A stretch of 64,000 nt of DNA from assembly GCA_003255025.1 (NCBI GenBank), contig QANY01007975.1:434001-498000 (forward strand). The letters run 5' to 3'. Below the pieces are notes generated by a model. The model was not told where the DNA came from. It did not search any database and worked only from the letters and a program-made list of their open reading frames with translations. Origin of the DNA: Datisca glomerata. Its lineage: Eukaryota > Streptophyta > Magnoliopsida > Cucurbitales > Datiscaceae. The translations under genes and the position numbers were made by a program. This document shows positions 1 through 64,000 of this stretch, piece by piece (position 1 is the first letter of the stretch; each line of letters starts with the position of its first letter).

Positions 1-574
1 GAGCAAACTAAACAAAATCAATCAAATTTATAAACTAATCAAAACTAAACCATTAATTATCAATTTGGTTAGAGTTGGGTTGGTGATTTCGTTTCCTTTG
101 TATTAAAAGTTAACAAAATTAATGCAGGAAAATGATCAATTTTAATAAAATGAGTCTCATTTTATTAAATAACTTAAATAATAAAATAATTTTTTATATA
201 ATTAATAAATAATAAAATGAGTCTTGTTTAATTAAGCTGAGGATGTGTCTACATGAGGACCAAGCTAGACTAGGATAAAATTAGGCTTATCTTTATAAAA
301 TTGATGCTATTTAGATAAATTTTCAATTCTAAATTTAATTTTGTCCACACCTTTTGAAAAACATCAAATATAGTACTTTTTTAAAAAGAATAATCAATCT
401 AGCAAATTGAATTAAATTTAGTAGATTTTCTATATAATCAGTTTCTAATATACCCATTTATTTTTAATGTACATATTTAATCATCCATTTTTTCTCTCAC
501 ATATCTATTAATTGTCTCTCTCTCACTTTATCTTAACCATACTCTCTCTCTCCCCCCCTCTTCCTCTCCCTCTC
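1..574. other. AT-rich spacer, no gene seen
   Basis: This stretch is strongly AT-rich with stops in all frames and no recognisable protein motif. It contains short imperfect direct repeats of an AAAATGAGTCT-type word near 150-225. From about 495 it grades into a pyrimidine-rich tract that borders the first viral fragment. It may be ordinary intergenic DNA or a fully decayed transposon. Confidence 0.6.
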
Positions 575-590
575 CCTCTCCAAACCCTAC
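495..590. repeat. CT-rich pyrimidine tract
   Basis: The plus strand is almost entirely C and T here, with (CT)n runs, a C7 run and CCCTCT units. It ends directly at the first endogenous pararetrovirus fragment. It is a low-complexity tract; no function is evident. Confidence 0.75.
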
Positions 591-675
591 TAGGTTTGGC
601 TTCGATACAAAAGAACAAAAAGTAAGCAAGTAGAAAATACCCTACTAGGTTTTGTCTAGAGTTATCACTAGGGAT
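575..675 (-). other. EPRV family 1 leader fragment with decayed primer site
   Basis: Read on the minus strand this matches the leader found at 8985-9035 and 44620-44670: the motif around CTACTAGGTTTGGCT followed by a decayed tRNA-iMet primer site at 598-610 (two or three mismatches to TGGTATCAGAGCC). A second copy of the CCCTACTAGGTTT word follows at 640-655. It lies head-to-head with the plus-strand coat-protein remnant that begins near 676, so it marks a rearranged viral junction. Confidence 0.6.
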
Positions 676-905
676 TATAGTAATCAACCCTTCTAGAAAG
701 AAATTTTTTTAAATGGTTCACCTAATTTGTTTACCCATTAAATTAGAATCGTCCTTAGTGATGACCTAGAAAACATAGATTATAATAGTCTCACCTCTGG
801 TACCATCATCACAACAATACAAGAAAAGATTAAAAATTTGTATTGATATGAAATTCAATATACAAATTCAAAAAGAGAAGAAAACAGTCAAATATGATTA
901 TGCAA
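676..905 (+). pseudogene. EPRV coat protein remnant (C-terminal core)
   Basis: The plus-strand translation, with stops, matches the reverse complement of about 6110-6250: a K-E-K-F-like segment, then an L-F-x-H stretch, then a segment around VLSDDLE and DYNSLT, then an I-I-x-x-I-Q-K-E-like run. In the minus-strand copy this follows the coat-protein core. Here it is joined directly to the coiled-coil region, so the basic tail and CCHC zinc knuckle are deleted. It is non-functional. Confidence 0.6.
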
Positions 906-924
906 TTTTTGCTAGCAATATGAG

Positions 925-1299
925 TTGACTGCTGTTGCTCATTCTCAAAAGAATAGAAAAACTTCTCAAACTTTTGAAAAACTCAATAAAAATAAGAGAA
1001 TATATAAGGAAATTACTCTTCAAGAACTCCAAAGAGAAATAAAAAATATTAAGAATGAAATAAAAGAATTAAAGGATTCAAACTCTGAAATAATAAAAGA
1101 GTTAAATCTTTTAAAAATAGAAAATTTAATTAAAAAATATGAATCCGGTGAACTAGGAGAATATAATAATTTCACTTTTCATTCCGATAATGATTTTGAA
1201 GAACCTATTCTTAACATACAAGATGATAACAACTTTCTTCAGACCCTTAATCACATTAAACTTAAACAATGGCACATCATAGTCATAATGATAATCTAA
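925..1299 (+). pseudogene. EPRV coiled-coil segment before protease
   Basis: This open frame of about 124 codons is rich in Lys, Glu and Asn. Residues about 25-72 form a clear heptad-like coiled coil (ELQREIKNIKNEIKEL and following). An acidic patch follows (HSDNDFEEP). Related segments lie on the minus strand at 13040-13260 and 5270-5420, and a family-2 counterpart lies at 58560-58700. In caulimovirids such a segment bridges coat protein and protease. The frame opens at a TTG, not an ATG, and an in-frame ATG just upstream is in another frame, so it is best read as an internal part of a polyprotein rather than a gene with its own start. Confidence 0.6.
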
Positions 1300-1738
1300 G
1301 ACTTTGATTTCATCTCTATGGCTCTTGTTGATTCAAGAGCTGATTTAAATTGTATGTAAGAAGGATTTGTTCTTACCAAGTACTTTAAAAATTACAAAAT
1401 CTTTATCTTCTGCCAATGGTACTCGTATTCATATCAATTACCAAATCCTCAAAGTCCATATAAACCAAGATGATGTATGTTTTAAAACGTCATTTGTTTT
1501 AGTAAAAAACATGACAGATAAAATTATTTTAAGTTTATCCTTCATTTCTATGTTGTATCCTTTCACAACAAAGCATGGTGAAATCATTACTTATCCCATG
1601 GATAAGCCAATCAAATTTAAATTTATTTCTTTTTCTCAAAATGAGAAATTAAATACTTTGAAACAAGATTCTATTTATAAAACTGTGAATTTAATTTCTT
1701 GTAAAAACAACAATTATGTTTTCTTCAAGATGAAATAA
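1300..1738 (+). pseudogene. EPRV aspartic protease (dead active site)
   Basis: A retropepsin-like segment begins with M-A-L-V-D-S-R-A-D-L-N-C-M at about 1318-1357, followed by a stop. The catalytic triad should be D-S/T-G; here Gly is replaced by Arg (GGA to AGA by one base), which would inactivate the enzyme. The downstream part (1367-1738) keeps the family pattern F-V-L-V-K-N-M-T-D-K-I-I-L-S-L-x-F and ends in the linker to RT. In living relatives this enzyme cuts the viral polyprotein. Matching decayed copies lie at 12500-12900 and 41580-41740 on the minus strand. Confidence 0.75.
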
Positions 1739-3190
1739 AATTAAAAAGAATTGAAGAACAACGTCGAAATCCCACTCTTCAGAAACGAATTAAAAAGATA
1801 ATTTGTAGAGAATTATGTGATGATATTCCTAATGCATTATAGCACAAGATGCATCATGCTATTAGTCTGCCTTATATTAAGGGATTTGTTGAGAAAAATA
1901 TTTCTACAAAGACATGACCAATTCAGATGAATTATGAAATGTGTGAATTCTATATAAAGAAAATTACAGAACTCCTTAATAAAAATATTATCAGGAAAAG
2001 AAAATTTCCTTGGTCATGTTCTCCCTTTTATATTTAAAAGGCCAGTGAAATTGAACGAGGAGATTCTAGATTAGTCATTAACTACAAGCCCGCTAATAAT
2101 ATTTTAGAATGGATAAGATATCATATACTAAACAAAATGGACTTGTTCAACAAACTTGGAGATGCTGTTGTATTATCTAAGTTTGACATGAAATCTGGAT
2201 TTTAGAAAATTCAAATAAATGAGAACGACTATTATAAAACTGCATTTGTAACTCTATTTGGCTATTATGAGTGGAATGTAATATCTTTTGGTCTAAAGAA
2301 TGCTCCTAGAATATAATTAATGAAATTTTCAACCAATTTACTGATTTCTCAATTGTTTACATTGATGATGTTCTTATTATTTATAAATCAATTTATCAAC
2401 ACTAAAAAAATCTTGAATTGTTTACCAAAATAATAAAATAAAATGGTTTAGTTATACCTGCAAGTAAAATCAAATTATTTTAGTCTAGAGGTAGATTACT
2501 AGGATTTGAGATCCACCATTCTATTATTAAATCAATTGATCGTGTCATACAATTTGCTAATAATTTCCTGATAAAATCTTTGTTAAAACCCAATTACAAC
2601 GATTTTTAGTATCCCTCAATCATATAACAGATTTCTATAACAATTTAAGAATTGATTGCAAGCCTCTTTTTAAAAGGCTTAAGAAAAATACCCCTCCTTG
2701 GACAACTGTTCATATCAATTTAATTAAGAAAATTAAAACTCATGTTAAAACTCTTTCTTGTCTTGGCATCACTACTATTATTCTTTCAAAATTGTTCAAA
2801 CTGATGCTTATGAACTTAGATATAGAGGTATCTTGTTACAAAGATCTCTGTAGAATCACCTGAACAAATTATCAGTTTTACATCTGGAGCTTGGACCCAG
2901 ACTAAAATTAATTATAGTACTATTAAAAAGAAAATTTCAGTTGTTGCGCTATGTATTCAAAAATTTCAGGATGATCTATTAAATAGAAAATTTCTTTTAA
3001 AAATTGATTGTAAGTCTGAAAAACACATGGAAAAAGATGTAAAAAAATTGCTTCCAAATAAATTTTTGCAAGATCGCAGTCTATTTTTAATATTTTTTAT
3101 TTTGATATTTAATTTATTCAATGTATTAATAATTCGATTCTTGAAATTCTAACTCGTGAATTCTTACAGGGTCGACAAGATGGAGTCTAG
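1739..3190 (+). pseudogene. EPRV reverse transcriptase / RNase H
   Basis: Caulimovirid-type RT in several frames. Visible blocks are a V-I-N-Y-K-like motif near 2075-2095, S-K-F-D-M-K-S-G-F at about 2176-2202, the F-G-Y-Y-E-W-N segment at about 2258-2280 and an intact Y-I-D-D catalytic box at 2358-2369. RNase H follows from about 2800 and ends with T-R-E-F-L-Q-G-R-Q-D-G-V and a TAG at 3187-3189. No integrase follows, as expected for a pararetrovirus. Internal stops (for example near 2204 and 2312) make it non-functional. Confidence 0.85.
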
Positions 3191-4558
3191 ACTCCAGGCT
3201 AAGGCCTCCAAAGCCAGAATCGAAGGGGAGTCTTCGACTCCACAATTGGACCTTAAAGCCCAAATCAAAGATGAGTATTCTACTCTTAGTCAAGCCCAAT
3301 TAACAATCTTTGGGTCCATCAGAGCCAATTACCAGTCTGATGGGCCCAAAGATTTCTCAATTTGATCATTTTTCAATTTCTCAAATTTTAATATCCAATC
3401 TCCCAATCAACCAATCAAAAAATACAAAAGCTCATATCCTTACTTAAAAAAATATCCATGCAAAAATTTCTTTCATATTGAGCCTCCATTTGTTCATTTA
3501 AAAGATCTTGCCCAAATTGCAAAAATCCATTTCATTTCTGATTTTCACTATGTCCCTGATCACAAGGACAAGAATCTTAGTTTCTACATAGACATTCTCT
3601 TAAAAACTAAATCCATAAATATTAACCCAATTAAAAGTTCTGAAGGAAATATTCTTTATCATTCCTTCTACATTCTTAAAATTGTGACCATGGAGGATTG
3701 AAAAACTCATCTTTCAGCTCTCAAAATACTATTAAATAAAAAATAATATAATTATTTTGATTATATTAATGCTTGGTATACAGTTTTCCTGCATCAAAAT
3801 ATTGATTTTTCTCACTCCTAGTTCTTGAATTTTGATAAAAGTTGTAAAATTATTTTTCTAAATTGATTTTTAAGATGGTAGTCCATTCACAGTCATGTCT
3901 TAGAATTATTTTCAATATATTTTCAACAATGTTATAATATATATACAAGCCCTCACCAATTGAAGCCTATTTTCCTCAACAACTTAATTTCTCAAACAAA
4001 TGAAAATATACCTTGGATCTTAAAGTAGTAATATGCAATTGAAAATGTAATTCTCACCCGTTAAGATTATGTCAAATAGTGGGACAAATTTAATACTAAA
4101 AAAAAATCATTGCCTCCATTAGCCATGAATTTGCAAATATCCATCCTGACCAAAAATTAGCAAACCTTTTTGCTCAGACTCCACTAAAGATTAATGAGCC
4201 TACTAATCAAGATCCACAAAGTAGACAATCCCATTCAAATTCATATAAAGGATACAAGCCTACCTCCTTAAAAGGAAAATCAAAAGCCATGAAACCTAAA
4301 TCCAAGATGAAGCAAGAATTGATCCAAAAAATACCTTTTTTGAATGATAATAATAATTATGATTCCGAGTCCTCTATAGAGTCAAGTCATTCAATTAAAA
4401 AAAATATTCAAAAAGCCCAATCCACCAGAAAGACTGCCCTTCAACAATTGAAGGTCCTAAATATCCAAAAGGGTTGTGCCCTACCATGGTGGGCTTATGG
4501 TGCATTTCAAGACTCACAAGATCCATTTGAAGATGTTGATATTAGTGATGATAAATAA
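3180..4558 (+). pseudogene. EPRV third ORF (ORF3), function unknown
   Basis: The start ATG at 3180 overlaps the RNase H stop in a different frame (ATGGAGTCTAG). The first 62 codons are open (M-E-S-R-L-Q-A-K-A-S-K), then a TGA at 3363. Later blocks include an E-P-P-F-V-H-L-K-D-L segment near 3480 and a W-D-K-F-N block near 4080, where a stop replaces the preceding Trp. The last 89 codons (4289-4558) are open and end in an acidic tail D-P-F-E-D-V-D-I-S-D-D. The same protein is found at 9803-11141 and 39607-40904, and a diverged one in family 2. By position it could correspond to the transactivator/inclusion-body gene of caulimoviruses, but I see no motif that proves this. Confidence 0.65.
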
Positions 4559-5071
4559 ATAAACAAATAAAGCAAGAGAGAAAAGAAAAGAAAAGAAAGG
4601 AAAGAAGAAAAAGAAAAAGAATCTTGTTTTGGAATGATCGCCAAACCTTTAGATCAATCAATAGCATAAGTAAAATAGAGGGATTTATCCTTGGTAAAAT
4701 GCCAAAATTTCTACACAATTGAATAAATAAAATAGAGGAATTTATCATTGGAAAAATGCAGAAAGATATTATCAAGAAATCAAGAAATTCAAAGATAAAG
4801 CCATTTCAAGATATCATGGTGATCTTCAAGACAGTAATTATGACTCCTCCACATGAAGAAAAAATAAAGATAAGATTTCAAAGTAGCAATGATCAAGAAT
4901 CTTTGTATTTTGTCTTCTTTTGAAATTATTGCACAAAGTTGTCTAAAGATTAGATGGCTAGTTGTCCTTTTTTATTTTAGTCAAAAGTAACAATGTAAAA
5001 TGATTTTCACTTTAGTAGAAATATATAGTGCATGTAAGTGATGAGTTCCCGGTGAACTCCACTCTCGTTGC
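4559..5071 (+). other. EPRV intergenic region upstream of the promoter
   Basis: Non-coding stretch between ORF3 and the TATA box. It begins with a purine-rich AAAGAAAAG-type tract (4570-4625) and contains repeated words around ATAGAGGGATTTATC and GCCAAAATTTC. It is homologous to 9310-9800 and 39070-39600 on the minus strand. In caulimovirids this region holds the pregenomic RNA enhancer. Confidence 0.6.
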
Positions 5072-5080
5072 CTATAAATA
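5072..5080 (+). promoter_or_regulatory. TATA box of EPRV pregenomic promoter, copy A
   Basis: CTATAAATA sits in a block (GTGAACTCCACTC, then TATA) conserved at 9296-9304 and 39057-39065. It is followed by a purine- and T-rich transcribed leader and then the hairpin at 5213. This is the expected place of the single pregenomic RNA promoter. Confidence 0.7.
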
Positions 5081-5212
5081 GGTTAGCTTCTCCCATTTGT
5101 GATTTAGAACTTGGTTTTAACTCATACTCTTTTTTAGAGAAAAACTTGTTTTGAAAAACAAAGCTTTCTTCTCTTTCCTCCTTTTTTGTTATCTTTTCTG
5201 GCTTCTTCCAAC

Positions 5213-5240
5213 ATTAATTAGTGAGCGGGATCACTAATTA
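5213..5240 (+). repeat. Leader hairpin (inverted repeat), copy A
   Basis: ATTAATTAGTGA, a GC-rich loop of about six bases, then TCACTAATTA. The same palindrome occurs at 9135-9164, 38898-38927 and 44947-44976, always between the TATA box and the primer site. Its conservation suggests a structural role in the pregenomic RNA. Confidence 0.75.
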
Positions 5241-5249
5241 CTGAATTCA

Positions 5250-6140
5250 TGTTTTTTAATTAAATTTTTTTTTAAAGATTTAACTCTTTTGTTATTTCGG
5301 AATTTGAATCCTTCAATTCTTTTGTTTCACACTTAATGTTTTTTATTTCTCTTTGGAGTTCTTGAAGAGTAATTTCCCTATCTGTTCTCTTATTTTTATT
5401 GAATTTGTCAAGAGTTTGAGAAAGACTAAAAATATTATTATTTGAGTTAGTATCTTCTTTCTTTTAGATTATCATTCTAAGCCTTTCAAGGTAATATTGT
5501 TTTAACTCAGGATTTTTAACTCTACTAATTAAATCTAGTAAAAGATTTTTTGTTCTTCATTTTTAGTTAAAACATTAGAAATTTCTGACAACAGCTATCC
5601 TTACATTCCGTAGAGATGTTAGGAGAATCACTGTGAGAACTAAAAGATTTCAAATCATTAGAATAAGATCAAAATCATCCAAGTCTTCATTACTACTTTC
5701 ATAGTAATCTATAGATTCTCCGATTCTAAGCAATTCTTGTTTTTCTTTATCGAAAATTTTTAATTGGTTAATTTTATTTTTGACTTAACAAGTGTTAAAT
5801 AAATGACCATTTTGACCACACTTAAAACCTTTTATTTTACTTTTATCAAAAAATTGTTTATTAGGTTTTCTAGTAGGTTAATTTTTATTCTTAGAAAAAT
5901 ATTTGTCAAAATTTTTATTTCTTTATTTGTGAAATTTTCCCTTATAGGGTTTATAAACTTTTCTAGGATTTAGGTGAGAAGTTTTTCTATTCTTTTGAGA
6001 AGGAGCAATAGCATGCAACCCATATTGCTAAAAAAAATTGTCTAATTCATATTTGACAGTTTTGTTCTCTTTCTGAAATTGTTTATTAATTTTTATAACA
6101 CTACCCATTTTTATTCCTTCCTTTTGTATTGTTGATGATG
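5250..6140 (-). pseudogene. EPRV coat protein tail with decayed zinc knuckle, coiled coil (copy B)
   Basis: On the minus strand a basic Lys-rich stretch (about 6000-5850) leads to a CCHC knuckle at about 5790-5835. The pattern C-G-Q-N-G-H, four residues, then C is kept, but the first Cys is lost (Gly). Downstream an acidic/Ser-rich segment and a coiled coil related to that at 925-1299 run to about 5250, where the copy is cut off. The family role is to package viral nucleic acid. Many stops are present. Confidence 0.65.
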
Positions 6141-6934
6141 GTACCATAGGTGAGACTATTGTAGTCTATGTTTCCTTGGTCATCACTAAAGACGGTTCTA
6201 ATTTTATGGGCAAACAAATTAGGCAAGCCATTTATAAATTTTTCTTTTCAGAAGGTTTGATTACTATCATCTCTAGCCATAAGTTTGGAAAAAAGATGTT
6301 TTTGCACCAGTCAAAATCACTTAGGGTAGGAAATCTAAGATTGGTCCATTGATCATGAATACACGAAGTAATATTACTTGACGTACCAATGAAGTGTTTA
6401 AATATTGTGTAAAAGAGTGTATTAATAGCATCAAACATTGTTTCCTGATCATCTCCGAGAATTGGGGTTCCTTCGGCACCAATCTTTGTTACCGTAAGAA
6501 TGGTATTTTTGGATTCTTGGGTGAAATATTTTTGGATTCTTCGGCACCATTCTTATAAATCCTATGACTAAGATTTGTATAATCTCATTGTGAGGTAGAT
6601 TGTAGGTGGTAATGTAACTATTGGCCAGCATAGCCATGTGTTATAATTTATTGAAGACTTCTTATTCTGAAAGTCCATCCATATTCCATTCATACAATTT
6701 TTCGGCAGAGACAGAAATTTGATTAACTAAAGAAGACTCATTGATTTGAATATCTAGAGGAATGGGAAAGTTTATTAATTTCAATATTTTGAATGTTTCT
6801 TCTACATTATGAATTATGGAAGATTCATAGGAAGAATCGGACCTATGGCTTTCAGAATTAGAATTACTGTCTTGGTCAATCACCATAACAGAAGAAGATG
6901 GCACAGTAAATTTATTCTTAAGTTCTTGGAGCAT
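6141..6934 (-). pseudogene. EPRV coat protein core (copy B)
   Basis: Minus-strand fragments include a segment with Y-E-W-N-M-D-G-L-S-E (about 6665-6700), the helical block around M-A-M-L-A-N-S-Y (6600-6640), and the block with I-N-T-L-F-Y-T-I-F-K-H-F followed by L-R-F-P-T-L-S-D-F-D-W (about 6310-6430). The matching block in copy G (41943-42257) and the G-W-W-D block in family 2 (56020-56334) identify the same protein. A short local duplication of a TTGGATTCTTSGGxxxx word at about 6510-6550 has replaced part of the core. It is non-functional. Confidence 0.65.
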
Positions 6935-7640
6935 TTGGTCAATCTTATTTTTGAGGGGGTAATTTTTGAAGTAGTTTTATCAGAAAGATTTATTAAAGGA
7001 GTTTCTTTCTGGAGATTGTCAGAATTAGGTACATGAACATCATCAACCTTTTTGTCAAATTTGTCTAATTGTTTTTCTATTGTTATTAAACTTTGGTTTG
7101 TGTAATTAAGTTGTTCAACAAAATTTTTATTGGGATCATCGTCCTTAGAAATTTTAAAAGAAGAGGCAGAAATTAAAGAATTTTTATGATTAATAATAAT
7201 TTGCCCAGGTGGGAGATGACTAGTAGTCACCGAACTAGAATCTTCTTTGAACTATTCGGTCTTAGAGATGACTTTAATATTCATTTCATAAATGTCTTCA
7301 ATATAATCATGGAAGAACATATCAATCCAAAATTCTTGTATAAATGCTTTCCATTCAGCAATGATAGTTTTTCTTTCATCCATATTCTAGGTTTCTCTAA
7401 ACCTATTATGTCTATTAAGGTTGGTTGGATCACTCATGTGTTGGGTTAGATCTTCCCAACAAGCTTGTATTCTTTGTTTAAGGTCCCTAAATAAAGAAGT
7501 AAGAGTTGAGAATTAACAGGAGGTAAGATTCCTTGAAAATCAGAAGCAATAGGTGATTCAGATTCATCAAATTGTTCAGTCTTATTGTCAAAGATTGACT
7601 GATTGACTTGGAAATTAGTGGCTATACCTTTAAGTCTTGA
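6935..7640 (-). pseudogene. EPRV polyprotein linker between movement and coat proteins (copy B)
   Basis: A minus-strand reading frame with few stops at 6662-7230 carries a charged, low-complexity region: F-V-E-Q-L-N-Y-T-N-Q-S-L-I-T-I-E-K-Q-L (coiled-coil-like), then an Asp/Ser-rich stretch around D-S-N-S-N-S-E-S-H-R-S-D-S-S-Y-E. Copies are found at 14050-14545 and 42450-43350. I recognise no enzyme or named domain. It is likely a spacer or the N-terminal domain of the coat-protein precursor. Confidence 0.55.
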
Positions 7641-8628
7641 ATTTTTGACATTTGTAATATTTTTAATTCTAGTTATAATTGTTAGATTCTAAAATCTTGG
7701 TCATTATTAACAGTGAATCCAGAAAAAGAATTTCTAGGAGTGCTAGTCTTGCTAAACTCCCTAATTTGGGGATTGCATCTGAAAGATTAGAAATTAATTT
7801 TAACAGTATCATCCATATATTGTTTAATATGATCAATATCTTCAATATGTCATTGAATAAGAGTGTGTTGGTTTTCATTGGCTAAATCAGTTTGTAGGTA
7901 AAGAAATATTAGACCACTTAAAGAATTTAGGGACTCTAATATTAGCATTACTTTGATTGGATTGAATCAAAAGAGTCTGATTTTTAGGTATTCTATTGAT
8001 GGCTTGAAAATTCATGTTGGTTTTGGAAATTTTATAATGAATTCTAAAAATCAAAGCTAGGGGATGAACACCTTCAAGGATTTCGTAATCACTAGTTTTG
8101 ATATTAAAGGTTTAGGTTTTAAGAATGTAAGGATCATGTAAGCTCACAAATAATCAGGAAAGCAATCAAAATGGATTGGACCATTACAAAGAGAAGATTC
8201 AATTAATCCTAAGATACTATCATTAAAATTGGTAAAAATCTTGCATCACGCAAGATGAACAAGACAAAGGTATTTAGGCCTCTTCTTATGAGTGGTTTTA
8301 CTCCAATTTGGACTAAATCAAAGTGAAGGAAATTGTATCATTCTTCAATGTAATATTTAATAGAATTAGAGGATAATAATTGATAATATTCATGCTCTTT
8401 TACTAGAGCATATATTTTTTCATTTATTTTAACATGATGCTGAAGCTTGAAAGATTCAACAGACCATATTGATTTGTAAATTTATTTACTGAAAAGTTTA
8501 AGTATATTCCGATCTACTTGATCATCAACCAAATATTCAACATGTACTTTATTAATTTTGTCAGGGATTGTATTTATTGTAGATCTACTGCTATAAGAAG
8601 AATTATTTCTAAATAACCTACTCATCAT
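7641..8628 (-). pseudogene. EPRV movement protein, 30K-like (copy B)
   Basis: The minus-strand start is at 8628 (M-M-S-R-L-F-R-N), matched at 20033 and 44309. Blocks, with stops and frameshifts, include K-E-H-E-Y-Y-Q-L-L near 8370, G-V-K-P-L near 8300, an L-R-D-A-R-F-T-like block with the conserved Asp near 8240, and D-S-I-L-G-L-I-E-S-S-L near 8200, followed by P-I-H-F-D-C-F-P. This Asp block and the D-S-I-L-G-x-I order are characteristic of caulimovirid members of the 30K movement-protein superfamily, which modify plasmodesmata. This gene is the strongest argument that the element is viral. Confidence 0.75.
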
Positions 8629-9134
8629 GCAAGTTAACTTAATTATTCTTATGCCTAAGAATTTCATCATATATTTTGATTAACAAATCTGCTATGACTT
8701 CTACATCTCCTATGAAGTTTAACCCTTCACCCCTTTGTCTCTCACCTACCCTACCGTCGAGATTTATAGCCTTTCAAAAGGTCTTACTGGGGTACCTCAG
8801 GAATACTTAATAGAAACTGATATGTCAGATTCACAGATTAGCAAATCAAAGATATAGAAAAATAACTAAGCATAACAATAACCACCCGTTTGGGCGGAGA
8901 GCCAGATTAATGAAAATAATTAAGTAAGTAAGCAAGTAGAAACAATAAATAACCAGCCACTGGGGCGGATAACAAGATTAATAATTAAGCAACTAGCAAA
9001 TACCCTATCAGGTTTGGCTCTGATACCACATGAGGTGGAATTGCATTTAGTTTAGAGACAAGGTATGGAAACAACAAGTCAAATTCATTGAAAGAAAATT
9101 AAAACTTACAAGATTGAAATTTTGATTTGTAATA
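8629..9134 (-). other. EPRV leader with GGGCGGA repeats (copy B)
   Basis: Non-coding leader between hairpin and movement-protein start on the minus strand. It contains two copies of a CACTTGGGCGGA-like word (about 8883-8899 and 8955-8971, first copy CCGTTTGGGCGGA) in otherwise A/T-rich sequence. The same pair is present at 20265-20370 and 44520-44612. It contains the primer site at 9016-9028. Confidence 0.65.
9016..9028 (-). promoter_or_regulatory. tRNA-iMet primer binding site, EPRV family 1 copy B
   Basis: The minus strand reads TGGTATCAGAGCC, complementary to the 3' end of plant initiator methionine tRNA, the primer used by caulimovirids. It lies in the leader after the TATA box and hairpin and upstream of the movement protein, as expected. 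Confidence 0.85.
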
Positions 9135-9164
9135 ATTAATTAGTGCTCCCGCTCACTAATTAAT
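9135..9164 (-). repeat. Leader hairpin, copy B
   Basis: ATTAATTAGTG, an 8-base loop, CACTAATTAAT: a perfect 11-bp stem. It lies about 130 nt downstream of the TATA box on the minus strand. Confidence 0.8.
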
Positions 9165-9295
9165 GTTGGAAGAAGCAAGAAAAGATTACAAAAGAGGAGG
9201 AATAAGAAGAAAGATTTGTTTTTCAAAACAAGTTTTTCTCTCAAAAAGAGTGTGAATGAAAACCAAGTTCTTCTCACAAATGGGAGAAGACATCC

Positions 9296-9304
9296 TATTT
9301 ATAG
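9296..9304 (-). promoter_or_regulatory. TATA box of EPRV pregenomic promoter, copy C/B
   Basis: The minus strand reads CTATAAATA, preceded by the same GTGAACTCCACTC block as at 5072. It sits between ORF3 (ending 9803) and the leader. Confidence 0.7.
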
Positions 9305-9802
9305 GCAAAGTGAGTGGAGTTCACCGAGAACCCATCACTAACTTTCAATGTTCTTCTTTACTAAAATAAAAAAAACATTTTACATTACAACTTTTGACTA
9401 AAGATAGAAAATGACAAATAGTTATCTAATCTTTAGACAACTTGTACAATTATTTCACAAGAAGATAAAACACAAAGATTCTTGATAATTGCTATCTTGA
9501 AAATCGTATCTTGATTATTGCTTCATGTTGGAGACTCATAATCGCTATCTTGAAAGTCATCATGACTATTGCTTCATGTTGGAGATTCATTATGATATCT
9601 TTAAATTTCTCCATCTTTGAATTTATTGATAATATCTTTTTGGCTTTTTTCCAAGGTTATATTCCTCTATTTATCCAATTGTTAGAATTTTGGCAGTTTT
9701 CCAAGAATAAATTCATCTATTATTCAACCATCGACCAATCTGAAGGGTTGGCGATTTTGCTAAAAGAAGATTCCTTTTTATTTTTTCTTTTCATTCATTC
9801 AT
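9305..9802 (-). other. EPRV intergenic/enhancer region (copy C)
   Basis: Non-coding stretch between ORF3 and the TATA box. It contains repeated words around ATTGCTTCATGTTGGAGA and TATCTTGAAA (about 9480-9590), also repeated at 39250-39350. No coding motif is seen. It is probably the upstream part of the pregenomic promoter. Confidence 0.55.
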
Positions 9803-11141
9803 TCATTCATCATCACTTTAATGGATGTCATCAAATGGGTCCTGTGCATCTTGAAATGCAGCATAGGCCCATTGTGGCATGACGCGACCGTTTTAGGTAT
9901 TTTGATCCTTCAATTATTGAAGGGTAGTTCTTTTGGTGGATTGAGCTTTTTGGATATTTGGATTTATTGAGTGGCTTCATTCTATAGAATATTTAGAGTC
10001 ATATTTATCACTGTCTTCCAAACGAAGAAGCATTTTTTGGATCAATTCTTGCTTAAGTTTGGATTTAGGCTTCGTGGCTTTTGATTTTTCCTTTGAAGTG
10101 GTTTTGGATTCTTTGGATGAGTTTCAATGAGATTGCTTGGTTTGTAGATTTTGGTTACTGGGCTCAATAATTTTTAATGGAGCCTAGACAAAAGAGTTTG
10201 CCAATTTTAGGTTAGGGTGGATATTTGAAAATTCATGGTTAATGGATGCAACGATTGTTTTGGGTATTGAATTTGTCCCACCATATAACGTAATATTGAC
10301 GGGTGAGAATTCCGTTTTCAATAGCATATTGCCACTTTAGGATCTAAGCTATTTTGTATTTGTTTGAGAAACACAGGAGTTGAGGAGAAGGGGCTTCAAT
10401 TGGTGAGGGCTTGTATATTTTTAGAAATAAATGAATACATTATTTAAAATCTATTGGAAATAGTTATAAGATAGGACCGTGAATTGGCCACCATCTTAAG
10501 AACCAATTTAACCAAGAGTGAAAAAACCCAGTATTTTGATGCATGCAAATTGTATTCCAAGCATCAATACAATCAAAATAATAGAATTATTTTTTATTTA
10601 ATACAGTTTTGAGAGCTAAAGGATGAGCTTTCCAATCCTCCATTGTCACAATTTCAAAAATGTAGAAGGAATGATAAAGAATATCTCCTTCAGGACTTTT
10701 AATTTTGTTAATATTTATAGATTTGATTTCTAAGAGAATATCTCTGTAGAAACTAAGATTTTTGTCCTTGTGACCAGGGACATAATGAAAACATGGAATG
10801 AAATGGATTTTTGCAATTTGGGTAGAATCTTTTAAATGAGCAAATGGGGGCTCAATATGAATGAGATTTTTGCTGGGATTTTTACGAAATTAAGGGGATG
10901 ATTTTTTTTGTATTTTTTGATTGGTTGATCGAGAGATTGGACATCAAAAGGTTTTGAGAAATTGAAAAATGGTCAAATTGATTAACAAGAGCTGATTGGT
11001 AATTGGGTTTGATGGACCCAATGATAGTTAATTGGGCTTGGCTAGGAGTAGAAGACTCCTCTTTGGTTTGTCCATAAGGGTCAATTATGGAGTCGAAGAC
11101 TCCCATTCGATTCTAGCTTTGGAGGCCTTTCTAGACCCCAT
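9803..11141 (-). pseudogene. EPRV ORF3, function unknown (copy C)
   Basis: The start ATG at 11141 overlaps the RNase H stop exactly as in copy A (ATGGGGTCTAG). The end is a TGA at 9803-9805 after an acidic D-P-F-D-D tail with an internal stop. Between them are recognisable blocks: S-S-T-P-S-Q-A-Q-L-T-I (about 11020-11060), an E-P-P-F-A-H-L-K-D-S segment near 10840, and the W-D-K-F-like block near 10280. Several frameshifts are present. It is about 445 codons if intact. Its product is unknown; position suggests an accessory or inclusion-body-like role. Confidence 0.65.
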
Positions 11142-12520
11142 CTTGTTGGCCCTGCATGAATTCACGAATGAGAAAGTCAGGAATCGAATTAATATTTACT
11201 TGAATAAATTCAATAAGGAAATAAAAAATACTAAGAATAGATTGCCATCTAGCAAAAATTTGCTTGGAAGTAAAGTTTTTGACATCTTTTTCCAAAACGT
11301 GTTTTACAAATTTACAAATTTTTTTTAGCATAAATCTTTGATTTAAAAAATCATTTTGGAATTTTTGAATGCATAAAACAACATCTACAATTTCCTTTTT
11401 AATAGTACTATAGTTAATTTGAGACTGGGTCCAAGTTCAGAGGCTTCAGTTTGGATAACTTTGAAAGAATTGACCGTAGGGATACCAAGACAAGGAAGTG
11501 TCTTAACATGCGTTTTATTTTTTTAATTAAATTGATATGACCAGTCGTCGAGGAGGGGGATTTTTCTTAAGAGTTTAAAAAAGAGGCTTGCAATCAATTC
11601 TTAAATTGTTATAGAAATCTGATATGTAGTTGAGAGATCCTAGAAATCATTGTATGACACGAAATAATTTGATTTCAAATCCTAGAAATCTAACTCTAGA
11701 CTGAAATAATTTGATTTTACTTGCAGAGATAACTAAACTATTTTATTCTATTACTTTGGTAAAAAATTCAAGATGTTCTCAGTGTTGATAAATTGATTTA
11801 GAAAAACCAAGAACATCATCAATGTAAACAATTGAGAAATCAATAAATTGGCTGAAAATTTCATTTATTTTATTCTGAAATTCACTAGGAGTATTCTTTA
11901 GACCAAAATGCACTACATTCCACTCATAATGGTCAAATAGAGTTACAAATGCAGTTTTATACTTATCATTCTCATTTATTTAGATTCACCAAAATCTAGA
12001 TTTCATGTTAAACTTAGAGAATACAACATCTCTAAGTCTGTTGATCAAATCCATTTTGTTTGGTATAAGATATATTATACATTCTAAAATATTATTAAGA
12101 GACTTGTAGTTAATGACTAATCTAGGAACTCCTCGTTCAAGTTCATTGGCGTTTTGGACATAAAAGCCAGAACATGACTAAGGAGATTTGTTTTTCCTGA
12201 TAATATTTTTATTAAGGAGTTCTGTAATTTTTTTTTATAGAATTCAAGCATTTCAAAATTCATCTGTATTGGTTATGCCTTTGTAGGGATGTTCTTCTCA
12301 TGAAATCCCTTAATATAAAGCAGACTGATAGTATGATGCTTCCTGTTCTAGAATGCATTAGGAGTATCAGCACAAAATTTTCTCTTTAAAGATTCTAATT
12401 TATTTTTCAAGAGCAAGATTTTGGAATTGTTTTTCAATTATTTTGAATTTTATCTCATCTTGAAGAAAACATAATTGTTTTTCTTTACATGAAATTAAAT
12501 TCATAGTTTTATAAATAGAA
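11131..12520 (-). pseudogene. EPRV reverse transcriptase / RNase H (copy C)
   Basis: On the minus strand the RT includes a V-I-N-Y-K-like block near 12110, a K-F-x-M-K-S block near 12000, E-W-N near 11920, and an intact Y-I-D-D box at about 11813-11830. RNase H fragments run from 11450 to the stop at 11131-11133, ending I-R-E-F-M-Q-G-Q-Q-D-G-V. Stops and frameshifts abound. Relatives copy pregenomic RNA into DNA with this enzyme. Confidence 0.8.
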
Positions 12521-12900
12521 TCTTGTTTCATTCAATTTCTCATTGTGAGAAAAAGAAAGAAATTTGAATTTGACAGGCTTATCCATGAGATAAGTAATGA
12601 TCCCATCATGTTTTTTATGAAAGGATACAACAAATAAATGAATGGTAAACCCAAAATAATTTTATCTGGAATATTGTTTACTAAAACAAATGATATTTTA
12701 AAACACAATGTCTTGACAAATATGGACTTTGGAGATTTCATAATTGATATGTATACAAGTTCTATTGGTAGAGGACAAATATTCTTATATCTTCTTGAAG
12801 TACTTGGTAGGAGCAAATTCTTTCTGCATACAATTATAGTCAGCTTCTGAATCAATAAGAGTCATAGAGGTGAAATCAAAGTCTTGGATAATAATTCTGA
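12521..12900 (-). pseudogene. EPRV aspartic protease (copy C, active site Glu for Gly)
   Basis: The minus strand reads M-T-L-I-D-S-E-A-D-Y-N-C-M at about 12830-12870, so the D-S-G triad has become D-S-E (GGA to GAA). Downstream is the F-V-L-V-N-N-I-P-D-K-I-I-L-G-L-P-F block at 12640-12690. The change differs from copy A (Arg), so inactivation was probably independent. Confidence 0.75.
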
Positions 12901-14040
12901 ACATTATGTGCCATTTTTTAAGTTTGATGTGATTAATGGTTTGAAGGAAGTTGTCATCATCTTGTAAGTTGACAATAAGTTCTTCAAGATCATCATCTAA
13001 ATGAATTGGGGTTTTGCTAGGTTCTCCTAGTTCACTAGGCTCATGTTTTATTTAATTAAATTTTTATTTTTAAATGATTTAATTCTTGGTTTTTAATTTA
13101 GAGTTTGAATCATGTAATTATTTCATTTCATTCATAATGTTTTTTTATTTCTTTTTGAAGTTCTTGAAGAGTAATTTCTTTATTAGCTTTCTTATTATTA
13201 TTTAATTTTTCACGGGTTTGGGAAAGGCTAACAATATTATTATTAGACTTAGTATATTCTTTCTTATGGATAACCTTTCTAAGTCTTTAAAGGTAATTTA
13301 TTTTAACTTAGGATTTTCAATTCTATTGATTAAATCTAATAAAAGAGTTTCCTGTTCTTCATTTTTAGTTAAAACATTAACAAATATATGACAACAACTA
13401 TCCTTGCACCTCATAGAGATGTTGGGAGAATCACTGTCAGAACTTGAAGATTTTAAATCATCAGAATTAGTGGAATCAAACTCTTCCAAATCTTTATTAC
13501 TACTTTCATAGTAATATATGAATTCTATAATTCTAAACAAATCTTATTTTTTTTCATCAGAACTTTTCAATTGGTTAATTTTATTTTGGATTTGACAAGT
13601 GTTTGAAAAATGACCATTTTGGAAACACTTAAAACATTTGATTTTATTTTTATCAAAAAATCATTTATTGGGTTTTCTTATAGGTATGATTTTTTTCTTA
13701 GAGAAATGTTTGTCAAATTTTTTATATCTCTATTTGTAAATTTTTCTCTTTTAGGGTTTGTAAACTTTCCTAGGATTGAAGTATTGGAGAGAAGTTTTCC
13801 AATGCTTTTGAGAAGGAGCAATAGTAGGTAATCTATATTGTTCATGAAAATTGCCTAGTTCATATTTCATAGTTTTCTTCTCTTTTTGACATTGTTTATT
13901 GATTTTCATATCAATACCATTTTTAATAATTCCTTTTGTATTGTTGATGATTGTACCATGTGTGAGACTATTGTAGTATATGTTTCCTAGGTCATCACTA
14001 AAGACGGTTCTAATTTTAGAATTAGATACATGAATATCAT
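12901..14040 (-). pseudogene. EPRV coat protein C-terminal part, CCHC zinc knuckle, coiled coil (copy C)
   Basis: The minus-strand order from 14000 down is a remnant of the coat core tail, a basic stretch (about 13850-13680), an intact knuckle at 13597-13637 (C-F-K-C-F-Q-N-G-H-F-S-N-T-C), an acidic Ser-rich segment (D-S-T-N-S-D-D-L-K-S-S-S-S-D-S, open at 13298-13540), then the coiled coil. About 0.8 kb of coat core is deleted at about 14015, where the linker joins the tail directly. Confidence 0.7.
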
Positions 14041-14544
14041 CAACTTTATTCTCAATTTTGTCTAATTATTTTTCTATTGTTATTAAACTTTGGTTTGTGT
14101 AATTAAGTTGTTCAACAATCTTTTTATTGGGTTCATCCTCCTTGGAAATCTTAAAAGGAGAGGTAGTAATTAAATTTTTTTTATGATTGGCAGTTACCCA
14201 ACTTGAATCTTCCATGACCCATTTGGTCTTAGAGATGACTTTAATATTTTTTTCATAAATGCCTTCAATATAATCAAAGAAGAACATATCAATCCTAAAT
14301 TCTTGCATATATGCCTTCCATTTAGCAAAGTTAATTTTTCTTTGATCCATATTATAGGCTTCTCTAAACCTATTACGTCTATTAAGGTTGGTTGGGTAAT
14401 TTATGTGTTGGGTTAGAACTTCCCAATCAGGCTTGTATTCTTGGCTTAAGGTGCCTATTAAGAACTAAGAGTTGAGAATTAACAGGAGGTAAGACTACTT
14501 GAAAATAGAGGTAGTAGGCGATTTAGATTCATACGATTGTTCAG
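14041..14544 (-). pseudogene. EPRV linker region, LINE-split (copy C)
   Basis: An open minus-strand frame at 14066-14350 matches the linker at 7050-7380, including L-N-Y-T-N-Q-S-L-I-T-I-E-K. The viral sequence stops at a T9 run at 14545 and resumes at about 19000, so the LINE sits within this viral region. Confidence 0.65.
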
Positions 14545-15148
14545 TTTTTTTTTATAAAAGAAAAGTATATAAACCGAGAAGCTAATTACACAAATACAAG
14601 GGGTATACCCCAGAGAGATACAAAATCTGTAATATAAAGCATTTACAACCAATTTGTCTATGTTCCTAAGTCATCCTAATTCAACACCATAGAAAAAAAT
14701 GGTCAACACAGACGACTCCCAAAAACCAACCTTAGGACAACGCAACACCTAAGGGATAAAGAAAAACATGGCATGGGACATTAGAGGAACCATGGCTACA
14801 ATATCCATATAAATTGCGTACTAGTTTATCGCGTAGGTCATGCCAAGTAACGTCTAACGTGCATGCATGCATGTATCATGCATCAAAAAGGAACTACGAA
14901 CTTACGCCTCCGCGCATGCCCATATTAAACCAATGGTCACCACCTAGCTAGGATAAAGGCTACACATCCAATGCAAATGTGGGAAGCAAGGAGAGAAAGA
15001 GGGGGGGGGGGGAAGGTCTTTATATGTCAGACCTTAAGATTATAAATTATCATGACTTAAAGATAAACAAACTCAAAGGGTCTTTATAGACCTATGGTTA
15101 CAAGTGACAAGCAAAGAGACATTACACAAAGATATTTAAGTCCAGCTC
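14545..15148 (-). other. LINE 3' UTR and poly(A) end
   Basis: Non-coding end of the LINE on the minus strand. It includes a run of about 13 G on the plus strand at 15000-15013, a CATGCATGCATG run near 14860, and the terminal A tract. It contains no ORF of note. Confidence 0.6.
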
Positions 15149-15690
15149 TCAAGCTGCTGCCACTAACATGCCAATTTGGTCATCTTTGAAACACTTGGGT
15201 CTAGAGAGCCTAGCCCTTACATTTTGAGAGATCGATTTGATGATTATCATTTTATCTCTCAACAAACCTTCAAACACCCAAGAGTTCCTCTCCCTCCACA
15301 TGTAGTGAATGAAGGAGGTGAAGACGACTCTCAAAAGAGATGCCCTAAGGCCATTCCCCTTGCTCCAAACTAAGAGCCAAGAGATAAGTTGAGTCTATAT
15401 ATTTGCTCTACAAACTAGCTCACATTTAGTTATGAGGATGTCACACACAGATTTAGCATATTCATATTTGATGAATAGATGGAAGCTAGTCTTAGGGCAC
15501 CCCATATAGAAAAGGCAATTAAAGGGCCCATTAGAAACACTAATATTCCATTGTACAATCATATCTCTGGTGGCCATTTTATCAAGGATGACGAATCAGG
15601 AGATAAAATTGAACCTTGGAATGTGATATTTAAACAAATAAACCTAGCCCATATTACTTTATCCTTGTGTGGAGCAAAATACCTGTAGGT
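15149..15690 (-). pseudogene. LINE C-terminal zinc-binding (zf-RVT-like) domain
   Basis: Minus-strand frames show the pattern typical of the plant LINE tail: W-N-I-S-V-S-N, then C-L-F-Y-M-G-C-P-K-T-S-F-H-L-F-I, Y-A-K-S-V-C-D-I-L, and W-R-E-R-N-S-W-V-F-E near the end. The Cys/His spacing and the W-x-E-R-N-x-R/W-x-F signature are family features. The segment ends near 15149. A frameshift near 15390 separates two open pieces. Confidence 0.7.
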
Positions 15691-17400
15691 GTGGCTAGAG
15701 GAGAATTGCCCAAATGTTTAGGCTAGAATGGATAGGCATGGGTAAAAAAGTGCTCTTGATCTCCATCATCCCTCCCCACCTTGTGGAAGGCTAGATCCAC
15801 TAATCAATATAAATGACCTCATTAACTTTAGACTCAATGCACCATCCTATTAGTGACAGAATTCTATGGCCAAATCTTGGCAGTAGGATGACCAAAGGGT
15901 ACCATCTATCAGTTAAAAGGTTCACTAAAAATTCATCCAAAATCCTAACATAACATAGGGGTAAGAACTTCTCCCCAAGTTTGAAAAGATTTCTCCAAAC
16001 CTATGAGGGGTTAGGTGGGAGTTTCACCAAGAAAATGGAACTATTTTTGATCAGGAAGAGATTGCACTAGTCTTTCCAAAGAAACTTCTTTGAAGTGCAA
16101 ACCAGGAACCACATGTGTTTCGCCACAACCACCGAATTAGAGAGCAATAAATCTTTGATACCCAATGCACCTTGGTCTCTCTCACAACATAAGTTAGACC
16201 ATGCCACCTTGGCCCCTGTGAATTTAGTTTTATTTTCATTCCACAAGAAGTTCCTAAGAAGGTCTTTGACCTTTTTAACCACTGTTTAGGCAAAATGAAC
16301 ATGCCTGCCCAGAATTGAAACATTCCTAAGTGTATAGCTTTAATCAATTGCAAACTCCCAGCATATGATAAGTATTTTGAGTCCCACGACCAAATCCTAG
16401 TGGTGATTCTCTCCATCAGAGAGTCACAATCAGCCTTACCCATTTTAGTTCTGATTAGGGGCATTACCAGGTACCTCACAGGTGGTTGGCCTTCAAGAAA
16501 CCCCAAGCTCTCACGGATAGATAAAGCAGTGACCTCATCAACCCCTGATAACATTTTTTGGCTCTTATGGATATAGGGTTGCAAGCCAAAGAGGCTTTGA
16601 AATATTTCAAGGTTATCTTTGATCACCAAGATAGATTTTTTGTTACCCCTAGAAAAAAAAATGTCATTTATAAAGCAAATGTTTACCAGGTTCAATTGCT
16701 CACATCTTTAATGGTATTGGAAGTCGATATGCTTAGCATGGCATTAAGAATCCTAGCTAGGAATTCCATGAGAATAACAAACGGGTATAAGGAGATAAGG
16801 TCCCCTTGCCTAGTTCCTTTAGCTCCCTTAAAGTAACCATGGAATTCTCCATTTATCTTCATAGAGGAGGAGGGTGATGAGACACACTCCATGACCAAAT
16901 AAATGAATGAGTTAGGAAAGTTTAGGCATTGAAGGGCTTTCTCAATGAGGATCTAATTAACACTATCATAGGATTTTTTTAGATCAATCTTAAGGGCACA
17001 TCTTGGCATACCAAGGGTTCTGTGATAGCTTTTGAGATCTTGAGATAAAATATGTTATCAGCTAAGCTTCTCCTAGGGATAAATGTACTTTGGTTTTGAG
17101 AAATGAGGCTTGAGAGAGTGATTTTCAATCTTTCAGTTATAATCTTTATAATGCAACTGTAAAGAACATTACAACATGAGATTGGTCTGAAATCCCCCAC
17201 AGAAGAGGGGTTTGAAATTTTTGGGATGAAGGAGATAGCTGTAGAGTTTTCTTCCTTTAATAACTGACTAGATTGAAAGAATTCCAACACTTCCTTAATT
17301 ACATCCTGACCCATAATATGCCCTGCTGATTTGAAGAACCCAGCTGAAAACCCATCAGGGCCTGGTGCCTTGTTGTTCCCCATGCTAAAGATAGACAATC
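15691..17400 (-). pseudogene. LINE reverse transcriptase
   Basis: The minus strand from 17398 opens with M-G-N-N-K-A-P-G-P-D-G-F and later F-R-P-I-S-C-C-N-V-L-Y and N-Q-S-T-F-I-P-R-R-S-L, all hallmarks of plant L1 RT. The G-x-R-Q-G-D segment lies near 16800. The catalytic F-A-D-D box appears as F-I-N-D at about 16660-16672, so one catalytic Asp is Asn. The thumb (about 16051-16695) is open for 214 codons, including W-S-W-D-S-K-Y-L-S-Y-A-G. Frameshifts separate the pieces. Confidence 0.85.
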
Positions 17401-17799
17401 TAACTCCTTCCTTTGAGCTATTGGGCCTTAGAGTTTTGTTTATAGAAGCTCACCTTAGCATTTCTAAGTTCAATGAACTCTTTAAAAAGGCTTCCTTCTC
17501 CAAGGATAGAAGAGTTATGTCTGATGGGTTATTTGCTAAATCATTCTAGATACCCTTAAGACATGGCCCTAGCAAGTTTGACCCTAGTGGGAATATTATT
17601 GCATCTAGGAAGATTGAACTTCTTGAGTACTAATTTAACTACTTTTAGTTTCTTGCAGACTTGGAACATAGCAGATCCCCCAACTTGAATCCCTCAGGCT
17701 TGTTCTAACAAAGGCTAAAAACCCTCAATATCAAACCAAAATTTGAAGAATTTAAAGCTTCTTTTGGGTTTATGGATCACTTGATCAAGTTGGAGCACA

Positions 17800-18460
17800 A
17801 TTGGGCTATGATTAGAAATGCTGAGAGGTTCAAAGTGACACTAAGAATCAGGAAATAAGAGCCATGTCCATCATGCACATGATAAAGGTATCATCCTGAT
17901 GCTTATTTGACCATGTAAACTGACATCCGGAGTAAGAGAGATCTTCAACTTCAATATGTAATAAATAGTCATTAAGCTCATTTATACCATCATCCCACCC
18001 TTCAATTCCACCTACTTTCTCAATCGGACAAGTGATCACATTAAAGTCCCCCAATATGAACCATGGGGTCTGAGCTCATTTGGTATATTGAGTTAACAAA
18101 GAGGACCACAATTGTCTCCTAGATAATTTAGAGTTTGTGGCGTATACAAATGTTATGAAACAAGTAGAGCAACTATTAATGTGAAAGATCTTACAAAAGA
18201 TTGCTTGGTCCGTGGAGTCCAGAATTGAGACATCATGTACTGTAGGATCTCATGCTACCCAGATTCTTCCACCTTGAGCAGATTGGTAATTGGTCACAAC
18301 TTGCCAACCAGAAAAAATACTTTCAGGCAGATGTTGAAACTTAGATGCCTTGACCTTGGTTTCAATGATTGAGCAAATAGATAAATTGAGGTCTCTGCAT
18401 AAATTTCTAACATCAGCTTGCTTTAGGGTCCCATTGAGGCCCGAACGTTCCAAGAAGCTA
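17800..18460 (-). pseudogene. LINE AP-type endonuclease
   Basis: Minus-strand reading from 18453: G-L-N-G-T-L-K-Q-A-D-V-R, then I-E-T-K-V (catalytic Glu block), N-Y-Q-S-A-Q-G-G-R-I-W-V, later W-F-I-L-G-D-F-N-V-I (17990-18060) and F-T-W-S-N-K. These are the exonuclease/endonuclease/phosphatase fold blocks of L1 LINEs; the enzyme nicks target DNA. An internal stop lies between the two open pieces. The final S-D-H block is lost in stops near 17800. Confidence 0.85.
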
Positions 18461-18998
18461 TATTAAACATGTGATGATGGGGTGGGGGAGGCCCCAGTAT
18501 GAACAAATTTTCTTCCCTTCTTTATGGGATGAGATGCGACCCGACCACCTTTATTTTTTTTTTCTTATTCCTTTTACCTGAGCTGGAGCTAGGCATGGAA
18601 GCAATATAAAGTGAGGTAGAAGGGATAAAAAAGAGTCCTTTGATCAGGATGGTGAAGATCACGTATAGTAATTGGAACAAAGGAAATTTGGGTTATAGGA
18701 ACCTCAATCACCCTCTCCACAGTCTCCTCAGTTACTTGAGTACTGATTGGCTCAACTTATAGTGGAGATCCAATCTTCCTTTCTTCTAAGGTGGGAATAA
18801 TGGCTAGGGTCAAATTAGGAGACTTAGATATCTTAGTTCCCTTTTCTAGCTTTTTTGGACGTGACCATAGTCCAAGGGGCTTCAATGGTGGATAAGGTTG
18901 GGGCAGACGGAGTGAGGGGTGGGTTGAGGGGTAGGGGGGTGGGGGAGTCATGGATTGATTTAGGGGAAGGCATGTGGTTAGAAGGAGATCTGGGATCA
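18461..18998 (-). other. LINE 5' remnant, proline-rich region
   Basis: The minus strand has an 81-codon open frame rich in Pro, Ser and Thr (18757-19002), then stop-rich sequence to the endonuclease. It probably derives from the ORF1 tail or the inter-ORF spacer. No RRM or zinc knuckle of LINE ORF1 is visible. Confidence 0.45.
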
Positions 18999-18999
18999 T

Positions 19000-20033
19000 C
19001 AAAATATTGACTGATTGACTTGGGAATTAGTAACTATGCCTTTAATTATATATTTTTTAAAATTTTTTTAATTCTTGTTCTAATTGTTGGATTCTAAAAT
19101 CTTGATCATTATTAACAGTGGACCATAAAAAGAACTTCTAGGAGTGCTAGACTGACTAAAATCTCTAATTTAGGGATTGGATATGAAAGATTAAAAATTA
19201 ATTTTAGCAGTACCATCCATGTATTGCTTAATATAATGAACATCTTCAATAGGTCATTGAATAAGAATGGGTTGGCTTTCATTTGCTAAAAACTAGTTTA
19301 TAGGCAAAGTATCAGATCACCTAAATATTTTTAGAGACTCTAATATTAGTATTACTTTGATTTGATCGAATAAAAAGAGTCTGGTTTTCAGGACTTCTAT
19401 TGATGCTTTGAAAAATCATATTGGTTTTGGTAACTTTATAATGAATTCAAAAAATCAAAGCTATGGGCTGAACACCTTCAAGGTTTTCGTAGCCACTAGT
19501 TTTTGATATTCAAGGTTAAGGCTTTAAGAATGTGAGGATTACGTAAGCTCACAGACAACTCAAAAAAGAAATCAAAATGGATTGGACCATTTCAAAGAGA
19601 AGATTCAATTAATCCTAAGATACTATCATTAAAATTGGTAAATCTTGCATTACGCAAGGCTAACAAGACAGAGGTATTAAGCCTCTTCTTGAGAGTGGTT
19701 TTACTCGAATTTGGACTAAACCAAAATGAAAGAGATTGTATCATTCTTCAATGTAATGTTTAATAACATTAGAGGTTACTAATTGACAAGGTTCATGCTC
19801 TTTTCCTAGAGCATATATTTTTTCAGTTATTTTAACATGATGTTGAGGTTTGAAAGAAACAAAAGACCAAATTTGTAAATTTCTTTAATGAAAATTTTAG
19901 ATATATTCCATACCTTATGATCTACTTGATCATCATCCAAATATTGAACATGTTTTTCATTAATTAGGTCAGGGATTGTATTTATTGTAGATCTACTACT
20001 ACAAGAAGAATGATTTTTAAATAACCTACTCAT
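19000..20033 (-). pseudogene. EPRV movement protein, 30K-like (copy C)
   Basis: Second copy of the movement protein in the same insertion. The minus strand starts at 20033 (M-S-R-L-F-K-N-H-S-S-C-S-S-R-S-T). The blocks G-V-x-P-L near 19690, the Asp-containing L-x-x-A-R-F-T near 19645 and D-S-I-L-G-L-I near 19610 match those at 7641-8628 closely. Frameshifts are present. The end runs to the LINE boundary at about 19000. Confidence 0.7.
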
Positions 20034-20400
20034 CTTACAACTTAACTAAATTATTCTTATGTCTAAATTATTTTTATGACTTCTACAACCTCCTATAAAG
20101 TTTATCCATTCGCTTATTTACCTCTTAATAGCCAAACCTACCCTCGTGATTTATAGCCTCCCAAAACGCCTTACTAGAGTCCCTCAAGAAAACTTAATCA
20201 AAATTGATACGTCAGATTCACATATTAGAAAATCAAAGATATAAAAAAATAATTAGGCATAAAAATAACCAGTCACTTGGGCGGAGAAACTGACTAATAG
20301 AAATAATTAAAGCAAGTAAGCAAGTAAACAACAAGAAATAACAATAACTAACCATCCAGTTGGGCGGAGATGAAGACCAATAAATCAGCATGTATTAAGT
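20034..20400 (-). other. EPRV leader (copy C), truncated before primer site
   Basis: Leader homologous to 8629-9000, with two CACTTGGGCGGA / CAGTTGGGCGGA words at about 20271-20286 and 20354-20370. It stops at about 20400, before the expected primer site, where the LTR of element D begins. Confidence 0.6.
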
Positions 20401-22632
20401 TATTGAAAAACTTGGCACATACGCGGGGGAGGCTTGGTGGCTTTTAGAAATTTATTAAAAATAAATCGTATGTTTTTTGATAAAACGAAAACAAGCATGA
20501 CGTAATAATTTTTAAAATAAAAACTTTTATTAAAAAACTCTTTTCAATCAGGATCAATTATATATTAAATCTAAGGCGTACATGGATATGAATCATATGC
20601 CTCTCGCAGTCTATATCAAGCGTCATCTCAAACCAATGATACTGCGTTCCCACGAACAACGAACTTTGAGATCCACACTAAGATCTTCCAAGTCAATTCT
20701 CAAATGCTCTAGGACGTATCTGGGCACGTTGAATAATCAAAAATATTTTTTTTTATCTCTAGATGTACTCAACACATGAGATCCTTTGAGAAAACACTAT
20801 GATTATTCTCACAAAGTTTTTTAATTAAATTTCTAATCACAGAGAAAATTCACCCTCACAGAAATTGTGTTCTTCATTCTCTTTCAACAGTGAGGCCAAT
20901 TGAGTAATATTAATATACTTTCTAGATAATGGTATAACAGATTTTTAGGCATAAATTAAAAATAATATTTAATTTCAAAATTACCATTGCAGTGGGACCC
21001 ACTGTAATTTGTGCACAACTATAGTACCGCATGACACTGTAGTTGTCGTGAACTATCACAGTGCATCATGGCATTGTGTGCCACGACACTACTATAGTGT
21101 TGTGCACCACTACAGTATTGCACCCCTACTATTACAGTGCCACATGGCACAACAATATTACACCCCCACTACTAGAGTGACACGTGGCACTACAGTAGTT
21201 CATGTCAATATATGATTCATAATAAGTGATTGACACGTGGCAATTACTGTGAACTAAATATTTATTTTAATCAGATAAATATCTAGGTATCAGTTAATTC
21301 GATATTAACATATCTCATTATCCCCATCAACTAACTTATTTGTTAGTTCACAAATATTAGATTTAGTTGGTTCAAATTATTATCTAATAATAATTTCTAA
21401 TTATGTAATTTTATAAATTAGATATTCTATCTCACTTATCGATAATTAAAAATTAATCGACATAATTATATATATATATATAATTTCTAAAAATTAATAT
21501 AAATAATTTAATTAATTAACTCTTAATTAATTAATCACATATAATTATCTCATAATTATGTACTTGCCCAAGAAGAAAAATTTATTTTGCAAGTCAGTCA
21601 TTATCTCATGTCCTAAAATATTCACACCCTAGACTGCTTAGTACTGAGATGACTTGAGGACAATGAACCTATAATCCTAAGCTCTAATAAACTAGATTAT
21701 TAATTAAACTCTTTAATTAAATAATCTTATTTATTAATTTCATTATTACTCCGCTATAAATATGAAATTGCACTTGTAGAGATTATAGAATGTATTTACA
21801 GAGTATTCTCGTGTAGTCCATTGATATATTCATTTCATGTAGTTCTGTCCTTCAATTATTGATTCGTAAATTAGAGCTGATCAAAATTACCGTTTTACCC
21901 TTCTAATTACCTCTTGATCCTTAAATACCATTAATTCACTAGTGAATTGCTAATTTATAATCGTATTTGAAATTTAAGCTGAATAACAATTCAGTTCCAG
22001 AATTAACATTTAAGGGAACCAATATACGATCCGTTAGGAAAGCTTGGATTCCAAATCTTATAAGATCATGTTCACAGCCATCCACACCCCTAAATCTCCA
22101 AAATAAAAGTCACTAGTATGTTTTACAAACAAACCTTAACGAGTGAATTAAAAGATCCAATAGACATGCATGGAGTTCATGACTATTCAAGATTCAGACT
22201 GATCTACATATGATCTTCAGATTGATGTGTATTTAATCTTTCTGATAAATAGTAAGTTAATAAAGATATTAATTCATATCACAACTGTCATATATAATCT
22301 TATTATATAAAATACTTTTACTAAGTTGTCTGTCCACATAAATGATCCGGATCTAGATCATATGCATTCATAATGCTTAGTGAACCGTACAAGAAACCAT
22401 TCATCAAAGATTTTGTACTTTAATATGTTGCTGACAATTTTATTCATTATCTACGATCTTTATCCTCTCGTACTAAAATAAGATCATAATCTCATTAAAG
22501 AATATGAAATTTTTAGATATTTATATAAATTATTCAACAATAATTTAAAAGAAGAATTATAAGAAAAATGTATTCTATTAAATTTCATATCAAAATGTCA
22601 ATACACATACTTTGAGGGCATTACCTCCAACA
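20401..22632 (-). repeat. Element D 3' LTR
   Basis: On the minus strand it starts TGTTGGAGGTAATGCCC at 22632 and ends near 20401. It is about 2.2 kb, very AT-rich, and related across its length to 36864-38335 and 47452-49380. It contains an array of CACTACAGTA-like words at about 21000-21230 and a short (TA)n run near 21466-21481. Long copia LTRs of this kind carry promoter and polyadenylation signals. Confidence 0.75.
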
Positions 22633-23360
22633 ATCATAGCCAACGAATATGCATACTTCAGACCTTGAGTCTAACTTTCCAGTCTTGGGTTTAAGAACTT
22701 GAGCTGGACACCCTTATATATGGAAATGACACAAACTAAGTTTTGAACCACTCCATACTCTAAAGGTGTCTTGCTTACAGACTTAGAAGGAACTACATTC
22801 AAAATTTATGTTGCTGTGTGTAATACATATCCCCAAAATGTAAGTCGTAGTGATGAGTAGCTTAACATCGACCTAACTATATCTAATAAGGTTCGGTTTC
22901 TCCTTTCTGAAGCATCATTTTACTGTGGCGTTGCAACTGCTGAGAGCTAGGATATGAATCCATACTCTAGCAAGTAATCCTTGAATTTTAAATCCAAGTA
23001 TTCACCATCTCGATCTGATCGAAGGGTTTTTAATGATTTACCTAATTATTATTCAGCTTCAGCTTTGAAGTCTTTAAACTTTCCAAAACTTTCAGAAATT
23101 CTATAAATTAGGTAAGTATAACCATATCTTGAGTAATCGTCAATAAAAGTGACAAATTACTCATACCCACATCTAGCTTATACATTTATCGATCCACAGA
23201 CATCACTATGCACTAGCTCAAGTTATTCATTGGCTCTTTAGCCCTTTCGAGTGAAAGGTCTCTTGGTTACCAGACAGGATTCACAAACATGCATAGTCCT
23301 AACTTTTAGTTCTTTCAAAGCACCATGATTTGTTAACCTATTTAACCTATCTAGATTAAT
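22633..23360 (-). pseudogene. Element D integrase (copia), truncated
   Basis: The minus strand has a C-x2-C block near 23290 (C-E-S-C-L-V-like), then L-V-H-S-D-V-C-G near 23210, F-V-T-F-I-D-D-Y-S-R-Y near 23160, and L-R-S-D-R-D-G-E-Y near 23020, then N-G-x-S-E-R-R-N-R-T-L-L-D near 22900. These are the GAG-pre-integrase and rve core blocks of Ty1/copia with DDE residues mostly visible. Stops are frequent. The frame runs straight into the LTR at 22632, with RT and RNase H missing. Confidence 0.75.
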
Positions 23361-24640
23361 ATGTCCCAACCTAAGATGCCAAAGATATGTGTTATCATCA
23401 TCATGAGAAACTCTTTGTCGGTTGTTACTTTCAGATTTTGCTACTTTAATAATTCATAATTATTTAACGGGCATTCAGTCAGTTTAAGCATATAGATTCT
23501 GTTCGATACTTTTGCGTGACAAATATTGAATCCATTCTTAGAAATAATAAACCCATTATTAATTAAAGAAACTTAAAAAAAATTCATGTAGTAACAAAAA
23601 AGAAATCAAATTTCTCAAAAATTTAGGAATATAATAAACATCATTCAAAACTAAATATGTTTTCTAAAATTAAGGCAGACTGTCCCCAACGCTTTCGCTG
23701 ATATGGGCGCACCACTGCCAACTCTCATAATGACCTCACCATCAGCCAGCTCTCTTGAGGGATCAAGCATATGCAAAGAAGAACATACATGGTTAGTGAC
23801 TCTTGAATCCAATATCTAGGATGATAAATCATATTTCACTAAACAAGCTTCAAGTACAAGTAAATCAAATTTACCTTTCTTTTTCAGGTCAGAGAGATAC
23901 TTGTAACCGTTTCTCTTCCAATGACCTTCAACCCCACAATGGAAATATTTTCACTTGGGCTTGTTGTCATTCTTGTTCTTCTTGACTTTCGGTGATGTCT
24001 TGTCTTTCTTCCTTTTCTTGTTCTTACCTTTGCCCTTACCATTGATCTTCTTCCACTTATTATTTTTAACAACAGTGGAAGAAGGCTTTTGCTTGGTAAC
24101 CTTTTCCTCACCTTCTTTGGTCATACTCTTATTGAGTGACTCAAAAGTCTATAGTTCATTCAACAATTGAGTCATGTTGAATTGTAACTATTTTAGAACA
24201 TAGTTAGTGGTGAACGCAGAATAAATAGGTGTGAGCGATTAAAGTATAATGCTGACTTGAGTTCGTTCATCAATAGTTTCCCCATGTACTTCTCCCTCAC
24301 GCGTAGAAGTACGTTTCTTCATCTTGGTTGTCATGTAGCTCCTCGTAGCCTCATGATGACTTTGATCAGACTACTGCCCAAACATCGCCTATAGAGATTC
24401 TGTAATCTCATAGGAAGCCTTCATGCTCTCATGCTTGGTTCTCAGGATATCATTCATGCTCACAAGCATGTAGCACTTCACTTTCTTGTTGGATTGAATC
24501 CAAGCATCAAATTTGGTTCTCACAAATTAGCATCAACTTTAAATTTAATTTCCATCTTATGAAATTATCACCATTCAGTTTCTCAAGTGAAAGTAAAGCA
24601 GTAATAGGGTTGCCTGTAGTAGATATAATAATAACTGAAA
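23361..24640 (-). pseudogene. Element D gag, zinc knuckle and protease remnant (copia)
   Basis: Minus-strand blocks: L-N-G-D-N-F-I-R-W-K-L-N-L near 24560; V-K-C-Y-M-L-V-S-M-N-D-I-L near 24480; Y-M-T-T-K-M-K-K near 24320; a Lys-rich stretch (K-G-K-G-K-N-K-K-R-K-K) near 24030; a knuckle F-H-C-G-V-E-G-H-W-K-R-N-G near 23920 that has lost the first and last Cys; and D-S-R-V-T-N-H-V-C at about 23795, where copia protease normally reads D-S/T-G-A-T-N-H. It is the structural and protease part of a dead copia polyprotein. Confidence 0.7.
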
Positions 24641-26182
24641 AAAATATACATAATTAAATATAATTCAAATAAATATTCAGAATTTAAAAAATAAACGTGA
24701 TGCATGAATGCAACATAATAAATACATAAATTTAACATTTACTAATCATGATAAAACAACCCAACAATTAACGCGCCACATAAGGGTCGGTCAGATTAAT
24801 CGTAGACTGTGTATAAGACATTCTCATCCTTATTAATTAAAACTTAAAATATCTCATACTTTATCTCTTTACAATAAGGTATCGCTTATTCGGCCAAGTC
24901 ACAATTATCCACATGAAAGCTTAAATGTGACTTTGTGAGTGTAACCCGTTATTTCGGATTCCATGAAATGATTTAGAATATACCGCCTTAGGATCAGTCA
25001 AAAGTAAACTATATCATTTAGTCCTATCTTCTTAAGAAGTCCAACCTTGGTGTTGATACAGTTCGAAACATTTCTTAGGTGGATGAAAACAAAGCCATCT
25101 CGATGCCCTCATTGTACCTCACGGTGTTGTACTAATAATGTAGACCATAGGTTACATTAACATGTCAACCTTCTCTCACTCACTATTTTAGGATAACATG
25201 TTTCTATTTTAACTAATCAATTAATTTCAAATTAATTACTAGTTAAAATAATAACCACATGAATGTGAAACTAACAGTTAATCCAATCTAATTTATCTAA
25301 GTTCATTTAATCTTCTAAAGAGCCTATGTCATAATTAGGTGAACCTAGATTAACTTATAACTTACATTCATCAAACTTTAATAAAACTCTTTTAATAAAG
25401 TTGGTTATCCTAAATGTTACTATAGTCATTAGAGTGGTGTGTTTACCAAGTTTTAACTAATTAAAACCTAGTAGTTTACATGCAATTGATTTCTCAAAAT
25501 AATTCATATAAACATATTAGGACAATCCTAATAAATCATGTTTATGCTGATGATATGCATGATTAAATAAAACTGGGTGGGGTTTCATGAATGGCATGTG
25601 ATCAACTAATGCATTTTCATGTTGTCAATCATATCAATAAAAAATTATTTAATAATTAAATAAAATAATAATAGATCGAGTGACTATTGAGTATTTCTAA
25701 ATTACAAGCATTGAAATAAAGAAATAAAATTACAAAGAGGACTTTAAGATTACATATTTCCAAAATATCTCCTTCTCCACCTGATATTCATCTTCATAAT
25801 CTTCAAGCTTCAAACAAAACCCTCTTAGTTAGGAAAAACATATTTTTCTTAATTAAAAATTATCTCTATAATTATTTTTTTAAATTATTGAATTTGACTT
25901 AGTCAATAAACAATTTATTGACTTGGTCAAACCCAATCAATTAATTAATCTTTAATTTTCATAAAATTAAAAATTAATTTTAAAATTACATTAGTTGCAA
26001 GATTTAAAAGATAATAGATAGAGTTATGGTTATCATAAAACTATACAATGATAGGGTAAATTGGTATCAGAGTTTCTATGAAACTTCCTTAGAAGTGAGA
26101 ACAGTTGCCACCAATGATAAGACTCTCCCACCACCACCCATCAACGCCGCCAGACGTCCACCATCGCTGGCTACCGGCCGCT
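24641..26182 (-). other. Element D untranslated leader (proximal part)
   Basis: AT-rich sequence with no ORF between the gag start and element E. GC-rich, CCACC-rich sequence at 26095-26180 appears to continue on the far side of E at 36463-36500, consistent with E having split one leader. I see no other gene in it. Confidence 0.5.
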
Positions 26183-28119
26183 TGTTCAAATATGTCCATA
26201 AGTAGCATGTAATAACTATTTATTTTTATTTATTTATTTCTTAGACATTAGTATTATTGAATTCTTATGAATAAATTGAAAGGTTTATTTTCAATTAAAA
26301 TAGTTTATAAATTACTCAAGTCCTGGAAATTTCATCTATGAACGGAGATTGAAGATAGAGGCGTCTCCAGACGAACTCTTTTGAGAAAGTTCAGAATGAT
26401 ATTCGCAGTTTTAGAATCGATTGGACAATCGAATCTGATTATGACTATTAGGTTGAATCAGTGGATGCCAGTCTTGGGGCATGAGAGTGAAGACTTAAAC
26501 GGTTAACTTAAACATGCTATGAACATGTTGAGTATACTAATAACAAATTAGTTTAGAGCTCAAAACCATTTACCAAGCTCTAAATCTAATTGTTACACAT
26601 TAAGGGTATATTTGTAATTACCTTAATCTTGAGGTGAATACGTAGCTTGAATCAGTTACTTGCAATCTTTGATATGTCAAATGAGTGAGTTCAAATTTGC
26701 GGGCAATACCTCGGCTGTTAGGATTATAATTCAATTGAGTTTGAGTTACATGATTCACATATATGAAAATTTGTGGTTCGATTGTGAAAGTAACCATATC
26801 ACCTTATGTTTTATTGATGAATGTTTGAATAAGTTAATCTGGCCAGGTATTCAATGAATTGAGTCATTGATTAAGACTTGTGAATTGTATGAGATAATTC
26901 ACTATTATGTTTTTCTTATTCACACTCAATAAATGAGTTAATGAATAATAACAAGAGGGGTAAAATGGTAATATTATAATCCACTCTTGTTACTGATATT
27001 CACGATGAGTATTATGTTAAAATATTCTAAGGATCGTGAAAAAAAGATTTATATACATCAACAAAAAATGTAGTGCGCATGAATCGATAGTTGATTCGGC
27101 ATCAATCCTATAGTAGAGTCCTACATTGTGAAGATTAAATAGGTCGGAAATTTATGGATATAAATTTTCCGTGTATTTGAATCCTTAGATTTGTTCATGT
27201 GAGTCTTTTTGGTCTTAGAAATAACTCATGAGAACAGGAGTAGAGAAAAGAAGTAAAATAGATCAAAATGTATTTCGGTGCCAAGCATATTTTCTACACC
27301 TATATGTGATGGGTGATGTCACTTAATTATTTAAGTGTGATTATATGTATTAAAATTAATTAGTTTATTATTTTCTAGTTATTGTATAAATAGTAAATAA
27401 AAAATAAATTCATTAATTAATGATAATGATAAATTAATTTATCAATTAGATCGGTGAATCTTGATACAACTCAAACTCTAGGAAATATTTCAATTTTCAG
27501 CAATTATGAATATATGAGGTGAGTTTTTGAAAATTTAAAAATATATGGGTATATTTGTAAATATCAAAAATTATGTTTTATCAATATTTAATGGCGATCT
27601 GATTGCAGATAGATCTTGGATAAGATACAGTTGCTTGTTAACAAAGAAAGTGAAGAAAAACATTTTCCCCTCCCTCCCTGTTACCGCTGAAAATTATATT
27701 GAAGGAGAAATGTTTTTATTTTCCTTATTCTATCATTTTCAGAGCCCACACTCAAATTCTTAAATAAAATTCTTAGGAGATATATTTCTGTAATCAACAG
27801 GTGGTTGTTGGTGGATGAAATTTGCAAATCATTCTTGGAGTTCAAGTGCGTGATTCAGATCTTGATGCTTGAAGAACACGAAGAACGCTCGAAGGAATTT
27901 CGCAAATTAAAAATTTTTCCAATACAAAGTATAGGTGAAACAAATTGTTTCTAACGTTATCTTGTCGTTTAACGTCATATATGCATAATCGCACATTGTT
28001 TGGTTTGAAGTTATTTAATTTGATTAAATAAGTTAATTGGAATTTTTTTTATATTCCGTCAACGAACCGTTCATTAAAACTTGTTTTTAATTAATTTTTA
28101 AAACCAACCGGTCCCAACA
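26183..28119 (+). repeat. Element E 5' LTR
   Basis: Starts TGTTCAAATATGTCC and ends GGTCCCAACA, about 1.94 kb. It aligns along its length with 33947-36462. The start differs from the 3' LTR (TGTTGGAATATG) by a few bases, and scattered differences indicate an old insertion. Confidence 0.85.
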
Positions 28120-28121
28120 AT

Positions 28122-28133
28122 TGGTATCAAAGC
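28122..28133 (+). promoter_or_regulatory. Element E primer binding site
   Basis: TGGTATCAAAGC, two bases after the LTR end, complementary to the initiator-Met tRNA tail with one mismatch (A for G). Confidence 0.8.
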
Positions 28134-30040
28134 AATATGTTATTGATTATGCATATTGATATTTGAAACGAACGGATCATGAATTTTATGGATATTGGCA
28201 TATGATTTTGTATGGTATATTCAAAACTGTTTTGAATATGTTATGTGATTGGATCCCTAACTATTGGCTCTAGGCATTTTTATTCCAATTTCAAATTGAA
28301 GTAAGCCAGTTTTGAAGCATAAGATTTTATGTAATTTATCTGGTTAGAAAAGTTGTAATTTTATAATTTTGATGTAAAATCATCCTCACCTCGATACCGT
28401 TGCCAGAAACTGCTCGAAACTGCAACCGAGAAGTCGGTGGATAGCCACCGAGAAGTCACTGGAATGCACTGTTCACACGAAATTACTGTTCACATTGAAA
28501 TTACTGTTCATGTCAAAATTACTGTTCCGGTGCCCATCACCGCCGCTGTCCGCTCCCATGCCCTTCATGGTGACTAGGGTTTGTGAAACCCTAGGCGATA
28601 ACAGTTAGGATTTATGAAACCATGTGATGTTTCAGGATAATCCTTATCCTATATTTTTATCTTTTAAATTTTAAACGAATAAAAGATCATTTTGAATTCA
28701 AAGATAATTATTTATTTGATCTTTTTATCTTCTGAATTTGAATTCAAAAGATAATTATCAATGTTATATTTTTATCTTTTGTTTTGTTTTTAGAAAAAAA
28801 TGGAGGATAATTAATGAAATTATTTAATTAGGAAAACAGTTTTCCATTATTAAAGAGTTTTAATAAAATTTTGAATTTTGAATTTTTGAAATTTGAAATT
28901 TGAATTTTTAATTTAAATTTTGAATTTTGAGTAATTTGAAATTTGAAATTTTAATTTAATTTTGAATTTTGAGTTTTGAATTTAAATTTGAATTTTGAAT
29001 TTTATATTTGTTTTTAAAATGAGAATGAACTTTTGAAAAGAGTTACAAAATGACGGGATACCTGAAAGACAAAAAGACAATTACAGACGCCATGAAGATT
29101 TGTAAATTAATTTATAATTTATTATTCTTTTTGGGTTGTAACTAGAAATGAGCCAATAAGGAGATTAATTTTAATCACGCATAATCATATGACATGCCAT
29201 ATAGAACTAGGGATATGTCAATATCAAATTTTCATGTAGCATGTACATGCATCATTATAGATTAATTATAATGTCATAATTTAATTACAATGTGAAATTT
29301 TTCATGATTATGATTTTAAATTGGGATTTTAAATTAAATAAAGGATTTATAAATTTCTTCACGTTTTTTAAATTAATAAAAGATATGTTTTGAAAAACAA
29401 CAAAAAATCCAAAGTGTTTTTAAAAACTAACTGGAAGGGTCGTTTACGCTGAAACGTTTCCAAGGTATTCAACGTGAACTTGATCGTGCCACAAGGAATG
29501 GTTTAGAACCGCCCATAGGGGCCCTCTCTTCAATGGTAGAAACTTTTGAATCGTGTCGCTTTAAGTCATCGAGTTGCTTGAGAAGCTAAGACTTCTAAAA
29601 AAAGCGGTGGGGCAGGGCCGTCCCATAGATGAACTGTTAGTCCATAACAACTTCTATGAGTCAATGTGTTGGTTAAACACTTAGACTAAAGAAAATTGGA
29701 ATCCCCACTTAGGAGCTAGTCAATGGGGCAGAGGTGACCAAAACCATTGGTGGTTGGTTAAGCTAGATGTGGAGACATTTGAGCGTTAACCAAATGAAAA
29801 GAGTTTCGATGCGATAGGAGATAGTTTGGACTTCATCCCTCGATGAGACAAGCTATCATTTTTTATCATAACATCGTGGAGGAAATATTTTTTGATTGAT
29901 TTTTAAATATTTAAGTAGTTGCATCATGCATTATACTTCCCTAAACAATTGAGCATTTATTTAAATCACTTTATTTATTCTTTTCAGTATTCATGTCGCT
30001 ATCCCCTCTCTCAACTATTCTTAACGCAAACAATTTATTG
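28134..30040 (+). other. Element E untranslated leader with simple repeats
   Basis: About 1.9 kb without a credible ORF. It contains three near-copies of an 18-19-bp unit around ATTACTGTTCA at about 28475-28530, and a degenerate TTTGAATTT-type array at about 28865-29010. Long leaders are usual in this kind of copia element. Confidence 0.6.
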
Positions 30041-30840
30041 GTGAAAATTATGTGGATTGAAAATGAAATCTTGATATCATGATGATGGTAGAAAATCACA
30101 AGTTTATGCTCACTACCCCTTGTCCCCTTTGAGCCTATTGTGGAATCGACTCAAGAGGAAAATGATGCTTATGCTTCTTGGTTGCGTTATGATGAGATTG
30201 CCAGATGTTACATCTTGGCATCTATGAGCAATGTGTTGCAACAGCAACATCAGAACTTTGAGACTGCCACTAATATAATGTTGAACATCACTGAAATGTT
30301 TGGAGATCAGGGTTGTCAAGCAAGACAGACAACTGTATGCAACCTCATGAACTATACGATGGAACCTGGAACCCCTAGCAGAGAGCATATGATGCTGATC
30401 ATAAGTTATCTAAATGAGATGGAGATCATGGGTGTTGAGGTTGATGGTGAGACTCGGGTGCATATGATCCTAGAGATATTTCCTAGTACCTTTAAGAACT
30501 TTAAGCTTAATTATTCGATGAATAAGCTGAAGTACTCACTTCATGAGCTCATGAAGGAGCTGCAAGCTATTGAGACTCTATTTTTTAAGGGTAAGAGGAA
30601 TTCTTGAGAGGCTAACTTTACTGAAAGAAAACCTTCCACCACTGGCTTTAAGAAGAAACATAGAAAAGGTCTAAGGAAAGTGAAGTAGCAAAAGCTGAGA
30701 GCTGCCAAAGGTAAAAGCATCGTGAGAGTAGACAAGTCCAAGTCAAGTGTCATCATTGTGGAGCTACTGGTTGTTGAAAATGCAACTGCTCAGAGTATCT
30801 CAAAGGGTTGGGATGTAAAGGAATAATAATGGTTATTGAG
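30041..30840 (+). pseudogene. Element E gag with decayed zinc knuckle
   Basis: The main open frame (30140-30607, 155 codons) carries the plant copia gag (UBN2-type) blocks: Y-A-S-W-L-R-Y-D-E-I-A-R-C-Y-I-L-A-S-M-S near its start and K-L-N-Y-S-M-N-K-L near its end. Upstream, another frame reads T-T-P-C-P. Downstream, a knuckle at about 30733-30795 reads C-H-H-C-G-A-T-G-C, with His and spacing disturbed by a stop. The family role is the particle protein that packages element RNA. Confidence 0.75.
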
Positions 30841-31214
30841 GCCTGTTATATTGCTGACTCTACTTTTTCTTGTATTGTAGACTTTGCAGCTACTAACCAT
30901 ATATGTTGCTCTTGCAGGGGTTCAGGGAAGTCAGAAGGCTTGACGAGGGCGAGTATGACTTTTGCTGGGGTAATAGAGCACTAGTATCGATCGTATCTGT
31001 GGGAACTTTTAAATTATGTTTTGAGAAACATTTTATTATTTTACGTGATGTTAATTATATCCCAGTTTTTGGGAAGAGTCTTATTTCTATTGGTGCATTA
31101 ATTGATCAACGATTTGATCTTAAATTCATTGATAAAGATATTTGTATTTTTAAAAATGAATGCTTAATTATTGTTGCACGAATGTTTAATACAATGTTTA
31201 ACATAAACCAATAG
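30841..31214 (+). pseudogene. Element E protease region
   Basis: The motif D-F-A-A-T-N-H-I-C at about 30880-30906 stands where copia protease has D-S/T-G-A-T-N-H, so the catalytic Ser/Gly pair is lost. The open frame 30903-31214 continues with the family pattern V-N-Y-I-P-x-F-G-K-S-L-I-S-I-G-A-L and D-Q-R-F-D-L-K-F. It is non-functional. Confidence 0.7.
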
Positions 31215-31960
31215 TTCCAATGATATGTGACACTGAAGTGAATAATGTTTCACAAAGAGATAGTAAAAGGTTGAAGTGTGACTCAACCGATCTAACCTAT
31301 TTGTGGCACTTATGTCTTGGGCATATTAGCCTGGGCAGGATTAAAAGACTTGTGAAAGATGGTCTTTTGCAAACTTTAAGTGTGAGATCAGTACCCACAT
31401 GTCAATCCTGTATTGAAGGAAAAATGATCAAGATACCTTTTTCAACAAAAGGTGAAAGAGCCACTCAAAGCCTTGAACTCAAACATAGTGATATGTGTGG
31501 CCCGTTGAATATTCAAGCAAGAGGGGGTTATGAATACTTCGTAACCTTCACTGATGACTACTCACGTTTTGGTCATGTTTATTTAATGCGTCAAAAGTCT
31601 CAAACCTTTGAAAAATGCAAAGAGTATAATGCCATGGTTAAAAAGCATTTAGAAAAAGAAATCAAAACACTATGATCTGATCGTGGTGGAGTTTACTTAC
31701 TAGGAGTGTTCGAAGACTTTCTTAAGAAATAATCTATTCTTTCTTCTTACAACACCTGGTACACCATAGCAAAATGGTGTGTCAGAGAGAAGGAATTGAA
31801 CTCTGATCGATATGGTTAGATCCATGATGAGCTACTCATCTCTCCAAGATTCCTTATGGGGAAATGCCTTGGAAATAGCGGCATATATTCTAAACCAAGT
31901 TCCATCGAAGACGGTGCCTGGTACACCATGTGAAAGATGGTTTGGATAAAAGTCATCTAT
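31215..31960 (+). pseudogene. Element E integrase
   Basis: The open frame 31220-31675 shows the GAG-pre-integrase zinc finger (L-W-H-L-C-L-G-H-I-S, then C-Q-S-C-I-E-G-K-M) and the rve core: L-K-H-S-D-M-C-G-P-L, Y-F-V-T-F-T-D-D-Y-S-R-F (first Asp). After a stop, S-D-R-G-G-V-Y carries the second Asp. The E-block is garbled near 31770-31800. Later text W-G-N-A-L-E-I-A-A-Y-I-L-N in another frame is also typical. A short duplicated word around ACACCTGGTACACCA (31748-31763, related to 31915-31930) is present. Confidence 0.8.
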
Positions 31961-32440
31961 TAACCATTTTAAAATATGAAGGATGTTCCAAAACCAAAGA
32001 CAGGCAAGTTGGCCAGTCATTCAGAATTATGCATGTTCATAGGATATCCTAAAGGAACAAATGAGTACATCTTCTACAGTACAACTGACCAGAAAATATT
32101 CGATAGCATGAATGCACATTTTCTTGAAGAAGATTATATTAAAAGTGTACAGCTGAGAAGCATTTGTGCTAGAGGAATTATTAAGTGGGAGGACATCAAC
32201 TTCTCAATCAGAAATTATTTCTGATTTAATAATGGAAGAACCATGAAAGGAGCCAGAGCCTATGGAGCCTCGACGTAGTGAGATGGTTGTGAGATAACCT
32301 GAGAGGTATACGTACTATGGAGAAGCTTTGACAAGTATCTCAGATAAGGAACTTGATGAACCTGTCTCCTACTCAGAGGCCATGGCCAGTCCTGAAGTAA
32401 ACTTATGTAAGAAGTTATGAACGTTGAGATACATTCGATG
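31961..32440 (+). pseudogene. Element E integrase tail and spacer before RT
   Basis: The open frame 31976-32224 has the copia signature F-I-G-Y-P-K-G-T-N-E-Y-I-F-Y. This C-terminal integrase/spacer region always precedes copia RT. The following 200 bases contain a P-R-R-S-like block around 32265-32320 typical of the spacer. Frames are broken. Confidence 0.7.
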
Positions 32441-33480
32441 TACTCGAATGGAGTCTGGAAGCTTGTAGATCCTCCGAAGGGGTAAAACCCGTAGGATACA
32501 AATGGGTCTATAAGAAGAAAAGAGGTCCATATGGGAATGTAGGGACATTCAAATCTAGGTTGGTAGCTAATGGCTACACCTAAAAGGAAGGTATTGACTA
32601 CGAGGATACCTTCTCGCCTATGGCCATGCTTAGATCCATCTGAATCGTTTTATCCATTGCTGCTGCCCTTGATTATGAAATCTGGCAAATGGACGTCAAG
32701 ACTTCTTTTCTGAATGACAATCTTGATGAACGCATTTATATGGCTCAACCAGACAGATTCATGGAAAAATTCCAAGAGGGTAAAGTTTACGAACTACAGA
32801 AGTCCATTTATGGACTTAAGCAAGCGTCACGATCGTGGAATATTAGATTTGACAAAATTGTTAAAACCATGGTTTTGAATAGTTAATGGATAAGCCCTGT
32901 GTGTATAAGTTTTTACATGATGGGAAGGTGGTTTTTCTAGTTTTGTACATAGATGATATTCTACTCATTAGGAATGATGTAGGAAAATTATCTGATGTCA
33001 AGATTTGGCTTGCAAAGTAATTTGATGTGAAGGATCTTGGAGAAGCTACATTTGTCTTAGGTATTCAGATCTTTCAACATAGGAATAATAGACAATTGAT
33101 ATTGTCTCAAGCATCTTATATTGTTAAGGTGTTGGATCACTTCAGTATGCAAAACTCCAAAAAAAGGATTTTTTTCGTTTAGACATGGAGTCAGCCTCTC
33201 CAAAGAGCAGTCTCCCAAGACTCCTAAAGAAGAGGAAATTATGAGAAAGATTCCCTATGCCTCAACTGTAGGAAGTCTCATGTATGCGATGCCTAGCACT
33301 AGGCCAGACATTTGCTATGTCGCGGGCGTGGTGAGTCATTTCCAATCTAATCCTGAAATCGAGCACTGGAATGCCGTCAACCATATCCTTATGTATCTGA
33401 GGAGAACAAGTAACTACATGCTTGTGTATTCAGGTACTGACCTTAATATGACAGGGTATACTGATTCTGATTTATAAGGG
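32441..33480 (+). pseudogene. Element E reverse transcriptase
   Basis: The blocks run W-K-L-V-D-P-P-K-G (about 32455), G-Y-K-W-V-Y-K-K-K (32500), E-G-I-D-Y-E-D-T-F-S-P (32590-32620), I-W-Q-M-D-V-K-T-S-F-L-N (32680-32715), S-I-Y-G-L-K-Q-A-S-R-S-W (32805-32840), and the catalytic Y-I-D-D at 32946-32957 in another frame. These identify Ty1/copia RVT_2. Stops are present near 32580, 32640 and 32883, and frameshifts near 33150. Confidence 0.9.
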
Positions 33481-33885
33481 GACAAGGATTCTAGGAGGTC
33501 CACTTCAGGATCGGTGTTCATCCTGAACGGTGGAGCAGTTGTATGGAGAAGTATCAAGCAATCTTGCATTACTGATTGTACCATGAAAGCTGAATATGTG
33601 GCAGCTTGTGAAGCTGCAAATGAGGTTGTATGGCTTAGGAAGTTCTTGAAGACTCTGAAAGTTGTTTCAAACGCTGACAAGCCCATGACACTTTATTGTG
33701 ATAATAATTGGGCTTTAGATAATTCTAAGGAACCTAGAAGCCATACGAGATCCAAACACATAGAACGTAAATATCACATGAGTAGAGAAATTGTTCAGCA
33801 TGGAGACGTTGTGGTTACATATATTTCGACGGTCAACAACCTAGCAGATCCATTCACGAAGACTTTAAACAGTAAAGTTTTTTAA
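33481..33885 (+). pseudogene. Element E RNase H
   Basis: The open frame 33514-33885 includes G-G-A-V-V-W-R-S-I-K-Q, M-K-A-E-Y-V-A-A-C-E-A (catalytic Glu block), L-Y-C-D-N-N (Asp), and K-H-I-E-R-K-Y-H-M-S-R-E, ending A-D-P-F-T-K-T-L. The preceding G-Y-T-D-S-D-L (first Asp) lies at 33457-33477 and is followed by a stop. This is the standard copia C-terminus; the TAA at 33883-33885 precedes the polypurine tract. Confidence 0.9.
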
Positions 33886-33935
33886 GATCATTTGGAGGGC
33901 TTGGGATAAGAGATTGTATGCGCCTACTTTAGTCC

Positions 33936-33945
33936 AAGTGGGAGA
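33936..33945 (+). promoter_or_regulatory. Element E polypurine tract
   Basis: AAGTGGGAGA immediately before the 3' LTR start (TGTTGG at 33947). It would prime plus-strand DNA synthesis. Confidence 0.8.
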
Positions 33946-33946
33946 T

Positions 33947-36462
33947 TGTTGGAATATGTCCATAACGTAGCATGTAATGACTATTTATTTGTATTTATTT
34001 ATTTCCCAGACATTAATATTATTGAATTCTTATGAATAAATTGAAAGTTTTATTTTAAATTAAAGTGTGTTTATAAATTACTCAAGTCCTAAAATTTTCA
34101 TCAACGAATGAAGAGTGAACACAAAAGTGTCTCCAGACGAACTCTTTTAAGAAAGTTCATAACGATATTTGCAGTCTTAGGATCAACTGGATAATCAAAT
34201 CCGATAACCAATGGATGCCAGTCTTAGGTCATGGGAGTGGAGACTGAAACGGTTAACCTAGACATGTTATGGACATGTTAAATAGACTAGTAACAAATTA
34301 GTTTAAAACCAAAAACTATTAACCAAGCCCTAAATCTAATTGTTACACCTTAAGGGTATTTTTATAATTATCTTAATCCTGAGGTGAATACGTAGCTTGA
34401 CTTACTTAATTGCAATCTTTAATATATCAAATGAGTGAATTCTAAATTGACGGGCAATACCTTAACTTTTGGGATTGTAATTCAATTAAGTTGGAGTTAC
34501 TTGATTCACAGATATGAAAATTCATGGTGTGATTGCGAAAGTAACAATATCACCTTATGTTTTAATGATGGGTGTATGAATAAATTAACCTGGTCAGGTA
34601 TTCAATGAATTGAGTCATTGATTAAGACTTGTGAATTTGTACGAGACAATTCACTATTATGTCTTTCTTATTCACAGTCAATAAAGGAGTTAAGGAAGTA
34701 ATAACAAGAGGGGTAAAATGATAATTTTTTATTCCACTCTTGTTACTGATATTCACGATGTGTATTATGTTAAAATATTTTGTGGACCGTGAAAAAATGG
34801 TTTATTTACACCAACAGAAAATGTAGCGCGCATGAATCAAGCGTTGATTCGACATCGAACCTATAGTGAAGTCATATGATGTCAGGATTAAATAGGTCAG
34901 GAATTTATGGAGATAAATTCACCAGGTATTTCAATCATTAGCTTTGTTCATGTTGGTTTATGCGGTTTCAGAAATAGCTAATGAGAAAATGAATAGATAA
35001 ACGAAGTAAAATGGATCAAAATGTGTTTTCGTGCTAAGGCATATTTACTATACCTATATGTGATGGGTAAGGTCACTTAATTAGTTTAGTGTGATTATAT
35101 GTATCGAAATTTATTAGTTTATTATTTTATAATTAGTGGATAATTAATAAATAAAAATAAATAAATTAATAATAATGATCAATTAATTTATCAATTAGAT
35201 CGATGAATCTTGATACAACTCAAACTCTAGGGAATATTTCAATTTTCGGCAATTATGAATATATGAGGTGAATTTTAAAAAATTCAAAAATATATGGATA
35301 TATTTGTAAATATCAAAAATTATTTTTTATCAATATCTATTGGCAATCTGATTGCAAATAGATCTTGGATAAGATACAGTTACTTGTTAACAAAGAAAGT
35401 GGAGAAAAACGTTTTCCCCTCCCTCCCTGTTACCGCCGAAAATTATATTGAATGAGAAATTTTTTTATTTTCCTTCTTCAATCGTTTTGAGAGCCCACAC
35501 TCAAATTTCTACACAAAAATCTCAAGAGATATATTTATGAAATTAATGGGTGGTTGTTGGTGGATGAAATTCGTAAAACATCCTTGGAGCTCAATTGCGT
35601 GATTCGGATCTTGCTGCTTGAAGAACACAAAGAACGCTGGAAGGAATTTCGCAAGTTAAAAAATTCTCTGATTTTTTTATTCTCACCTTATCTCGTCGTT
35701 TAATGTCATATATACATAATCGAGCGTCGTTTGGTTTTAAGTTATTCAATTTGATTAAATAAGTTAATTGAATTTTCTTTTGATATTCCACCCACGTAAA
35801 TTGTGATGTCACTTAATTAGTTATGTGTAATTATATGTACTGAAATTAATTAGTTTACTATTTTCTTATTATTTGAATATTGCAATTTCCGGCAATTATG
35901 AATATATGTGATGAAGTTTTAGAAATTTAAAAATATATGGGTATATTTGTAAATATTAAAAATTACATTTTATCAATATCTAATAACAATCTGATTGCAG
36001 ACAGATCTTGGATAAGATACAGTTACTTGTTAACAAAGAAATTGTAGAAAAACATTTCCCCCTCCTCCCTGTTGTCACCAAATATTATGTTGAAGGAGAA
36101 AATTTTTTATTTTTCTTCTTCAATCGTTCTGAGAGCCCACACTCAAATTCCTACACAAAATTCTCATGAGATATATTTATGAAATTAACGGGTGGTTGTT
36201 GGTGGACGAAATTCACAAATCGTTCTTCGAGTTCAAGTGCGTGATTCAGATCTCGATGCTTGAAGAACATGAAGAACGCTCGAAGGAATTCTGCCAGTTC
36301 AGTAATTCTCTGATACAAAGTATAAGTGAAAAAATTTGTTTCTAACATTATCTTCTCGTTTAATGTCGTATATACATAATCGCACGTTGTTTGGTTTTAA
36401 GTTATTTAATTTTGATTAAATAAATTAAATGAATTTCTTTTTAAAACAAACTGGGCCCAATA
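33947..36462 (+). repeat. Element E 3' LTR with internal partial duplication
   Basis: A first unit (33947 to about 35800) aligns with the 5' LTR almost to its end. At about 35805 the sequence jumps back to the part equivalent to about 27310 (GTGATGTCACTTAATTA) and runs again to a CCCAATA end at 36462. The LTR is therefore about 2.5 kb instead of 1.94 kb. Confidence 0.8.
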
Positions 36463-36849
36463 TCGCCGACCACCGCCGTTAGACACGACGGCGCCAACAC
36501 CGGAAATCCTATTTCCAGTGTCAGGGCCAAAATTTCCTAGGAATTCCTATTTTTACTCTTTCCACCCCATTTGTCTGGTGCGTTCTTTGTCTTCTCACGA
36601 TCGAAATAATTACAATATAATCTTCAAAATAAAATTACAAATATTCTTACCCCCCCAAATCGGCTTACACAAGATCTATGGAAAATTTAAAGAACAAAAC
36701 TTAATACAATAATCATCATACAATTAACGATCCATTATTTAACCATACATTAAAAAAACAAACTATCCATTCATTGACATATATCAAAATATATTATGAA
36801 GATTGTAAGAACACACACACAATATTTAATACACAAATATATAATGACC
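36463..36849 (-). other. Element D untranslated leader (distal part)
   Basis: Sequence between element E and the D primer site. It starts GC-rich (CCGCCGTTAGACACGACGGCG) and becomes AT-rich. No coding motif is seen. On the minus strand it joins in sense to 26182 across element E. Confidence 0.5.
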
Positions 36850-36861
36850 GCTCTGATATCA
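36850..36861 (-). promoter_or_regulatory. Element D primer binding site
   Basis: The minus strand reads TGATATCAGAGC, one mismatch from the iMet primer site, two bases after the LTR end (TTTTCAAACA). Confidence 0.7.
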
Positions 36862-36863
36862 AT

Positions 36864-38335
36864 TGTTTGAAAACGCAGCGCCAGCGTGACAGAGGCATGG
36901 TGGCTTTTAAAAATTTATTAAAAATGAATCGTATGTTTTTTGATAAAACGAAAACAAGCGTGGTACAACTGTTTCCAAAATAAAAACTTTTTTGAAAAAC
37001 TCTTTTCAACCAAGATCCATTATATTTTATATATTAAATCTAAGACATACATGGATATGAATCATACACCTCTTGTAATCTATATTAAGCATCCTCGTAA
37101 ACCAACGGTCATGCGTTCCCACAAACATCAAACTTCAAGATCTACATCAAGATCTTTCAAACCAATCCTCAAATGTACTACGATGTGTGTGGGCACGTAG
37201 AATAATCAAAGACACTTTTTCTGTCCCTATATGTACTTAACACATGAGATCTAGAGATTTACTGAGTAAGATTAATTTTTGTTAGACAATCCTTTGAGAG
37301 AATACTATGATTATTCTCACAGAGCTTTTTGATTAACTTTATAATCACAGAAAAATTCACCCTGATAGCAATTGTGTTCTTCACTCTCTTTCAACACTGA
37401 GACTAATAGAATAATATCTATATATTTTTTAGATAATGGCATATAAGATTTTTAGGAATAAACTAAAAATGATATTTAGTTTTAAACTTACCATTGTAGT
37501 GGGACCCACTGTAATTTATGCGCAACTGTTGTGTCACATGGCACTGCAGTTGCCGTGAATTATCACAGTGCCTCACGACACAGTGCGTCACGACACTACT
37601 GTAGTGCTGTGTGGCACTACAGTATTGCACCCCCATTACTGCAGTACCATATGACACTACTATAGTTCATGTAAATCTCTGATTCCCATCAATGATTCAC
37701 ACGTGACAATTATTGCAAATTAAATATTTATTTTATTCAAATAAATATCTAGATATCAGTTAATTCAAAATTATCATATCTAACTATCCTTATCAACTAA
37801 CTTATCTGTTAGATCACAAATAACAGATTTAGTTGATTCAAGTTATTATTAATAATAATTTTAATTTTTTAATTTCACAAATTAGATATTATGTCTCACT
37901 TATCGATAATTAGAAAATTAATTGATATAATTATTTATATATGATTTCTCAAAATTAATATAAATAATTTAACTAATTAATTAATCACACATAATTATCT
38001 CATAATTATGTTGTCACCCCAGAATAAAAATTCATTTTGCAAGTCAGTCCTTTTCTCATGTCCTGAAATATTCAGACCCTAGACTACGTAGTGAAGAGGT
38101 GATTTGAGGATCATGGATCTATATCCTAAGTTTCAATAAACCAAATTATTAATTAAACTCTTTAATTAAATAATCTTATTTATTAATTCTATTATTAAAC
38201 CATTATAAATATAAAATTGTACTCCTAGGGATTATAGAATGTATTTACAGAGTATTCTCATGTAGTCCATGATATAATCATTTCACGTAGTTCTGTCATC
38301 CAATTACTGGTTTGTAAATTAGAGCTGGCCAATTA
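36864..38335 (-). repeat. Element D 5' LTR (truncated)
   Basis: Homologous to about 20401-21885 of the 3' LTR, including the CACTACAGTA array at about 37495-37665. The LTR start (about 750 bases) is missing; at 38335 the sequence switches to minus-strand EPRV linker. Confidence 0.75.
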
Positions 38336-38600
38336 AAGGCAGTGTGTAATTCAGATTTTTCAGATTGTTCAGTCGTATTATCAAATATTAGCTTATTGAC
38401 TTATGAATTAGTGGCTAAACCTTTAGGTCTTGAATTTTTCATTTTTTCATTTTTTAATTCTTGTACTAAATGTTTGATTCTTAGATCTTTATCTTTATTA
38501 ACAGTAGATTTAGAAAAGGAATTTCTAGGAGTACTAAACTGGCTAACATGATGTTGAGGTTTGAAAGAAGCAACATACCATGTTGATCTGTAAATTTCTT
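38336..38600 (-). pseudogene. EPRV linker/movement-protein remnant (copy F)
   Basis: 38345-38545 matches the linker/movement junction at 7560-7750. 38546-38600 matches the movement N-terminal region at about 8430-8500 (ACATGATGTTGAGGTTTGAAAG). About 0.7-0.9 kb in between is deleted. Confidence 0.6.
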
Positions 38601-39056
38601 TACTGGGAATTTTTACTGCTAGAGAATGAATTACTCCTAAATAACATACACATCATAAAAGATAATTAAATTATTCTTATGTCTAAGAAGTAATAACGCA
38701 AGTGAGCAATTAGACAACAATACTAACAATAATAATAAACACTTGGGCGAAGAAGAAGAACAATAATTAAGCAAGTAATAAGCAAGTGTCACAACAACAA
38801 TAAAAATAATAACCAGCCATTTAGGCTGAGAAAGATTCAACATTGAAAGAAAATCAAAACTTACAAGATTAATAGGTTGAAATTTTGATTTGTAATGATT
38901 AATTAGTGCTCCCACTCACTAATTAATATTGAAAAGAAAGAAGAAAAGATTTCAAAAGAGGAGAAGAAGAAAGCTTTATTTTTTAAAACACATTTTTCTT
39001 TCAAAATGAGTATGAGTGAAAACCAAGCACTCAATCACAAATGGGAGAGTGCAGCC
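38601..39056 (-). other. EPRV leader with hairpin (copy F)
   Basis: Leader homologous to 8640-9290 but shortened. Decayed GGGCG words lie near 38750 and 38820, and the palindrome is at 38898-38927 (ATTAATTAGTG loop CACTAATTAAT). The primer site has been lost, replaced by a direct join near 38830. Confidence 0.6.
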
Positions 39057-39065
39057 TATTTATAG
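39057..39065 (-). promoter_or_regulatory. TATA box of EPRV pregenomic promoter, copy F
   Basis: The minus strand reads CTATAAATA in the same context as at 5072 and 9296. Confidence 0.65.
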
Positions 39066-39606
39066 ACAAAGGGAGTGGAGTTCATTGGGAACCCATAATT
39101 TACCTGCACTATTCTTTTCTACTAAAGTAAAAAATATTTTATGCTATAACTTTTGACTAGGTGAAGAAAAAAGAACAACTAATCATCTAATCTTTAGACA
39201 ATTTACACAATAATTCTAAAAGAAGACAAATTACAAAGATTCTTGATAATTGATATCTTTAAAATTGTATCTTGATTATTGTTTCATGTGGAGGAGTCAT
39301 AATTGTTATCTTGAAAAATCATTATGATTATTGTTTCATGTTGGAGAGTCATCATGACATCTTGAAATTGCTTCATCTTTGAATTCCTTGACTTTTGATA
39401 ATGTCTTTTGGCATTTTTCCAAGAATAAATTCTTTTATTCAATTGTTAGAATTTTTTCATTTTGCTAAGAATAAAGTCTTCTATTCAACCATTGATCAAT
39501 CTGAAGTTTTGGCGATTTTTCCAAAAGAAGATTCCTTTTTCCTTTTCTTTTTCTTCTTTTTCTTTTCTTTTCTTGTCTTTTGTTTTCCTTTTATTTATTT
39601 ATTCAG
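39066..39606 (-). other. EPRV intergenic/enhancer region (copy F)
   Basis: Homologous to 9305-9802. It contains TTGTTTCATGTKGGAG words at about 39280-39345 and a T/C-rich tract at 39530-39600. No gene. Confidence 0.55.
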
Positions 39607-40904
39607 TCATTCATCATCACTTAGATTGATGTCATCAAATGGGTCATGTGCATCTTGAAATGTGTCATAAGCCCATTGTGCAAGATACGACCCTTTCGGG
39701 TATTTTGGTCCTTCAATCGTTGAAGGGGAGTCTTTTTGGTTGATTGAGCCTTTTGGGTATTTGGTTTAATTGAGTGGCTTGACTCTACAGAGTCAGATTT
39801 ATTATCTTCCAAAAGAAGAAATATTTTTTTGGATCAATTCTTGCTTGAGTTTAGATTTGGGTTTTGTGGCTTTTGATTTTTCTTTGGAAGATTTTGGCTT
39901 GGACTCTTTAGAAGAGTTTGAACGAGCTTAACCTATTGTGTATTTTGGTCAATGACTCATTAATTTTTAATGGAGCTTGGTTAAAAGGATTTGCCAATTT
40001 TAGGTTAGAGTGAATATTTATAAATTGATGGTTAATAGGGGCAATATTTTTTTGGGTATTAAACTTATCCCACCATTTAACATAATATTGGAAGGTGAGG
40101 ATCCCATCTTCAATTACATATTGTCACTTTAGGATCCAAGATATTTTGTATTTGTTTGAGAAACAAAGGAGTTGAGGGAAGGAGGCCTCAATTGCTGAGG
40201 GCTTGCATAATTTTAAAAATAAATTAAAACATTGTTGGAAATCAATTAGAAGTACTTCTAGGACGGGACCGTGGACGCACCACCATCTCAAGAACTAATT
40301 TGAAAAATCAATTTTAAAAGTTTTATCAAAATTCAATAAGCAAGAGTGAGAAAAAACAATACTTTGATGCAGGAAAATTGTATACCGAGCATTTATATAA
40401 TCAAAATAATTTTATTATTTTTTATTTAATATTATTTTGAGAGATGAAGGATGAGCCTTCTTCCTATCCTCCATGGTCACAATTTAAAGAATGTAGAAGG
40501 ATGGTAGAGAATCTTTTCTTCATGATTTGTAATTGGGTTAAAATTTACGGATTTAGTTTCCAAGAGAACGTCTATGTAAAAACTGAGAATTTTTGTCTTT
40601 GTGACCAGAGACATAATGAAAATCAAGAATGAAATGAATTTTTTCAATTTAAGCAGGATCTGTTTTATGAGCAAATGGGGGCTCAATATGAAAGAGATTT
40701 TTGCTGGGATTTTTTTGGAAGCAAGGGGATGATTTTTTGTAGTGATTGGTTGATTGAGAGATTGGGCATCAAAAGGCTGAGAAATTGAAAAATTGCCAAT
40801 TTCATTAATAAGGGGTGATTGTTAATTAGGTCTGATGAACCCAAAGATTGTTCAATGGGCTTGGCTAGGACTCCTATTTAATTTGAGCTTTAAAGGCCAA
40901 TTGG
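39607..40904 (-). pseudogene. EPRV ORF3, function unknown (copy F)
   Basis: The TGA at 39607-39609 follows a D-P-F-D-D-I-tail. The open C-terminal part (39621-39812) reads S-V-E-S-S-H-S-I-K-P-N-T-Q-K-A-Q-S-T-K-K-T, matching copy A. The W-D-K-F block lies near 40070. The N-terminal part near 40850-40904 matches copy A up to the A-Q-I-K region, then is cut off by the foreign segment at 40905, so the start codon is missing. Confidence 0.65.
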
Positions 40905-41495
40905 TCGATCCATTCATCGACCTTACATGCTTTCTTAAAGTGATACTGATTCTTGTTTTAGTTACAGATTCCACAGTATACCTATGACCTTTTTGATATC
41001 CGTGAGGCATGACGAAAAAAGTTCCTTCCTGTATAAAAAATACTTTGACTAATTTATCTGAAAACTTAATTTTAAAAATTTCCTGTCCCAACAGGCTCAC
41101 AGTTTAAATTTTACTGTCTTTATAACAAATTTCATTATCTTTGTGAAAATCTATTTTCCCACAATTTTCATACAATTGAATCAGTGTTGCGCTGAAGTCA
41201 TGTTAACCCAACTTCTTCCAGAATTTTATCCAATTCATCGACCCATTCATTACTTGAATATTTAAACCCGTTATGACTGTAATCAATAAATGAAACCTTT
41301 GAGAAAAATGTAGTTGTCCTTCCATTAAGTTTTTTTATTTTAAATGAATTTTTGTTGAGCATTCTGGGCTTTACTTTTCTCTATTCTTTGAGATAGTTAA
41401 AAATGTTTGATAGGTCAAAATTTTCAAATTCCTCCATGGTAGGAACTTGAAATGATTTTCTTTATGCAAATGGGTTAGAAAATAGGGCATTATTA
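40905..41495 (-). pseudogene. AlkB-like 2OG/Fe(II) dioxygenase domain fragment, flexivirus-replicase type
   Basis: Minus-strand translation, over two frames with three breaks, shows an AlkB domain. First comes a pre-domain with F-I-D-Y-S-H-N-G (about 41255-41290) and N-E-W-V-D-E-L-D (41220-41250). Then come A-T-L-I-Q-L-Y-E (about 41180-41205), D-F-H-K-D-N-E with the Fe-ligand H-x-D at 41134-41145, L-L-G-Q-E-I-F-K-I (41070-41100), V-M-P-H-G-Y-Q-K-G-H with the third Fe ligand His at 40984-40986, and R-I-S-I-T-L-R with the 2OG-binding Arg pair (40935-40960). Cellular AlkB repairs alkylated nucleic acid; in plant flexiviruses it is a replicase domain thought to protect RNA. No other EPRV copy here has it. 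A stop and frameshift near 41205 and a stop near 41107 make it dead. Confidence 0.75.
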
Positions 41496-41740
41496 ATGTA
41501 AACAATAGAAAAATTAGCAAATTGGTCGAAAATATCTTGAAATTCACTAGGAGCATCTTTTAGACCAAAATGTATTACATTCCATTCATAATGGATATGC
41601 ATACGAGTATCACTGGCAGATGACAAAGATGCTTTTGTCTTCTTGAAGTACTTGGTAGGAACAAATCTTTCATGCATACAATTTAAGTTAGTTCTTGAAT
41701 CAATAAGTGCCATAGCTGTGAAATTAAAGTCTTGGATAAT
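41496..41740 (-). pseudogene. EPRV protease N-terminus fused to RT catalytic region (copy G)
   Basis: One open frame of the minus strand runs from the protease active site M-A-L-I-D-S-R-T-N-L-N-C-M (Arg replacing catalytic Gly) through S-S-A-S-D-T-R-M-H-I-H-Y directly into RT text E-W-N-V-I-H-F-G-L-K and V-Y-I-N-N. About 0.8 kb was deleted where both parts encode a similar H-I-H-Y / H-Y-E-W word. Y-I-D-D has become Y-I-N-N exactly at the junction with the foreign segment. Confidence 0.75.
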
Positions 41741-41945
41741 AATTCTGATCATTTTGTGCTATTTTTAATTTTGATGTGATTAAAGGTTTGAAGGAAGTTT
41801 TCATCATCTTGTATGTTGACAACATGTTCTTTAATATCATTACCTAAATGAATTGGGGTTTTACTAGGTTCTCATAATTCATTAACCTCATGGGTTTTTA
41901 ATTAATTTTTTTAGTTTTAAAAGATTTGATTCTTTTGTTATTTCA
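41741..41945 (-). pseudogene. EPRV segment upstream of protease (copy G), truncated
   Basis: Matches 12900-13090: the acidic segment ending before the protease. The coiled coil and zinc knuckle that should precede it are missing; at about 41945 the sequence jumps to the coat core. Confidence 0.55.
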
Positions 41946-42440
41946 GAGTTTGAATCTTATAAATTTTTCTTTCCAGAAGGGTTGATTACTATTATCCCTA
42001 GCCATAACTCTGGACAAAAGAATATTTTTGTACCAGTCAAAATCACTTAAGGTAGGACACCTAAGATTAGTTAATTGATGATGAATACGCGATGTAATAT
42101 TACTTGGCGCCCCAGTTAAATGTTCAAATATTGTGTAAAAGAGTGTATTAATAGCATCAATAATATTACTTGGCTTCCCAACATCAATCTTTATTGTCGT
42201 AATAATGGTATTTTTGGATTCTTGGGTGAGATGTTTTTCCCACCATGAATGAAACATTCTTATAAATCCTGTGACTAAGAGTTTTATAACCTCATTTTGA
42301 GGTAGATTGTGGTGGTAATGTAACTATTGGCCACCATATCCATGTGTTGTAGTTTATTGAGGACTTCTTATTCTGAAAGCTCATCAATATTCAATTCATA
42401 CAATTTTTTGGCAGAGACAAAAAATGGATTAACTAAAGAA
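41946..42440 (-). pseudogene. EPRV coat protein core (copy G)
   Basis: The open frame 41943-42257 reads W-W-E-K-H-L-T-Q-E-S-K, then I-N-T-L-F-Y-T-I-F-E-H-L, R-C-P-T-L-S-D-F-D-W-Y-K and N-Q-P-F-W-K-E-K-F-I. This is the best preserved coat-protein block of family 1 in the window. The upstream part (42258-42440) holds Y-E-L-N-I-D-E-L-S-E-like text with stops. The G-W-W-D block of family 2 aligns with the W-W-E here. Confidence 0.7.
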
Positions 42441-43370
42441 GACTCAGTGATTTAAATATCTGGAGGAATGGGCCTTTTATGCCACTTCTTCTCAAGTTTA
42501 TTAATTTCAAGATTTTTGAATGTTTCTTCTACATTATTAATTATGGATGATTCATAGGAAGAGTCGGACCTATGACTTTCAGAATCAGAATTATTGTCTT
42601 GGTTAATCACCTTAACATAAGAATATGACTCAATAGACTTATTTTTAAGTTCTTGGAGCATTTGGTAAATCTTATTTTTTAGGGGAAACAATTTTAAAGT
42701 ATTACATGAAAGATTTATTAAAGGAGTTTTTTTTCTGGAAATTGTCAGAATTAGGTAAATGAATATCACCAACCTTATTCTCAATTTTGTCTAATTACTT
42801 TCTTATTGTAATTAAACTTTGATTTGTGTAATTAAGTTGTTCAAAAATCTTTTTATTGGTTTCATCCTCATTGAAAGTCTTATAAGGAGAGGCAGTAATT
42901 AAAGAATTTTTTTTATTGATAATAATTTTTTCAGGTGGGGAATGACCAACAGTCACCCAATTGGAATCTGCTTTGATCCATTCGGTCTTAGAGATGACTT
43001 TAATTTTCTTTTCATAAATGTCTTAAATATAATCAAGGAAGAAAATATCAATCCTAAATTCTTGCATAAATGTCTTCCACTCAGCAATGATAATTTCTCT
43101 TAATCCATATTATAGGTTTATCAAAACATATTACGTCTATTAAGGTTGGTTGGATCATTCATGTGTTGGGTTAGACCTTTCCAATCAGACTTGTATTTTT
43201 GGCTTCAGGTGCCTAAATTAAGAACTAAGAGTTGGGAATTAATAGGAGGTAAGACTCTTTGAAAATCAGAGGCATTAAGTGATTCAGATTCATCAGATTT
43301 TTCAGTCTTATTATTAAAGATTGGCTGACTGAACTAGGAGTTAGTGACTATACCTTTAAGTCTTAAATTT
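42441..43370 (-). pseudogene. EPRV linker (copy G)
   Basis: Matches 6700-7640, including the Asp/Ser-rich stretch D-N-N-S-D-S-E-S-H-R-S-D-S-S (open frame 42452-42784). No named domain. Confidence 0.6.
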
Positions 43371-44309
43371 TTTATTTTTATTTTTTAATTCTAGTTCTAA
43401 TTGATGGATTCTAAGAACTTGGTCATTATTAACAATAGATCCAAGAAATGGAATTTCTAGGAGTGCTGATCTTACTAAACTTTGGGGATTGGATCTGAAA
43501 GATTGTAAATTAATTTTAATAATACCATCCATATATTTTTGAATATGATAAATATCTTCAATAGTTCGTTGAATAGGAGTGAGTTGGCTTTCATTGGCTA
43601 AAAGTCTATTTGTAGGCAAAGTAATATCAGACGACCTATTGGATTTAGGGACTCTAATATTAGTATTACTTTGATTGGATTAAATCAAAGGAGACTAGGT
43701 ATTAGGATTTCTATTGATGGCTTGGAAATTCATATTGGTTTTGGTAGCTTTGCAATGAACTCTAAAAATCAAAGCTAGGTGCTAGACACCTTCAAAGATT
43801 TTGTAACCTCTAGTTTTGATATTCAAGGTTAATGTTTTAAGAATGTGAGGATCGTGTAAGCTCACCTAAAAATTAGGAAAGCAATCAAAATGGATTGGAC
43901 CACCACAAAGAGAAGATTCAATTAATTCTAAGATACAATCATTAAAATTGTTGAATCTTACATCACGCAAGGCTAACAAGACATAAGTATTTAAGCTTCT
44001 TCGTGAGTAGTTTTCCTCCAATTTGGACTAAACCAAAGTGAAGAAAATTGTATCATTCTTCAATGTGATGTTTAATTGAATTAAAGGATAATACTTGGCA
44101 AGATTCGTGCTCTTTTCTTACAACATATATTTTTTAAATGTTTTAACATTTGTAAATTTCTAGACTGGTAGTTTTAGGTATATTCCATACCTTATGATTA
44201 CGTGATCATCAGCTAAATATTCAACATGTTCTTCATTAATTATGTTAGATATTATATTTATTGTAGATCTACTGCTATAAGAAGAAATTCTTCTAAGTAA
44301 CCCTCTCAT
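43371..44309 (-). pseudogene. EPRV movement protein, 30K-like (copy G)
   Basis: Starts at 44309 on the minus strand and matches the other copies throughout, including the D-x-R-F-x-N-like Asp block near 43965, the following I-L-E-L-I block and the Cys/Phe-rich F-D-C-F-P. The C-terminal part (open frame 43356-43619) reads S-Q-L-T-P-I-Q-R-T-I-E-D-I-Y-H-I. Broken by frameshifts. Confidence 0.7.
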
Positions 44310-44700
44310 CGTGCAAGTCAACTAAATTATTTTTATGTCTAAGAATTTCATCATATATTTTGATTAACAACTCTGCTATCACTTCCACAATCTCCTATGA
44401 AGTTTAACCATTCGCCCCTTTGCCTCTCAATAGCTACCCTACCCTTGCAATTTATAGTCTCACAAAAGGTCTTACTAGGGTACCTCAAGAAAACCTAATA
44501 GGAACATATACGTCAATAACCAGCCACTTGGACGGAGAGTCAGATTAAATGGAAATAATTAAGCAAGTGAGCAAGTAGAAATAATAAATAACCAGCCACT
44601 TGGGCGGATTACAAGATTAATAATTAAGCAAGTAGTAAATACTCTACTAGGTTTGGCTCTGATACCAAAAGACAAGGTGTACGAACAAATGGTTGTTGTT
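44310..44700 (-). other. EPRV leader with primer site (copy G)
   Basis: Leader with two CCACTTGGACGGA / CCACTTGGGCGGA words (about 44523-44538 and 44597-44610) and an intact tRNA-iMet primer site at 44655-44667 (TGGTATCAGAGCC on the minus strand). Confidence 0.75.
44655..44667 (-). promoter_or_regulatory. tRNA-iMet primer binding site, copy G
   Basis: Minus strand TGGTATCAGAGCC, identical to that at 9016-9028. Confidence 0.85.
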
Positions 44701-45163
44701 TCCATACAACAATGACTTGGGATCCCACTTGGGATCCTCACCCGAAAATATTATGAGTTGAAACAAGGTTACCTTGAAAGATCTAATTAGTAGGATTGAT
44801 AAACTTGAGTTAAAACAAGATTACCTTGAGAGATCTACAATAAATACAATTTCACTCATGCTCATTTTGAGGAAAAACTTATTTTGAAAACTAAAGCTTT
44901 ATTTTTCTTCCTCCTCTTTAGTAAATATTTTATTGCTTCTTCCAACATTAATTAGTGAGCGGGAGCACTAATTAGTCATTAATTTTTTTAATCTGTGACA
45001 GTGACTGGTTATTTTTATGTTTAATTGTTTCTCGATATCTTTGATTTTCTACTATTAGAATCTGACGTATCAGTTTCTATTAGGGTTGTAGGGTTTTGGA
45101 CATAAAAGGTAGAACATGACAATGAGATTTGCTTTTCCTGATAATTTTTTTATTCAGGAGTCT
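44701..45163 (+). other. Scrambled EPRV leader and RT fragments
   Basis: 44701-44840 holds short direct repeats around ACAAGGTTACCTTGA and AAGATCTA. 44840-45070 is plus-strand leader (matching 5110-5243 then the reverse complement of 8800-8880), with the palindrome at 44947-44976. 45085-45163 is a minus-strand RT scrap matching 12150-12230. Three viral pieces of differing orientation lie within 460 bases. Confidence 0.65.
44947..44976 (+). repeat. Leader hairpin, fourth copy
   Basis: ATTAATTAGTG, GC-rich loop, CACTAATTAGT, on the plus strand. Confidence 0.75.
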
Positions 45164-45609
45164 AGTCATCACCTCTCATGTCAGACAAGTCTCTTTCAGG
45201 TTATCTTGATCTCAATGTCAGCTCAGGGGAGAAGGGCATTAAATGCCACCCTCAACTCTCCATGTCAGGGTAAAACCGCCATATCTCCTAGGTGTCTTTG
45301 ACATGCTTCCTTTGGCGACAGTATCGAAGCTTCCTCAACACGCATCCCTCCCTAAAGGCTATAGGTTTAAATACTCAATCTACAACACTGCAAGGTAAGA
45401 AACTCTCCTCTAAGGAAAACTCTGTCAAAATTACTCCAAGATATTGACTTAGGCAATGGTGGTCTTAAGCGAGAAACCCATTCCCCTTCATGTTTCTCTT
45501 CTTCCTGAGGGTTCTTTATCTGTGTTTTGTAAATTCCCAGGCTGAGAGAGTTTACTTGAAAGAAGGAGAATGTATAAACCTCGTCGGGTTTATCTTTTTG
45601 ATACAAACA
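45164..45609 (+). repeat. Element H 5' LTR (truncated)
   Basis: Shares with 54830-54990 the sequence around CATCGAAGCTTCCTC (ATCGAAGCTTCCTC in both), ACACGCATCC, TTTAAATA and CAAGGTAA. It ends just before the primer site. Its start is replaced by EPRV sequence at 45163. Confidence 0.75.
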
Positions 45610-45610
45610 G

Positions 45611-45630
45611 TTGGCATCGTCTGTGGGGAA
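45611..45630 (+). promoter_or_regulatory. Element H primer binding site
   Basis: TTGGCATCGTCTGTGGGGAA closely follows the TTGGCGCCGTCTGTGGGAA type of site usual in plant Tat-like gypsy elements. Confidence 0.75.
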
Positions 45631-46990
45631 TGACATCGAAGTCACCCCTACACGAAATACAAAAAGATGATCCTAGCCCAGCGACATCCTTAACTTTTCA
45701 CCTTCGAAGGGCGAGCCTAAAGTGATAAACCCGACGAGGTTAAAAAAAATAGAGTAACATATATGATTGCAAACCGCCTATAGAATAACCTCGGGGCGAG
45801 TCCGTGGAAGTTTTTTCTCCCATCAGAACAATCAGAGAAGACCGTCCAAATTGGGTCAATGCTCGCTCCCAAGCAGAAAGAGGAATTCACGAAGTTCCTT
45901 TAAGATAATAGAGACATCTTTGCATGGACCCATGGGGATATACTTGACATAGATTGACGTGTTATCGCCCACTATCTCAATGTGGACCTGATGTTTAAAT
46001 CAATCAGACAAAAAAGGAGTGTAAATGTAGAAAGAGACAAGGCCATCATTGTGGAAGTGGAGAAACTACTTTCCTCTGGATTTATCAGGGAAGTCCAATA
46101 TCCATAGTTCTTGGCCAACGTCTTGTTGGTCAATAAAGCAAATGGAAAATGGAGGGTCTGCATAGACTTCACAGATTTAAACAAGGCATGTCCCAAAGAT
46201 AGCTTCCCCCTCCCCCGCATAGACCAGCTAGTCGATGCCACGTCAGGACATGATCTTCTCAGTTTCATGAAAGCATACTCCGGGTACAACCAAATCTTGA
46301 TGCATTCACCCGACTAGGAGAAAACCTCCTTCATCACCAGTTAAGGGACTTATTGTTACACTGTGATGCCTTTCTGATTAAAAAATGCAGGGGCCATTTA
46401 CCAGAGGGTGGTAAATAAAGGGTTTGCCAAACAAAAATCAAGGAATATGGAGGTGTACGTGGATGATATTCTCTTCAAAAGCAAGTGGTTTTTAGACCAC
46501 GTCGCCGACCTCTCCGAGACATTTGACACCTTGAGGAAATATAGGATGAATCTGAAACCCTTAAAATGTGCTTTTGGCATTGGCTCGGAGAAATTTTTGG
46601 GTTTTATGGTCAACCTAAGAGGGATTGAAGCCAACCCTGATAAGATAAGGATGTTGCTGAAGATGGAACCCCCGAAAAGTATCAAGGAGGTTCAGTGTCT
46701 CACAGGGCGGGTCAATGTGCTCAATCGCTTGGCCTTGAAAAGCTACATGAGTTCCTTATCATTACTTTCCAAACCCGTGCCTGGAGAGGTACCGTCTTCA
46801 TATCTGGCGATCTCTGAAATGGCCATCAATTCCACCCTTGTCCGAATCAGGGATGAAGTCAAAAAGCCAATCTATTACATTAGCAAGGCGATGGTGGGGG
46901 CAGAGAAACGCTACCCAATCCTTGAAAAGATGGCCCTCCCCCTTGTCACCGTGGCGCGAAATCTTCGTCTGTACTTCCAGTCCCACTCTG
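45631..46990 (+). pseudogene. Element H reverse transcriptase (Ty3/gypsy)
   Basis: Pre-RT text D-I-F-A-W lies near 45915. RT includes L-V-N-K-A-N-G-K-W-R-V-C-I-D-F (46126-46170), L-N-K-A-C-P-K-D-S-F-P-L-P-R-I-D (46180-46230), Y-S-G-Y-N-Q-I (46276-46296), and the intact catalytic Y-V-D-D-I-L-F at about 46455-46475. Then follow F-L-G-F-M-V and K-I-x-M-L. Frame 46408-47031 is open for 207 codons through the connection into the first RNase H (K-P-I-Y-Y-I-S-K-A and E-K-R-Y-P-I-L-E-K). A stop near 46315 separates the two open pieces. Confidence 0.9.
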
Positions 46991-47451
46991 TTCAAATCCT
47001 CATGCATTCTCAGCTTAGGCAGGTCTTCTAGAAACCAGAGACCCCGAGACGCATGGCTAAGTGGGCCATTGAACTTAGTGAATTTGACCTTCAGTTCACC
47101 CCACGAATAACTGTCAAAGGATAAATAGTAACAGATTTCATCACAGACATGATGATAGGTCACGAAGACCTGCGAGCAGCCTTGGACCTATATGTTGATG
47201 GTTCCTCAAATGAGATGGGGAGCAGAGCGGGTATACTACTTTTAGCACCCGATCAATCTTGGAATTAGTACGCCCAACGCTTTGGGTTCAAACCCTCAAA
47301 TAATGAAGTGGAGTATGAGGTGTTGCTCGCGGGATTGAGGTTGGCATGGGCCTTGAATGTGAGAACATTGAAGATCTACAGTGACTCCCCACTTTTTATC
47401 AACCAGATCAACGGGGAGTATCAGGAAATGGGGACAATATAACCAGATATC
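46991..47451 (+). pseudogene. Element H second (archaeal-type) RNase H, 5' part
   Basis: After stops near 47030 and 47123 the frame reads L-Y-V-D-G-S-S-N (first Asp block, 47190-47215), G-S-R-A-G-I-L-L, then N-N-E-V-E-Y-E-V-L-L-A-G-L-R (Glu block, about 47300-47340) and K-I-Y-S-D-S (Asp, about 47370-47388), V-N-Q-like I-N-Q-I-N-G-E-Y. This additional RNase H is characteristic of Tat-lineage gypsy. It is interrupted at 47452 by an LTR and resumes at 49381. Confidence 0.85.
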
Positions 47452-49380
47452 TGCCTAAGCACGGATATACAAAGATATGACTTAAACCTCTTGTAGTTTA
47501 TCAAGCGTCATTGCAAACAATGAACTTGTTATCTCGCGAACAACAGACTGCGAGATCGACACCAAGATCTTCCAAGCTAATCCTCAAATACACTAGGACG
47601 TGTGTGGGCATGTAGAATAAATCAAAAACACTTTTCTGTCTTTAGATGTACTCTACACATGAAATCTAGAGATTTTGGAGAAGGACTGTTGTGAGACAAA
47701 ACTCTGAGAGAATTAGGAAAACCCATAGAGCTTTTTGATTAAGTTTTAATCACACAATCGTACACTGATTGTAGTTCTCGCTTTAAGCCCAATAGAAGAA
47801 TATCATTATATATCTTCTAGGTCAAGGCTAATAAAATATTTTAGGGATTTACACAAATTAATAAGGCATTACAGTGTGCCACTGCAATTGAGCAACGGTG
47901 CCTTACATCATTTATGACTCACGGCACCACTGTAGTGCCATGAGGCATTACAGTGTGCCACGTGTCAACTATAGTTCCACGTGACACTACAATAGTCCAT
48001 GTCAATCTCTTATTCAAAATCAGTGATTTACAACACTCTAATATGTCACGTGGCAATTTTTCAAAATTATTTATTTTAATCAGATAAATATCTAGATATC
48101 AATTAATTCAAAATTATCTTATCTAATCTTCCAATCAATTATCTTATCTGTTAATTAACAGATTAGATAAACCTAATCAAATCATTATCTCATAATGATC
48201 TAATATTATTTAATTTCATTAATCTAATATTCTATCTCACTTATCGATCAACACAAAATTTATCGATATAATTATTGAATTATAATTTCAGAGAATTACA
48301 TTAAATAATTTAATTAACTAAATAATACTTTCCCTAGAAATATAATTCATTTCGCAAGTTAGTCTTTTTCTCATGTCCTGAAATATTCACACCTAAGACT
48401 GTGTAGTATAAAGGTGACTCGGAAATCATGGACCCATAATTCTAAGCTCCAATAAACCAGATTATTAATTAAACACTTTAATCAAATAATCTTATTTATT
48501 AATTCCATTATTACTCTATATAAATATGATATAATCACTTCATGTAGTTACAGAGTATTATCGTGTAGTCTATTGATATAATCACTTCATGTAGTTGTGT
48601 CCTCCAATTGCTGGTTCGTAATTTAGAACTAATCAAAATTATCATTTTACCCTTCTAATTATCTCTTGATCCTTAAGTACCATTTGTGAATAGTCAGTTT
48701 ATAATCGTATTATCAATTTGAGCTCAATAACTATTCAGTTCTAGAATTAACTCTTAAAAAAACTAATATATGGTCCGTTAGGAAAGCTTCGATTTCAAAT
48801 CTTGTAAGATCATGTTTCCAACCATCCATCATTGAATCTCCAAAACAAAAGTCTCTAGCCTGTTTTATAAACTAACGTTAACGAGTGAATCAAAAGATCC
48901 AATAGAAATGCATAGGAGTTCATGACTACTCAGGATTCATATTGATCTACATATGACCATCAAATTGGTGTGTATTCAATCTTTATGATAAATGATAAAT
49001 TAATAAAGATATAAATCCACATTGGTCATGTCCTATATAATCTAATTATAAAATATACCTTCACTAAGATGTCTATCCACATCAATGATTTAGATTTAGA
49101 TCACATGCATTCATAATACTTATTGAACCGTACTAGCAATCATTCATTAAAGATTTCATGCTTTAATATGTTGCGGACTATTTTATTCTTTATCTATGAT
49201 CTTAATCCTCACGTAATTATACAATATCATATTCTCATTAACAAATATGAAATTTTTGGATATTTATATACAAATTATTCAACAATAATTCAAAAGAACA
49301 ATTATAAGAAAAAAATGTAATTTCATTAATTTCATATTTAAAATGTCTAAACACATGCTTTGAGGGCACTATGCCCAATA
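47452..49380 (-). mobile_element. Lone LTR related to copia element D
   Basis: Minus-strand sequence starting TATTGGGCATAGTGCCC at 49380, homologous for about 1.9 kb to the D LTRs, including the CACTGTAGTG-rich array at about 47870-48060. No internal region accompanies it, so it is a solo LTR left by recombination, inserted within the gypsy RNase H. Flanks GATATC (47446-47451) and GATGTG (49381-49386) resemble a decayed target duplication. It lacks the distal 150 or so bases of the D LTR end. Confidence 0.75.
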
Positions 49381-50640
49381 GATGTGTTCGCCAAGCTGGC
49401 CTCTGCCTACAACACTAAGATCAGCATGATGAATCCAATGGAGCTTCTTTCCTTTCTGAGCACCAACGGCGAGGAAGTGGTGGAAACTAGTAGGGTGGCG
49501 ACAACCCCATCGTGGATCACCCCCATATTCGAGAATTTATGAATGAAACTATACCCTAGATAGAAAGCCGCCTGCTCAGGTAAGCCAACTACATAATTAT
49601 TGATGAAACTCTATACAAAATGGCCTTTTCGTATCCCTTCCTGAGATGTATCACACCCAACGAAGCGTTGTATGTCATGGAGGAGGTCTGAGAGGGAGTT
49701 TATGGGAACCACAATGGTGCTCAAGAGCTACACCATAAGTTAAAAAGGCAGGGGTATTACTGACCAATGATGGTCTCGAACACCAAGAATTTTGTAAGAA
49801 GATGTGATAAATGCTTGAGGATCGCGAATATTCCACACCAACCACCAAAACCATTCACCTTCATCCTAATTTTGTGGATGTTCGCTCAGTAGGGGTGGAA
49901 TTAATTGGGCCCCTACCAATGGGGAAAGGCCAGAACAAGTTTGTCATTGTTTCCATTGACTATCATAGAGCACAAAATCATAAAATTTATATGAAAAAAC
50001 ATGATATTCAAGTTTGGTAACGCCAAAGGGTATATAGTTTGATAATGCCAAATTCAAGTTGATGTGCGAACATCTCGGAATCAGGCACCTCAACTCTTCA
50101 CCAGCCCACCCACATTCCAATGGGCAGGTAGAGGCAGTGAACAAAACTATAAAGCATTACCTCAAGACCAAATTGGAAGGAAGAAAGGATTGTGGGTCAA
50201 TGAGCTCTGGTTTACAAGACCACGAGCAAAATGCCAAAAAGGACAACCCCATTTAGGCTAGGCTTCGGTACATAGGTCGTTATATAAGTGGAAACTCACA
50301 TACCTTCTCACCGAGTCCAACATGATGACCCAAAGTAGAACTTAATCGAGTTGAGGCATAACTTGGATGATTAGGAAGAACTACAAGATCAGGCCAATCT
50401 ATGAAATGAGGCTCATTAACTCATTGTTGCATGATACTACAACTTTAGGATGAAGGTCCATCGATTTCTGGTAGGCGAATTAGTCCTACGAAAAAGGAAG
50501 GACATGGAAAGAGGAGCCCTCAAACATAATTGGAAAGGAACATATTTGGTAATAGAGGTAGTATGCCCCGACACTTACTGACTATAGGAAATGGACAGAT
50601 GGGCATTGGCAGACCCTTGGAATGTGGAGCATCTGAAGGT
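49381..50640 (+). pseudogene. Element H RNase H tail and integrase
   Basis: The open frame 49360-49542 reads V-F-A-K-L-A-S-A-Y, the usual end of the second RNase H. Integrase follows: an H-H-C-C zinc finger with Y-G-N-H-N-G-A-Q-E-L-H-H-K-L-K-R-Q-G-Y-Y (49700-49760) and C-D-K-C (49808-49820), the core with N-A-K-F then H-L-G-I-R-H-L-N-S-S-P-A-H-P-H-S-N-G-Q-V-E-A (50071-50130, containing the catalytic Glu), and A-R-L-R-Y-like text near 50260. The first core Asp region lies near 49900-49970. Stops throughout. Confidence 0.85.
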
Positions 50641-50734
50641 TTACTACCAATAAAGGAAAAAATGAAGAAACGGAAAAGGGGAGGATTGTATCTAGACCGA
50701 GCGTAAAATAAAAGGCTATTTTCTCCCAAAATAA

Positions 50735-51050
50735 AAGAGCTATTGTCAGAGCAGAAATGCCAGGCTAGACTCCTCAAGGAAAAGTGATGTCTGGTGGAGC
50801 GCTCTAGCTCGTTCAACTGGAAATTAAGCTCTAGTTAAAGCAGAAATGCATGGCTAGACTGCTCAAAGAAAAAGTGATGTGTGGTGGAGCGCTCTAGATT
50901 GCCAGATGGGAAAATGAGCTTTAGTAAGAGTAAAAATGCCTGGTTAGGCTCCTCAAGGAAAAAGTGATGTCTGGTGGAGTGCTCTAGCTCGCCAAACAGG
51001 AAAATGAACTCTAGTCAAAGTAGAAATGTCTAACTAGACTCCTCAAAGAA
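50735..51050 (+). repeat. 90-bp tandem repeat in gypsy 3' region
   Basis: Unit starts can be followed by the word GCAGAAATGC (or GTAAAAATGC, GTAGAAATGT) at 50751, 50840, 50930 and 51020, so the period is 89-90 bp with about 3.5 copies. Each unit contains a CTCCTCAAGGAAAAAGTGATG-like and a GGTGGAGCGCTCTAG-like segment. Confidence 0.85.
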
Positions 51051-51640
51051 AAAGGAAAGGCTCTAACTAAGTAGAGGATGACTGCCTAGATGCCTAAGGT
51101 AAATGGGCTCTTAACTGAGCATGAATGCTCGATTTAGCGTTAAAGGAAAAAAGAAATTACACCTACTCTCTTGCTTGCCAAACGAGGAAAGAATTTTGAC
51201 CGGAACAGAATTACCCGGGTAAACGCCCAACAAAGAAGTTTGAAACAGGCCCGCTAGAATAGTCCTCCCACATGGGGGGAACACAAATAACTCCCCGAGA
51301 TTACGACGAAGTTGTTCGACCCAACCTCATTCAAAGAGGGCAACCCACTAGGAAAGAAGATTATAAAGGCAATTCGCCATCGAGGTTGACAGGAATAATC
51401 ACTTAAAACATTCATGAAATAGGAATGAGGAGTGGAGAAATTTAGAGTTCGGAATAGAAAAGCTTCAAGAATCTAAAGTCTAATTAAAAGCTCGAGGTCA
51501 ACGATTAAATTAGAAAGAGGATTATAATATGAGTAAGTAAGAAGACAAGGCCATCGATGGGATCATGTCCTAATTTAAAAGAAAAAGAAATATTATAGCC
51601 AAAAGGAAAAATTACAAAAAATGATGAAAAATAAAATCTC
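51051..51640 (+). other. Gypsy 3' non-coding region
   Basis: Continuation of the Tat-like 3' region after the tandem repeat. It is purine-rich, with decaying versions of the repeat words near 51060-51160. No sense gene is seen. Confidence 0.55.
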
Positions 51641-54009
51641 CAGAAGCACCGACATGAATCTTAAGCGAGCTCTGACGACGGGGTCTGCCTCCTCTTTTGA
51701 CCTAAAGGTAAAGTGGGGCAGCAGAAGAAGGTTGGAAATCCTTCATGTCTTCTGGATTAGGACACAAACAAGGAAAAGGTTTTAGAGGGCAGCTGAGGAA
51801 GCTCAAGTTCAACTCAGGATGAGCCTCGACAATCTCATCTCAGTAGCTGTTGTAGCCCAGGGAGAATTCCAAGAGTAGGGCAGCCTTCAATTTATGAGAA
51901 TCTGTGAAGCCCTCCGATCCATTGCCTTTAATTTGGAATTCCTAAACTGTCGGTCGACTCTCTCCTGCAAAGCAGCCTTTGCCAAGGCCAGTTGCCAAGC
52001 AATCTCCCTCTTCTGACTTTCAGCCTGAGCGAGCTTCTACTCCTGAAGATGGGACTTCTCTAAAAGGAAACTTTCCTTTTTATGAAGACTCGTGATAATC
52101 TTATCACGATTAGATTGTCGAGACTCCAAATCCCTACAAACTCCCTAGGCCCGAGCAAACTCTTCCTCGAGACTCGTCAACCTCCCCACCATAATACAGA
52201 GCTTCTGGATCTACCCCATCAGCTTCTCACTGGCCTGACAAAGGGAATCACATCTCTGAGCCCTGACAGTGATCTTGGCCTCGTACTTCAAAGTGGCCCC
52301 AACTGCCGTCTCACCGCAGATCTACAACGGCAAAAAAGTGCAGCATCGCAGCGTTATAGGCAAGAACCTGTAAACAATGACGAGTAGGCAAGGAAATGAT
52401 AGAAAAACATAAAAGGTACATGAAAAGATGATGCTTACATTTGAGGTATGCTCCCTAAAGGCATCAGCAAACTCTGCCTCTGGTAGCTCGAGAAGATCAA
52501 CCCCTTCTAAGGATTCACATGTGCAGACCATCATTCCAGGAAGCTCTTCACATCTCCCTAAGCTCGGTCCTTAGGATTAGGATTCTCTCCTCCATGACCA
52601 AAGTCATTAGAGCCTTACATTTCTGACCATGAAGGCTAGGCCAATCAGAACACAAAGGAACGACCCCAAGGAGTTGAGGTGGAGACCCCTCCATCTTAGA
52701 AATTGTTGCCTCAAACCGAGCCAAAGTTGATTGAAAGGATTGGGAGGACCCCTTAAGAGCCACATGGTCAAGATTATCCCATGATGGACCCTACTCGGAG
52801 GACGAATGAGGCCTTTTGGGGAGGATACCATGATCTTCAGAGAAGAAGCATGTATAGAATGAGGTGGGAAGATGAAGGTAGCGGTAGCACCCCCCAACAT
52901 TCCCTATGGATGGGTAGGGGAAGTGGTGTGGGAAGGACCCTCCCATCTTTTGACTTCCCCAACTTACCGAATGACCTCCATCCTTTGTGTTTTAACGCCA
53001 TCGAGTTCCGCCCAACTTTTATTTAGAGGAGTGCCCCATGCCATTTCTACAAGAAATTAAACAACAACAATAAGGCCACGCATAAAAAGAATGGGCCAGG
53101 CAATAAGATATGTAGATGGATTCATATACGGTTTGAGGAAGGGGTTTTAGAATTACGAGAGCCAAGGTTCTCAGAGCTCGAACCCGCTAAACATGCGTCA
53201 TCAAGGACCTCACCTGCAAAACCCGTAAGAGGATCTAGATACAATCCATTCCAGAATAAAGGACATAAGAGAGGTATAGAAACTAAAGTGGTGCTGGCCT
53301 GTCGAGATCCATGCTAGATTAAAGATTCGGGACTTAGAATGGGTGCAAATTTTTTTCAGTTTCTGCCTCCCCACTGTACAAAAAAGGGTGGAAGAAGAGG
53401 TTAACTTTGAGGTTAGGTGCAAACATGATTTCTCTAAGTCTGACTCCCAGCACCCGAAGATCACAAACTAACAATCTTTCCACTCATTACTTCACATGGG
53501 GACACTGTGCATAAGTCATTTTACCCCTTGGTAGCCTAGTCCCTAGAATGAGCCTCCTCACCTGACTTCTTAGTAGGAGTTTTCATTTGGAACAAAAATT
53601 TGAATTCCTCCAACATGAAGTCCTTGCCATAGTGTAATTTCCACAAGATCCAGTACCCCCACAAGGACCCTCTAAAAGTTAGGTTGGAGTTGGGCTAGAG
53701 TTATCCCCATTGTGGAAAACCCTCTCTTAAAGAAAGGATACAGGGGAGGTGTACCCCACCTTCCAAAGCCCCCAGGTATAGCTCGATGCCTCCAAGTCAT
53801 CGGGCGCTGATTCTCTCACCTGCCTCTAACAACCGCAGGTGGATGTAATTCAGGAGATGGTACTTCTTCTAGATGCAGACTAGATCCTTTTCGGTTAAAG
53901 AGGATGGATAGTCATCAGCTACCCAACAGCTGGGACTCCCTCCTAGACTCGTACAATGATCAGGGTCAACAAGGAAATCGGTGACCTCGATCGATGAACT
54001 TGAATCCAT
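51641..54009 (-). pseudogene. Antisense ORF of gypsy element (plant gypsy-type transposon protein)
   Basis: The minus-strand start at 54009 reads M-D-S-S-S-S-I-E-V-T-D-F. It continues D-D-Y-P-S-S-L-T-E-K-D-L (about 53890-53930), Y-I-H-L-R-L-L-E-A-G-E-R and L-Y-L-G-A-L-E near 53790, typical of the family annotated in plants as 'putative gypsy-type transposon'. The C-terminal third (about 52330-51870) is a coiled coil with S-N-R-D-K-I-I-T-S-L-H-K-K-E and L-A-Q-A-E-S-Q-K-R-E-I-A. Antisense ORFs are known in Tat-lineage elements; their role is unknown. Stops and frameshifts interrupt it. Confidence 0.65.
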
Positions 54010-54540
54010 GAGACTGGCGAAACTCTTTGAATCCCCCAAGTAGAGTAATGTAAAGAAAAGAGAGGAAAAATTTGAAAAGGGAAGCTGTTAGGGGCTCAGC
54101 TCTCTTAGATGGGTAGAAAGTCAGAAACACGAGGAAAACCACTCATTTATAGACCTTAGAATAAGCAACAATCAGGAACATTAAAGGAATCCAATGGGTC
54201 AGGAAGCCACCAATCTGTGAACCGAGAAACTTAAGGAATCAAACGACGCCCATACACTTGTCGATATGACAAGTGACGCTTCAGTAGCCAGAATCACATG
54301 GTCCTCGCCCCACTCTCACACACCATCATTACTACTACTCTCGAGAGGTGGAAAATTTCAAATTTCAATAAACATAGGGGCCCACACGCGCTGAATTTCA
54401 TCTCAAAATGGATTTAGGCTGCCAAAACTCGGTCATCAAGGACATTCCAATGGGACAGAGTCACGCCCATATAAGTTAATTAAGCAACTAAGGCTCCATG
54501 CAATTTGGCACATGCCCAGGAATGGGCACGAAATTCTTCA
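54010..54540 (+). other. Gypsy 3' region between antisense ORF and LTR
   Basis: No ORF or repeat of note. It would include the upstream region of the antisense ORF. A purine-rich AATAAAAGGAGGG word near 54607 or the AGGGGAACC near 54577 may be the polypurine tract, but I cannot decide. Confidence 0.4.
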
Positions 54541-54990
54541 GACCCGAGTATATAAGATCCGCAAAGAGTCCTAGACTAGGGGAACCCGTTTGCTTCCTAG
54601 AAACCAATAAAAGGAGGGCACGTATCCTGATGATACCGCGATGAGCATTATAGGAACCTCACAAAGTTTTAGTCATACGCTAGGCGTCTTACCCGACCTT
54701 GCCTCACCAACCCACGATGAGGAAAGGTCAACCTAGACAAAGATCGTAAGGAATAAATGAGTATGCGTTGAGGACTTAGATGTTGAACGACAACTCAACG
54801 TTAGCACCATCATTGTACACCTAAAGTAGGGAGACAGACCCGCCATATTTCTAAGGTGTCTTCGAAATGATTTCTTGGGCAACAATATCGAAGCTTCCTC
54901 GACACGCATCCGGCTCCATGTTTAAATATTCCATCTATAATATTGCAAGGTAAACAACTCTCACCTAAGGAATACTCTACCAAAATTAGT
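54541..54990 (+). repeat. Element H 3' LTR (approximate, truncated)
   Basis: The region shares with the 5' LTR the block from about 54835 to 54985. The LTR start is uncertain. It is cut off at about 54990 by a TA-rich microsatellite leading into EPRV family 2. Confidence 0.5.
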
Positions 54991-55055
54991 TTAGGATATA
55001 TACATATACATATACATAGATATCTATATCTATATATATATAATCATAATATAAC
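54990..55055. repeat. TA/CATATA microsatellite at left edge of EPRV family 2
   Basis: About 60 bases of TATACATATACATATACATAG and related dinucleotide runs, ending in ATAATCATAATATAACC, a word also found near the viral primer site at 58358-58375 and at 62415-62430. Confidence 0.75.
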
Positions 55056-55161
55056 CATATTCTTCTGGGTCATATTATGATTAAAAGGAAAGCAAAGCTA
55101 AGCATATTGTTCTGGGTTTCTGTTAGAACATTGATACTAGGTTGTCCTAGATCAAAGCCAT

Positions 55162-55690
55162 TCATCTCAATAATGGCTTTCCAATAACTAACTTCAGATA
55201 ACATGTTGCAATTCTTACTAGAACAAGCTCCAGTCTAATCAGAAGATGAATTGAATCGGATGAATAGATTTTAGCTAAATCATTTTCTGAACTTGAGTTT
55301 GAAGAGGAGTTATCTTTGCTAAAGATACAGTTAAGCATTTGTTGTTGGGTTTCCTCATCTAAGGATAACTCATGGAGTTTCTGCTTGAGCTTGCACTTGT
55401 TAACATAGTGCCCTTTGGTGCCACATCTGAAGCACTTAAATTCTGATTTATCCTTCTTAAGAATGGATTTTCTTTTATTGAATTTCCTTTTATGAACTTC
55501 TTGGAAGTTATGATTGGGAGCTTTTCTGGAATGGAACCTTTTATATTTCTTAGGTTTAGGATTAGGATTTTTGGAAGTTGAGGGATACTGGATTTTAGTG
55601 TCATAGGAGAATTGATCACAAAATTCACCTAACTCTTTACGGTTGGACAAGTTTTGATTTTTCATCATTTACTAGAGTTTCAGATCATTG
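55162..55690 (-). pseudogene. EPRV family 2 coat protein C-terminal part with intact CCHC zinc knuckle
   Basis: The open frame of 168 codons (55162-55668) has an N-terminal basic region (P-K-K-Y-K-R-F-H-S-R-K-A), then C-F-R-C-G-T-K-G-H-Y-V-N-K-C at 55394-55436, an intact C-x2-C-x4-H-x4-C knuckle, then L-S-L-D-E-E-T-Q-Q-Q-M-L and a Ser/Asn/Asp-rich acidic tail. In caulimovirids the knuckle binds nucleic acid for packaging. Two TAA/TAG codons near 55670 separate it from the core. Confidence 0.8.
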
Positions 55691-56440
55691 CAGAGGGATA
55701 ATCCTTTTTCAATAACTACTGCAATTAAAGAACCATAAGTATGCTAATGGTAGGGAATATCAACTTGGCCATGCTTATCCCTAAGTATCTTACGAATTTT
55801 TTCTGTAAAAAAATTAGGGAGACCATCAATAAATTTGGCCCTCCAATGATCATTGTTGGCATGAGTATGTTGCATGACCTTCATTGAGAGTACATCCTTA
55901 TACCATCTAAAATGGGTTAAAGATGGGCAATGAAGCTTCTGTAGAAGTTCTATGTGTCGATCTATATTAATAATTTCTGGTCTAATGAAATGGTGGATGA
56001 TGGCTTGTGCTAGAGTATATCAAGCATCTTTTGTTGTGGTTTCGGTATGAGTAAAAGGATTTATATTAATCTTGGAGACATTTAAGATTTCATCCCTTTG
56101 GGGTTGAGTGAGACAATTATCCCACCATCCTTTTAGAATACCGGTAAAGCCATTGACAAGAACTCTGGCTATTTGATAATCAGAATTATCATTCTGTTTA
56201 CAAACATATGCATATATTATCATATGGTGTATGGTTTCGAAAATCTGGTATTCAGATTTACCATCTATGTTCCATTCATAGATATTTTTTCCATGGTACG
56301 ATTTTTGTGTATGAAGGAAGTCTTCTTCATACAAAATGTCATGTGGGGTGGGTCTAGGATAGTAATATCTACCAGATCCCAGTAAAGCTATACGCTGGGT
56401 GGACTTAGTGCATGTAAGTTTGTTGATACTATCATCAAAG
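55691..56440 (-). pseudogene. EPRV family 2 coat protein core
   Basis: The open frame 56020-56334 reads Y-E-W-N-I-D-G-K-S-E-Y-Q-I, then V-N-G-F-T-G-I-L-K-G-W-W-D-N-C-L-T. Next comes a stop-bearing stretch with L-H-C-P-S-L-T-H-F-R-W-Y-K-D (about 55900-55945) and A-K-F-I-D-G-L-P-N-F-F near 55820. The same blocks in family 1 (41946-42440) show homology. The core forms the capsid shell in relatives. Confidence 0.75.
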
Positions 56441-57250
56441 TTTTTCTGAAAATCATGAATTTAGGAAAGAGTATACCCATCCTTTTCATCATCAGTTACA
56501 GGTAGAGATGAATCACCCCCGTTCATCATATTAATCTGTTCTGGAGATTTGGGTTCTGATGATTCTGGCTCACTGATCTTCAAATCTTTTGTTCTTTCAA
56601 TGAGAGTGGTCATAAAGTCTTCCTCTTTTTTGGTAGATTTTAACTTAAAAATCATGAACTTCAAGAGGAGGCTTGATATTGACTGGTTGAAGGTTAAGAG
56701 GTTTAGGTTTCTCTAGACCTTTGTCCCGTTGTCCTTCAATTTTATCCTGAATATGGTCTACCTGTTCCACAATATGGTAAGTTGGTTGCCTACAGTTTGG
56801 AGGAAAATGTTTGTATAATTATTTTGTTTGGTTAAAGGTACAATATCTTTGACCTTTAGGGTTTCTTGTTGATTGGGTTGTTCAAAAATCTCAATATAAA
56901 GAGAGATGACTAACGATTTAGTGCTCTCATTGCTTGGAGTAAGCTTTAAGGATAACGGTGGAGGATGAATAGCCTAAAAAAGCCTACCCGTTATTGTAAT
57001 CCAATTCTTTTAAATTCGGGTTAAGACATTTATCTTATCTCTATCAAAAATGGGAACTTTGTCAGTAAAGTCACAATACCATTCTGGGAAGGATCTAAGA
57101 GTTTTATTTTTTCAAAGGTGGTAATAATACTGGTCTTTGAGAATTTTTAACTGCTGAGGATCATAGGATTTAAAATACCATAATCGGAATTCCTGGTATT
57201 TATCTTGCATAAAATCCTAGTTAAGGTGTTTGTGCAATTCACTATTGGGT
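56441..57250 (-). pseudogene. EPRV family 2 linker between movement and coat proteins
   Basis: The minus strand carries Y-Q-E-F-R-L-W-Y-F-K (about 57185), E-W-Y-C-D-F-T-D-K-V-P-I-F-D-R-D (about 57035-57095) and, at 56461-56664, an acidic open frame with S-E-P-E-S-S-E-P-K-S-P-E-Q. Function unknown. It corresponds by position to the family-1 linker, but little sequence similarity is visible. Confidence 0.55.
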
Positions 57251-58316
57251 GTAAAATCCTTTAAATATCGAATTGCATATCACTGACGGTTGGGCTATTA
57301 AGCCTTCTGATGTTAGGTCTATCCTCATAAACTACATGAGGTATCTGATTCTCTTATATATGTATACCTCTGATGTGAGCTTCTCGTATCTGTTCAGAAT
57401 TGATAGATTCTGTTGTTAAAGGTCTAGAGAATTCTGGGAGTTCAATGTTATAGGGAAGGTTACTCCTGTAACTAGTACTAGAAAGGCTTCTAGTTAAGGG
57501 TTTTTAAAAATGAAGGTATACGTTACCTCCTTGTATCTGAACAACATCTTCAATGGATTGTCTGATGATAGGTCTAGTAGGCACAGCATTAGAAATTTTC
57601 CATTTTTCTAAAAAAATAATTTCTTCTTAAGGTATCATCCTAGGGATGGCTACTCGACTGCTGAAGAGATTGGTGTCAATGAGGACAGTGTGTCCCTATT
57701 CACTCTGATTTTTGGTGTAGGGGTTCAAGGTGGAGAAACCTTTAGGTGGATTTTGAAAAGTATTGCAAATGGAGGAGATCCTGGAAGATACTTATAACCA
57801 TGCGAAATAACTCTTAAGTTCTAAAACTTTAAAAAGATTGATGTCAGAAAGAGAAACACTTAAATTTGGATAAATATTAAAATAAACAAGTCCATGAAAT
57901 AAGCTAGTTTCAATAGCTCTCATGAGAGATGATTTCCACTTGAGGCACCGTCCATCTTGGAGGGTACATTAAATACTGGTATTTTGACCAAGTAAGGTCA
58001 AAGGCTTAAAAGGTATTTGAACAAGTCCTATATGCACATACTTGTATTTTTGCATGAAAGGATACAAGTCATGAACATGTAATCGATATACATCATCATT
58101 ATTCTGTAAAGGAATAACATGCTCAAAGGTTTTAATTATTTTTCTACTGATAAAATCAAATGTTCCAATTTTATAGATGGTTTATGGTTTAACCTTAGGT
58201 ATTGTCCATTTATCTAAGGCCTCTTTAACATCATATATGCTATAAGTTTTGTTACTTCTGAGGCTGAAGCTACTGTATTAGCTACAGTTGGCAAAGAAGA
58301 AGCAATTTTACTCATA
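57251..58316 (-). pseudogene. EPRV family 2 movement protein, 30K-like
   Basis: Start M-S-K-I-A-S-S-L-P-T-V-A at 58316 on the minus strand, 70 nt after the primer site. Blocks in mixed frames include the Asp segment L-Q-D-G-R-C near 57945, H-G-L-V-Y-F-N-I-Y-P-N-L-S-V near 57870-57900, and L-R-V-I-S-H-G-Y near 57800. The D-x-R block followed by a G-x-V-Y-F-x-x-Y-P strand matches the family-1 movement protein layout. Stops are present. Confidence 0.65.
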
Positions 58317-58384
58317 ATTTGTTGTGACCATATATATGTATAATTTAAAAAGAATATAATCATAATATAACCAAGAATATTCAT

Positions 58385-58397
58385 GGCTTTGATACCA
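58385..58397 (-). promoter_or_regulatory. tRNA-iMet primer binding site, family 2 left half
   Basis: Minus strand TGGTATCAAAGCC (one mismatch). The preceding CACACCCCAGT and following ATGAATATTCTTG match the sequence around 62705-62745 on the plus strand. Confidence 0.8.
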
Positions 58398-58439
58398 ACT
58401 GGGGTGTGCCATCACTGCCACACGAACACATGGATAACA

Positions 58440-58830
58440 TCCAGATATAGGATCCAGAGACAAAATTAAATTTTTTGGAAACCTTATATAAGGATCACCT
58501 CAAGATCACAATACTGAAGATATTCTCCCTACTGAGAATATAGTATGCACGAGATTATGAATCACATACAGAATAAATCTGTTATTGAAAAACCCATTAC
58601 CATCCAAGACTTAAAAATGGAAGTCCATCTTCTCAAAACAGAAGTCAAACAGTTACAGACTGTTAATCAAATCAATTTTTAAGATCTTGCCCTTACTAAA
58701 AAAGAGCTTTCCTCCAAAAGCAAGAATCACAATGATCCATAATGTTCTTCTCCTCAGAAGGATAATAGTACCAATACCATATGATTATGAATTCGGTAAC
58801 CTTTTAAAAATGGTACACCAAAATTACGTT
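58440..58830 (+). pseudogene. EPRV family 2 coiled-coil segment before protease
   Basis: Plus-strand frame with I-Q-D-L-K-M-E-V-H-L-L-K-T-E-V-K-Q-L-Q-T-V (about 58600-58660), a short heptad coiled coil equal in place to that at 925-1299, then a stop and L-A-L-T-K-K-E-L-S-S-K. The segment begins within a few bases of the inverted leader, so its natural upstream (coat protein) is on the other strand. Confidence 0.6.
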
Positions 58831-59330
58831 TATTATCAAACCTGATTTTATAATAAAAGATGTTATCGCCCGTATTGATACATGGGCTGATATGAACTGT
58901 ATTTAAGGGGGTTTAATCCCTACTAAATATTTTCAAGAAACCATACAATCTCCTACTAGCGCAAGTGGTAACACAATGAAAATAGAATTCAAATTACCAT
59001 AAGTTTTAATCTGTAATAAAGGTATTTATTTACCCTACGTCATTTGTTTTATTAAAAAATATGACTCAAAATATTATCCTGGGCAATACTTTTATGTTCT
59101 TATAAATGCTAATGGATAAAATTGATATTAATGGTATTTATACTACCATAAACAACAGACAAATTATTTTTGAATTCATTACAAAACCATATACTAAAGA
59201 ATTAAATATTATTGAAGATCTTATACAGAATAAAGAAAATTAAATTAATTTTGTTCAGAAAGAAGTTCAATTTCTTACTCTTGAACGAAAAATTCAACAG
59301 TCCTCTATTCAGAATAAAGTCAAAGTTATT
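58831..59330 (+). pseudogene. EPRV family 2 aspartic protease (dead active site)
   Basis: The segment around 58868-58908 reads V-I-A-R-I-D-T-W-A-D-M-N-C, so the catalytic D-T-G has become D-T-W. It is followed by P-T-K-Y-F-Q-E-T and, later, F-V-L-like and M-T-Q-N-I-I-L-G-N-T-F (59060-59095). The layout matches the family-1 protease. Confidence 0.7.
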
Positions 59331-60730
59331 TTAACAAAATTTCAAACTGAAATTTATAGTGATTTTCCTAATGCTTTTTGGAATAGGAAGAAACATATTA
59401 TTTCTCTCCCTTATCACCAAGATTTTGATGAAAAATATATTCCTACTAAATCTAGACCTAGCAGATGAGGAAGGAATATCTTGATAATTGCAAAACAGAA
59501 ATTGAATCCCTTTTACAGAAAAAAAAACTCATTAGACCAAGTAAGTCTCCCTAGAGTTGTACAACATTCTATGTTTACAAAAATGTTGAGATTGAATGAG
59601 GACAATCTCATTTAGTTATTAATTTGAAACTGCTTAATGATGCACTCCAAAGGATCAGGCATCTCATCTCGAATAAGAAGGATCTTTTAGATCGTTTACA
59701 TGATTCAGTAATTTTTTCTAAGTTTGATTTAAAATCAGGATTTTGGCAAATCCAGATTGCTGAACATGACAGGTATAAAACAGCATTCACCGTACCCTTT
59801 GGCCATTATGAATGGAATATTTTACCATTCAGAGCTAAGAATGGACCATCAGAATTTTAACATATCATGAATGATATTTTCAATCCATATACTGAATTTA
59901 TTATCTGTTACAATGATGATGTTTTAATTTTTTTCATCATCCATTGATCAACATGTCAAGCATCTGCATATTTTTAAGAATATTATTATCAGAAATGGCT
60001 TTTTTTTATCTGCTTCTAAGATGAAACTTTTTCAAACTGAAGTTATATTTTTAGGACATAATATTTCTAATTGAAATATTATTCCTATTAACAGAAGCAT
60101 AGATTTTGCATCTAAATTTCCTGATGAAATTAAAGACAAAACTCAATTACAAAGATTTTTAGGAAGCCTAAATTATGTTAGAGACTTCTATCTGCAGTGT
60201 GCTCAGGATAGCTCTATCCTTTACAACAGACTTAAGAAGAATCCTTCACCTTGGACAGCTGAACGTACTCTAGCAGTAAAAAAGATAAAACAAAAAAATA
60301 CAACAATCACATTGTTTATCTTTACCTAACCTTATGTGGCAAAAGATTGTTGAACATATGCCTCTAACCAGGGATATGGTGGGATCCTTAAATAGGTAAA
60401 TCCCTGTAATCAGAAAGAAGAACTCCTTAGGTTTACCTCTGGAGTTTGGAAAGGACCAGCACTTAATTATCCAACCATTAAACAGGCATGTTTAGTAATT
60501 CTTAAATGTGTTATTAAATTTCAGGATGATTTACTTAACTAGCATTTTCTTATTAGAGTTTATTGTTCTGCAACTAAATAAATATTTAAGAAAGATGTAC
60601 AGAATCTGGCTTCAAAACAGATATTTGCTTCTTGGAAAAGCTTATTATCAACATTTGATTTTGATATTGAACATATTAAAGGTGAAAAAAATTCTTTGAC
60701 AGACTTTCTAACCCGCGAATACTTACAGGG
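59331..60730 (+). pseudogene. EPRV family 2 reverse transcriptase / RNase H
   Basis: The best preserved RT here is the open frame 59624-59860: F-S-K-F-D-L-K-S-G-F-W-Q-I-Q-I and F-G-H-Y-E-W-N. The catalytic box is Y-N-D-D (59909-59920), an I-to-N change with both Asp kept. Then come F-L-G-H-N-I-S (60050-60070) and R-F-L-G-S-L-N-Y (60153-60180). RNase H includes F-T-S-G-V-W (60432-60450) and ends T-R-E-Y-L-Q-G at about 60710-60730. No integrase follows. Confidence 0.9.
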
Positions 60731-61976
60731 TTCAGAACAAAAATCAAGGACGTGGTCGTCGAGGTCGCGGTAGGGGAAATCCCTACACAACGGAATTCCC
60801 AAGCTTAAACAAAAATATAAATAGCATAGAAGAGGCTTCTTCTAGAAAATGTGTTAAAGATGTCTTTCTTATACCAGAATAGTATATATTTAACAGCATT
60901 ACTGAGGAGGTTATTCTCTTTATCGAAATCGCAGATGAGCAATGGATGTCAGAATTTCCCGCTCATTTTGAATGGTATCGATACATTTATGAAGCCATTG
61001 TGCTTGAAACAACAGCCATAGAGATTAAGCATACACTCCATGATTCTACTAGAACTACCAGTCCTATTACTTACAGTAAGGCAACAATCAGAAATATTAT
61101 GCCTATTGGGCAATGGGGTTTACATCCTCATACGACCAGAAGTCTTGAGATCGGCAACAAAGAAGCCAAATATAATTAATGGGATTATATTAATTCTTTT
61201 ACCTATGTCTTCTACTATCAGAATCCAATGCATAATCATACTTGGTTCATAAGAATATGTCCTGAAGTTCTTAAAAATGAGCTTCCCAATTGGTTCCTCT
61301 TTTGCTGGGATAAATTTGGGATTACTCTTGACACTTTACAAGAATCTGTCATATCAACATTTAATGAATGGAAATCTGCCTATTTACTCTTACCATTTAA
61401 CAAAATTCATCTCCATGTCAAAATCAGTAACCTATTTTATTATTCAATTCAGCATCCCCTGGATATGGAAATGGGATCTTCAATGTGACTATCAAAATAA
61501 AATGCCACATCTTAAAATGGTGTTTTACACAAAATGGTGGGATAAGGGGATGAACCCCAATTTACCAGAACTAATGAAGGTAATCAAAGTCCACACACAA
61601 GCATGTCTTGATGCTACTCCTAAAGCTCTCACAGCATCAATAGAAAATTCGTTTGTCTTAGCCCAAATAGAATTAAAAAAGAAATTTCTAGATTTAACAG
61701 AAAATGAGTTAATTTAAAAGACTATGGACTTCATGAAGGAGTAATTTCTATAGTCCATAGGATCAACAGATACTTTCATGAAATCTGCAAGCGGTAAAAT
61801 AGAATCTGATCATGATGATGAGAAGAATGGATTCAGTATTCTGGCAGGTGAAAGCCAGGACCCAGAACATGACCTACAAGACCCAAGAGCCTACCATCGG
61901 CGACTTCTGGGATTCTCTTACTTGCATGATATCAGAAAAAATTGATAAAGACAAGAAAGGAGAAAGCAAGGAATAA
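60731..61976 (+). pseudogene. EPRV family 2 ORF3 with RG-rich N-terminus, function unknown
   Basis: The frame just after RNase H opens with N-Q-G-R-G-R-R-G-R-G-R-G-N (about 60740-60780), an Arg/Gly-rich nucleic-acid-binding-like patch. Further blocks are W-Y-R-Y-I-Y-E-A-I-V-L-E (60970-61005), Q-N-P-M-H-N-H-T-W-F-I-R (61220-61255), W-F-L-F-C-W-D-K-F-G-I (61290-61325), and F-Y-T-K-W-W-D-K near 61525, and an acidic end. K-W-W-D-K also occurs in family-1 ORF3, supporting homology. Stops at about 60880, 61178 and 61716 interrupt it. Confidence 0.65.
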
Positions 61977-62204
61977 TCCTTGTCCCCCACTAGAGACCGT
62001 CGGCACAACATGACAGATTTACTTTCATAAAATTAGATTCACAATAGCAACAGTAAAAGCTACTTTATAAAAGCAGCTGCCCACTTCCAGCATCAAGACA
62101 AATCTACTTTTATTAAAGTAGCTTCTACTACCAGCACAGTCAAGATGATAAGGATGAATGACTCTACCTGTCTAGGACATGCAACCTTATCTGCCTTACT
62201 TTTG
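61977..62204 (+). other. EPRV family 2 intergenic/enhancer region
   Basis: Contains an 18-bp inverted repeat (CTACTTTTATTAAAGTAG, 62104-62121) and a related AGCTACTTTATAAAAGCAGC word at about 62057-62077. No ORF. It precedes the TATA box. Confidence 0.55.
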
Positions 62205-62215
62205 TATTATAAAAG
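62205..62215 (+). promoter_or_regulatory. TATA box of EPRV family 2 pregenomic promoter
   Basis: TATTATAAAAG followed after about 30 bases by a C/T-rich leader. It sits between ORF3 and the primer site, the expected place. Confidence 0.6.
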
Positions 62216-62762
62216 GGATGCCTTACCCATTGTTGAGAGCACTAGCTCATGTTCTGAGCATAGTACTCACTCCCTCTCTATGTACTCTGTCTCTCTCTGC
62301 AATAAGAACATAAATATTAAAGTTTATAATTCTCGACTGCACATAACAGTAAGTTTTCTTTGATTTTAATATTATTAGTAGTCCATGGGACCATGTATGG
62401 TGTAGTTTAAATTTAATATCATCATAATATAACCTCAAGTATTCATCAATCTCGTGCTAACTGAAGGAACACTTTGATGCATTGTTGACTATCATTACAT
62501 ACTTAGTATGAACACTAAGCATATAGTTAGTGTATTAATATGAAGTCACGTCTGGGCAACGTCCGTTGAGCAGGGAGTGCGTTAGGACTGTTTATCCCTT
62601 CAAACCATTGACAGTCTGCCTAACTATGTGTTTTGTATTTTCCTATGTTATCAATGATTTATAGGTATGCATCTAGTAGTTAACCAACTGCTCGTGTGAC
62701 AGTGGTGGCACACCCCCGTTGGTATCAGAGCCATGAATAATCTTGATTATATTCCTTTTAAT
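62216..62762 (+). other. EPRV family 2 leader, ends just past the primer site
   Basis: Transcribed leader without long ORFs. It contains an ATCATCATAATATAACCTCAAGTATTCAT-like piece (about 62417-62445) resembling sequence next to the other primer site, and the primer site at 62720-62732. Viral similarity stops about 30 bases further on, where the microsatellite begins. Confidence 0.6.
62720..62732 (+). promoter_or_regulatory. tRNA-iMet primer binding site, family 2 right half
   Basis: TGGTATCAGAGCC, exact complement of the initiator-Met tRNA tail. Confidence 0.85.
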
Positions 62763-63127
62763 CATATATATATGATTATATATTATTATTATTTTATATA
62801 TATATATACACATATATGTATATATACATATAGAGATATATGTATATATACACATATAGAGATATATGTATATATACATATAGAGATATATGTATATATA
62901 TACATATACATATATATGTATATATATATCTCTATATATGTATACACACACACATATGTATATATATACATGTGTGTGTGTGTGTGTATACATATATCTA
63001 TATATATATACATCTATATATATATATACACATCTATATATATACACATCTATATATAATGAGAGAGAGAGAGAGAAAGACGGAAGGAAATATATAGAGA
63101 AAGAGGAAGACAGAGAGAGAGAGAGAT
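62763..63127. repeat. TA / CATATA / CA / GA microsatellite
   Basis: A compound simple repeat: (TA)n, several near-identical 32-40-bp units of ATATATGTATATATACATATAGAG (62813-62900), a (CA)n/(TG)n patch at 62943-62990, more (TA)n, then (GA)n at 63060-63127. Long open frames in all directions here are artefacts of the repeat. Confidence 0.9.
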
Positions 63128-64000
63128 TTTAGCAAAAATTTCAAAAATGTATAACATTAAATGAGATTTTTAATTTGTTTCTTTATGACTTATGAGAGTT
63201 TCCAAGTTTTTTTATAATATTTGTTAAATGACATTAAAAGGGTATAAAAGAAAAATATGTATTTTTGATTAGTGGACCCATAAACCCTTAGGACTCATTT
63301 GATATAAAATTGTGAGTAAATGATTTTCGGAATAAGATTGCTGGAATATGATTGTGGGAATGTACATGTCAGAAAAGTTAAGATAACTTTGTTTGTTAGC
63401 ATTTGGGAATGTTCTGATTTAATGGTGAGAGTATTAGATTACTTTGTTTGTTTTGATGAAATATGTAAGGGGACGTTTTAGACATTATTGCCAAATTTCA
63501 ATTTTACCCTTGGACTAAAAATGCTTATAAATAATAATTAATTAATTTATAATAAGATGACCAATATAAGTAATAACAAAAATGTAGATTTTACCCATGG
63601 ATTCTTTTCGTATATACTTATTAATTTTTTGACCAAACTATTATATTATGATATGTCGTGTAGATTTTCATCAAATATTGTCCATACAATTGAAACAATA
63701 TCGATTTCAAGTGTATTAATGTGGTATAACATTTATAATATATGATAATAATTCTTATAAGAAAAACACCCATGATTTTTAGCTCAATAATCAAGATTTT
63801 AGTACTAAAATAAATTTCTATCAAATTTCAATCATGATATTAAGTAAAATACAATTTGCGTTAATAGATTCAAGATGAGTAGGTAAGGTAACAATGAAGA
63901 TAACATATAAAATTGAATATTGTATACTATATGAATTCAATTCATGATTTCATTGATAACATCACACCAACGTTATGGTTTATAACAAACTAAAATGATT
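63128..64000. other. AT-rich spacer, no gene seen
   Basis: No coding motif. The part 63285-63460 has a transposon-like look (a TTTGTTTGTT word twice, at about 63389 and 63442, and GGAATAAGATT / GGAATATGATT repeats) and might be a decayed MITE, but I see no clear terminal inverted repeats. The rest is very AT-rich. Confidence 0.5.

What the first reader, a model, noticed from the sequence alone, without database searches (positions are those of the whole stretch)
40905..41495. AlkB-like dioxygenase domain of RNA-virus type captured inside an endogenous pararetrovirus
Seen: a ~590-bp minus-strand segment absent from the other family-1 copies (A and C have uninterrupted RT-RNase H there) encodes, with breaks, an H-x-D iron pair (41134-41145), M-P-H-G-Y-Q-K-G-H with the third His, and R-I-S-I-T-L-R with the 2OG Arg. 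Established: this arrangement, and the M-P-x-G-F/Y-Q-x-x-H text, is typical of AlkB domains in plant flexivirus replicases; caulimovirids are not known to me to carry AlkB. Inference: template switching between an RNA-virus genome and a pararetroviral pregenome produced a chimera that integrated. It would be both a fossil RNA virus and a record of RNA/pararetrovirus recombination.
Basis: partly seen in the sequence, partly recalled or inferred. Interest (0 to 1): 0.9.

Follow-up and report, generated by a model that had tools for sequence, protein, structure and literature searches.

The report
Fossil AlkB demethylase inside endogenous pararetrovirus
A decayed pararetrovirus copy in what looks like a plant chromosome carries, where its relatives keep the end of their reverse transcriptase, the broken remains of an AlkB RNA-repair enzyme domain resembling those of plant RNA viruses, which hints at ancient gene exchange between two very different kinds of virus.

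Summary
Largely right. About 570 nt (41474-40905, minus) of an endogenous caulimovirid copy (~44667-38841) have no significant second copy in the window and encode, in three broken pieces, an AlkB-type 2OG-Fe(II) dioxygenase. The C-terminal piece scores 25.5 bits on an AlkB profile (1000 shuffles, 839 scored, none as high). Pfam hits for two pieces are weak but collinear. Copy C has RT-RNase H there, and A and D align with it. Correction: the His taken as third iron ligand is not the ligand; the ligand position reads Tyr. H-x-D and R-x5-R are intact. MPxGxQxxH is not flexivirus-specific (26 IMG/VR AlkBs share it). However, ligand-to-Arg spacing is 9, as in a published plant RNA-virus alignment, against 12-14 in those 26 and 12 in human ALKBH2/3. 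RNA-virus-like origin is thus favoured, not proven: no flexivirus or plant ALKBH sequence could be compared. Whether the join formed in a virus, at integration or later is open. The copy is defective. I found no report of AlkB in a caulimovirid. Single copy, no reads, host genome unreachable.

The parts
38841..44667 (-). Endogenous caulimovirid copy B, internally deleted and chimeric
   Evidence: blastn blocks to other copies at 76-83% identity; DUF7746 in 41946-42323
41946..42323 (-). B: gag/coat-like piece (DUF7746, weak caulimovirus coat domain)
   Evidence: PF24925 E 5.7e-6, PF22909 E 0.042
41465..41758 (-). B: protease piece fused by a deletion to the RT palm (YINN where A and C read YIDD)
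   Evidence: Peptidase_A3B E 0.0054, RVT_1 E 0.0083, both below cut-off; frames; about 805 nt missing relative to C at a shared ATTATGA
41475..41488 (-). Left junction zone: end of homology to A and C within RT, after the YIDD motif
   Evidence: local alignments end at 41475 (against C) and 41488 (against A)
41381..41474 (-). Insert, 5' part without recognised similarity, with in-frame stops
   Evidence: no significant second copy in window; frames
41201..41380 (-). Insert: N-terminal piece of the AlkB domain (by position only; no support on its own)
   Evidence: ORF; no Pfam hit; profile score not above shuffles
41107..41202 (-). Insert: AlkB piece with the H-x-D iron motif (41145-41137); in another frame from the piece before it, ends at a stop
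   Evidence: translation; PF13532 E 0.027, profile 94-116 of 194
40921..41103 (-). Insert: C-terminal AlkB piece, MPHGYQKGHRY..RISITLR; Tyr at the iron-ligand position, R-x5-R intact
   Evidence: PF03171 E 0.0073; AlkB profile 25.5 bits, none of 839 scored shuffles as high; alignment A1
40903..40910 (-). Right junction: homology to A resumes behind A's polyprotein stop
   Evidence: local alignments
38841..40902 (-). B: region behind the polyprotein, homologous to C 9086-11047 and A 3243-5240
   Evidence: blastn
2264..3243 (+). Copy A counterpart: RT palm, then the RNase H stretch aligned to C, then a short noncoding stretch, no AlkB
11047..11932 (-). Copy C counterpart: RVT_1 then RT_RNaseH, no AlkB
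59555..60737 (+). More distant copy D: RT and following region aligned to A 2173-3172 as one block
   Evidence: 64.6% over 1041 columns; RVT_1 E 2.5e-11 in 59600-59857

Best explanation
Copy B is a defective endogenous caulimovirid. In it a piece encoding an AlkB (2OG-Fe(II) dioxygenase) domain of plant-virus type was joined by non-homologous recombination between the RT palm and the stretch behind the polyprotein, in place of the RT thumb and RNase H. Shown: an AlkB domain, its place, the substitution, and the broken state of B. Inferred: the donor was a plant RNA-virus replicase or another AlkB-bearing plant virus; the join arose by copy-choice during reverse transcription or by end-joining of DNA during integration; in the donor the intact enzyme removed methyl groups from viral RNA. 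As it stands B makes no working enzyme.
For: AlkB identity: profile score, alignment, ordered weak Pfam pair. H-x-D and R-x5-R, published hallmarks, are present. Ligand-to-Arg spacing is 9, as in the plant-virus alignment. Homologous caulimovirid sequence on both sides, with RT-RNase H in C, and A aligned to it, at that place. B shows another deletion joined at a 7-nt direct repeat (ATTATGA), the same class of event. Among the 50 BFVD rows listed, the highest identity (30%) is a Betaflexiviridae entry, weak at E 3.1.
Against: No sequence match to any flexivirus protein was obtained. The middle and N-terminal pieces are weak alone. The Pfam E-values are in the range that unrelated families reach on other pieces. 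MPxGxQxxH is shared by 26 IMG/VR AlkBs, and published work says plant-virus AlkBs resemble bacterial ones (PMC544882 passages), so a bacterial-type donor is not excluded. Spacing could have changed by in-frame indels during decay. The fold models matched nothing significantly. Single copy, no reads.
Confidence: 0.55

Rival explanations
1. AlkB was a regular domain of an unsampled caulimovirid lineage, placed at or behind the end of the polyprotein, and B is an internally deleted copy of that virus. RT thumb and RNase H were lost by a separate deletion like the others in this copy.
For: B has other internal deletions relative to the other copies. AlkB sits at the end of the polyprotein position, and homology resumes behind A's stop. 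AlkB appears to have been gained separately by several plant viruses (PMC9249622 and PMC5731686 passages).
Against: No other ORF of 20 aa or more in the window, so none in A, C or D, passes the inclusion threshold of the AlkB profile. No relative found in IMG/VR or GTDB contigs or in the protein collection. A domain screen of 121 angiosperm genomes, whose consensuses included 423 endogenous Caulimoviridae, reports a 2OG domain only in orchid consensuses (PMC9289625, section 12).
Confidence: 0.25
2. A cDNA piece of an RNA virus was inserted into an already integrated EPRV copy in the chromosome, with loss of local sequence, as for other endogenised RNA virus pieces.
For: A flexivirus replicase piece is known in a plant chromosome (cucumber CsFRLS1, PMC3136472 passages). 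The insert is chromosomal today.
Against: It stands in place of about 870 nt of A-type sequence, between viral domains and in the same orientation. No other RNA-virus domain appeared among the Pfam hits of the 19 pieces scanned.
Confidence: 0.12
3. A host ALKBH gene or a retrotransposon-borne ALKBH (as in orchid Gypsy elements) supplied the domain.
For: Precedent of AlkB capture by a plant retroelement (PMC9289625). Raw identity of the C piece to ALKBH3 (12 residues) is within the range for the IMG/VR proteins (11-17).
Against: The orchid domain is ALKBH5/9/10-like according to that paper. Here the C piece has MPxGxQxxH, absent from ALKBH2/3, alignment scores of 20 and 24 to ALKBH2/3 against 35-74 to 16 IMG/VR proteins, and spacing 9 rather than 12. 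The IMG/VR scores are favoured because that set was chosen by motif.
Confidence: 0.06
4. The join is an assembly chimera.
For: Only one copy is seen; no reads could be checked.
Against: The insert is in the same orientation as its surroundings and, like them, broken by stops and frame changes; a chimera would not be expected to put a viral-type domain there.
Confidence: 0.02

Closest known systems
AlkB domains of plant positive-strand RNA viruses (Alpha-/Betaflexiviridae, Closteroviridae, Secoviridae, two potyvirids)
   Same: H-x-D, R-x5-R, 9 positions between iron-ligand position and 2OG Arg
   Different: here next to a pararetroviral RT, broken, Tyr at the third ligand position
Orchid Ty3/Gypsy elements with a functional m6A demethylase domain (PMC9289625)
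   Same: AlkB domain captured by a plant reverse-transcribing element
   Different: there a separate, multi-copy ORF of ALKBH5/9/10 type with shown activity; here a single broken copy in a caulimovirid
Endogenous caulimovirids (ECVs/EPRVs)
   Same: coat/DUF7746, protease and RT pieces; rearranged copies
   Different: AlkB in place of RT thumb and RNase H
Endogenised flexivirus replicase piece CsFRLS1 of cucumber (PMC3136472)
   Same: flexivirus-type sequence in a plant chromosome
   Different: there a piece related to the 5' half of a flexivirus genome near a retrotransposon-like sequence; here a short AlkB piece inside an EPRV

Membership tests
AlkB / 2OG-Fe(II) dioxygenase | profile match | tested here: met
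   C piece 25.5 bits, none of 839 scored shuffles as high; PF03171 and PF13532 weak, below curated cut-offs
AlkB / 2OG-Fe(II) dioxygenase | H-x-D iron pair | tested here: met
   41145-41137
AlkB / 2OG-Fe(II) dioxygenase | third iron-ligand His | tested here: not met
   Tyr at that position; position assigned from ALKBH3/ALKBH2 alignment. Filed as a decayed AlkB remnant, not as a working AlkB
AlkB / 2OG-Fe(II) dioxygenase | R-x5-R | tested here: met
   RISITLR, 40953-40933
AlkB / 2OG-Fe(II) dioxygenase | jelly-roll fold | tested here: inconclusive
   half-domain model, pLDDT 66.5, no Foldseek match at E <= 0.001 in BFVD or PDB
Plant RNA-virus AlkB | spacing ligand to 2OG Arg of 9 | tested here: met
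   9 here, columns 91 to 100 in PMC544882 text; 12-14 in 26 of 26 IMG/VR AlkBs
Plant RNA-virus AlkB | grouping with flexivirus AlkBs in a tree | not testable with these tools
   no flexivirus sequence was fetched
Plant RNA-virus AlkB | neighbouring methyltransferase, helicase or RdRp | tested here: not met
   none among the Pfam hits of the 19 pieces scanned; neighbours are caulimovirid
Endogenous caulimovirid | coat/DUF7746, aspartic protease and RT in order | tested here: met
   (protease and RT weak in B itself, RT clear in C and D)
Orchid Gypsy AlkB element | ALKBH5/9/10-type domain in an LTR element | tested here: inconclusive
   no plant ALKBH sequence at hand; motif and spacing differ from ALKBH2/3

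The most novel reading that the evidence does not exclude
A lineage of plant pararetroviruses carried its own AlkB RNA demethylase domain, acquired from an RNA virus, and copy B is its fossil: a reverse-transcribing DNA virus with an enzyme that removes methyl marks from its pregenomic RNA.
Probability: 0.25. Interest if true: 0.87.

Novelty: new variant of a known kind. Interest (0 to 1): 0.62.

Why it matters
Among plant viruses AlkB is described from positive-strand RNA viruses. Finding it inside a pararetrovirus would record genetic exchange between RNA viruses and reverse-transcribing DNA viruses of plants, and would raise the question whether methylation of pregenomic RNA has been a target of host defence. 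One AlkB-specific search of the host genome and of related genomes would go far to decide between a one-off join and a lost kind of virus.

Tried and rejected
Close relatives of the AlkB C piece: none in IMG/VR, in GTDB contigs, in the protein collection at short length or at long length, or by sequence in the PDB. One search was probably ill-posed: the words are drawn from the first 500 residues and my piece stood behind the padding. One search repeats it with the piece first; 6 candidates shared words, none scored E <= 10. NCBIfam gave two unrelated weak hits (0.016 and 0.15). RT piece of copy C and AlkB N piece: no relatives in IMG/VR.

A half-domain AlphaFold model was too poor for fold matching. 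The betaflexivirus row (rank 26 of 176 matches, 50 listed) is a hint only.

Rejected: that MPxGxQxxH marks flexiviruses. A loose motif scan of IMG/VR returned 27 loci; 26 encode an AlkB-like protein with it in frame, L016 does not. They are viral contigs, presumably phages; hosts were not checked. From the 26, the profile used those with cut-outs over 150 aa (number not printed), alignment A1 used 16 (my script found no start for 5 and I left out 5 more), and A2 used 8. The set was chosen by a motif taken from the window, so its profile is not wholly independent; the Pfam models are independent but weak.

Literature (open-licence PMC only): AlkB with caulimovirid, 8 papers (6 opened at passages or one section, PMC11281624 and PMC7874184 not opened). 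AlkB domain with badnavirus, 1 paper (opened at passages). AlkB with pararetrovirus, 11 papers (3 opened at passages). Oxygenase with endogenous pararetrovirus, 5 papers (none opened). AlkB with endogenous viral element and plant genome, 2 papers (both opened at passages). Endogenous caulimovirid, 15 papers (3 opened: PMC10377300 and PMC13308828, neither holding oxygenase or demethyl-, and PMC9289625). Searches (8 papers; 19, of which 10 listed) looked for viral AlkB in general. None of what I read describes AlkB in a caulimovirid.

Full report
What is there. The region is a repeat landscape of plant type (inferred from the repeat families; the host was not identified) with several copies of one caulimovirid family. 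Self-comparison of the window shows copy B on the minus strand from about 44667 to 38841. It is related at 76-83% to copy A (plus strand, about 963-5240), to copy C (minus strand, about 14018-9086) and to a block at 6232-9028. Pfam finds DUF7746 and a weak caulimovirus coat domain in B (41946-42323), then weak protease and RT signals in 41465-41758. In C the corresponding stretch carries RVT_1 (E 1.3e-8) and RT_RNaseH (E 4.5e-5), and A aligns with C there. A more distant copy D (59.7-60.7 kb) aligns with A through RT and the following region as one block and has RVT_1.

The insert. B follows A and C through the RT palm to 41488 (A) or 41475 (C), and homology resumes at 40903, in the stretch behind A's polyprotein stop. 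The roughly 570 nt between have no significant second copy in the window: the best other blastn match is 29 nt with E 0.006, and no other ORF of 20 aa or more passes the inclusion threshold of an AlkB profile. They stand in place of about 870 nt of RT thumb and RNase H in A. It is thus a substitution, not a simple insertion.

It is AlkB. Three open pieces carry it: 41201-41380, 41107-41202 and 40855-41103. They are separated by a change of frame and a stop, and further stops lie upstream. The last piece scores 25.5 bits on a profile of AlkBs from IMG/VR. Of 1000 shuffles 839 returned a score, none as high (best 6.4). It is the only ORF of 1907 over the inclusion threshold (E 2.1e-6, next 2.4). 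Pfam, whose models are independent of my choice, gives 2OG-FeII_Oxy for it (E 0.0073 to 0.028 depending on the cut) and 2OG-FeII_Oxy_2, the AlkB family, for the H-x-D piece (E 0.027), in the right order. Both are below the curated cut-offs, and unrelated families reach such E-values on other pieces here (NCBIfam 0.016). Their weight therefore lies in two adjacent pieces pointing to one superfamily in the right order. The first two pieces alone do not stand out on the AlkB profile: 100 of 917 and 91 of 853 scored shuffles do as well.

Catalytic residues. The published hallmark of AlkB is H-x-D, a later His and R-x5-R (PMC544882, passages). H-x-D and R-x5-R are present. When the IMG/VR AlkBs are aligned to solved ALKBH3 and ALKBH2, the first H of H-x-H falls on Trp and the second on His, so the second is the ligand (general knowledge of ALKBH enzymes); the window reads Tyr there. 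With the stops and the frame change, B's AlkB is expected to be inactive.

Which AlkB. The MPxGxQxxH text is common: a scan of IMG/VR with a loose form of it gave 27 loci, 26 of them with an AlkB-like protein in frame. The spacing between ligand position and 2OG Arg is more telling. In the published alignment of plant RNA-virus AlkBs the two columns are 91 and 100, also 9 apart (text; the figure is not held). Gaps in that alignment would make the true spacing 9 or less. It is one feature in a decayed sequence and an in-frame indel could mimic it. That same paper reports that plant-virus AlkBs are nearest to bacterial ones among non-viral proteins. The better alignment score to the IMG/VR proteins (35-74 for 16) than to ALKBH3 and ALKBH2 (24, 20) agrees with a plant-virus AlkB but also with a bacterial-type one; by raw identities ALKBH3 (12) falls within the range of the 16 (11-17), and the 16 were chosen by motif. 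A low-confidence half-domain model (pLDDT 66.5) gave no significant structural match in BFVD or PDB. Among the 50 BFVD rows listed, the highest identity (30%) belongs to a Betaflexiviridae entry at E 3.1.

How it arose. B carries another deletion relative to C, joined at a 7-nt direct repeat (ATTATGA), and lacks a further block. Such joins are typical of copy-choice during reverse transcription and of end-joining (general knowledge), and rearranged ECVs are well described (PMC10377300, passages). The AlkB join may be one more of these, with a foreign partner, or B may descend from a caulimovirid that already had AlkB at its polyprotein end. The data do not separate these. Either way B lacks RT thumb and RNase H and, by inference, could not have replicated by itself.

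Known or new. AlkB is described in several families of plant RNA viruses, in phages and in giant viruses (PMC9249622 and PMC9452765, passages), and a functional ALKBH5/9/10-type domain is known in orchid Gypsy elements. The screen behind that work scanned consensuses from 121 angiosperm genomes, 423 of them classed as endogenous Caulimoviridae, and reports the domain only in two orchids (PMC9289625, section 12 and passages); this speaks against a widespread AlkB-bearing caulimovirid. I found no report of AlkB in a caulimovirid, in an open-licence library only, with the unopened papers told under Tried and rejected. I rate it a new variant of a known kind: a chimeric ECV with an AlkB remnant. 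That orchid screen made me lower the novel case from 0.27 to 0.25 on checking.

Limits. No flexivirus or plant ALKBH sequences were at hand, so there is no tree. There is one copy and there are no reads.

Noticed in passing
963-9028: Copy A (plus strand) and a minus-strand copy of the same caulimovirid family meet head to head at about 5240-5247, an inverted arrangement of ECV pieces.
   Followed up: no
41575-41605: In copy B about 805 nt between protease and RT palm are missing relative to C, joined at a shared ATTATGA.
   Followed up: partly
42455-42790: A 112-aa piece of copy B matches the Pfam antitoxin model SocA_Panacea at E 2.4e-5, just under its cut-off; probably spurious, and a warning about weak Pfam hits here.
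   Followed up: no
56023-56460: Copy D encodes a well kept DUF7746 domain (E 2.2e-31), with a CCHC zinc knuckle ORF at 55168-55668.
   Followed up: partly
26182-36443: Three related blocks (26182-28057, 33946-35789, 35875-36443) at about 84-86% identity, on the plus strand, family not identified.
   Followed up: no
62673-63128: Low-complexity repeat (seen in its translation, and self-matches) beyond copy D; ECVs are reported to prefer (TA)n sites (PMC10377300, passages).
   Followed up: no
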